Part shown: positions 1 to 38,199 of the stretch, piece after piece
How the letters are laid out: every line of letters begins with the position of its first letter
How positions within the stretch are numbered: position 1 is the first letter of the stretch
From: an uncultured delta proteobacterium
GTDB lineage: Bacteria > Desulfobacterota > Desulfobulbia > Desulfobulbales > Desulfocapsaceae
Direction: 5' to 3'
DNA: 38,199 nt
NCBI GenBank assembly: GCA_903875445.1
Contig: CAIQWD010000008.1
Location: 1 to 38,199, forward strand
Position numbers and translations under genes: made by a program
The notes under the pieces: generated by a model
The model's input: only the letters and a program-made list of their open reading frames with translations
Database searches by the model: none
What the model was told of the DNA's origin: nothing

Positions 1-86
1 AAATTCATCTCTTTGAGCAGATCAGCAATCAGATGGGAAAATAAAAAGGAGGGGAATGCAGGATTTCAGAAAAAAAGAGATGGCGC

Positions 87-132
87 AGGTGGCTCAGTTT
101 TCGTTAGCAGAGGTGGTTCAATTTTGATTAGC
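87..132. repeat. Tandem imperfect 22-nt repeats, possible IS21-type end remnant
   Basis: Two copies of a 22-nt unit lie 24 nt apart (87-108 and 111-132) and agree at 18 of 22 positions. The shared core is AGGTGG(C/T)TCA(G/A)TTTT followed by TTAGC. From memory, GTGGCTCA/TTTT-type repeats near the ends of IS21-family elements look like this, but no istA or istB reading frame is present inside the window, so this could only be the edge of an element lying to the left, or a relic. The rest of 1-354 has no convincing gene. Confidence 0.35.
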
Positions 133-244
133 GTTGAAGGCATTTTCTGAATGCGCGTAATATTCAGTCATTTCTATCCACTCTTTATGTGATATTTTCG
201 TATGAGATCCATCTTGTCACCATCCATGACAAGAATCAATTTCT

Positions 245-286
245 CCACTATACCACCCTCACCCTGTCAGGCGATGTCATAGTAAA
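245..286. repeat. Direct repeat copy A, resembles the 3' end of the WYL gene
   Basis: These 42 nt align without gaps to 1152-1193, with 31 of 42 identical. The conserved core on the plus strand is CACCCTGTCA, five variable bases, then TGTCA. The AT-rich bases that follow also resemble the last codons of the WYL gene. Either this is a relic of a second WYL-gene end or a shared regulatory motif. The two copies bracket the toxin-antitoxin pair. Confidence 0.45.
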
Positions 287-319
287 TTTTTTCTTCACAT
301 CTTCGTTTTGTCATGGTCA

Positions 320-348
320 TTGACATGGTCATGTTTATGTCCTAGAAT
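320..348 (+). promoter_or_regulatory. Sigma70-type promoter of the toxin-antitoxin pair with direct-repeat operator
   Basis: A perfect TTGACA (320-325) is followed after exactly 17 nt by TAGAAT (343-348), 6 nt before the antitoxin ATG, so the message would be leaderless or nearly so. The 9-nt direct repeat CATGGTCAT occurs at 312-320 and 324-332, overlapping the -35 box. That is where an autoregulating Phd-type antitoxin would be expected to bind. The promoter is read directly from sequence; the operator role is inference. Confidence 0.6.
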
Positions 349-354
349 GAAACC

Positions 355-609
355 ATGATTACGATGAATATCAATGAAGCCAAGACACATCTCTCGGGCG
401 CGCTGGCAAAGGTCGCCAAAGGGGAGACGGTTGTTCTTTGCAAACGGAATAAGCCGGTGGCTGAGATTCGTCCTCTCCGAGAGGCGCTGCAAAAAAAGCG
501 TCCCATCGGACTGGCCGCCAAGGAATATCCGGAATTTACGATTGATACACGGTTTTTTGAGCCTCTTCCCGATGACTTCGTCGATGCTTTTTCAGGCCAG
601 AACGCGTGA
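355..609 (+). CDS. Phd/YefM-family antitoxin
   Basis: This 84-residue protein has the typical Phd/YefM start, with MNINEAKTHLSGAL near residues 4-17 and a strand pattern ending in KPVAEIRPL around residues 33-41. In this family the N-terminal half forms the DNA-binding dimer and the C-terminal tail wraps the toxin. The tail here is acidic and aromatic (residues 57-84), as expected. The stop codon overlaps the toxin start as GTGA, showing translational coupling. A second in-frame ATG at 364 is an alternative start; 355 is kept because nothing in the leader favours the shorter form. It probably represses its own promoter at 320-348. Confidence 0.88.
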   Translation: MITMNINEAKTHLSGALAKVAKGETVVLCKRNKPVAEIRPLREALQKKRPIGLAAKEYPEFTIDTRFFEPLPDDFVDAFSGQNA

Positions 610-992
610 ATATTCTCCTGGACACTTGCACATTTCTCTGGCTCGTTTTCAACACCGACGAGCTTTCCAACACGGCGCGGGAAGTATTTGCAGACCCGAA
701 AAATGAAGTCTATCTGAGCGCGGCCTCGTGTTGGGAAATCAGTGTCAAATATTCTCTGGGAAGGCTGGCCCTGCCGGAAGGCCCCGGAAGGTTTGTTCCC
801 GACCAGCGGGAGAAGCATTATGTTGCTCCACTGCCGATTACTGAAGCGGCTACCTTCCATCTGCCGAAACTCCCTCCGTATCATAAAGATCCCTTCGACC
901 GCATTCTGATCTGCCAGGCGATTGAGCACTCCCTCGTTCTCCTGACACCGGACGAGCTGATTAACCAGTATCCGATTCATACCTTGTGGTAA
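606..992 (+). CDS. vapC: PIN-domain ribonuclease toxin, VapC-like
   Basis: This is a 128-residue single PIN domain. PIN toxins are Mg2+-dependent RNases that cut tRNA or rRNA when their antitoxin is lost. The acidic residues expected in the active site are visible: D6 in LLDTC, E44 in CWEIS, D98 in DPFDRI and D116 in TPDEL. The gene looks intact. The start is a GTG at 606 that shares GTGA with the stop of the Phd-type antitoxin upstream. This Phd-plus-PIN pairing belongs to the large group in which the toxin begins with LLDTxxFLW. Substrate cannot be told from sequence. Confidence 0.9.
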   Translation: MNILLDTCTFLWLVFNTDELSNTAREVFADPKNEVYLSAASCWEISVKYSLGRLALPEGPGRFVPDQREKHYVAPLPITEAATFHLPKLPPYHKDPFDRILICQAIEHSLVLLTPDELINQYPIHTLW

Positions 993-1081
993 GCATACAG
1001 GTTGTTGAGACGGTCAATCCGAAGCCTGTCAGGAAAAAACCTATCAAAATATCTTGCACCGCAAGGGCATAAGTTTCGTAC

Positions 1082-1098
1082 GAGCAGGCAAGCTGCTC
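1082..1098 (+). terminator. Short perfect hairpin after the toxin gene
   Basis: GAGCAG (1082-1087) and CTGCTC (1093-1098) form a perfect 6-bp stem with a 5-nt loop, 90 nt beyond the toxin stop. No clear run of T follows on either strand, so it is only a weak terminator candidate between the converging toxin and WYL genes. Apart from this and the direct repeat at 1152-1193, the 993-1183 gap holds nothing recognised. Confidence 0.3.
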
Positions 1099-1151
1099 AA
1101 CTCAGCTTTATCTGACAAACCAAACGTAATCAGATTCTGAACCTTCTTTTT

Positions 1152-1193
1152 CCACCTTACCACACCCACCCTGTCAACACGTGTCAGCGTAAA
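1152..1193. repeat. Direct repeat copy B, overlapping the WYL stop codon
   Basis: This partner of 245-286 covers the last codons and the stop of the WYL regulator gene and runs about 30 nt beyond it. Read on the minus strand it contains TGACA, five bases, TGACAGGGTG. Because TTGACA lies in the middle of it, a leftward promoter is possible, but no good -10 box was seen at the right spacing. Confidence 0.45.
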
Positions 1194-2161
1194 AAATAAT
1201 TCTTCGCCATTCTGTCGATTTCTCTCCCCACCAAGTTTTTCAATTCCTCCGGCTCGACAACACTGACCTCCGCGCCATGACTGAGGATGGTTCCCACCAG
1301 TTCGCGGAAGTCGGCGACCGGGAATTCCAGGCGGAGGGAGCCGTCCGGGCCGGTGTCGGCCTTTTGTTCGGGATGCCAGCTTTGTTCCTGTATCCACGGC
1401 GATATTTGCGGTGAAAAGCGCAGCACCACTTGGCTGGTTGCGCCGCTTTGCATGATGCCGAAATGTTTGCGGGTATATTCCTTGATGTCGGGCAGGTTGG
1501 CGGGGACGGCGATTTTTTCATCCGCCTGCACGATCTCGCGGATGCGGGCCAGGGCGAAATCGCGCAGTTCGTGGCGTTTATCGCACCAGGCGATAAGGTG
1601 CCAGCTGCCCATATAGTGCATGAGGTGGAGGGGCTGGATGGTTCTTGTCGAGGTTTTACCTCCGTGCGGTGAGTGATAGGTGATGCGCAGGGCGCGGTCC
1701 GCGAACAGCGCCTCGACGGTCCGGCGAAAGGTGCGGGTATCGACCATGGCGTATTCGATATTTTTCACCGACACCTTGCCGTCCACCTGTTGAAGACAGG
1801 CCCTGGTGTTTTTACCGGCGCTCCCGGTCACTCGGTTGATCAGGCGGCAGAGGTCGTCTTTTAAGGCCGGGTCGGGGATGGTCGAGGCCAGGCGGACGGC
1901 GAGCGACAGGGCGAGGATGTTGGTCTCGCTGATCCAGTGGCCGGGGATTTCGTAAGCTGCGTCGGAGTAGTAAAAGCCTCGGTGCGCACGGTCGTATTCG
2001 AGCGGGGCATGGATGCGCTCGCGCATAAACTCGAAATCGCGGTAGGCGGTTCGTTTGGAGATCTCGAATTCCTCGGTGAGATGGTCGGCATTCGGAAATT
2101 TTCCGGCCTTGATTCGGCCATGAAACCACGATACGCGCTCAAATTGCTGGCGATCCGACAT
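1184..2161 (-). CDS. WYL-domain transcriptional regulator with N-terminal HTH
   Basis: About 325 residues. Residues 8-60 form a winged helix-turn-helix of the HTH_11/DeoR type (TEEFEISKRTAYRDFEFMR, with the characteristic TAYRD recognition helix). A linker and then the WYL ligand-binding region follow, seen around LRITYHSPHGG, PLHLMHYMGSWHLIAWC and LRDFALARI. WYL regulators usually respond to nucleic-acid or nucleotide signals and control DNA-damage, defence or mobile-element genes; the target here is unknown. The start at 2161 (MSDRQQF) was chosen because AAGGGGG lies about 8 nt upstream and homologues begin this way. An in-frame start at 2212 would add 17 unlike residues. It sits between two toxin-antitoxin loci. 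Confidence 0.88.
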   Translation of the reverse strand: MSDRQQFERVSWFHGRIKAGKFPNADHLTEEFEISKRTAYRDFEFMRERIHAPLEYDRAHRGFYYSDAAYEIPGHWISETNILALSLAVRLASTIPDPALKDDLCRLINRVTGSAGKNTRACLQQVDGKVSVKNIEYAMVDTRTFRRTVEALFADRALRITYHSPHGGKTSTRTIQPLHLMHYMGSWHLIAWCDKRHELRDFALARIREIVQADEKIAVPANLPDIKEYTRKHFGIMQSGATSQVVLRFSPQISPWIQEQSWHPEQKADTGPDGSLRLEFPVADFRELVGTILSHGAEVSVVEPEELKNLVGREIDRMAKNYFLR

Positions 2162-2401
2162 CTTCCGCACCCCCTTGATGACTTGCTCGTTACCACCGGC
2201 GAAATACTGCAAAGTGCCTACGGGAAAACTCCGTGATTTGCCGGTATCATGCCTGTCGGGAGATGTATCTACCCGAAGTGGTTATGGGTTCCGTTCATTG
2301 CAATGGTGTGGAGAATACCAAGTATTGTGTTAGGAAGCAATGCTTATCGATTTTTTTTGGCAGGGGAAGCTTTATTCAACGGGGATTGCGAGGAATCGGT
2401 T

Positions 2402-2509
2402 TTACGTACATGGTCGATGGAGTGTTATTGGCAAATGTTGTTGAAACAGAGTGAAATCTCTGTCTGTCGTGAATATCGGGATATCGGAAGTATCGACAAG
2501 GACCTTCAT
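2402..2509 (-). pseudogene. vapC: vapC toxin remnant with the catalytic middle deleted
   Basis: A 35-codon frame starts at ATG 2509, sharing ATGA with the stop of the antitoxin relic upstream, as in an intact vapBC operon. It encodes MKVLVDTS, the usual VapC N-terminus, and then jumps directly to DIPIFTTDRDFTLFQQHLP and ITLHRP, the usual C-terminal strand and helix of the same family. About 90 central residues, with the middle acidic residues of the PIN site, are missing. The join looks like one clean in-frame deletion. The product could not be an active nuclease. Overlapping plus-strand frames here do not look like genes. Confidence 0.75.
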
Positions 2510-2707
2510 TGCTTTTGCCGCTGCTTCTTGTAGTCGTAGTCTAGATCGTACTCTACAGTATGAAAAAGTTTTGTGATCTCAGCTTGTTTGCGGCGTTGAA
2601 TATATTCCGCAAGGGCTTCATTGACCACCGCCTCTTTGGTTGCATGTTTGCCGATGATGCGGGCAATCTTCGAGAAGATTGTTGTCAATAGCAGGGTTTG
2701 TTGCCAC
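2506..2707 (-). pseudogene. vapB: vapB-type antitoxin disrupted by a 1-nt frameshift
   Basis: The frame from TTG 2688 reads through ARIIGKHATKEAVVNEALAE, then YIQRRKQAEI, and ends in DLDYDYKKQRQKQ, the C-terminus typical of a small VapB family. The expected N-terminus (VATNPAIDNNLLED) is present in another frame from GTG 2707, which has a strong GGAGGTG ribosome site 5 nt upstream. The two frames join if one of the two A bases at 2665-2666 is removed. So this is an intact-looking antitoxin gene broken by a single extra base, or by a sequencing error. Its toxin partner directly downstream is also damaged, which supports real decay. Confidence 0.75.
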
Positions 2708-2748
2708 GGGGCACCTCCATTTCACAAATTAAAATTCAGTCTCTTCTC

Positions 2749-3135
2749 TCAAAGCAGTTTGCGTGTCATCTGCAAAACATCAACAGCAAAGGCGGAAAAT
2801 TGCTCTGCATCTTCAAGAGAGGGAGCACCAGATGGCAACAATCCAAAGTTGCCCGGATATCTTGAATCGATATACAGCTTATTGAGCAGACTCAGCATAT
2901 CCTCATCAAGATCCAACAGCTGCCTGTGGTCTATCGCCGTTTTGAGTGTGAGCAGATTGTGCGTTTTCCGCACCACAATATCAGATTCTTCAATAAAGGC
3001 TTTGAGACATTTTTCAACACATTGCTGAGCATGAAACGCCACGACCGGCGTGAGGTGCGGCTGCTTCAGAATGGCAGTAATGGTATCAATATCTGCCTGT
3101 GCAGATCTTAACCAATCAGCAGTGTTGGCCTTCAT
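2749..3135 (-). CDS. HEPN-domain protein of an MNT-HEPN pair
   Basis: This 128-residue protein matches the HEPN family (PF05168 type). It has a helix with AFHAQQCVEKCLKAF at residues 33-47, RKTHNL at 56-61 and DSRYPGNFG near residue 90-98. HEPN proteins paired with minimal nucleotidyltransferases act as RNase toxins in several systems, with R-x4-6-H as the usual catalytic motif. The closest match here is R56-K-T-H59, with shorter spacing, so nuclease activity is uncertain. Its start shares ATGA with the stop of the MNT gene at 3132, so the two are co-translated. It lies 42 nt before the vapB relic. Confidence 0.87.
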   Translation of the reverse strand: MKANTADWLRSAQADIDTITAILKQPHLTPVVAFHAQQCVEKCLKAFIEESDIVVRKTHNLLTLKTAIDHRQLLDLDEDMLSLLNKLYIDSRYPGNFGLLPSGAPSLEDAEQFSAFAVDVLQMTRKLL

Positions 3136-3464
3136 GCGAGTTGTATGGCTTCTCTCAGTATGCTGCGCATAAACACACTGCCGCTGGAGGTGATCATCTC
3201 AAACTCAGGTTTAGTATATACCAGCAAATCGATGGGATGATGTTTTTCTATATCCCGAATTAATCTACTGATACGCAAATAATTGTTATTACGTTCTTTA
3301 TAGCTATTGGGTACGGTATCCAGGTCCAAAACTACCAGCAAGTCTATATCGCTTTCCGCACCGGCATCTCCCCTGGCTTCCGATCCAAATAACAAGACCT
3401 TGTCTATCTTTTCACTTGCGGTAATGCGATCAACCAATTCTTTTTTGAGTATATCCGAGAGCAT
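3132..3464 (-). CDS. Minimal nucleotidyltransferase (MNT) of an MNT-HEPN pair
   Basis: This 110-residue protein has the polymerase-beta-fold signature G27-S28, ten residues, D39-x-D41 (in FGSEARGDAGAESDID) and a third acidic position in HPIDLLVY. In known MNT-HEPN systems the MNT protein neutralises the HEPN partner by adding AMP residues near its active site. Both motifs look intact. The gene precedes and overlaps the HEPN gene by 4 nt. A TTGACA at 3565-3560 could be part of its promoter, but the -10 hexamer at the right spacing is poor. The 145-nt leader is AT-rich and otherwise featureless. Confidence 0.87.
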   Translation of the reverse strand: MLSDILKKELVDRITASEKIDKVLLFGSEARGDAGAESDIDLLVVLDLDTVPNSYKERNNNYLRISRLIRDIEKHHPIDLLVYTKPEFEMITSSGSVFMRSILREAIQLA

Positions 3465-3609
3465 TTCTAATGGATTATCCTTTTATTATCAGTATGATCT
3501 AAGACACTATGTTATCTTATCGGTATTCTTTTGAAGAATTAATCTATCTTAGCAGATACTGTCAAAAATTTCAATTTCGACCGAGATTTCGAGTTCTGAT
3601 CGGAAACCA

Positions 3610-4386
3610 TTATACCGAAAGAGCAGCCGAAATCTTCTTCGCCAGCTCGACAAGTAGAGTCGCATACTGCTTTTCAAATGCCTCCATGGTGTAGCGGGCG
3701 GTGGAGGAGTCGAAGCTGACGCCGCCTACCACTTTGGCGGTGCGCAGGTTGAAGATCGGGGCACCGATGGCGATCAGGCCGGGCAGGAAGGTTTCCCGGT
3801 TGAAGGAATAGCCCCTGGCCCTGGTTTCCTGCAGTTCCTGCTCTATCGCCCGGCGGTCGAGGGTGGTGCGGTCGTGTTCCGGCTGCAGGTCTGTGCGTTC
3901 GAGAAAACCGGCCAGCCGCTCATCATCCATAAAGGCCATGGCCGCCTTGCCGGTGGCGAGGTTATGCAGGTCACCGGCGGCGGTGAAATGGAGGAAGGCG
4001 AGGGTGTCTTTCGACTCGCGGCGGTAGACCAGGTAAATGTTGTTGTTCTGGATCAGTCCGACATCGATATGCAGGTCGTATTGCTTGTGGACCTCATCGA
4101 CATAGGGCTTGATACTTCTGACGATATCGGCCTTCTGCAGGAAGGAATGGGCCAGGGGAATGGTCCTGACGCCTAGGGAATAGGCGCCGCGCGCCTTGGC
4201 GTCTTTCTGCAGGTAGCCGTGTTCGCAGAGGGTGTTGACGAAACGAAAGACCGAGGTTTTGTTGATACCTAGGCACCGGGAAATCTCGCTGAGGCTGTAG
4301 GTTGCTTTTTCGCCGCAATAGAGGTTGAGAATTTTCAGACCTTTGTCCAGTGTTTCCGAGGTGTTTCCCTTGTTCTTTTCGGCCAT
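3610..4386 (-). CDS. IclR-family transcriptional regulator
   Basis: About 258 residues. The N-terminal helix-turn-helix spans roughly residues 8-70 (SETLDKGLKILNLYCGEKAT, SLSEISRCLGINKTSVFRFV). The IclR effector domain follows, including AAGDLHNLATGKAAMAFM, RARGYSFNRETFLPGLIAIG and GGVSFDSSTARY. IclR proteins bind small organic acids and often control a divergently transcribed gene, here the AAA ATPase. The start at 4386 (MAEKNKG) matches family starts; a longer frame to 4740 would run through the ATPase promoter and is rejected. The ribosome site before 4386 is weak. Ligand is unknown. Confidence 0.9.
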   Translation of the reverse strand: MAEKNKGNTSETLDKGLKILNLYCGEKATYSLSEISRCLGINKTSVFRFVNTLCEHGYLQKDAKARGAYSLGVRTIPLAHSFLQKADIVRSIKPYVDEVHKQYDLHIDVGLIQNNNIYLVYRRESKDTLAFLHFTAAGDLHNLATGKAAMAFMDDERLAGFLERTDLQPEHDRTTLDRRAIEQELQETRARGYSFNRETFLPGLIAIGAPIFNLRTAKVVGGVSFDSSTARYTMEAFEKQYATLLVELAKKISAALSV

Positions 4387-4579
4387 ATCCGGTGTTTGCA
4401 GGTGCCTGGGCGGTGTTTGGGAGGATCGATGGCGGTGGTAACAGTCCGCTGCTTTTGCCGACCGCCGAAAATGAGCTGCAATAATACCGGATCTTGCCGG
4501 AATGCGAAAGGGGAGGGGGCGAGAAATTTGCCGCAGGCCATCCTCGGTCGCAATGACCTTATCACCATTGAAAAGACGG

Positions 4580-4608
4580 TTGACTTTTAGTTTTTTGCTG
4601 CATATAAA
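4580..4608 (+). promoter_or_regulatory. Sigma70-type promoter of the ATPase gene
   Basis: TTGACT (4580-4585) and TATAAA (4603-4608) are separated by exactly 17 nt, giving a predicted start near 4615. This lies between the divergent IclR gene and the ATPase gene. The -35 box is the first bases of a repeated element whose second copy begins at the predicted transcription start, a good layout for repression. Confidence 0.6.
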
Positions 4609-4636
4609 TGACTTGACTTTTAGTTTGTTGGTGCAC
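4580..4636. repeat. Tandem boxes over the ATPase promoter
   Basis: Two 24-nt copies begin at 4580 and 4613 (33-nt period) and match at 21 of 24 positions; both start TTGACTTTTAGTTT. The 33-nt period is close to three helical turns, so a protein could bind both from the same face. One copy covers the -35 box and the other the predicted start site. The neighbouring IclR protein is one candidate binder. Confidence 0.5.
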
Positions 4637-4650
4637 GGAGTGCACACTAC
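4630..4650. repeat. GTGCAC palindromic repeat, left copy flanking the ATPase gene
   Basis: The sequence GGTGCACGGAGTGCAC plus ACTAC holds two GTGCAC palindromes separated by GGA. An almost identical element lies just after the ATPase gene at 6028-6046, in the same orientation. In the predicted transcript the left copy falls in the 5' leader. Confidence 0.55.
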
Positions 4651-4684
4651 AGCGACTGGAAACAATCCAGCAAGGAACAGAAGA

Positions 4685-5998
4685 ATGAAACGTTTGGCCG
4701 AAGATGCCCTCATCGCCTGGTATAAATCGCCGCGACGCAAACCTCTGATTATCCGTGGTGCCCGTCAGGTCGGCAAAACCTGGCTGGTGGAGAAGGGCCT
4801 CGCCCCGTATTTTACCAATCTGGTGAAGGTCGACCTGGAAAAACGGCGGGATCTGCACTTCCTCTTTGCCGGCAATCTTGAGCCGAAGATCATTCTCCAG
4901 GGACTTGAGGTCAGCCTGGGGCGGATTGTCGCCGGCAAGACCTTGCTGTTTTTCGACGAGATCCAAGCGTGTCCGCGGGCAATCATGGCACTCCGCTATT
5001 TTTATGAACAAATGCCGGAATTGCACGTCGTCGCCGCCAGCTCCCTTCTGGAATTCGCTTTCGCCGATATTTCCGTCCCGGTCGGGCGGGTTACGTACCT
5101 CTACCTCCAGCCCATGACCTTTTTCGAGTATCTCCTGGCCATAGGTAAAGAACCGATGGCCGAGCAAAGCCGCAAATCGCCGGCAACCCTTGCGGAATCG
5201 GTCCAGCAGATGATTCTCCGCGAATTAAAAACATATTTTTTTGTTGGCGGCATGCCGGAGTGCGTCCAGGTTTTTCACGATTCCGGTTCGCTGTTGGAGG
5301 TATTCAAGGTTCAATCGGACATCATTACTTCCTATCGCGACGACTTTGCTAAATATTCACCGCGGATGGACACCACCTGCCTCGACGCCGTCCTCCTCAA
5401 TACCGCCAGGATGGTCGGGGAACAACTGAAATACACCAGGCTGAACGAAGGTCACTCCTACCAGATGAACCATAAGGCCTTCGACCTCCTGGCTAAAGCC
5501 AGGATCATCCATAAGATCCCCGCCTGCAACCCCTCCGGCTTGCCGCTGGGGGCCTCCGCCAACCCGAAAAAGTTCAAGGCGGCGATGCTCGATATCGGCC
5601 TTATGCAGCGTCTTTGTCAAATACCGGTCGATTTCGAGATGAAGCAGGAAAACCTCCTGGCGATGTACCGTGGTAAACTGGCGGAACAATTCGTCGCCCA
5701 GGAACTGTTGGCGCATGGGGGGGAGGATCTTTTCTACTGGGCCCGCGACGCCCGCGGCAGCAGTGCCGAAATTGACTATCTAACTGTTCGCGAAGGGACC
5801 ATCTACCCGGTTGAAATCAAATCCGGAGCCGGTGGCAGCCTGCGTAGCCTCCACCTTTTTCTGGAAAAATACCCCAACTGCCCGCAAGGACTTGTGCTCC
5901 ACGGCGGTGGATACAGACAACTGGTCGAGCAAAAACTGATTTTCTTGCCGCTCTATTCGGCCGCCGCTATCGGCAATGCGGCGATGCCGTTGCCCTGA
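4685..5998 (+). CDS. AAA-family ATPase with C-terminal DUF4143 domain
   Basis: About 437 residues. The Walker A motif is GARQVGKTWLV near residues 22-32 and Walker B is LLFFDEIQACP near residues 87-97. The C-terminal DUF4143 region contains KLAEQFVAQELL and then AEIDYLTVREG with YPVEIKSG, a D plus E-x-K arrangement resembling the PD-(D/E)xK nuclease core. The family is widespread, patchily distributed and poorly characterised. The start at 4685 is supported by AAGGA about 8 nt upstream and a promoter at 4580-4608. An upstream frame from 4502 is not used. Similar GTGCAC elements lie on both sides of the gene. Confidence 0.9.
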   Translation: MKRLAEDALIAWYKSPRRKPLIIRGARQVGKTWLVEKGLAPYFTNLVKVDLEKRRDLHFLFAGNLEPKIILQGLEVSLGRIVAGKTLLFFDEIQACPRAIMALRYFYEQMPELHVVAASSLLEFAFADISVPVGRVTYLYLQPMTFFEYLLAIGKEPMAEQSRKSPATLAESVQQMILRELKTYFFVGGMPECVQVFHDSGSLLEVFKVQSDIITSYRDDFAKYSPRMDTTCLDAVLLNTARMVGEQLKYTRLNEGHSYQMNHKAFDLLAKARIIHKIPACNPSGLPLGASANPKKFKAAMLDIGLMQRLCQIPVDFEMKQENLLAMYRGKLAEQFVAQELLAHGGEDLFYWARDARGSSAEIDYLTVREGTIYPVEIKSGAGGSLRSLHLFLEKYPNCPQGLVLHGGGYRQLVEQKLIFLPLYSAAAIGNAAMPLP

Positions 5999-6027
5999 GC
6001 GAGGTGACCGGCAGAATCTGGAGATAA

Positions 6028-6046
6028 GGTGCACAGAGTGCACTAC
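6028..6046. repeat. GTGCAC palindromic repeat, right copy flanking the ATPase gene
   Basis: GGTGCACAGAGTGCAC followed by TAC repeats the element at 4630-4650 with one substitution in the spacer and a 2-nt difference at the end. It lies 29 nt after the ATPase stop, in the same orientation as the left copy. Confidence 0.55.
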
Positions 6047-6087
6047 GAAAAACAAATGCCATCATCGATGCAAATGCGATTGAGGGT

Positions 6088-7335
6088 TCAGCCTTTCTTT
6101 TCAAGAAACAGCCGCATCAGCGGCGCACTGGTGATGCTGGTCACCAGTGCCATGACAATCAGCGCCACAAACACCGCATGGTTGATCAATCCCGCTTCAT
6201 AGGCGAGACTGCCGAGGATGATCTCCATCGCCCCACTGGCATTGAGACCGAAGCCGACCGCCAGGGCGTGGCGTCCCGACATGCCGCCCAACCGGGCGCC
6301 GATGCCGGCACCCATTACCTTGCCGACGAAGGCCAGCAGCAGAACCAGGGCCACTATGGGCAGGTCGAAATTTTCGATGAAATTGACCTTCAGACCGATG
6401 GAGACAAAGAACAGTGGGGCAAAGAAATTGGTGACGAACTGGTGCATGATTTCTCGCGCCTGTTCGCGTAGGTAGGCCGAATCACCGATCGCCAGGCCGG
6501 CGATGAAGGCGCCGAGAATGGCGTGAATATGGATGTATTCGGTGAAGGCGGCGGAAAGGAGGCACAGGCCGAGGCTGAGCGCCAGGACGCCACCGGGCCA
6601 GGACAGTTTGGTCTGGATCCAGGGCAGGACGCGGTTGACGGCAAAGCGCCCGACAACCAGCATAAAGGTGGCAAAGGCGGCAATGGAGACGATACTCAGG
6701 ACGATGCTGCCGTGGCCGTTATTCTGATTAACGAGAGAGAGGATGAAGGAGAAGACGATCCAGCCGACGACATCGTTCAGGACCGCCGAGGCAATGATGA
6801 TCGCACCGATCTCGGTCTTCAGAAGTTTCATGTCGAGGAGAATTCTGGCGATGACCGGCAGAGCCGAAATGGCCATGGCGGTTCCGAGAAAGAGGGCAAA
6901 GAGGAGATGGGTCGGCCCCCCTCCGGACACCGAAAACCACTGCGGAAAAAACCAGGCCATGGCAAAGCCCGAGGCAAAAGGCAGGACCATGCTGCCGATA
7001 CCGGTGGAAATGGCCACCCGGCCATGCCGGAGAAAAAGGGAAAAGCGCAATTCGAGACCGGCGACAAAAAGCAAGAGAATCACCGACAAGGAGAAAATGG
7101 CGTCGAGGGCCAGGGAAAAATTGCTGTTTTCGGCAAAGGGAAAGAGCGTACGGTAAACCCCCGGAGCAATTGTCCCGAGCACGGTCGGGCCGAGAGCCAC
7201 GCCGATAAGCAGCTCGCCCATGACCATCGGCAGGCCGATCTTCTTGCCGATTTCCGAGGCAATGCGCGATAAAATAAGGATGATGCTGATAGCCAGCAGC
7301 AGGGTAACCAGATCGTTCGGATGGAGTTTAGCCAT
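6088..7335 (-). CDS. Cation/proton antiporter (Na+/H+ exchanger family)
   Basis: This 415-residue integral membrane protein has about 12 hydrophobic segments and matches the PF00999 Na+/H+ exchanger fold. The family landmarks are GELLIGVALGPTVLG near residues 40-54, the VAGLELRF segment near 91-98, and the unwound-helix region with the ion-binding pair N187-D188 in SAVLNDVVGW. In characterised members an Asn-Asp pair tends to go with electroneutral and Asp-Asp with electrogenic exchange, so electroneutral exchange is suggested. There is no C-terminal TrkA/RCK domain. It follows the universal stress protein gene by 20 nt on the same strand, probably in one transcript. Confidence 0.92.
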   Translation of the reverse strand: MAKLHPNDLVTLLLAISIILILSRIASEIGKKIGLPMVMGELLIGVALGPTVLGTIAPGVYRTLFPFAENSNFSLALDAIFSLSVILLLFVAGLELRFSLFLRHGRVAISTGIGSMVLPFASGFAMAWFFPQWFSVSGGGPTHLLFALFLGTAMAISALPVIARILLDMKLLKTEIGAIIIASAVLNDVVGWIVFSFILSLVNQNNGHGSIVLSIVSIAAFATFMLVVGRFAVNRVLPWIQTKLSWPGGVLALSLGLCLLSAAFTEYIHIHAILGAFIAGLAIGDSAYLREQAREIMHQFVTNFFAPLFFVSIGLKVNFIENFDLPIVALVLLLAFVGKVMGAGIGARLGGMSGRHALAVGFGLNASGAMEIILGSLAYEAGLINHAVFVALIVMALVTSITSAPLMRLFLEKKG

Positions 7336-7355
7336 GGCGCACGTTTTCCGGGAAA

Positions 7356-8240
7356 TCAGGTTGCATCGCTAGTGCGGGCATGGACAATCAGCATATTACA
7401 GGGCAGATGTTCGAGGATATGTTCCAGATCATGGGCGAAAATCCGATCCATGAGCCGATATCTGCCGTCCGGGGAATGGATGACCAAGAGGTCGGCATTG
7501 CTGTCTTCGGCGTATTTGCGGATGGTGAAACCCGGCCGTCCGGAAAGGGCCGCCGTTTGCACGACCAGTTTGTCGGTGGCTCGGCCCACGGTCAATTCCC
7601 GCAGTTTTTCTTCCGCATCGAACACCAGCTGCTCCTTTATCCGGGCGCGTTCCCCTGTGGTGCTGTCGTCCGACATGGCCATGGCCAGACCGGTCTGGTC
7701 CACCTCGCGGATGGCTCGAAGATCTACGGACCCGACCCGCTCGGCAAAATAAAAAGCGGTGTCCAGGGTATGCGGAGTTTTCGGGTGGTCGACGCAGTCA
7801 ACGACGATTCGCGGAAAGCTGGTACCGCTGACCTTCGGTTCGGTAAGCAGAAGAAGCGAACACTTGGCCCGGCGACTCAGGCTGCGCGCTATTGAACCTA
7901 AGTAATAACGGAAGACATTTTCGCGCCGCCGGGCACCGAGGATGAGCAGATCCACCATGTGCAGCTTGCAGGTTTCCAAAAGGGTGGCAACCGTGTCGCC
8001 CCCGCCCCAGATGGTTCGCACCTCTCGGTCTATCCCAAGGTTGACGCAGATTGCCGAGAGGATTGCTTCCTTGGCGGCGCTATGCGTACCGACATGGATG
8101 AGGAGCAGTTTGGCCTTGAAGTTGTCGGCCAGTTGCCTGGCCTCGTGCATGATCGCCTCAAGTTTTGGCGAAAAGGCAACAGCCACGGCAATGGTTTCAA
8201 ACGGAAAAGACGGGCGGCCTTTTAATCTGCTGGAGTCCAT
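7356..8240 (-). CDS. Tandem universal stress protein
   Basis: This 294-residue protein has two UspA-like domains. The first (about 15-145) has the alpha/beta fold with LILGARRRENVFRYYLGSIA, which fits the ATP-binding signature G-x2-G-x9-G-S except that the second Gly is Arg. The second (about 155-290) ends in LLVIHSPDGRYRLMDRIF and has lost the signature glycines, so it probably does not bind nucleotide. Universal stress proteins fused or linked to antiporters often regulate them, and the antiporter gene lies 20 nt downstream. The ribosome site at 8240 is poor, but the next in-frame Met is 30 residues further in and would cut the first strand. Confidence 0.88.
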   Translation of the reverse strand: MDSSRLKGRPSFPFETIAVAVAFSPKLEAIMHEARQLADNFKAKLLLIHVGTHSAAKEAILSAICVNLGIDREVRTIWGGGDTVATLLETCKLHMVDLLILGARRRENVFRYYLGSIARSLSRRAKCSLLLLTEPKVSGTSFPRIVVDCVDHPKTPHTLDTAFYFAERVGSVDLRAIREVDQTGLAMAMSDDSTTGERARIKEQLVFDAEEKLRELTVGRATDKLVVQTAALSGRPGFTIRKYAEDSNADLLVIHSPDGRYRLMDRIFAHDLEHILEHLPCNMLIVHARTSDAT

Positions 8241-8347
8241 TGTTGGCTCACGGGGTAGGGGTGATGAGTCAGTGCGACTCGTCTGTCGATTTTGCGGCTT
8301 GGCGCAAACGGCATTCGGCAGTACGGCTGTGTGGGGTGTTCATAGCC

Positions 8348-8376
8348 ATTATAGCGAGAAAGGCCCTGATAATAAA
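8348..8376 (-). promoter_or_regulatory. Possible promoter of the stress protein-antiporter pair
   Basis: On the minus strand a perfect TATAAT (8353-8348) is preceded at 17 nt by TTTATT (8376-8371), a poor -35. It lies about 110 nt before the stress protein start, inside the 158-nt gap after the ABC-F gene. Confidence 0.4.
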
Positions 8377-8398
8377 GAGGAGAATCTAATGGGCGGAA

Positions 8399-10027
8399 TT
8401 ACGGCATCCGTTCTCTGACATGGCGCCGATAAGAGTCGTAATCGCCTTCGTGGATGCGCATCTCGCCGTGATCGATCTCCATGACGCGGGTTACCAGAGA
8501 GCGAAGGAAATGCCGGTCGTGGCTGACGAGAACCACCGTTCCCTCGAACTTCTGCAGGGCGGCGAGCAGTACCTCCCGCGACTGGATGTCGAGGTGGTTG
8601 GTGGGTTCGTCGAGAACCAGAAAATTTAAGGGTCGACCGAGGAGCCGCGCTAAAATGACCCGGCTCTTTTCGCCACCGGAGAGGTTGGCGATGCGTTTAT
8701 CGACGTCGTCGCCGGTAAAGAGAAAGGCACCGCAGAGATTGCGGATGACTCCGATATTTTCCATGGGCAGGGCCTCCTGCACCGCCTGGAAGACCGTATC
8801 TTCCGGACGCAGCAGGTCCATGGCATGCTGGCTGAAATAGCCGGTGGTGACACCTGCGCCTGTCAGTACTTCGCCCTCGCTCGCGTCGGTGTTGCCGGTG
8901 ATGACCTTCAAAAGGGTCGATTTTCCCGCTCCGTTGACGCCGACCACGGCGATTTTTTCAAGACGGCGGATGGTGCCGTTCAGGCCGCTGAAAACCGGAA
9001 TTGTTCGGCCGTCGTGGCCGGTCCAGCTCTTGCTAAGATTTTTCAAGTGCAGGACATCGTCGCCGCTGCGCGGCGGCACCGGGAAATCGAATTTCATGAC
9101 GCGCTGCTCCGGCGGCAGGACGATGCGTTCAATCTTGTCGATTTTTTTGACCCGCGACTGCACCTGCGAGGCGTGCGAGGCCCGGGCAGCAAAGCGGGCG
9201 ATGAATTCCTCTTCTTTGGCGAGCATCTCCTGCTGGCGACGGTAGCTGGCCTGCAACTGTTGCCGCCTGATTTCCCGCTCCTGCAGATAGAAATCGAAGT
9301 TGCCGCTGTAGGTCGTGGTACTGCCGTTCGCCACCTCGACGATGCGGCTGACGATCTTGTTCATGAACTCGCGGTCATGGCAGGTCATCAAGAGGGCACC
9401 CTTGAATTCGGTCTGCAGCCATTCCTCAAGCCAAAGAATCGATTCGATATCCAGGTGGTTGGTCGGCTCGTCGAGGAGGAGGACGTCCGGATTGATGGTC
9501 AGGATCTTGGCGAGGGCAATACGCATCTTCCAGCCGCCGCTGAATTTTTCCACAGGCGCCTGGAAATCGTCGGGAGAGATACCAAGGCCGGTGAGCACCG
9601 CCTGGGCGCGCGGTTCGAGGTCGTAGCCGCCGCGCTGCTCAAAGATCTCCACCGCTTCGCCGTAACGTTCAAGGAGCTCGGCCATCGCCTCATCGGCCAT
9701 CGGTTCGGACATGGCCGCTTCCATCTCCCGCATTTTTACCCCGAGGGCGACGATATCGCCGGCCGCCGACATCACCTCGACGAGCACGGTGCGTCCGGCC
9801 ATCTCGCCGACATCCTGGGAAAAATAGCCGATCACGTTTTTCTTGGAACAGGAGATTTCGCCCTTATCCGGCTCTTCTTCACCGGTTATGAGGCGGAAAA
9901 TGGTGGTCTTGCCGGCGCCGTTCGGGCCGACCAGGCCGGTGTGGGTGCCGGGGAGGATCTGCATGCCGGCATTCTGCAGGAGAATCCGGCTGCCGTGTTG
10001 TTTCTCTATATTGGTAAGATGGATCAT
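8399..10027 (-). CDS. ABC-F family ATPase (ribosome-associated type)
   Basis: This 542-residue protein has two ABC domains in one chain and no membrane segments, as in the ABC-F family, whose members act on the ribosome in translation or antibiotic protection. Domain 1 has Walker A GPNGAGKTT near 34-42, signature FSGGW and Walker B VLLLDEPTNHLD. A charged linker rich in Arg and Gln follows (about 250-310). Domain 2 has Walker A GVNGAGKST, signature LSGGE and Walker B FLVLDEPTNHLD. There is no long C-terminal coiled coil of the Uup kind. It follows a histidine kinase gene by 64 nt. Exact subfamily is not assigned. Confidence 0.93.
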   Translation of the reverse strand: MIHLTNIEKQHGSRILLQNAGMQILPGTHTGLVGPNGAGKTTIFRLITGEEEPDKGEISCSKKNVIGYFSQDVGEMAGRTVLVEVMSAAGDIVALGVKMREMEAAMSEPMADEAMAELLERYGEAVEIFEQRGGYDLEPRAQAVLTGLGISPDDFQAPVEKFSGGWKMRIALAKILTINPDVLLLDEPTNHLDIESILWLEEWLQTEFKGALLMTCHDREFMNKIVSRIVEVANGSTTTYSGNFDFYLQEREIRRQQLQASYRRQQEMLAKEEEFIARFAARASHASQVQSRVKKIDKIERIVLPPEQRVMKFDFPVPPRSGDDVLHLKNLSKSWTGHDGRTIPVFSGLNGTIRRLEKIAVVGVNGAGKSTLLKVITGNTDASEGEVLTGAGVTTGYFSQHAMDLLRPEDTVFQAVQEALPMENIGVIRNLCGAFLFTGDDVDKRIANLSGGEKSRVILARLLGRPLNFLVLDEPTNHLDIQSREVLLAALQKFEGTVVLVSHDRHFLRSLVTRVMEIDHGEMRIHEGDYDSYRRHVRERMP

Positions 10028-10091
10028 CGCTCTTGGTAGATAAAAAATGGCCGGAAGTTACCATGATGCGGGGCGTTGATGCAAGGGGTAT

Positions 10092-12344
10092 TTATGCTTT
10101 GTCGTTCAGCCATCGGCGGATTTTGGCGGACAAAATATCGGGGATGATCGGTTTGGTAAGGTAGTCATCCATGCCGGCGGCAAGGCATTTCTCCTCATCC
10201 CCGACCATGGCGTGGGCGGTCAAGGCGATAATCGGGATGTGTCTTTCGGGGAGATGCTCCGCCGGGACCGGGTTTCCGGCATCTTCCGGCATATTGAGCG
10301 GCAGCATCTCCTTTTGCCGAATGATTTGCGCCGCTTCAAAGCCGTCCGTCTCCGGCATTTGAATATCCATGAGAATCAAATCGAAAGCCTGTGTTTCCCA
10401 GGTTTCAACAGCCTGGCGACCGTTCTCGACGGCCACGACGCTGTAACCCAAATTTTTCAGGACATGCAGCGCCAGGGTTTGATTGATGGAGTTGTCTTCG
10501 GCCAGCAAAATTCGCACTTGTCCGTCGGTTCCAGGGGCTGCTTGCCGCAACTTCAAAGAGTTAGGTGGAGGAGGTATCGTTTTGGCGATCTCCTGTTTTT
10601 CAAAAACGGCGCTAAACCAGAAGGTGGCGCCACCGTCCGGGTTCGCCTCGACACCGATTTTCCCACCCATCATGGCCACCAGCCTTTTACAAATAGCCAG
10701 GCCCAGGCCGGTGCCGCCGAATTTTCGTGAGGCAGAGCTGTCCAGCTGGGAAAACGATTGAAACAGACGATGAAATTGATCCGGGGGAATGCCTATGCCG
10801 GTATCGCTTACTTGAAAATGCAGTGTCACCTGGGCTGCTGTTTCGGCCTTCATGGCAACCTTGATAGCCACTTGTCCGGATGCGGTAAATTTCACCGCAT
10901 TGGTGGCCAGGTTGAGAAGAACCTGGTGCAAACGGGACGGGTCGCCACGAAGCAGGGTGGGGACCGCCGGCTCGATGCTTTGCAGCAGCAGGAGATCCTT
11001 GCGTTCGGCATGAAACCCGACGATTTTCCGCAAATCCTCCATGAGCCGGTTGAGATCGAAATCGATTACCGCAAAGTCCAGTTTGCCGGCCTCGATTTTC
11101 GAAAAATCAAGAATGTCGCTGATGACCGTGAGCAAGGTGTCGGCACAGGTTACGACCGTTTCGGCGTATTGGCGTTGTTGTTTGTCGAGAGGAGTAGAGA
11201 GCAGGAGATTGGACATACCGACTACTCCGGTGAGCGGGGTGCGGAGTTCGTGGCTCATATTGGCGAGGAAATCGCTTTTTGCCTGACTCGCTACCTCTGC
11301 CGCCTTCTTGGCCCGTACCAGTTCGGTAATATCGGTGATGATGCCGATGAGCCCGATAACGCCGCGATCACGGGCATGAATGGTTGCTTTGTCGAAGATG
11401 ACCTCGCGGATGTCGCCGCCTGCCTGCTGCACTTTCCAGGTGTAGTGCTGCGTTCCCGGATTCTGGAAAAGATCAAGGTCCTTTTGGTGGTAGCCGGCGG
11501 CAATGTGCTGCGGGGCCATTTCAAAAACCGTTTTACCGATAATGGCGCTCTTCGGTTTTCCCAGATAGCTTGCAAAAGCGGCGTTGCACCCGGTGTAGCG
11601 TCCTTCGGTATCCTTGTAAAACAGGGGAGTCGGGAGGGTTTCCATCAGGGTATGAAGAAAATCACGCTGCTGCATAGAGGCCTTTTCCGCCTTTTCCGCC
11701 TTTTCCTTAGCCTTTATCAGTTCGACCGTACGTTCCTCGACAAGATCTTTCAGATGGTTGCGGTGTTGAATGAGTTCTTCTTCGGCCTGTTTGCGAGTGG
11801 TGATATCCTCCACCGTGCCGATGATGCCGCTGACCTGGCCGTCTTCATCATGCAGGGGGATTTTGCAGGTGTCGAGCCAGGTTTTTTTGCCGTCGGCGCG
11901 GACCTGGGTCTCGGCGATATGTAATTCCGGCGTGTCGCTCTGCATGACCCGGCGGTCGCAGAGGAGATACCATTCGGTCTCTTCCGGCGCCCATGGCAGT
12001 TCCCGATCCATTTTGCCGACGATTTCCTCCGGATGGGCAAGGCCCGCCGCAGTGGCAAAAAGCTTGTTGCAACCGAGATATACCGAGTTACGATCTTTCC
12101 AGAAAATGAGCTGGGGGATGTTGTCGATGACCGATTGCAGCATTTCCTGGGAGCGTCGCAGGGCTTCCTCGGTGTCTTTTTTTTCGCTTTGGTTGCTCGT
12201 TTTTATCGGCGCGGTCTTGGTTAATTGGGCTTTGGCCAGAGCAAGTTCTTTTTCCAGGTGTTCAATACGTGCCGCTTGTGCCTTGAGTCCGGCTTCGAGG
12301 GCATCGGTATCAGGTGGGCGGCTTGATGTGGGAGGGTTTTTCAT
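10092..12344 (-). CDS. PAS-PAS hybrid histidine kinase with C-terminal REC
   Basis: This 750-residue protein has no evident membrane segment, so it is probably cytoplasmic. An N-terminal coiled coil (about 15-70) is followed by PAS 1 (about 65-190), a helical linker with repeated Lys-Ala-Glu, PAS 2 (about 225-345), HisKA with phospho-accepting H365 in MSHELRTP, and HATPase_c with N box NLATNAVKF and G boxes DTGIGIP and [13 protein letters not shown] domain ends the chain, with the acidic pair in LLAEDNS, phospho-acceptor D660 in LMDIQMP and a Lys in LTKP. There is no HPt, so phosphate must pass to a separate protein. The gene is upstream of the ABC-F gene on the same strand. Confidence 0.93.
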
Positions 12345-12586
12345 TTATTCCATCCGCCAGAGCCCGTTCAACGGGATTTCTTTCAGGTCCCGCAAGGGGA
12401 TAAAGACCGTTGTGCAATGCGGCACTGGGCTTTTCGTTATAAGCCGCAACGGTGCCATATGTGAATCTTAACGCCTTTGGCAGGAGAAAAGCAAGACCGC
12501 TCATGCAAGCTTGTGAGCATATCGATGTTTTACCAAAAAAGGGGGCAATTTCTTTCTATGAACGGAAGGGGCTGTGGAACAGCAAG

Positions 12587-12618
12587 GCCGCACTTTCCTG
12601 CAATTCGGACAGTGCGGC
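12587..12618 (-). terminator. Hairpin downstream of the cytochrome gene
   Basis: GCCGCACT (12587-12594) and AGTGCGGC (12611-12618) form a perfect 8-bp stem with a 16-nt loop, about 24 nt after the cytochrome stop on the minus strand. The T run after it is weak. The remainder of the 12345-12641 gap shows no gene; it must also hold the promoter of the kinase at 12344, which I could not place. Confidence 0.4.
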
Positions 12619-12641
12619 TAGGTTGCGCGGGGGACGGGCGG

Positions 12642-13145
12642 TTATTTCGGGACGTCGGCGGCCTTGGAGGCCAGCTTGTATTCGATGCCCTGGTCGGCAG
12701 GAGCGGCAAGTTTCACAACTTTGATAAAGCCATACCCCATGCCCACATGACACTCATTACATGAGGGGATTACCGCATTGTATTCCTTCCTGAAGTTCTC
12801 TATATTTTCGGAGGCGATAGCCTTGGTTACCTTGGCGAACCCCCCCTCATAAAAATTTTTCCAGTCCGCATATTCTTTCGGTTTAGTGACTTGGGCGGGA
12901 TTCAAGGCAACGTTCATATACTTTCCCATATAGGCGGCAAGTCCCCAGTTGCCACCTTCGGCGGCAAAGGCGATGTTCTGGAATCTGTCGCCTACCTCGC
13001 GCATCGGTATGGCAAATTTCGGCAAAGCGCCCTTGATGGCATCGATCTGCGGCTGCACATCTTCTCCTGCCGCGCTGACACAAAAACTGCTGCCGACAAT
13101 GATCAAACCTGCCACTGCCAGTACTTGAGCACATTTTTTCAACAT
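12642..13145 (-). CDS. Periplasmic monoheme c-type cytochrome
   Basis: This 167-residue protein has a classic Sec signal peptide (MLKKCAQVLAVAGLIIVG, cleavage near VSA-AG at about 25). The mature part is mostly helical, with a single heme-binding CNECH (C129 to H133) about three quarters along, followed by VGMGYGFIKVVK. This resembles small class II-like or cytochrome c' -like helical bundles with the heme site near the C-terminus. The other axial ligand is not obvious. Its role is presumably periplasmic electron transfer or gas/ligand sensing; the partner is unknown. A strong AAGGAGA ribosome site precedes the ATG at 13145. Confidence 0.85.
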   Translation of the reverse strand: MLKKCAQVLAVAGLIIVGSSFCVSAAGEDVQPQIDAIKGALPKFAIPMREVGDRFQNIAFAAEGGNWGLAAYMGKYMNVALNPAQVTKPKEYADWKNFYEGGFAKVTKAIASENIENFRKEYNAVIPSCNECHVGMGYGFIKVVKLAAPADQGIEYKLASKAADVPK

Positions 13146-13274
13146 GGTGTTCTCCTTATTGAGGATTGGGATGATGGGCTACGAGAGAGCCAGGCTGCCT
13201 GCGGTTGTAAGTGAGGGTACCTCCGTGTTTGCAGCGAATGCAAATAAATGTGGACTTTTAATAATTACTCTCAA

Positions 13275-13303
13275 TTGTGTCACAGGGTGGGATAAAATGT
13301 CAA
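13275..13303 (-). promoter_or_regulatory. Possible cytochrome gene promoter
   Basis: On the minus strand a perfect TTGACA (13303-13298) lies about 155 nt before the cytochrome ATG. The hexamers at 17-18 nt spacing (ACACAA or CACAAT) are weak -10 boxes, so an activator would be expected if this is used. Nothing else was recognised in 13146-13401. Confidence 0.35.
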
Positions 13304-13401
13304 GGGCAGGGGCAGGATTTTTTTGCAAATGAAATTGTCTGAAAAATAGAAATGTTATTCAACAGAAAAGGTGCAGAGCAGCGCCGACGGAGAAATAATT
13401 C

Positions 13402-16400
13402 TCACCGAGATTGCCGCGTGCCTTCGTTTAGATAGGGGAGCAAAACCGGGACCATGCCTTTTAAAACCTGGAGGGGTAGGGCCGAGGTAAAACTGAAGGC
13501 ATTGGCCGATTTGCCGCTGACAAAGGCGGTGAGGACGCCGAAATGTTTGTCGCCGAGGTAAAAAACAAAGGTGGCGGTGCGGTTCAGGGCCGTTGAGGAG
13601 CCCTTTATCCCGGCTGCGGTGGAGACGAAAATGCGGTTATCGCCGGTGCCGGTTTTACCGCCGATCGGCAGTGGGCTGCCGTCCGGCTGCTGGAAGCTGT
13701 GCAGCAGCCGTTTGGCGGTGCCTTCACTGACGACCTTGCCCATAGTCTCCCGGACCACCCGCGCGACTTCCGGGTGCAGGACCTGGACCGGGTTCGGGGG
13801 TGGCGGTTCAACGATCGATTCGTAGGGGGTGTCTTTGGCGAACTCCACCTTGGTGAAACGGTGCGTAGGGAAGCGCTTGCCATCGTTGAGGAGAATGCCG
13901 ACCAACTCGGCCAAGGCCGCCGGGCGGTCGCCGGAGCTTCCCAGGGCTGTGCCCAGGGAAGGGACAAGATGCTCAAAGGGATAGCCCAGGTTGACCCAGC
14001 GCCTGTGGATATCGGAGAAGGCATCGATCTCCAGCACCGTTCTGACCCGCGAATCCCTGGCGTTTTTCGCCTTGGTGCGCATCAGCCAACCATATACATC
14101 ACGGCGGACCTCCGCACTTTTTTCCATGGCGTCTTTTTGTGATTTTTGCCCCGGTTGCTGCAGGTAATCGAGGAGCCACAGTTCCAGAGGATGCATGGCG
14201 GCCAGGTAGCCGAGATCCTGCAGGTTGAAGGAGCCCGGTTTGTATTTATCGTACATCATCGACAGGCGGGCATTGGTTATATCGTTTGCCGGCAGTTCCT
14301 CGTGGATAAAGCGGATAAAGGTCGCCTCATCGGCTTTCGGGTAGAGATAGCGATGGATGATGGTCAGTCGCAGAGGGTTGGGGTTCATCCCCGCCAAGAG
14401 GGTCTCCAGTCGCTCCTCTGCTTTCTGGTTTTGGTATTTGTTCCAGAACCGCGCTAGGAACACCCGGCTTTCACGATCAATAAATTTATCGAGAACATCC
14501 TTGCGCCGGGGGTCCTTGTCGTCCGCCAGCACCTGTTTGTTGTTTTCCCATTGGCTCGCCCGGGTCGTGTTGACAATATCCTGCATAATTCTGACAAAAG
14601 GCAGGTTGATGGAATTCTGCAGGGCTTCAGTCACCGTGACAATGCGGTTGTTATCTTCTTTGCGGAAATTGCTGAAGACCTGCAGGCCGCCGCCGGTAAA
14701 GAAACGTTCCTCCGGGTTTGCCGAGTACGGGCGCTCCATGGCCGCTTCCAGCAGCGTTTTCAGCGGCAGTTGCGGCGTCTGCAGGATCTGGCCGCACACC
14801 CAGGAGGTGAGGGCGTCCGGGCGTTGCCTGTTGAATTCCTCGATCTCGGTCGGTCGGAGTTTTACAATCTCCGCATGCAGTTCGGCAATAATTTCCAGAT
14901 AGGTGGTCAGGGTGCGCAGTTTGGCCGTCGATCCCAGTTCCAGCTTGCTCCCTTCGTTGATATCAAAGGGTGTTTCCGTGGTATCGGTCTGCACTCGCAC
15001 CACGTTGCCGATCGGGGTGCGCTCGAACAGGGTGAAACTGTAGCTGAGGGCTTCGGCCTGATCGGGGGCCAGCAGATATTTGCCGACAAGCCCCATGGCT
15101 TCGGCGCCGGTCTTGGTCTGCAAGGTATTCAAATACCAGCTGGCTTCCTCCTGCAATTTGGAGTTCAAGGTGGCGGTAACCGTCATATCCAGGCGGTCGA
15201 GGTCATACAGGGAGACGTCGAAGAGGCTGCCGAGGCGATTGCGGACGACATTTATGCCTTTGTTGGTGGCAATCTGCGGGGCCGCCGAGTTTTCCGAGAA
15301 ATTGCGGAAAAACAGCGGCTGGGTCTGGGCAGCTTCACCGAGAGCCGGAGCAATAAAGCCTCCCTGCGCCAGGAGTCTCGCGTAACTGTTACTGAGCACT
15401 GCTAACTCGCTACGGCCCTTGACGAGATAATAGGAAGGCCGGCGATGGGCGATCATCAGGCTGATAACCTGCTTCAGGGCTTTAGCCTGCTGCTCCAGTT
15501 CCTGGCCCGTTGTTTCCTTTTTGTGCAGCAAGCGGTTGAGTTCTTCAAAGTCGGTGCCGTACCAGACAAACAGGCCGTCACCCAAACCGTTGACCTCGCC
15601 GGCACCGGGGGCGGCGGAAAGGGGTACGGAATTGACATAGTCGAGGACCAGTTGTTTGCGGAAGGCCGAGGTGTCCTCGCCGCCCCGGTAGGCCCGGACG
15701 CTGGCCGAGGCCATCTGGTAGAATTTTTCGGTGATCGACGAAGTTATGCCGTTATCCGAATGACGAAATTTTTCCGTCTGGGTGGCAAGGGTACTGCCAC
15801 CCATGGCCGGCAGATTGATTTTGACCAGCTCCCCCGTCTTCACCATCAGCGCTTTGGAGAACCGGCCCCAATCGACGGCCGGGTTGACTTTCGGGAAGTC
15901 ACCGGACAGGAGGTCGCGGTTTTCAATGAAGAGCAGCGCCTGGACCACCGGCGACGGAATAGCGGTAAAATCGGGGTAAACCCGTTTCGGATTGGTCATT
16001 CGGTACATCGTCTGCTGCGTTGCATCGAGGATATGCAAACCGGCCTGGCTTTTCTCGTTATAGGGGATATTAAAGCCATAATCGGCATAGCGATGCAGCT
16101 CTCCGTTGAAACGCACCTGGCTCGATATTTCCATGCCTTTTTGCCGGAGTTTCTTGAGCATTGCCGGTAACTGGACATAGCCGAGACGCAGGTCGTAGGG
16201 CCCTTTTTTCGGGAAGACGATGGAATCGCTGGCACCTTTTTCAACATGGAAGTCAAGTTTTGCGGCAAAGGCACTCAAATACCGGGATTGCAGGGTGGAG
16301 GTTTGCGCTTCATAATAGCCGGCCGCACAGCAGGCAGCCAGGATGAGAACGAACAGCAACAGCAGATACGGCCACCATCTCCGAGGTTTTCCGACAGCTG

Positions 16401-16719
16401 CACGGCGGCGCGAAGGAGGACGGGGCGGTGCGTCATCGGTCCGCCTCGGGGACGCCGGGTCGGGGCGTTCGATGCTGATCTCGTCCGGCTGTCGCGGTGG
16501 AATTCTGCCGGGCCTGCGCCCGCCGGCGGCGGAGGGCGGAAAGATAGGGTGACGTGGCCGGCCCCCTATGGGGATATTGAGGTCTTCCGAGGGATTGATC
16601 ACTGCCTGCGAATTTCTGTTGCCGAGGCTTTGGTAATGCCCCTGAGCTGTACAGTACCTGGGATTATTGTCATAGCCGGCTGAAAGAGTCGAATTGTTGT
16701 ACAACCTCATCATTGCCAC
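13402..16719 (-). CDS. Bifunctional penicillin-binding protein, large divergent class A
   Basis: About 1105 residues, longer than the usual 750-850. A proline- and arginine-rich cytoplasmic tail (1-113) precedes one membrane helix (about 116-135). The GT51 glycosyltransferase region has ALLFIENRDLL and GGSTLATQ, departing from the usual EDxxFxxH. The transpeptidase has S597 in GSTAKL, S703-x-N705 in LQNSINL and KTG from K1022 in GGKTGTGD, so its catalytic triad is intact. Between the SxN motif and VPSLGTALG (S921) there are about 215 residues, far more than usual, implying an inserted helical region. It acts in peptidoglycan synthesis at the outer face of the inner membrane. The start is GTG 16719, or ATG 16713/16710. 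Confidence 0.88.
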   Translation of the reverse strand: MAMMRLYNNSTLSAGYDNNPRYCTAQGHYQSLGNRNSQAVINPSEDLNIPIGGRPRHPIFPPSAAGGRRPGRIPPRQPDEISIERPDPASPRRTDDAPPRPPSRRRAAVGKPRRWWPYLLLLFVLILAACCAAGYYEAQTSTLQSRYLSAFAAKLDFHVEKGASDSIVFPKKGPYDLRLGYVQLPAMLKKLRQKGMEISSQVRFNGELHRYADYGFNIPYNEKSQAGLHILDATQQTMYRMTNPKRVYPDFTAIPSPVVQALLFIENRDLLSGDFPKVNPAVDWGRFSKALMVKTGELVKINLPAMGGSTLATQTEKFRHSDNGITSSITEKFYQMASASVRAYRGGEDTSAFRKQLVLDYVNSVPLSAAPGAGEVNGLGDGLFVWYGTDFEELNRLLHKKETTGQELEQQAKALKQVISLMIAHRRPSYYLVKGRSELAVLSNSYARLLAQGGFIAPALGEAAQTQPLFFRNFSENSAAPQIATNKGINVVRNRLGSLFDVSLYDLDRLDMTVTATLNSKLQEEASWYLNTLQTKTGAEAMGLVGKYLLAPDQAEALSYSFTLFERTPIGNVVRVQTDTTETPFDINEGSKLELGSTAKLRTLTTYLEIIAELHAEIVKLRPTEIEEFNRQRPDALTSWVCGQILQTPQLPLKTLLEAAMERPYSANPEERFFTGGGLQVFSNFRKEDNNRIVTVTEALQNSINLPFVRIMQDIVNTTRASQWENNKQVLADDKDPRRKDVLDKFIDRESRVFLARFWNKYQNQKAEERLETLLAGMNPNPLRLTIIHRYLYPKADEATFIRFIHEELPANDITNARLSMMYDKYKPGSFNLQDLGYLAAMHPLELWLLDYLQQPGQKSQKDAMEKSAEVRRDVYGWLMRTKAKNARDSRVRTVLEIDAFSDIHRRWVNLGYPFEHLVPSLGTALGSSGDRPAALAELVGILLNDGKRFPTHRFTKVEFAKDTPYESIVEPPPPNPVQVLHPEVARVVRETMGKVVSEGTAKRLLHSFQQPDGSPLPIGGKTGTGDNRIFVSTAAGIKGSSTALNRTATFVFYLGDKHFGVLTAFVSGKSANAFSFTSALPLQVLKGMVPVLLPYLNEGTRQSR

Positions 16720-16741
16720 GCATGCTCTTGATGATAGGGAC

Positions 16742-16807
16742 TATCCTACCGAGTTTTGCCGGCTCAGTCAAGACCCCTTGCCCGAGTCGGAAAAAGTGAG
16801 TAGGATA
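16742..16807. repeat. Inverted repeat between divergent genes
   Basis: TATCCTAC (16742-16749) and GTAGGATA (16800-16807) are perfect inverted 8-mers 50 nt apart, inside the 195-nt gap between the divergent penicillin-binding protein and kinase genes. They could be paired sites for a regulator. No convincing promoter was identified here. Confidence 0.35.
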
Positions 16808-16914
16808 ACAGATCGTTGTTTTGTTACTCCATGCAACAGGCCGGGGTCCTGGCAGATCCGGCCATTTGTTGCGGATGGCTCCTCATGCGGTGATATCGAG
16901 GTCGCGAACATGAT

Positions 16915-18822
16915 ATGAGCACAATTCGTTTGCCGGCTCTTTCTCTGGGCTTGATTGTTCTGGTACTGGCAGCCTGCTTATGCGGGCATGCGTCAGGGAA
17001 GAACCGGAAGGAGGATATTATCTCGCTTGCCGAGCGGCAGGCGTTGATCTGGCAAGATACGACCGCCGCCCCCTTCTGTCAGGAAAACACCCCTGTGGAA
17101 AACGAGGGGCCGCAGGTCGCGAAAGACGAACATGTCTTGCAACAACATATTCCGGGTCCACAGCTTCCAGAAACCTCACGGCAATCAGGGGAAATATGGC
17201 CGTCAATTTGGTATCCTGCGTCAATCCTTGCCTTGGTGGGCATGTTGATCAGTTCGATAGTAGCAAGCAAGATTCGCTTTGAACGGGATGCCGCCAGGCA
17301 GGCAAGTAGATTAAAGAGCGATTTCCTGGCAAACGTCAGCCATGAAATTCGTACCCCGATGAATGCCATCCTGGGTTTTTCCCAGATTCTCAAAGCCCAG
17401 CTGCACGATGCACGGCATCAGCAGTATATCAATGCCATTTCCACCAGCGGCAATACCCTGTTGCGGTTGATTAACGATCTCCTCGACCTGGCGAAAATCG
17501 AAGCGGGCAAGTTTGAACTGCAACCCACTGCCGTTGCCCTGAAAAGCATCGCCCTGGAGATTCAGACGATTTTCATGCAGATAGTTGAGGAAAAGCATCT
17601 GGAGTTTATTGTTGACCTCCATCCTTCCTTGCCTGAAGCGCTCTATGTCGATGAGGTGCGGCTTCGGCAGATTCTCTACAACCTCTTGAAAAATGCCGTG
17701 AAGTTCACCGATAAGGGACTTGTCTCCCTGACCATGCGGCCACTGACGCCGCCTGGTGCCGGTGTCTTTGATCTGGAAATTGTGGTGGCCGACACGGGGA
17801 TCGGCATTCCGATAGAAGAACAGGGGATGATTTTTGAGGCATTTACCCAACGGAAAAGACAGGATCAATCGAAATACGCCGGTACCGGTTTGGGATTAAG
17901 CATTACCAAACGGCTGGTCGAGATCATCGGCGGCGAGATATCTTTGTACAGCGAGGAAGGAAAGGGCAGCATCTTTACGACCGTACTCCGCAGGATACCA
18001 GTGGCCTCGGGAGTGCTACGGGCGGTTCCGGGCAGCGAAAACGACGGTGCGGCCATCCGTTTTGATCAGGAGGCGGTTATTCTGGTCATTGATGCGATCG
18101 ACAGCAACCGTATGCTGATCCGCGAATTTCTCCGAACAACGAAGCTTTCCATTGTTGAGACGATCAGTGTCGCCGACGGCATTGACTGGTGCATGGCCAT
18201 CAAGCCGGATCTGATTCTTCTTGATTATAAAATGTCCTCCCTTGGTGATGCCGATCTTATTGCGCGGTTTAATCGGGTGAAAGAGGAGTTGAACATTCCC
18301 GTGGTGGCGGTGACGTCATCCTTGTCGGTCGGCAGCGAGGAGTTCCAAACCGATTTTCATTTCGACGGCTGGCTGAAAAAACCTTTGTTGTTGGGTGATG
18401 TGATGGAAACGCTGGCGTCTTTTTTGCCGCATTCCACCCTTTTTCGACAGGAAGAAAGCGGTTCGTTTGCCGATCTGCGCTACGGCTATGTCCTGCCCGA
18501 GGCGAAGGAGGTGCTGCAGGCGACTCGTAAACTTGAGGCGCGGCTACCTTCTCTCATGCGCATTCTCGTCGACAATATGCTGGAGCAGTATAAAGAGAAT
18601 CGAGAAACCTTCATTATTAATGAAATAAAAGTATTTGCCCAGGAAATACAAAGGCTTGCCATGGAGTTTGGGCTGGAGTTTCTCGGTTTGTGGGCGACCG
18701 AGCTGCTCAGTCAGATCAAGACTTTTGATATGGAACGATTACCCCATACCTTCGATCTCTTTCCCCAACTGGTCGCCATGGTTACCCATGCCGGCCAACA
18801 GGATGAGGTGGCAGGCTTATAA
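16915..18822 (+). CDS. Membrane hybrid histidine kinase, first gene of the Ehr-complex cluster
   Basis: This 635-residue protein has an N-terminal signal/anchor (about 5-25), a short 70-residue periplasmic segment and a second membrane helix (about 98-118). HisKA follows with H143 in VSHEIRTPMNA, then HATPase_c with N box NLLKNAVKF, DTGIGIP and GTGLGLSI. The REC domain is unusual: the acidic pair is reduced to D-A (VIDAIDSNR), although the acceptor Asp in LILLDYKM, the Thr and the Lys of LKKP remain. The last 100 residues are helical and of unknown role. The next gene is a response regulator 68 nt downstream, then the Ehr operon. The small sensor region may detect a membrane-associated signal or partner. 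Confidence 0.93.
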   Translation: MSTIRLPALSLGLIVLVLAACLCGHASGKNRKEDIISLAERQALIWQDTTAAPFCQENTPVENEGPQVAKDEHVLQQHIPGPQLPETSRQSGEIWPSIWYPASILALVGMLISSIVASKIRFERDAARQASRLKSDFLANVSHEIRTPMNAILGFSQILKAQLHDARHQQYINAISTSGNTLLRLINDLLDLAKIEAGKFELQPTAVALKSIALEIQTIFMQIVEEKHLEFIVDLHPSLPEALYVDEVRLRQILYNLLKNAVKFTDKGLVSLTMRPLTPPGAGVFDLEIVVADTGIGIPIEEQGMIFEAFTQRKRQDQSKYAGTGLGLSITKRLVEIIGGEISLYSEEGKGSIFTTVLRRIPVASGVLRAVPGSENDGAAIRFDQEAVILVIDAIDSNRMLIREFLRTTKLSIVETISVADGIDWCMAIKPDLILLDYKMSSLGDADLIARFNRVKEELNIPVVAVTSSLSVGSEEFQTDFHFDGWLKKPLLLGDVMETLASFLPHSTLFRQEESGSFADLRYGYVLPEAKEVLQATRKLEARLPSLMRILVDNMLEQYKENRETFIINEIKVFAQEIQRLAMEFGLEFLGLWATELLSQIKTFDMERLPHTFDLFPQLVAMVTHAGQQDEVAGL

Positions 18823-18890
18823 CGACGTCTTTTTCGCCAAATAAAAAACCGGATTGATTCTTTTCATCCCCAGAGCGACAGGAGCCTGAT

Positions 18891-19586
18891 ATGGACATCA
18901 TAGATCCCAATCTCCCGGAGAAAACACCGCTTATTCTCGTGGTCGACGACATTCCCAAAAATCTTGAGGTCATCGGCAATATCCTCTGCCTTGAGAACTA
19001 TCAGATATCGGTTGCCGGCGACGGGCAAAAGGCCTGGAATATTCTGCAGCGGATTTCCCCGGACTTGATTCTTCTCGACATCATGATGCCGACCGTTGAC
19101 GGCTATACCTTGTGTCGGCGTATCAAGACGATGGAGGACAAAAAAGATATCCCGATAATTTTCGTTACCGCCAAAACCAGCCCGGACGATCTGACCAAGG
19201 GTTTTGAGCTGGGAGCGGTGGATTATATCACCAAACCCTTTAATGCTGCTGAGCTGTCGGCCAGGGTGCGGACCCACATCACCCTGTATCGGGCCAAGAA
19301 GCGCAATGAATTTCTCATAGGGGAACTGCGGACGGCCTTGGGGCAGGTGAAAAAACTCTCTGGATTATTGCCCATTTGCTCCGGATGCAAAAAAATTCGC
19401 GACGATCAAGGCTATTGGAACCAGGTGGAAGCGTATATCTCGGCCCATGCAGATGTCCGCTTTTCCCATGGTATCTGCCCGTCCTGCATCCGCACCCAAT
19501 ATCCGGACTTGGCAAACAAGATCCTCGGTAATTATAATTCCGCTCAAACTCTTTCGCCCGCAGCGGACAGGCAGGGAAAATCTTAG
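18891..19586 (+). CDS. Response regulator with C-terminal double-CxxC domain
   Basis: This 231-residue protein has a complete REC domain at about 13-130: D19-D20 acidic pair, phospho-acceptor D63, T93 and K115. A coiled linker leads to a compact tail (about 157-207) with C163-x2-C166 and C196-x2-C199, in LLPICSGCKKIRDDQGYW and SHGICPSC. Four cysteines in two CxxC pairs suggest a bound Zn or other metal. This tail recurs after REC and PAS domains in deltaproteobacteria, in my recollection, with no known function. There is no DNA-binding domain. AGGAG lies 7 nt before the ATG. The stop ends 1 nt before the first complex gene, so the two are surely co-transcribed. Confidence 0.93.
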   Translation: MDIIDPNLPEKTPLILVVDDIPKNLEVIGNILCLENYQISVAGDGQKAWNILQRISPDLILLDIMMPTVDGYTLCRRIKTMEDKKDIPIIFVTAKTSPDDLTKGFELGAVDYITKPFNAAELSARVRTHITLYRAKKRNEFLIGELRTALGQVKKLSGLLPICSGCKKIRDDQGYWNQVEAYISAHADVRFSHGICPSCIRTQYPDLANKILGNYNSAQTLSPAADRQGKS

Positions 19587-19587
19587 G

Positions 19588-21606
19588 ATGGATTTCACGA
19601 TGGCTCTTATTATTGCAGAATCGGCAGTGTTGCTCACCTTGCTCTCATCAGTCGTGCCGCTGTTTTTTCTGCGCCGTCCCTATCTCCAGGGTCGGCTGTC
19701 TTTTCTTCTCCTGGGAATTTCCGGTCTCACGGCTTGCTCGGGCGGAGGAATGGCTTTGATGTTACGGACGAGCGAGCAAATGGTCCTCCCCATAGGTCTG
19801 CCTTGGTTGCATGTCTTTTTACGCCTTGATCCGCTTTCCGGTTTTTTCCTCTTTATAGTAGGACTGATAACCTTTATCGCTGCTTGTTATGGGCCCGCCT
19901 ATATCCGTGAATATATCGGCGGGAAACTGAGTATCGGCCCACTGACCTTGTTCACGGGACTCTTTGTCGGCGGCATGTTTTTGGTACTCCTCGCTGCCGA
20001 TGCCTTCTCCTTTATGCTCGCCTGGGAGTTGATGTCCGTCGCCAGCTATTTTCTGGTGGTGTTTCAGCATGAAAAGCCGGAAAATCGCCATGCGGCCTTT
20101 ATCTACCTGCTGATGGCGGTGGTCGGCGGTGCCTTTTTGTTTCTTGCCTACGGTGTTCTTGCCGGTTTCTCCGACGGTTTCAGCTTTGTCGCCATGAAGG
20201 CCGCCCACCTGAGCCCGACCTGGGCGACCATTGCCTTTACCTTCGCCTTTATCGGCTTTGGCTTAAAGGCCGGTATCGTCCCTTTGCATGTCTGGCTGCC
20301 GCTGGCCCACCCGGTAGCCCCTTCCCATATTTCAGCGATGATGTCCGGAGTCATGCTCAAGGTTGCCGTCTACGGTTTCATTCGTTTTGTCTATGACCTG
20401 TTGGGGAATGTCACCTGGCAGTGGGGCGTCGTAGTCCTCTTGGTCGGCTCGGCTTCGGCCGTTTTGGGGGTATTGTACGCCCTTATGCAGCATGATCTCA
20501 AACGTCTCCTTGCCTATCACAGTGTCGAGAATATCGGGATTATTTACATAGGTCTTGGGCTGTCGATGATCTTTTATGCCACCCATCACCTGGAAATTGC
20601 CGCCTTGGCATTAATTGCCGCCCTGTATCATTGCCTGAACCATGCCCTGTTCAAGAGCCTGCTCTTTTTCGGGGCCGGTGCCATCCTCCAGCAGAGCCGA
20701 CAGCACGATATGGAAAAAATGGGTGGGCTGATCAAGAAAATGCCGGTCACCGCCTACTGCTTTTTGGTCGGCTGTATCAGTATTTCCGCCCTGCCGCCAT
20801 TTAACGGCTTTGTCTCTGAGTGGCTGACCTTTCAGGCGGCACTGCAGGGGCCGCTGCTCAAGAGCGGAATTCTCGGGGCCATGATTCCTGTTGCCGCGGC
20901 CATGCTTGCCCTGACGGGAGCGCTGGCGGCCGCCTGTTTCGTCAAAGTCTATGGTATCGTCTTTCTCGGACAAGCCCGGAGCCCGGAAATCCTTGAGGCG
21001 CAAGACCCTTCCTTCGGCATGCAACTCAGCCAGATACTCCTGGCCGTCTGTTGTCTTGGTTTTGGCATCTTTCCTACCTGGACCGTCCGGGCCATTAATG
21101 GTATTCCCGAAGGCCTTTTGGGCACCGGTTTGTCGAGTGCTACCGATAACGGCTGGTTGTGGCTGACTCCGGTAAACCCGCAAACCGCCTCCTACGGTGC
21201 ACCCGCGGTCTTTTTCGGGATTCTCGTGTGTTGGCTGCTTGTCTATGTGTTTCTTCATCCGCTCCGCAGTGATAATCGCATCCGTATCGCCCCGGCCTGG
21301 GATTGCGGTTTCGGGCCGCTGAACTCGCGCATGCAATACACTGCATCGGCCTTTGCCATGCCGATTCGCCGCATCTTTTCCTTTGTCTGGCTGATTTTCG
21401 AAAAGGTCGAGCCGGCAGGCCCCGGCGGAAGAGCACATTACATCCTGCGAATAGACGATCGGCTATGGCTCATGCTCTATGTGCCCATCGGCAAATTGAT
21501 GTTGAAAATCGCCGAGAGGACCTCATATATCCAGGGCGGGAACCTTCGTGTCTATCTCTGCTATTCGTTTTTCACCTTGTTGTTTCTCCTGTGGGTGATC
21601 GTATGA
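19588..21606 (+). CDS. hyfB: HyfB-like antiporter-type membrane subunit of an Ehr complex
   Basis: This 672-residue protein has the same length as E. coli HyfB and about 16 membrane helices, in the proton-translocating NuoL/M/N-like family. The charged residues of the ion path are present: E147 in AWELMS, K227 in GLKAGIVPLH and K356 in LFKSLLF. It would form one ion-pumping module of the membrane arm. The start at 19588 is 1 nt after the response regulator stop; ATG 19600 is an alternative with TTAGGA before it. The stop overlaps the next start as ATGA. Earlier in-frame starts from 19447 lie within the regulator gene and are rejected. Confidence 0.93.
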   Translation: MDFTMALIIAESAVLLTLLSSVVPLFFLRRPYLQGRLSFLLLGISGLTACSGGGMALMLRTSEQMVLPIGLPWLHVFLRLDPLSGFFLFIVGLITFIAACYGPAYIREYIGGKLSIGPLTLFTGLFVGGMFLVLLAADAFSFMLAWELMSVASYFLVVFQHEKPENRHAAFIYLLMAVVGGAFLFLAYGVLAGFSDGFSFVAMKAAHLSPTWATIAFTFAFIGFGLKAGIVPLHVWLPLAHPVAPSHISAMMSGVMLKVAVYGFIRFVYDLLGNVTWQWGVVVLLVGSASAVLGVLYALMQHDLKRLLAYHSVENIGIIYIGLGLSMIFYATHHLEIAALALIAALYHCLNHALFKSLLFFGAGAILQQSRQHDMEKMGGLIKKMPVTAYCFLVGCISISALPPFNGFVSEWLTFQAALQGPLLKSGILGAMIPVAAAMLALTGALAAACFVKVYGIVFLGQARSPEILEAQDPSFGMQLSQILLAVCCLGFGIFPTWTVRAINGIPEGLLGTGLSSATDNGWLWLTPVNPQTASYGAPAVFFGILVCWLLVYVFLHPLRSDNRIRIAPAWDCGFGPLNSRMQYTASAFAMPIRRIFSFVWLIFEKVEPAGPGGRAHYILRIDDRLWLMLYVPIGKLMLKIAERTSYIQGGNLRVYLCYSFFTLLFLLWVIV

Positions 21607-22544
21607 CCGGATTCCTCTGGGCAATAGCGCAAACCTTCTGTGTTGTTCTGGCTGCACCGCTTATGGCGGGGTGGGTGAAGTGGCTGAAATGCCGCCTGCA
21701 GAACAGAAAGGGTCCGCCGCCCTGGCAGCCATACCGGGATCTGCTGCGGCTTTCCCGCAAACATGTGGTCCTGGCGGACACGGCCTCGCCGATCTTTCGC
21801 ATGGCCCCGTACATTGTTTTCAGTGTCACCATCCTGGCGGTTTCGACCGTCCCGGTGATAACCGTACAGTTGCCCGTTGCCGCCCTGGCCGATGTTATTG
21901 CCCTGGTCGGCTTTCTCGCCCTCGGCCGTTTTTTTCTTTCCCTCGCCGGGATGGATGTCGGCACGGCCTTCGGCGGCATGGGATCTTCCCGGGAAGTGAC
22001 GATAGCTTCGCTTGCCGAGCCGGCCCTGCTCATGGCCTTTTTTACCCTCGCCATGAATGTCTCAAGCACTAACCTGTCGACGGTTATCTGCCAGCTTGCT
22101 CAGCGGGATATAACTTTGTATCCGTCGCTCATCTTTTCCTCCATGGGCCTGATTCTCGTTGCCATTGCCGAAACGGGGCGCATCCCCATCGACAATCCGG
22201 CAACGCATCTCGAACTGACCATGATCCACGAGGCGATAATTCTCGAATACAGCGGTCGCCATTTAGCCTTGATGGAGTGGGCCGCTATGCTGAAACTGAC
22301 CCTCTTTTCCCTGCTCATCGTTAATGTGATTGTTCCCTGGGGGGTGGCTCTGACCCTGGTGCCTGGGGATCTTGCCCTGGCTGCCCTGATTGTCACCGGC
22401 AAACTGCTCGTTTGGGGAATGATCCTTGCCGTTTCCGAGACCATCCAAGCGAAGATGCGGCTGTTCCGTGCGCCGCAATATCTGGGGCTGGCCTTTATCC
22501 TCAGCCTCCTTGGCATGATGAGCCATATTATTCTTGAGGTATAG
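21603..22544 (+). CDS. hyfC: HyfC-like (NuoH-type) membrane subunit of an Ehr complex
   Basis: This 313-residue protein with about 8 membrane helices belongs to the NuoH/HycD/HyfC family, which anchors the soluble arm and contributes to quinone-site or coupling helices. Diagnostic segments are KGPPPWQPYRDLLRL near residues 38-52 and the acidic loop AETGRIPIDNPATHLELTMI near 181-200, which in complex I links redox chemistry to ion movement. The start at 21603 shares ATGA with the preceding stop; the much longer frame from 21303 is inside that gene. It lies upstream of the NuoK-like gene with a 4-nt gap. Confidence 0.92.
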   Translation: MTGFLWAIAQTFCVVLAAPLMAGWVKWLKCRLQNRKGPPPWQPYRDLLRLSRKHVVLADTASPIFRMAPYIVFSVTILAVSTVPVITVQLPVAALADVIALVGFLALGRFFLSLAGMDVGTAFGGMGSSREVTIASLAEPALLMAFFTLAMNVSSTNLSTVICQLAQRDITLYPSLIFSSMGLILVAIAETGRIPIDNPATHLELTMIHEAIILEYSGRHLALMEWAAMLKLTLFSLLIVNVIVPWGVALTLVPGDLALAALIVTGKLLVWGMILAVSETIQAKMRLFRAPQYLGLAFILSLLGMMSHIILEV

Positions 22545-22548
22545 TGAA

Positions 22549-23226
22549 ATGTTGATAGCTTCTCTGTCGCTGCCGGAACAGGTGGTCCTGACGCTCGCGG
22601 CCTTGATTTTGTTGTCGTCCTTCCTCCTTCTCGCCCAGGTCCGTCTGGACAGTTTGATCAATACCTTTGCCCTCCAGGGGCTCTTGATATTTTTTGCCAC
22701 CGTGCTCATGGCCTTTATCGCCGGCAAATATCACCTGCTCATCTCCGCAGCCTTGACTCTTTTTCTCAAGGTGTTTTTTATTCCCGGTCAATTACGCCTC
22801 CTGATCATTCGTCTGAATATCCGGCGCGAGGTGGAAGTCATCGGCAACCCTTCGTTGATCATGCTTTTTGCCGCGGCTCTGGTGCTCTTCAGCTACTATG
22901 TGGCTCTGCCGATCCGTGAACTGTCCCTGCTGTCGACGCGGAACACCATTGCCATCTCCCTGGCGGTGGTGTTGATCGGCATGCTGATTGTCATCTCTCG
23001 CCGCAAGGCGGTTGCCCAGGTCGTCGGCTTCATGTCCATGGAAAACGGTCTGTTTTTCGCGGCCGTGGTGTCCACCTACGGTATGCCGATGGTGGTCGAG
23101 CTGGGAATTGCCTTCGATGTGCTTGTCGCCGTCATTCTGTTCGGGGTGTTCTTCTTTCATATTCGTGCGGAGATCGGCAGTCTCGATACCGATCGTCTCA
23201 ACCATCTCACCGAGGTCGAAAAATGA
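22549..23226 (+). CDS. hyfE: HyfE-like (NuoK-type) membrane subunit of an Ehr complex
   Basis: This 225-residue protein has about 6-7 membrane helices and matches the HyfE family, which contains a NuoK-like core (around residues 125-205, with FMSMENGLFFAAV carrying the conserved membrane Glu). It would link the two antiporter-like subunits. The ATG at 22549 is preceded by GAGGT at 22536-22540; a TTG at 22534 is rejected. The stop overlaps the start of the next gene as ATGA. Confidence 0.9.
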   Translation: MLIASLSLPEQVVLTLAALILLSSFLLLAQVRLDSLINTFALQGLLIFFATVLMAFIAGKYHLLISAALTLFLKVFFIPGQLRLLIIRLNIRREVEVIGNPSLIMLFAAALVLFSYYVALPIRELSLLSTRNTIAISLAVVLIGMLIVISRRKAVAQVVGFMSMENGLFFAAVVSTYGMPMVVELGIAFDVLVAVILFGVFFFHIRAEIGSLDTDRLNHLTEVEK

Positions 23227-24689
23227 ATGCCCTTGGCGCCACCCTGTTCTCCCCTCTTGCGGGCATATTCCTCCTCGCCTTTATCGGTCACCGGCGATGG
23301 GCAAAAACCGTCAATCTGCTGATCTGTACGGCTACTTTTGTCACAGCCCTGCTGCTGGCCATAGAGGTATTTCAGCAGGGGCCGATTCTTTCCGTAAACA
23401 AGCTTTTTTATATCGACGGCTTTAATGTCTACCTCATCTTGCTGAATGCCTTCGTCGGCATGACCACCGCTATTTTTTCCGGGCCCTATATGGATCATGA
23501 AATTGCCATCGGCCGGGTCGATGATCGGCGAATGCGACTCTACTACTCGATGTATCAGGGTTTTCTCTTTACCATGCTGATGGCCTTATCGACTAATAAT
23601 CTCGGGATACTCTGGGTGTCGATCGAAGGGGCGACGCTCGCCACGGTGCTCTTGGTCAGCCTCTATCGCACCCATGAATCCATTGAGGCCGGTTGGAAGT
23701 ATTTCATTATCTGTGGGGTGGGTATTTCGCAGGCGCTGTTTGGCACCATTCTCGTGTATTTTGCGGCGGTGCGGATCATCCCCATTTCTGAAGAGGGCTT
23801 GCTCTGGACGGTCCTGCAGCAACATGCCGGGCAGATGGATGCCGGGGTTCTGTCTCTGGCATTTGTTTTTCTCCTGGTCGGCTATGGCACCAAGGTTGGT
23901 CTTGTGCCTTTGCATAACTGGTTGCCTGATGCCCACTCCGAGGGACCGACGCCGATGTCGGCCATCCTCTCGGGGCTGCTGCTGAATATTGCCCTGTATG
24001 CCGTGGTTCGCTTTAAAATGCTGGTCGATCCGGCCCTCGGCAGCCATTTGGCCGGCAACATGATGATGGGCTTCGGCATGCTTTCTTTTTCCGTGGCCGG
24101 ACTTTTGCTGCATCGACAATATGATGTCAAACGGATGTTCAGCTATTCTTCCATTGAGCATATGGGCCTTATGACCTTTGCCTTCGGCATCGGGGGGCCG
24201 TTGGCCACCTTCGGCGCCCTGTTGCACATGATTGTCCATTCCCTGACCAAATCGGCGATTTTTATCACGGTCGGCCATGCCACCCATGTTGCCGGCACGC
24301 AGAAGATGAGCAACATACGCGGTCTGATCCGCACCCAGCCCTTTGTCGGCTGGGGGCTTCTTATCGGCACCTGTGCCATCGCCGGCTTCCCGCCTTTTGG
24401 GGTATTTACCAGCGAATTTCTCCTTTTTACCGCCACCATTAAAAGTTATCCGTGGCTGGCTCCACCCCTGGTTTTGGGCCTGGCGGTTGCCTTTGCCGGA
24501 CTCTTTCGCAATCTTCAGCCCATGGTTTTTGGTGAACCGCCGGTCGGACAGGAAGCCGTTGTCGCCAATATGTGGCCGGTTTTCGTCCATCTCACGTTGG
24601 TACTCTGGCTCGGTATCGCCATTCCGACCGTATTGGCGCAGTGGCTCAATCAGGCAACCATCATGCTGGTCGGCAAGGGGGTTCTATGA
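23223..24689 (+). CDS. hyfF: HyfF-like antiporter-type membrane subunit of an Ehr complex
   Basis: This 488-residue protein has about 14 membrane helices, in the NuoL/M/N-like antiporter family. Conserved charged residues are E135 in SIEGATLATV, K224 in GTKVGLVPLHNWLPDAH and K343 in LTKSAIF. It is the second putative ion-pumping module of the complex. A histidine-containing segment (YSSIEHMGLM) matches the family. It overlaps both neighbours by ATGA. The HyfD-like third antiporter subunit of E. coli hydrogenase 4 is absent here, so the complex would have two pump modules rather than three. Confidence 0.93.
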   Translation: MNALGATLFSPLAGIFLLAFIGHRRWAKTVNLLICTATFVTALLLAIEVFQQGPILSVNKLFYIDGFNVYLILLNAFVGMTTAIFSGPYMDHEIAIGRVDDRRMRLYYSMYQGFLFTMLMALSTNNLGILWVSIEGATLATVLLVSLYRTHESIEAGWKYFIICGVGISQALFGTILVYFAAVRIIPISEEGLLWTVLQQHAGQMDAGVLSLAFVFLLVGYGTKVGLVPLHNWLPDAHSEGPTPMSAILSGLLLNIALYAVVRFKMLVDPALGSHLAGNMMMGFGMLSFSVAGLLLHRQYDVKRMFSYSSIEHMGLMTFAFGIGGPLATFGALLHMIVHSLTKSAIFITVGHATHVAGTQKMSNIRGLIRTQPFVGWGLLIGTCAIAGFPPFGVFTSEFLLFTATIKSYPWLAPPLVLGLAVAFAGLFRNLQPMVFGEPPVGQEAVVANMWPVFVHLTLVLWLGIAIPTVLAQWLNQATIMLVGKGVL

Positions 24690-26296
24690 TCACTCAAGCG
24701 CACCTCGGCTGGCAAAGCCTTTCCCCGGACGTCGAATCTCTTGTGCTCTTGCTTAAAGATGCCGGGATACCGACAAAAGAGCAAAGCAAGATTCAAGGTC
24801 CGGTCAAGGTTGTGATGATCGAAAGCGTTTTCTGGGGCAAGGCGGCCGCCGTGGCTGCGGACAACCGGGTGCGCTGGTGTGCCGTTTGGGCTGAACACCG
24901 GCCGCCGGAGATCGACATTTTTGCGGCGATGGCCGGCAGAAACGGACATCTGCTGTTGCATACGCTTGTCCCTGACCAGCAAGGAGAGTTGCCCTCGCAG
25001 ACGCCCTTTTTCCCGGCGGCCAATCGACCGGAAAGGTATCTCCGGGATATGTTCGGGGTTCATTTTTTCGATCATCCGGATCAGCGCCGCTGGATGCGCC
25101 ACCAGGCATGGCAGGAGGGGCAATATCCGCTGCTGAAAACTTTCCCGTTGGCCGGAACTCCGGCGGAAATGACTCCTCCCGATTGTCACTACCCCTTTCT
25201 TGCGGTCGAAGGCGAAGGTGTCTATGAGATCCCGGTCGGGCCGGTGCACGCCGGAATTATCGAACCCGGCCATTTCCGTTTTCAGGCCATGGGCGAAGAT
25301 ATTCTCAGCCTGGAGGAACACCTCGGCTACGTCCACAAAGGCATTGAAAAATCGGCGGAAGGGCGCGATGTCCGGGGGCTTGTTCGGCTTGCCGGACGGG
25401 TGTCGGGGGACAGCACCGTGGCCCATGCCTGGGCGGCTTGTCAGGCCTGCGAAGCGGCCGTCGGCATCACCCTGCCGCGGCGGGCGCTGATGATTCGGGG
25501 AATACTTGCCGAAAGGGAAAGGATCGCCAATCATCTCGGCGATATCGGCGCCTGTTGCAACGACGTCGGCTTTACCTTCGCCCAGGTGCAGTGCAGCCGC
25601 TTGCGCGAGCTATGGCAACGACAGAACGCCGCCGTCTTCGGCCATCGGTTATTGATGGACATAGTTGTTCCCGGCGGAGTGAAGGGTGACCTTGACGCGG
25701 TGCAGCTTGACTTCCTGCATGCAGCTATAGAGCAGTTACGCTCCGAATTACGGGAATTCCTGCCCCTGCTCTATGAATATCCATCACTGCAGGATCGTTT
25801 GCGCACTACCGGCGTGCTATCGCTTAAAAAGGCACGAAGCCTCGGCGTTCTTGGTTTTCTTGCCAGGGCCAGCGGCGAATGCTGGGATTTACGGCGAGAT
25901 GCACCCTATGTCCCCTATGGCAACATGGTTATCACCGTTCCCCACAGTTTGGAAGGCGATGCCTCCGGTCGGCTACGGATACGGGGCGATGAAATCCTCG
26001 TTTCTCTCGATCTGCTTGAAGAAATGCTGAAAAAATTGCCGGCCGGGGAGGTGGCGATGGAGTTTCCCGCTGTCCAGGGAGATTGCAGCGGTTTCGGTTG
26101 CATTGAGGGCTGGCGCGGAGAGATTCTCGCCTATGTGCACCTGGGCGAGGGCGGCAGGGTTCTCCGGTATTTTCCCCGCGATCCCAGCTGGCTCAATTGG
26201 CCCGCCCTTGAGGTAATGATCGAGGGGGTTATCGTCCCTGATTTTCCATTATGCAACAAATCGGTAAATGGCTCCTATTCCGGGCATGATCTGTAA
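24686..26296 (+). CDS. hyfG: HyfG-like large subunit lacking NiFe ligands (Ehr type)
   Basis: This 536-residue protein fuses a NuoC-like domain (about 1-150, ending ERYLRDMFGVHFFDHPDQRR) to a NuoD/hydrogenase large-subunit domain (GPVHAGIIEPGHFRF at about 185-199, GYVHKGIEKSAEGRD). Hydrogenases have RVCGIC at the first Ni site; here it reads RVSGDS, with S240 and S243 in place of both cysteines. At the C-terminal site DPCxxC is DPSWLN, with S501 and N504. All four ligands are gone, so no NiFe centre and no hydrogenase activity is expected. This pattern defines the hydrogenase-related (Ehr) complexes. The start at 24686 shares ATGA with the preceding stop and has AAGGGGG upstream. Confidence 0.93.
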   Translation: MITQAHLGWQSLSPDVESLVLLLKDAGIPTKEQSKIQGPVKVVMIESVFWGKAAAVAADNRVRWCAVWAEHRPPEIDIFAAMAGRNGHLLLHTLVPDQQGELPSQTPFFPAANRPERYLRDMFGVHFFDHPDQRRWMRHQAWQEGQYPLLKTFPLAGTPAEMTPPDCHYPFLAVEGEGVYEIPVGPVHAGIIEPGHFRFQAMGEDILSLEEHLGYVHKGIEKSAEGRDVRGLVRLAGRVSGDSTVAHAWAACQACEAAVGITLPRRALMIRGILAERERIANHLGDIGACCNDVGFTFAQVQCSRLRELWQRQNAAVFGHRLLMDIVVPGGVKGDLDAVQLDFLHAAIEQLRSELREFLPLLYEYPSLQDRLRTTGVLSLKKARSLGVLGFLARASGECWDLRRDAPYVPYGNMVITVPHSLEGDASGRLRIRGDEILVSLDLLEEMLKKLPAGEVAMEFPAVQGDCSGFGCIEGWRGEILAYVHLGEGGRVLRYFPRDPSWLNWPALEVMIEGVIVPDFPLCNKSVNGSYSGHDL

Positions 26297-26339
26297 CCTG
26301 ATAGGAATAAGAGAGATATGGTTCTTCTAGGAAAATAAT

Positions 26340-26855
26340 ATGTTCAGTGTTCTTGGCAGGATTTTTAAAACAGGCTGTTTGACGGAGAAATTACCGGCGC
26401 ACGACCAGGTAGTTGAACAACTCGGCTCGGTCTGTCGAAAGGAAATCAGCCGGATTTTTGGCGGAAGCCTGGCGATCAGAATGGTTGATGCCGGCTCCTG
26501 CAACGGCTGCGAACTGGAAATGCATGCGTTGAATAACAGCTTTTACGATATCGAACGATTCGGCATTCATTTTGTGGCCTCGCCGCGCCATGCCGATCTT
26601 CTCCTGGTTACAGGCCCGGTCGCCCGGCATATGCAGGCTGCGCTGAAAGGCACCTACGATGCCACACCCGATCCCAAACTGGTTATCGCCATGGGCGACT
26701 GCGCCGCCGATGGCGGGGAATTCGGTGTTTCCTACGCCAGTTGCGGTGCTGTTGCCAATGTCGTTCCGGTCGATGTGGTAATTCGCGGCTGCCCTCCGAA
26801 CCCGCTGCAGCTTCTTGAGGGTATTTTGCAGCTGCTTGGGCGGTCAGGCCGGTAG
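26340..26855 (+). CDS. hyfI: HyfI-like (NuoB-type) small subunit of an Ehr complex
   Basis: This 171-residue protein belongs to the NuoB/hydrogenase small-subunit family. Its four cluster ligands are intact: C54 and C57 in GSCNGCE, C121 in MGDCAADGG and C151 in RGCPPNP. It should carry one [4Fe-4S] cluster equivalent to N2 of complex I. With no polyferredoxin gene nearby, this is the only Fe-S protein of the cluster visible here. AGGAAA lies about 7 nt before the ATG. It follows the large subunit gene by 43 nt, the only larger gap within the complex genes, and is the last gene of the unit. Confidence 0.94.
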   Translation: MFSVLGRIFKTGCLTEKLPAHDQVVEQLGSVCRKEISRIFGGSLAIRMVDAGSCNGCELEMHALNNSFYDIERFGIHFVASPRHADLLLVTGPVARHMQAALKGTYDATPDPKLVIAMGDCAADGGEFGVSYASCGAVANVVPVDVVIRGCPPNPLQLLEGILQLLGRSGR

Positions 26856-26889
26856 GCTTTGTACCCATTACACCGATGGCATAGACTTT

Positions 26890-29478
26890 TTATCTTGCCA
26901 AGGGCAAACGAATAATAAAGGTGGTTCCCAGCCCTTCCTCCGTCTCGAAGGTCAGTGTGCCCCCATGTTTCTCGGTTATCACGTCGTGGGAGATGGTTAA
27001 ACCTTGGCCCGTACCCCGGCCCACCTCCTTGGTTGTAAAAAATGGATCGAAGATCCGTTTCTGGATCGCAACCGGTATGCCGGAACCGGTGTCGCGAATC
27101 CGAATCTCCACCGCGGAATCCACTACCTTTGTAGAGATATGAATTTCTCCTTTTTCCCCCTCGGGATTCCGGCCAAGCTTTTCGCCAATGGCATGGGCGG
27201 CATTGATGAGCAGGTTCAGAATAACCTGCCCCAACTCGTCGATATGGCAGGGAATGGGCGGCAGATCAACAGCCAGGTCCGTTATGACATCGGCCACATA
27301 TTTCCATTCATTGCGGGCAATAAGAACCGTAGTTTCGATAATTGCATTGACCACGACGCTCTCCTTTTCCCGGGAGGAGGGATGAGAGAATTCTTTCATG
27401 GCCTTGACGATCGACGTGACCCTGGCTATGCCTGTTTTTGATTGCTGAATCGCCGCCGGGACCTCCTCCATCAGGTATTCCCAGTCTGCCTCAACCAGTA
27501 TCGACCGCAGTTCTTGTGCTATCTCCGGAGGAGCCGTGGTAATGAGTTTCTGAATGGATTGTTCTATAATGGACATTCCCTTGCTTGCACCTTCAAGAAA
27601 ATCGATGTTGGTGCCGATATACTGCATCGGTGTATTGATTTCATGGGCGATTCCCGCGGCAAGCTGGCCGACTGATTCCAATTTCTGGGCATGCAGCAAA
27701 CGCGACTGCAGTCGTTCTTTTTCTTTTTCTGTCTTTTGCAATTCGGTAATATCACGGACTATCTCGATAAACCGCCCCTGCCCAATCAGCGGGACAACAT
27801 ATTTCAAAAGGATTTCCACTGGTATATATCTGCCATCCTTACTTTTATGGACCGTCGAAAAGAGCAGTGATTCCTTGAGCCCCTGTTTTACCGGGGCTAT
27901 CATTTCTCGGAAAGATTCCGGTGAGTATTCCGATTTGATCTCGGGTGCAGTCAATCTCAGGAGTTCCTCCCTGGAATATCCGGTCTGATCCACTGCTCCT
28001 TTGTTGACATAGAGATAGACAAGGGTTTCGGGATCAAACATAAAAACACAGTCGATAACCTGATCCAGGGTCTGATTGAAACTGTTCAGGGTGGCCTCTT
28101 CCAGTTTTTTCAAGTCGTCGGCCATCTTGTTCAATGCTGCCCCCATTATGCCGATTTCATCAGGCCCTTCGGGGAGTCTTTTAGCCGATTTTCTCTGGGA
28201 AATCCTGCCCGCAAACTGCAATACCTCAGAGATTGGTCCGGTAATTCCTCTGATTAAAAAAACCGCCAATACGACGGCAAAAAGCACGCAGGCACCGGTT
28301 ATAATGATACTGAGCAGCAAGGTCGTTTTCGATGCATTGCTGAATGTTTTTTGGATAATTTTTTCCGATTCGCCAATGGCACCGATGATTCGTTCCAGTG
28401 CCTTCTCGTTGCTGGTGTCGACCATCCGACCAACCTTTTCTTTTGCAGCTGCTGCGGTTGTTTTCGTATCTTCGAGCTGTTCTTCGAAAACCCTGTTGGT
28501 AATCTCTCCTTTTTCCTGCAAATGTAATGGCAGCTCCGTTCGTAATTGACCAAGGCTCTTGTTCACACGCTCTATGGACTTTTTAATGTCTTCCTGGATA
28601 TTCAATTCATCATCCAGGTGTCTCGCAAGAATCTCTTCCCTTTTTTGCTGCTGGATGATCCTACTGTTATTACGTTCATTATCGATAGCAAGATTCACCT
28701 TATCGGTAACTATCTTCATTTCCTCGGCAATGACCCTGGATTGCAGGTCAAATTCCTGGCGAATGTGTTGCCGGATAAGATCTTTTCTCTTACTCGAAGA
28801 GTCCTTGAGCTCCCCAAAACGCTGGACAAGGTACTCCATGAGCGGTGGTCCATGAAGCGTGTCTATCTTGACTATCGTTTCGGCAAGCAAGTCATCTATT
28901 TCATGCTTATTCTTCCCCTGCATCTGCTCAAGAATATGATCTATCTGATCAATGTTTCGAGAGAATATTTCCTGGCTTTCATGACTTGCCTCTTTTAGCG
29001 AATCCACATTGAAAATCGCGACATTCGACAGGACGGAAAGCGACCTGTTATCAAAATCGATTATTTCATCGATCAAGACAGTGGAATCGTTCAAAAGTCG
29101 TTTCAAACTCATGCCCACCATTTTATGCTGGTCATTCAGCGTAGCATCAACCTCCCCGCCTACTTTCCCTAATTCCTCCTGGATAACATTGTAAAATTCC
29201 TTCTGGTGCCCCAGGGCAATGGATACAATGTTTTCAATCGCTGCCATCCCGCTTGCTGCAACAATCCCATCGTTTGCAATACCTTTGAATGCAGTAAATT
29301 CATGTTCGCTAAGCCGCTGTATTTCAGCTATATTTCCGGATATTTCCGCTTGAATCACCCCTCTGCTCTTATCGGTCAGTTTATTATTGGCAATGATGAT
29401 CAGGGAACTGACCAGGCTGATCAGAAAGATAATGAGCAACAGCATCTTTTGTTTGATATTCAGATTCGCTGTCTTCAT
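26890..29478 (-). CDS. HAMP-PAS histidine kinase with long helical sensor region
   Basis: This 862-residue protein has a first membrane helix at about 10-31, then a long predominantly helical, probably coiled-coil periplasmic region (about 32-380), a second helix (about 385-408), HAMP (about 410-465), one PAS domain (about 475-590), HisKA with H612 in GIAHEINTPMQYIG, and HATPase_c with NLLINAAHAIGE, DTGSGIP and GTGQGL. No REC is attached. Its start shares ATGA with the stop of the binding-protein gene at 29475, so it is co-translated with it. It converges on the Ehr operon with only 34 nt between stops. No strong terminator is visible there. Confidence 0.93.
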   Translation of the reverse strand: MKTANLNIKQKMLLLIIFLISLVSSLIIIANNKLTDKSRGVIQAEISGNIAEIQRLSEHEFTAFKGIANDGIVAASGMAAIENIVSIALGHQKEFYNVIQEELGKVGGEVDATLNDQHKMVGMSLKRLLNDSTVLIDEIIDFDNRSLSVLSNVAIFNVDSLKEASHESQEIFSRNIDQIDHILEQMQGKNKHEIDDLLAETIVKIDTLHGPPLMEYLVQRFGELKDSSSKRKDLIRQHIRQEFDLQSRVIAEEMKIVTDKVNLAIDNERNNSRIIQQQKREEILARHLDDELNIQEDIKKSIERVNKSLGQLRTELPLHLQEKGEITNRVFEEQLEDTKTTAAAAKEKVGRMVDTSNEKALERIIGAIGESEKIIQKTFSNASKTTLLLSIIITGACVLFAVVLAVFLIRGITGPISEVLQFAGRISQRKSAKRLPEGPDEIGIMGAALNKMADDLKKLEEATLNSFNQTLDQVIDCVFMFDPETLVYLYVNKGAVDQTGYSREELLRLTAPEIKSEYSPESFREMIAPVKQGLKESLLFSTVHKSKDGRYIPVEILLKYVVPLIGQGRFIEIVRDITELQKTEKEKERLQSRLLHAQKLESVGQLAAGIAHEINTPMQYIGTNIDFLEGASKGMSIIEQSIQKLITTAPPEIAQELRSILVEADWEYLMEEVPAAIQQSKTGIARVTSIVKAMKEFSHPSSREKESVVVNAIIETTVLIARNEWKYVADVITDLAVDLPPIPCHIDELGQVILNLLINAAHAIGEKLGRNPEGEKGEIHISTKVVDSAVEIRIRDTGSGIPVAIQKRIFDPFFTTKEVGRGTGQGLTISHDVITEKHGGTLTFETEEGLGTTFIIRLPLAR

Positions 29479-30476
29479 TGGATAGGAGGCTCTCCCTTTT
29501 CCCCGCTCAGTGCATAATCGGAAACCAGGGTATCGATATCAACTGGTTTGAGCAAAATTTTAAGATCCAAGGCCTTTTCTAGATGCAGTTGCAGCATTTT
29601 TTTTTCCGGCATTACCAAAGAAAAATGAATTCCCCCTCGGCGCTTGACCAAAGAAGCACTGACCAAGGCCTGCTCAAAGCCGAAATACGATTCCTGAAGA
29701 ATAGCGGTCTGCTTCGCCGCCAGGACATTAATATCATTTTCAATGAAGACACATGCCCGGGCCAGACTTTGCACCCATTCCTCTAGTGCCTTTTTCGAGT
29801 TATTCCGAAGAATATTCGATCTGGCAACAAGTACGGTGGTAAGCCTTCCGGAGAGTTCCTTCTCCGGTTTCTCCATTTGCATGATAAAACGGTTTTTTTC
29901 GGCTAGAGATCCATATGGTTCAGGAAAATACATGGCATTGATTCTCCCGGCTTCGAGATTTTGTAACACGGTATTGAAAGGGACCTTTATGGTTTTATAA
30001 TCGAGACCATAGCGCAGTTTTTCTCCTGACAGGAGCTGAATAAGATCGAGATTTTCATTGGATCTCAAGCCAGGTACACCAATTATCTTACCCCGGAAAT
30101 TCGATAATTCGCTGTATTCCACTCTCTCTAGAACAGATCCGCCTGAATGGCACCCTCCGATTATTTTGATATCAATACCATCGCCGGCCATATCGAAGGC
30201 TACCGGCAAGGGCAAATCTGCAATATCTATGGCCCCCACCCGCAACGCCGCTTCCAGCGATGTGAAGGATCGGTATTTGACAAGACTGAGGTTTACGTTG
30301 GAAAAATTCAGCCTGTCGTTGTCATAGGAGACAACCAGCGGCAACTGGGCGACCAGAGGGATGTAGCCGATATTTAATGTAATTACAGATTGTTCGGCAT
30401 GGACAACAGGACGAAAAAAAACAGGGCAGACAAGAAGCGTGATCATGATGATCCCAAAAGAAAAAGGCCTTTTCAT
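29475..30476 (-). CDS. Periplasmic substrate-binding protein, NMT1/SsuA-like
   Basis: This 333-residue protein has a signal peptide (MKRPFSFGIIMITLLVCPVF, cleavage near VHA at about 27). The mature part shows the two-lobed type II binding fold of NrtA/SsuA/THI5-like proteins: NIGYIPLVAQLPLVV, LEAALRVGAIDIADLPLP, GKIIGVPGLRSN and LEAGRINAMYFPEPY. Such proteins bind nitrate, sulfonates or pyrimidine precursors; the ligand here is unknown. The start at 30476 has AAGGAG upstream, and the longer frame from 30650 is rejected because it has no signal sequence at its end and overlaps the previous gene. No permease or ABC ATPase is adjacent; instead the kinase gene follows in overlap. Confidence 0.88.
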   Translation of the reverse strand: MKRPFSFGIIMITLLVCPVFFRPVVHAEQSVITLNIGYIPLVAQLPLVVSYDNDRLNFSNVNLSLVKYRSFTSLEAALRVGAIDIADLPLPVAFDMAGDGIDIKIIGGCHSGGSVLERVEYSELSNFRGKIIGVPGLRSNENLDLIQLLSGEKLRYGLDYKTIKVPFNTVLQNLEAGRINAMYFPEPYGSLAEKNRFIMQMEKPEKELSGRLTTVLVARSNILRNNSKKALEEWVQSLARACVFIENDINVLAAKQTAILQESYFGFEQALVSASLVKRRGGIHFSLVMPEKKMLQLHLEKALDLKILLKPVDIDTLVSDYALSGEKGEPPIQ

Positions 30477-30576
30477 CTCAGCTCCTTTTTGCATTTTTGC
30501 CAACCGGATATTCTCCCATGGCATCCTGGCCTCATCTCTATTTCCAAACCGGAACCGCAGAGACCCTCCAAGTATT

Positions 30577-31800
30577 TCAGGGAATCGGTTCGAGTTGAAC
30601 TGGATTTTCCGCATGTGTCTGGGCGAGATCTTCTCCTTGATAGACACCAATGATTTTTAAAAGATCCCATTTGTCAGTCACTTCCGCAGGATTTTTGCCC
30701 ACGGCTACATAGGTTGCGTGGATACCCTGGTGATCCCAGTCCCGCCAGTACTCATCATCTAGGAGAAGCTGGAAGTGGTGGCCTTCCAATGCCTTGATAA
30801 CTTCAAAATGATCGAAGCTCTTCGCCCTTTCTACCGCATCCGCATACTGAAACATATCAACCCAGGCCGCTGCTGCCCCGGTCCCCGGTTTCTGCCTGTA
30901 TTCCTTTTCGAAAAGGTCAACAAATTTTTTTGAACCCTCATACATCTCAGCCAGACCATGATACCAACTCATGGTGGTAATTACTCCCTGCATTACTTCG
31001 GGTCCAATCGGTTCAGCCATATGGATATCCATCAACGGCACCACAATGGCCATTTTTTTTCTCAGTTCGAGCGTCGTAGCCTGTTGCAGGCAGCTTATCA
31101 TATCCTGCCCGAACTGAACGAGAACCAGGACATCCGGTCCGGCTATCTTTGCCTGCAAGAGCGGCGAAATATAGCTGTCGGCTCCAAGCTTGGTTGGGAT
31201 TTTGAGAATTGTTTTCCCCCCGGCTTGCTCCAAGAAACCCCGCATGGATTCAAACACGCTGCTTCCCCATGTATAGTCGGCGTACAAGAAGACATATCTG
31301 GCATTCGCGCCAAATTGGCTAATGAGTTGATGGGAGAGTGCCTCCGCACTCATATGGGCGTCTATATACCAGCGAAAGGTGTGCCTATGGCCGTCTTTTC
31401 CGGTAGTCTCATTTGAATGGGTGAGAGTGGCCATGAAGATAACTCCGGCTTTCTGGCATTCTTCACTCTGGGCAATGGCCTCTGCAGAGCTTGAACCACC
31501 GGTAATGAGAATTGCCCCGTTTTTAATGAGGTCCTGAGCATTTTTTCTGGCTATTTCAGCATCGGTTCGCGTGTCCCGCACCGAATAGACAATTTTCTTA
31601 CCGAGAATCCCACCCCGTTCATTGAGAATATTGATAGCCAGTTTATATGCCCTCAGTTCATCCTCGCCTTGTCTCGAATAGGTTCCGGTCAGGGGCACAT
31701 TGATACCGAACAGGACTGTTTCAACCGACCATACGGAGGTTACGGCAAGCAAGATCATAGGGATTCCGGCGAGAAAGATATATATCGGCTTGATCTTCAT
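30577..31800 (-). CDS. Periplasmic ligand-binding protein, branched-chain amino acid/amide type
   Basis: This 407-residue protein has a signal peptide (about 1-25, ending SVWS) and a type I binding fold of the LivJ/AmiC/UrtA family (Peripla_BP_6). It shows FGINVPLTGTYSRQGED, NERGGILGKKI, VRDTRTDAEIARKNAQDL and ITGGSSSAEAIAQSE, the usual ligand-cleft Ser-Ser-Ser region. LivJ-type proteins bind amino acids, amides or short organic acids. It is the first gene of a three-gene unit with a second binding protein 100 nt downstream and a histidine kinase. There are no liv transporter genes in the window, so a sensing role is likely. Confidence 0.9.
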   Translation of the reverse strand: MKIKPIYIFLAGIPMILLAVTSVWSVETVLFGINVPLTGTYSRQGEDELRAYKLAINILNERGGILGKKIVYSVRDTRTDAEIARKNAQDLIKNGAILITGGSSSAEAIAQSEECQKAGVIFMATLTHSNETTGKDGHRHTFRWYIDAHMSAEALSHQLISQFGANARYVFLYADYTWGSSVFESMRGFLEQAGGKTILKIPTKLGADSYISPLLQAKIAGPDVLVLVQFGQDMISCLQQATTLELRKKMAIVVPLMDIHMAEPIGPEVMQGVITTMSWYHGLAEMYEGSKKFVDLFEKEYRQKPGTGAAAAWVDMFQYADAVERAKSFDHFEVIKALEGHHFQLLLDDEYWRDWDHQGIHATYVAVGKNPAEVTDKWDLLKIIGVYQGEDLAQTHAENPVQLEPIP

Positions 31801-32182
31801 TTTCTCTTCCCGAGGTTGCGGAATTAACCCGTTTTGCCGAGTGCAGAGACGTGAGGATGGTTCATGTGGTTGTTTTCCAGCATTTTTTTCTGTTCATCCA
31901 GTATCCGATTTTTTTTTATGCAATGCAAATTTTTTATTCAAAGGCATCTTCGTTCGTTTGAAATATAGTTATGTAATATCAAGCGCATACTAACCAAGTT
32001 GAACGGGGGCAAATACCTTTACAAAATTCTTTCCACTTATATCTCAGGTTGCCATTTTTTCTTAGGACCTCAAGGTGATTTGTGTATGATTAGAAAGAGA
32101 GCACATCGTCTCTCGCTGGCAAGGGGATAGGCAAACGTGAGGGTATCCTGAACCGCCGACGGCAGCACTGCAACCAGAGGCC
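31801..32182. other. Intergenic region between divergent sensor loci
   Basis: This 382-nt AT-rich gap separates the leftward binding-protein gene from the rightward kinase. A minus-strand GGAAGAG ribosome site adjoins 31800. On the plus strand a possible -10 TATGAT lies at 32085-32090, but its -35 is poor. No reading frame, repeat or RNA gene was recognised. Confidence 0.4.
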
Positions 32183-35100
32183 ATGATGGCAGAAACCAAT
32201 CGGCATGACGAACAAGGTACACAATCTTCGCCCGCGCAGGTCGCCAGGAAGCGGTTCGGCGACGGCATCCGGGAGAAGCTGATCGCGATCTTTGTGGTGA
32301 TTAAGGTGCTGCCGTTGATTGCCCTGGCGGTATTCGCCGCCAGGCAAATCGGTCTGTTGGGCGATACCTTCAAAGATAAGTCGAACGAGATGGTGGCGAA
32401 TACCAAGAGCCTGGTCAGTGAAACCGGTGCCCTGGCAACCGAAAGCTCCATCGCCGCGCTCGATCTGAAATCACGGGAGAGTATCGAGCGGCTCACCGAG
32501 GACATCGCCGCCGCAGTAGCCGATTTCCTTTATGCCAGGGATGAGGACATCCTCCAGGCAGCCGATCTGCCGGTCAGCGAAAGCCTGTACCGGAGGTTCC
32601 TGGCAATCCATACCAGGGAGGTGGTTTTCCATCCGGACTGGGTGCTCAGCGAAGACGGCAACCTGTGGCAGCCGCCAAGTGAAACCTCCGGGCCGGCGGA
32701 CGGGGTTGATCCCGGGTCCACCGACAATCGGAAGGAGTTCCATTACCGGCCACCCCAGCGCAACAGCAAGAGCAAAACGCAACCGCTCTACCACGAGATG
32801 ACCTTTGTCGATCTCGAAGGACAGGAGCAGCTGAAAATTTCGACCACCGGTCTTCTCCAACCAGGTCTGCGCAATATCGCCCGCAAGGAGAACACCTGGT
32901 GCAGGGCGGAGACCTATTTTAGCGAACTGGCCGGGTTGCGGGCCGGGGAGATTTACGTGTCCAGGGTGATCGGGGAGTATGTTCCCTCGCCGATCATCGG
33001 CGTGTATACGCCTGATCGGGCGGAAAAGGCGGGCATTCCCTTTGCTCCGCAAAAGGCCGGGTATGCGGGCAAGGAGAACCCGGTGGGCAAGCGGTTTCAG
33101 GGGATCGTCCGGTGGGCCACCCCGGTGTTCAAGGGAGTGGAAAAAATCGGTTATGTCACCCTGGCCCTTGACCACACCCACCTCATGGAGTTCACCGATC
33201 ATGTGGTGCCGACCACCGAACGGTATTCCGACATTTCCGACGCCGGTTCGGGTAACTATGCCTTCATGTGGGATAACCAGGGCCGGAGCATTGCCCACCC
33301 CCGGAACTACTTCATCGTCGGTTTCGATCCGCAAACCGGGGAACCGGCCGTGCCCTGGCTGAGCGACGAACTGTTCGGCCTGTGGCAGGCGGCGGGCGGT
33401 TCCTTTGCCAAGTTCGAACAAACCGCCCCCCGGTTCGAGGAGCAGACCATTACCAAAAAGCCGGTGGCCTCACTTACCAAACAGGGCATGCTCGGCCTGG
33501 ATTGCCGCTATCTCAACTTCGCGCCCCAGTGTGTCGGTTGGTACAACCTGACCGAGCATGGCGGTTCCGGATCCTTTCTCATCCTCTGGAGCGGCCTGTG
33601 GAAGCTGACTACGGCTGCCGCCATTCCCTACCGCACCGGCATGTACAACAGCCCCAGGGGTTTTGGTTTTGTCACCATCGGCGCCAATGTCGACGAGTTT
33701 CACAGTCCGGCCACTGAAACCGCGGCCCGCATCACCGCCATCACCAAGGAATACGAGACCAGCTTGGACACAAAGCGCCTCGACACCCTGGCACTCATTG
33801 AACGGCGACTGCACGACACCCTCGCCAATCTGAGCATTTCCACCGGCATCATGGTGGTGCTGGTCATCCTCATCGCCGTCTGGATGGCGGCAACCCTGAC
33901 CGGCAAGATCACCGCCATCATTCAAGGAATCAAGAGGTTTCAATCGGGGCAGTTGGCGTCGCGCCTTAAGGTTTCGAGACGTGACGAACTGGGGGAGCTG
34001 GCCGGGGCCTTCAACGAGATGGCCGACCGCCTCCAGCAATCGATGACTGGAATCCACGAGGCCAAGGACCGGGCCGAGGAATCGGACCGGGCCAAAAGTC
34101 TCTTTCTCGCCAACATGTCGCATGAGATCAGGACGCCGATGAACGCCATCCTCGGCATGACCCATCTGGCTCTCGACGCTCCGGCCGGCGACAAACAGCG
34201 CAACCTGTTGCAGACGGTGGAACACTCCGCTGAAAGCCTGCTCCGCCTGCTCGACGATATCCTCGACTTTTCCAAGATGGAGGCCGGCCAGTTGCAGTTG
34301 AGCGAGGCGCCTTTCGACCTGCACCGCTTGATTGCCCACGTCCTCTCGATCATGAACGTGCCGGCAACGGAAAAAGGGCTGCGGCTCGAGTCCGTGCTCC
34401 CTGAAGAGTCTCTCTGCTTTCTCGGCGATGAGCTGCGGCTGCGGCAAATCCTGCTGAATCTGGTCAATAACGGCATCAAATTCACGGAGGCTGGGGCGAT
34501 CACCCTCCGGGTTATCGTGGAGGGTGAGGAGATCGAGAGCGGAAAAGTCGGTGTCCACTGTATGGTTACCGATACCGGTCTCGGTATTGCCGAGGAAAAA
34601 CGGTCACTGATCTTCAATCGATTCGAACAGGCCGACAATTCCTATGCCCGGCAGCACGGCGGTGTCGGTCTCGGGCTTGCCATTTGCCGGCAACTGGTGG
34701 CGCTTATGGGCGGCAGGATTTGGGTGGAGAGCCGGAAACACCTCGGTAGCACTTTTCATGTGATTATCCCCCTGCAACCCTGCCGGGAAGAAGATCTCGC
34801 CAAAGAAGAAGCCGTCAAATCCGGAAAACGCATGGAACTCAAAGGGCTGCACATCCTCGTGGTCGACGATAACGAGGTCAATCGCGACGTGGCCGGCATG
34901 ACGCTGGCGCGGGATCATGCGGTCACCACGTCCGGCAACGGCATCGAGGCCCTGATGAGCCTGGCCTCGGGCGAATTCGATGTGGTGCTGATGGATGTGC
35001 AGATGCCGGTGATGGATGGCCTCACCGCCACCAGGGTCATCCGGGCCGCGGAACAGGGCTTGCCCCTCGCAGTTGACCTGCCGGGCACAATCGCCTTGGT

Positions 35101-35668
35101 GTTGATCGAAAAATTCCGGGGCAAACATCTGCCGATCGTCGCCATGACCGCCCACGCTCTGGGAGGCGACCGGGAGATGTGCCTGACCGCCGGTATGAAC
35201 GCCTATATCACCAAGCCCTTCCAACCGGGACAATTACAAGAAGTGCTCCAGACTGTTTTGAGGGATGTACCTGCTGTCGGGGTGCGCGCAGTGGAACCGG
35301 TGGCGGTGCAGCCGGCTGCCGCAGCGCAAATCCTGCCGCTCGAGCCGAACTGGGAGCAGGTGCGCGTCTATTTGCAAACCGCGACCCCGCTCAACCCCGA
35401 GCAGATCGACACCATCTTGGCCGCCGCCATGCGGAGCATCGTCAACAACCTCGCTCTGGCCGGCGAGGCCTTGGAGCGAGAGGACTACCAGACGCTCGGC
35501 CGGGCGGCCCATATCCTCAAAGGAACATTCATGCAATGCGGTCTTACCGGGTGGGCGGAAAAAGCCCAGGAGATCCACAGCGGCGTCAGGGACAACCGCG
35601 ACCTGCCGTTTGCCGAGATGGTGGCAACCCTGCAACGCGGTATGGGGGAGTTGTTGAACAAGGCATAG
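32183..35668 (+). CDS. Large membrane hybrid histidine kinase with HAMP, REC and HPt
   Basis: This 1161-residue protein has membrane helix 1 at about 33-54, a periplasmic sensor of about 490 residues with Cache-like features (around LDHTHLMEFTDHV, NYAFMWDNQGRSIAHPRN), helix 2 at about 552-575 and HAMP at about 575-630. HisKA with H647 in MSHEIRTPMNA is followed by HATPase_c (NLVNNGIKF, DTGLGI, GGVGLGLAI), REC with acceptor D938 in LMDVQMP, and a C-terminal HPt with H1110 in AAHILKGTF. A full internal phosphorelay is thus present, but its final acceptor is not encoded nearby. GAGG before the start fits ATG 32186 slightly better than 32183. Its sequence is visibly GC-richer than the sensor locus to the left. 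Confidence 0.92.
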   Translation: MMAETNRHDEQGTQSSPAQVARKRFGDGIREKLIAIFVVIKVLPLIALAVFAARQIGLLGDTFKDKSNEMVANTKSLVSETGALATESSIAALDLKSRESIERLTEDIAAAVADFLYARDEDILQAADLPVSESLYRRFLAIHTREVVFHPDWVLSEDGNLWQPPSETSGPADGVDPGSTDNRKEFHYRPPQRNSKSKTQPLYHEMTFVDLEGQEQLKISTTGLLQPGLRNIARKENTWCRAETYFSELAGLRAGEIYVSRVIGEYVPSPIIGVYTPDRAEKAGIPFAPQKAGYAGKENPVGKRFQGIVRWATPVFKGVEKIGYVTLALDHTHLMEFTDHVVPTTERYSDISDAGSGNYAFMWDNQGRSIAHPRNYFIVGFDPQTGEPAVPWLSDELFGLWQAAGGSFAKFEQTAPRFEEQTITKKPVASLTKQGMLGLDCRYLNFAPQCVGWYNLTEHGGSGSFLILWSGLWKLTTAAAIPYRTGMYNSPRGFGFVTIGANVDEFHSPATETAARITAITKEYETSLDTKRLDTLALIERRLHDTLANLSISTGIMVVLVILIAVWMAATLTGKITAIIQGIKRFQSGQLASRLKVSRRDELGELAGAFNEMADRLQQSMTGIHEAKDRAEESDRAKSLFLANMSHEIRTPMNAILGMTHLALDAPAGDKQRNLLQTVEHSAESLLRLLDDILDFSKMEAGQLQLSEAPFDLHRLIAHVLSIMNVPATEKGLRLESVLPEESLCFLGDELRLRQILLNLVNNGIKFTEAGAITLRVIVEGEEIESGKVGVHCMVTDTGLGIAEEKRSLIFNRFEQADNSYARQHGGVGLGLAICRQLVALMGGRIWVESRKHLGSTFHVIIPLQPCREEDLAKEEAVKSGKRMELKGLHILVVDDNEVNRDVAGMTLARDHAVTTSGNGIEALMSLASGEFDVVLMDVQMPVMDGLTATRVIRAAEQGLPLAVDLPGTIALVLIEKFRGKHLPIVAMTAHALGGDREMCLTAGMNAYITKPFQPGQLQEVLQTVLRDVPAVGVRAVEPVAVQPAAAAQILPLEPNWEQVRVYLQTATPLNPEQIDTILAAAMRSIVNNLALAGEALEREDYQTLGRAAHILKGTFMQCGLTGWAEKAQEIHSGVRDNRDLPFAEMVATLQRGMGELLNKA

Positions 35669-35723
35669 ACCATTTCAATTCCGAAAGGAGGATCTCTAAT
35701 CGATAGTATTCTAGAATTTCTTC

Positions 35724-35775
35724 AGGAGCCGTGACGAAATAACTTGAACATTTTCTCCATTTCGTTACGGCTCCT
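35724..35775. terminator. Long inverted repeat between convergent kinases
   Basis: A 17-nt arm at 35724-35740 (AGGAGCCGTGACGAAAT) pairs with 35759-35775 with one mismatch or G-U, leaving an 18-nt loop. It lies between the converging kinase genes and could end transcription from both. It lacks a long T run on either side, so a repeat-element or RNA-stabilising role is also possible. Confidence 0.5.
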
Positions 35776-35823
35776 TATGCCGCTTTTGTTGAGGATATGT
35801 CTGAGTTATTTTTGCTTAACGGC

Positions 35824-38199
35824 TTAGTTGCCATCCAGTACGTCGCGCACCTTGGCGGCCAGGATCTCTTTTGAAAACGGCTTTTGAATGAAATTGATAC
35901 CATCAACCAACACACCTTGGCGAGCGATGACATCGCCGGTATAGCCGGACATGAATAAGACTTTGAGACTTGGGCTGAAAGAAATGAGGGTTTTCCCTAA
36001 TTCCGGGCCGTTCATCTCGGGCAAGATCACATCGGTAATCAGCAGGTGGATTTCTGCTGCATGCTTTCTGGTTAAATGGATAGCCTCGCTAGGATTTGAA
36101 GCAGAAAGCACCTGATATCCTAATCTCTTCAGCATCAGCCGCGCCATTTCCAAGACCGTGGGGTCATCTTCCACCAGCAGGATGGTTTCGTCACCTCCGG
36201 TAACTTGAGTCACAGGGCTTTCCTTCCACATCTCCTCGTTCTTAGCCATATGCCGGGGCAGGTAGATCTTGAAAGTTGTGCCTTGCTCAGGCTCGCTGTA
36301 GACGTTGATGATGGCATTATTCTGCTTGACGATACCGTAGACCGTGGCAAGCCCGAGGCCGGTGCCTTTACCTATCTCCTTGGTGGTGAAAAACGGCTCG
36401 AAGAGTTTTTCCAGGGTCTCTTTGTCCATGCCGCAACCATTGTCACTCACAGCCAGCAACACGTATTCGCCGGGGACGAACCCGGGATGGTCTGCACAAA
36501 AGGCCTTGTCGAAGTTCACAGAGTGCGTTTCAATGGTGATCTTGCCTACGCCCGCGATGGCATCGCGGGCATTGACGCACAGATTGGCCAGGATCTGGTC
36601 GATCTGGGAAGGATCCATCTTCACCGGGCATACTCCCGCTTCCGGTAGCCAAACAAGTTCGATATCCTCGCCGATCAAACGCCACAGCATTTTGATCATC
36701 CCTTCGACGGTCTCGTTCAAATTGAGAACCCTGGGAGCGATGGGTTGCTGGCGGGCAAAAGCCAGTAGTTGTCGGGTCAGGTCGGCGGAACGCATGGCGG
36801 TTTTAATAATTGCCTGGAGATTGTCAAAAATCGGCAGAGCCGGATCAAGCAGCTCCATAGCCAGCTCTGCGTGGCCAAGAATTACCCCCAGCATATTGTT
36901 GAAATCATGAGCCACACCACCGGCAAGTGTTCCAATGGCTTCCATCTTCTGGGCTTGGCGAAACTGTTCTTCCAGCTTCTTGTGTTCGGTAATGTCCTGA
37001 AGACTGAGCAGGACCAAAGGGGACTTATAGACAATGATTCTTGTGGTGGAAATAAGGAACGTTATGCTTTGTTCCTTGTCCTTGTTGAGACAGGACAGGC
37101 TTGTCTCAACCTGAAGATGGCTTCGCCCGGTCTCATGCGTGTCCCTGATTGTTTGACGCAAAGTGCATTGTTGGCAACACTGCCAAAAGCCGTAGCCCTC
37201 GGGGTTATCGAAGGCATGCAGACAATGCAGCGCTTCCCCGACGCGAATGCCCACCATGTCGGTAATTGATGAACCGGTGAACGAACAGGCAAGAGCGTTC
37301 ATCCTCCGGATACGTCTCTCGCCATCAAGGAGAAAGATGATGAACGGAGCGTTCTCAAAGATCGCTGTCAGCTCTTTTTCCTGCTGTTTGAGAAGTTCCT
37401 CGGTCCATGTGCGCTCGGTGATGTCGCGTACGATTCCTACCGAATGCCAACCATCCTGATAATGGAGCGCTGAAAGGGACAGTTCGACGGAGATTTCATG
37501 GCCGTTTTTATGGCAGGCTTTCAGTTCGAGCGTTGTGTCGATGGCATTGCCTTGCCCTGTCAGCTGGAATTTGGCAAAGGCCGCAAGCCACGCTTTTTGG
37601 TAATACTCCGGCACGATGAGCTGATGCAGGTCGCGACCGATCGTTTCCTTGCTTGTAAATCCGAAAATCCGCTCGGCGGCAGGATTCCAATACGAGACGT
37701 AGCCGTTTTGGTTCATCATAAGGATGGCGTCTTGGGCGGAGTCGGTAATAGCGCGCATGCGGGCAACACTCTCCTGCAGTGTCACTTCAGCCAACTTGCG
37801 CTCAGCCAGGGCTTTTTCCAATTCCAGTACCTTTTCCTCAAGCTTGGTTGCCACGACCTCACTGTATCGTCTCAGGTATTCCGCATCTTCTTTAATGAGT
37901 TCGGTTGGGGCGTGATCGTTTTGTGTCGCCTTTTTGAGGATACTTTTGATTTTTTCCCATAATTCGACGGGATCGATGGGTTTTAAGAAATAGGCATTGG
38001 CGCCGAGCGACATCGCCAACCGAACATCCTGATCATCCTTGTAGGAAGAGGAATAAATTACAAAGGGTATTGAACGAAGCTCCGGTTCTTGTCTGACAGC
38101 CCGGAGAAACTTGAAACCGTCCATTACGGGCATGAGGGCATCCGAGATAATGAAGTCCGGTGGGGAGTTTTTCGCAATCCTGAGGCCGTCCGACCCGTT
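35824..38199 (-). CDS. REC-PAS-PAS-HK-REC hybrid sensor kinase, 5' end beyond window
   Basis: The frame stays open to the right edge, so the start is missing; 791 residues are visible. It begins inside an N-terminal REC domain, with acceptor Asp in [13 protein letters not shown] and Lys in FLKP. A coiled linker, PAS 1 ([13 protein letters not shown]) and a cysteine-rich PAS 2 (LHCLHAF, then [10 protein letters not shown]) follow. The kinase core has HisKA ([12 protein letters not shown]), HATPase_c with [16 protein letters not shown] and GTGLGLATV, and a second REC with acceptor Asp in [13 protein letters not shown]. No membrane helix is seen, so it should be cytosolic. An internal ATG at 38133 is not the real start because the REC domain continues upstream of it. 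Confidence 0.93.

Follow-up and report, generated by a model that had tools for sequence, protein, structure and literature searches.

A six-gene Ehr complex of a desulfobacterial genome with a hydrogenase-like large subunit that lacks all four NiFe ligands

The window, a stretch of 38,199 nucleotides from an uncultured member of the Desulfocapsaceae (contig CAIQWD010000008.1), shows an operon of six overlapping or adjacent ORFs on the plus strand (19588-26855), which encode HyfB-, HyfC-, HyfE-, HyfF-, HyfG- and HyfI-like proteins. Group 4 hydrogenase-like large and small subunits share this operon with antiporter-like membrane subunits, and the large subunit has none of the four NiFe ligand cysteines. 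The gene set, the loss of the four ligands and a position in one clade with Geobacter-labelled complexes support, at sequence level, the assignment to the Ehr complexes (energy-converting hydrogenase-related or Ech hydrogenase-related; named after PMC7894505 and PMC3569383), a known and common family that the original prediction had also pointed to. PMC4378227 describes Ehr-like complexes that lack the NiFe motifs and have six genes in synteny close to the large subunit, and about half of the Nitrospirales genomes are reported to contain Ehr (PMC12342949). Within this known family, the details of the window complex not described in the literature searched are the C-terminal motif of the large subunit, a loop of HyfC and a small subunit of the single-cluster type.

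The six ORFs match, in gene order, NCBIfam or Pfam models of HyfB, a NuoH-like protein, HyfE, HyfF, a fusion of NuoC and NuoD, and NuoB, and four of the five junctions between them overlap by 4-11 bases. The first gene (19588-21606) encodes a HyfB/EhrA-like antiporter-like subunit of 672 aa (NF005086, hydrogenase 4 subunit B, 805 bits, above the cut-off), and is followed by genes encoding a HyfC/NuoH-like membrane anchor of 313 aa (21603-22544; PF00146, 112 bits), a HyfE-like membrane subunit of 230 aa (22534-23226, TTG start as listed; NF008556, hydrogenase 4 membrane subunit, 90 bits, under the 136-bit cut-off), a HyfF-like antiporter-like subunit of 488 aa (23223-24689; NF005045, hydrogenase 4 subunit F, 742 bits, above the cut-off), a large subunit of 536 aa, which is a NuoC+NuoD-like fusion (EhrL/HyfG-like; 24686-26296; PF00346, PF00329 and PF00374), and a NuoB/HycG-like small subunit of 171 aa (26340-26855; PF01058). 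None of the six genes contains an internal stop, and their dN/dS against the genus-mate G006 is 0.077, 0.069, 0.031, 0.056, 0.118 and 0.046 in gene order, rough values at a dS of 0.90-1.54. Ratios in this range (0.03-0.12) indicate that the operon is under purifying selection and, together with the lack of internal stops, argue that the loss of the ligands is due neither to chance nor to decay.

In the large subunit, the former first Ni motif, R-V-S240-G-D-S243-T-V-A-H (25397-25426), aligns with RVCGICGFAH of HycE, as predicted. The second Ni site had been placed in the DPSWLN segment (S501 and N504 within residues 499-504; 26180-26197), and the alignment rejects this position: the 12 hydrogenase-type reference rows (HycE, HyfG and ten others, one of them truncated before the first cysteine) show T in ten and S in two at the column of S501, and N in all 12 at the column of N504. 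The letters of this segment are kept in hydrogenases, so it is unrelated to Ni binding. The true second motif is formed by the last residues of the protein (PLCNKSVNGSYSGHDL; 26246-26293), where DPCYSC of HycE pairs with N528-G-S530-Y-S-G533. With S240, S243, S530 and G533 at the ligand positions, neither of the two CxxC pairs of a group 4 [NiFe] hydrogenase is present in the aligned window large subunit, and the loss of all four ligands holds. Among the 97 aligned large subunits, 73 (the window's and 72 others) show no Cys at whichever of the four ligand positions they cover. Types a (the window's type) and b have in common a near-invariant C-terminal N-K-S-x-N-x-S-Y, with N524, K525, S526, N528, S530 and Y531 found in 33/33 type-a rows with letters there and in 34/34 type-b rows. 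The four type-c rows do not show these letters, which means that a clamp formed by them would not be common to every cysteine-less kind.

In a tree from which both Ni motifs were excluded, 36 of the 73 cysteine-less large subunits group as a single clade (100/99) that lies within the group 4 hydrogenases, beside Hyf/Hyc and apart from NuoD; its join to Hyf/Hyc (91/87) is not starred. The window large subunit belongs to a starred clade with the Geobacter-labelled MAG sequences L056, L063 and L064, GSU0739-45 being outside this comparison, and the named rows of the alignment include neither EchE nor published Ehr references. Long branches meet in the quick tree (type c and NuoD with some hydrogenases), and in the careful tree only the branch of L062 and the odd make-up of L116 were flagged. 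The earlier view of Ehr as a link between group 4 hydrogenases and complex I is not borne out by the tree of this sample, nor is a sister relationship to complex I, since the clade lies inside the group 4 hydrogenases. Of 297 genomes sampled from the phylum, 62 show a match of at least 476 bits, and the best 30 loci of that list, among them the window locus and three sequences that the set contained before, are all cysteine-less.

By sequence (PDB) and by fold the best match of the large subunit is HycE (7z0s_E), with a TM of 0.84/0.85 for the predicted fold. The same model is related to E. coli NuoCD (TM 0.78/0.72), and HyfC retains many charged residues in common with HyfC, HycD and NuoH, as would suit a quinone reductase, a kind of stripped-down complex I in which a soluble carrier passes electrons to menaquinone at the site once occupied by NiFe. 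This alternative is nevertheless unlikely, because the quinone head-group positions of complex I, H38 and Y87 of Nqo4 according to PMC7684303, are I192 and G241 in the window, and the His and Tyr found in 12/12 NuoD-type rows never appear in type-a or type-b rows. The small subunit also shows the hydrogenase-like spacing C54-x2-C57 and not the tandem cysteines of NuoB, and PMC6349859 reports finding no complete pathway to ubiquinone or menaquinone in Riflemargulisbacteria genomes with Ehr. The pocket stretches 183-216 and 531-536 have a pLDDT below 50 in the single-chain model, so the cavity itself is outside what the model shows.

The small subunit contains one four-cysteine [4Fe-4S] site (C54, C57, C121 and C151) and no extra ferredoxin domain. 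These cysteines, correctly listed in the original prediction, are kept in 30/30 type-a and 33/33 type-b relatives. Probe searches found no HyfA-, HyfH-, HyfD- or HyfJ-like gene among the operon genes and no match to HycF/HyfH (NuoI-like) or HycB/HyfA (ferredoxin-like) in the window, and a Pfam scan of the six operon genes, three adjoining regulators and ten other window ORFs gave no NuoE, NuoF or NuoG domain. Since the operon has no electron-input subunit, a redox function would require a partner encoded elsewhere. The lack of such a subunit, the single Fe-S site and the missing metal site would also fit an ion antiporter that works independently of redox chemistry and uses its hydrogenase-like arm solely as a sensor or gate. 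A pure gate needs no Fe-S cysteines, however, and their conservation in all 63 type-a and type-b small subunits makes this improbable. That these cysteines could also be structural counts against the redox reading. Desulfobacterial lineages, to which the host belongs, are sulfur-cycling. An enzyme similar to Pyrococcus MBS, which would reduce sulfane sulfur with its proximal Fe-S cluster as the catalyst, might fit such a host, and NiFe and canonical quinone residues are both missing, as in MBS (PMC7684303). The three-residue shortening of the MBS motif is reported to leave three Cys to coordinate the catalytic cluster, and MBS keeps two of the four Ni cysteines (PMC7684303), whereas the window CxxC region aligns gap-free with MbhJ and HycG and none of the four Ni cysteines remains, leaving this reading very improbable.

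In the membrane arm, the Glu and Lys residues of both antiporter-like subunits are kept, as had been predicted: E147, K227, K258, K356 and E411 of HyfB in 13/13 relatives, and E135, K224, K343 and E398 of HyfF in 28/28 (relatives scoring at least 420 bits). HyfC shows His202 where others have Glu or Asp, plus a three-residue insertion at about 207-209, whose gap a smaller alignment puts elsewhere. This change of the coupling loop (residues 194-215; 22182-22247) is present in 28/28 Ehr rows (27 distinct, own protein counted) and in 0/10 hydrogenase/NuoH-type rows. What the sequences show is a membrane arm of the Hyf type whose antiporter-like charges are intact, together with a one-cluster small subunit and a ligand-less large subunit within group 4.

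This minimal six-gene Ehr complex is, on balance, probably a redox-driven ion pump with a substrate other than H2. An outside electron carrier would dock at the single [4Fe-4S] site, and electrons would move between this site and a small non-H2 molecule in the former NiFe position, possibly held by the C-terminal N524, K525, N528, S530 and Y531 together with E193 and R477. The reaction may then shift the beta1-beta2 loop and the altered HyfC loop, and this movement could drive or use ion flow through HyfB and HyfF. The original prediction, a redox complex that pumps ions and has a substrate other than hydrogen, is consistent with the conserved pump residues and Fe-S cysteines. The other catalytic solutions of the superfamily are NiFe proton reduction, sulfane-sulfur reduction and quinone reduction. 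Ehr might, more tentatively, be a further one, in which NiFe was lost once, the C-terminal Ni loop became an N-K-S-x-N-x-S-Y substrate clamp (types a and b) and the HyfC loop acquired the His and the three-residue insertion. The window type would be a redox pump with one [4Fe-4S] and no other encoded cofactor site, beside a second Ehr type that has an electron-input cluster of its own.

A formate-linked H2-evolving complex was suggested for GSU0739-45 in a Geobacter proteomics paper (PMC7894505), where the G. sulfurreducens Ehr subunits are reported at higher abundance on formate than under conditions with hydrogen, a difference that could equally fit a formate-derived electron donor without H2. 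The D. ruminis EhrL is reported with all four cysteines (PMC3569383), so the Ehr name alone does not exclude H2. The four ligands are, however, absent from the Geobacter- and Geobacteraceae-labelled type-a large subunits L056, L061, L063 and L064, no formate dehydrogenase is found among the NCBIfam and Pfam matches of the six window operon genes, and Ehr expression in N. moscoviensis is reported not to be raised by H2 (PMC12342949). This explanation is extremely improbable for the window complex, and H2 turnover by it is very unlikely.

Directly upstream of hyfB there is a histidine kinase/response regulator pair (16915-19586), and the ATG of hyfB is 1 base after the regulator gene, whose stop codon ends at 19586. 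These genes were considered as part of the Ehr system and judged a local neighbour. G006 (L073) has the six Ehr genes without the pair, and G009 (L074) has penicillin-binding-protein, kinase and regulator genes in the window's order, with an Ehr fragment about 10 kb off on the opposite strand. Nine type-a loci have DNA upstream of hyfB (L049, L051-L053, L056, L059, L062-L064): L059 shows a weak regulator-like match before hyfB (37 bits), L064 a weak kinase-like match downstream (44 bits), and the remaining seven neither. The type-c locus L122, with kinase- and regulator-like ORFs before the operon (169 and 63 bits), may count against this judgement. No gene family outside the six core genes, as a conserved extra subunit would be, occurs in more than five of the 20 clustered loci. 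Some Geobacter-like loci repeatedly have PTS-EIIA/HTH and MazF-like ORFs nearby, and the EIIA/HTH ORF is also near one Nitrospiraceae-labelled locus.

The Ehr reaction, once known, would close a gap in the complex I superfamily. Concrete residues and a small system for testing are offered by the replacement motif, by the loop of HyfC and by the type with one cluster. The literature searched gave no description of N-K-S-x-N-x-S-Y, of the HyfC loop or of the one- and added-cluster types, which Marreiros 2013 and Coppi 2005 may contain. Ehr large subunits are described as lacking the Ni- and Fe-binding cysteines in PMC4378227 and PMC6349859, and "in most cases" in PMC3569383. The Geobacter Ehr (GSU0739-0745) is reported with the same NuoL-like, HyfE-like, large and small subunits (PMC7894505), and most Ehr complexes have lost the NiFe motifs (PMC3569383), as in the window complex; the Geobacter-labelled locus L056 contains two HyfB-like copies side by side, and the window only one. 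E. coli HycE and HyfG, of formate hydrogenlyase and hydrogenase-4, are NuoC-NuoD fusions that share E193 and R477 with the window large subunit. HycE has four Cys, the canopy Asp529 and a 32-residue C-terminal tail, all absent from the window large subunit, where N528 replaces Asp529; the tail is also missing in 8/12 hydrogenase-type rows. Complex I has homologous subunits of related fold (NuoB, NuoCD and NuoH), but its tandem Cys, His/Tyr quinone pair and NuoI are missing from the window operon and its clade is separate. Pyrococcus MBS, compared by its description in PMC7684303, is a group 4 relative without NiFe, like the window complex, but its two retained Ni cysteines and its three-Cys cluster in a shorter motif are not found in the window. 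The second Ehr of the same genome (L066 on G000:C110, type b) shows the same six-gene set, no Ni ligands and nearly the same C-terminal motif, with 37% identity between the two large subunits. In contrast to the single [4Fe-4S] site of the window type, its small subunit of 247 aa contains one added four-cysteine motif (C51, C68, C71 and C74), which is present in 33/33 type-b rows.

The window, one complete contig in a draft genome of 4.9 Mb, shows hyfB-, hyfC-, hyfE-, hyfF-, hyfG- and hyfI-like genes lying consecutively on the plus strand (19588-26855); probing this operon with Hyf and Hyc sequences from E. coli found none of HyfA/HycB, HyfH/HycF (ferredoxin-like), HyfD and HyfJ. In the large subunit, RVSGDSTVAH is aligned to the first motif of HycE, RVCGICGFAH, which supports the first Ni motif predicted at S240 and S243. 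The second motif had been placed at DPSWLN, but this position is contradicted, as the 12 hydrogenase-type rows show T (10) or S (two) in the column of S501 and N (12/12) in that of N504. DPCYSC of HycE is aligned to N528-G-S530-Y-S-G533, the last residues of the window protein. S240, S243, S530 and G533 are thus at the aligned motif sites and all four NiFe ligands are lost, as originally predicted. The window large subunit stops at the second motif, like eight of the hydrogenase-type rows; HycE and HyfG extend 32 residues past it, and the two other hydrogenase-type rows 26 and 29.

The alignment contains 97 large subunits, classed by their residues at the four ligand positions: 34 belong to type a (including the window), 35 to type b, four to type c, 12 are hydrogenase-type and 12 are NuoD-type; the names of types a, b and c were coined in the present analysis. 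The 73 rows of types a-c show no cysteine at any covered ligand position, three of them being fragments (L074 without the first motif, L065 and L038 without the second), and the hydrogenase-type rows show cysteine at 47 of 48 positions, one row beginning after the first cysteine. A careful tree was built from 60 of the 97 rows, excluding the columns of both motifs, with type a reduced to 17 rows and type b to 15, the long-branched L054_1310 omitted, HycE and HyfG as the group 4 members included by name and the root set on NuoD. In this tree, the 36 cysteine-less rows form a single clade (100/99), nested among hydrogenase-type rows, where it joins HycE/HyfG and two further rows (91/87, not starred), and the NuoD-type rows are separate (100/100). 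This nesting, with NuoD apart, argues for a single NiFe loss within group 4 in the present sample, and does not favour the suggestion that energy-converting-hydrogenase-related (Ehr) complexes are intermediate between hydrogenases and complex I. A quick tree of 96 rows, which carried a warning that long branches meet, recovered the same clade (99) and left L054_1310 and type c at its unresolved base; L054_1310 is type a by its ligand-position residues, yet lies apart from the other type-a rows.

N528 occupies the column of the HycE canopy residue Asp529 in all 67 type-a and type-b rows that cover it. Asp529 is described as apparently strictly conserved (PMC9474812); unlike this statement, four of the 12 NuoD-type rows also show Asn. 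The C-terminus of types a and b is N-K-S-x-N-x-S-Y-S/C-G-x-D, and type c has other letters there; the preceding C523 is not universal (29 C, 3 N and 1 I in type a). HyfC residue 202 is His in 28/28 Ehr rows, which represent all three types and 27 distinct sequences, and Glu (nine) or Asp (one) in four hydrogenase-type and six NuoH-type rows. The same 28 Ehr rows, and 0/10 of the others, show a three-residue insertion near 207-209, whose exact gap position varies by alignment. In MBS, MBH and complex I, three loops connect the redox arm with the membrane arm, and the loop holding these changes is one of them (PMC7684303). The complex I quinone pair corresponds to I192 and G241 in the window large subunit. 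Also as predicted, the four small-subunit cysteines (30/30 type-a and 33/33 type-b rows) and the membrane charges of HyfB and HyfF are kept. E193 (beta1-beta2 loop) and R477 (canopy) are present in every type-a and type-b row that covers them; their HycE counterparts are E193 and R478, whose roles are treated in PMC9474812. For the large subunit, AlphaFold gave a model with a mean pLDDT of 83.4 and a pTM of 0.87, in which the pocket (183-216 and 531-536) has low confidence; the closest solved chains to this model are HycE (7z0s_E, TM 0.84/0.85) and then E. coli NuoCD (7p7j_C, 0.78/0.72).

The second Ehr operon of the window's genome (L066, G000:C110:26000-42000, 7229-14521, minus strand) is type b, and its small subunit shows an extra N-terminal four-cysteine motif. 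The 33 type-b small subunits have 246-323 aa and all contain C51, C68, C71 and C74, a set that would fit one additional [4Fe-4S] cluster. This set is absent from all 30 type-a small subunits, which range from 168 to 209 aa apart from two ORFs (275 and 440 aa) whose start calls are probably wrong. Types a and b are close together in L057, L058, L060 and L123, and near each other in L061 and L063, where the type-b large subunit is beyond the examined stretch; a single type was found in other genomes, with at most four candidates scored per genome. Type c (L106-L109, L121, L122 and L124) shows the motifs RF[ST]G[TS]S ... GLS[NV]AE[CS]DR, and its operons have the HyfB-like gene last (seen in L121, L122 and L124). 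A family adjoining the HyfB-like gene in five loci (L053 3003-3683, L056 870-1553, L059 15669-16352, L063 13366-14049 and L064 18384-19067) is assigned HTH and PTS-EIIA2 by Pfam (L053 and L063 copies). The window's genome also contains an unusual complex I-like operon, L068 (G000:C14); its NuoCD-like paralogue (7387-9141), found also in L040, L041 and L043, shows Asn for the canopy Asp, N-Y-C at the quinone-tyrosine site and a long branch.

The nearest labelled large subunits (84 and 72% identity) are in contigs titled Desulfobacterales GWB2_56_26, Desulfoprunum and Desulfopila, and the next (65-69%) in contigs labelled Alphaproteobacteria, Micavibrio and 'uncultured proteobacterium', MAG labels that may be wrong. 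The six operon proteins are 82-96% identical to those of the genus-mate G006, with dN/dS of 0.03-0.12, ratios that are rough because dS is 0.90-1.54; judged from these comparisons, the operon is under selection. Type a is patchy in the genus sample: counting the window's genome, five of 15 genomes have matches of at least 67% identity, and in one of these five the match is fragmented. Immediately 5' of hyfB are a hybrid histidine kinase and a response regulator (16915-19586); the regulator (18891-19586) has a cysteine-rich C-terminal stretch, ICSGCKKIRDDQGYWNQVEAYI...HGICPSC, for which Pfam gave no match. The region 13405-16719 encodes a large protein of 1105 aa that resembles transglycosylases/transpeptidases; its Pfam scores are modest. 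Genome G009 retains the penicillin-binding-protein/kinase/regulator order and has its Ehr fragment elsewhere. At 6091-8240 (minus strand), a Na+/H+ exchanger-family gene adjoins a universal stress protein gene.

In the portions of literature searched, which did not include Coppi 2005 and Marreiros 2013, neither the a/b split nor the changed HyfC loop nor the C-terminal replacement motif was met. The complex is most likely a redox-driven ion pump using a non-H2 substrate, of which we infer the redox part. The residues named here make the reaction of the Ehr family testable. According to the sections consulted, Ehr were first found in Geobacter with NiFe cysteines mostly missing, and D. ruminis EhrL was reported with all four (PMC3569383); Sulfobacillus has six syntenic genes beside a motif-less large subunit (PMC4378227), and CPR Ehr are likewise without cysteines (PMC7304191). 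For G. sulfurreducens, the Ehr role is said to be one that 'has never been investigated' (PMC7894505), the function in Nitrospirales (PMC12342949, PMC10284858) and the benefit to ammonia oxidisers (PMC10432482) are described as unknown, and the HydDB classifier leaves out Ehr as a homologue not metabolising H2 (PMC5037454). Since Ehr without the NiFe cysteines have been published, this kind of complex is already known; the window complex, real and conserved, is an Ehr, as had been proposed, and is new solely as another member.
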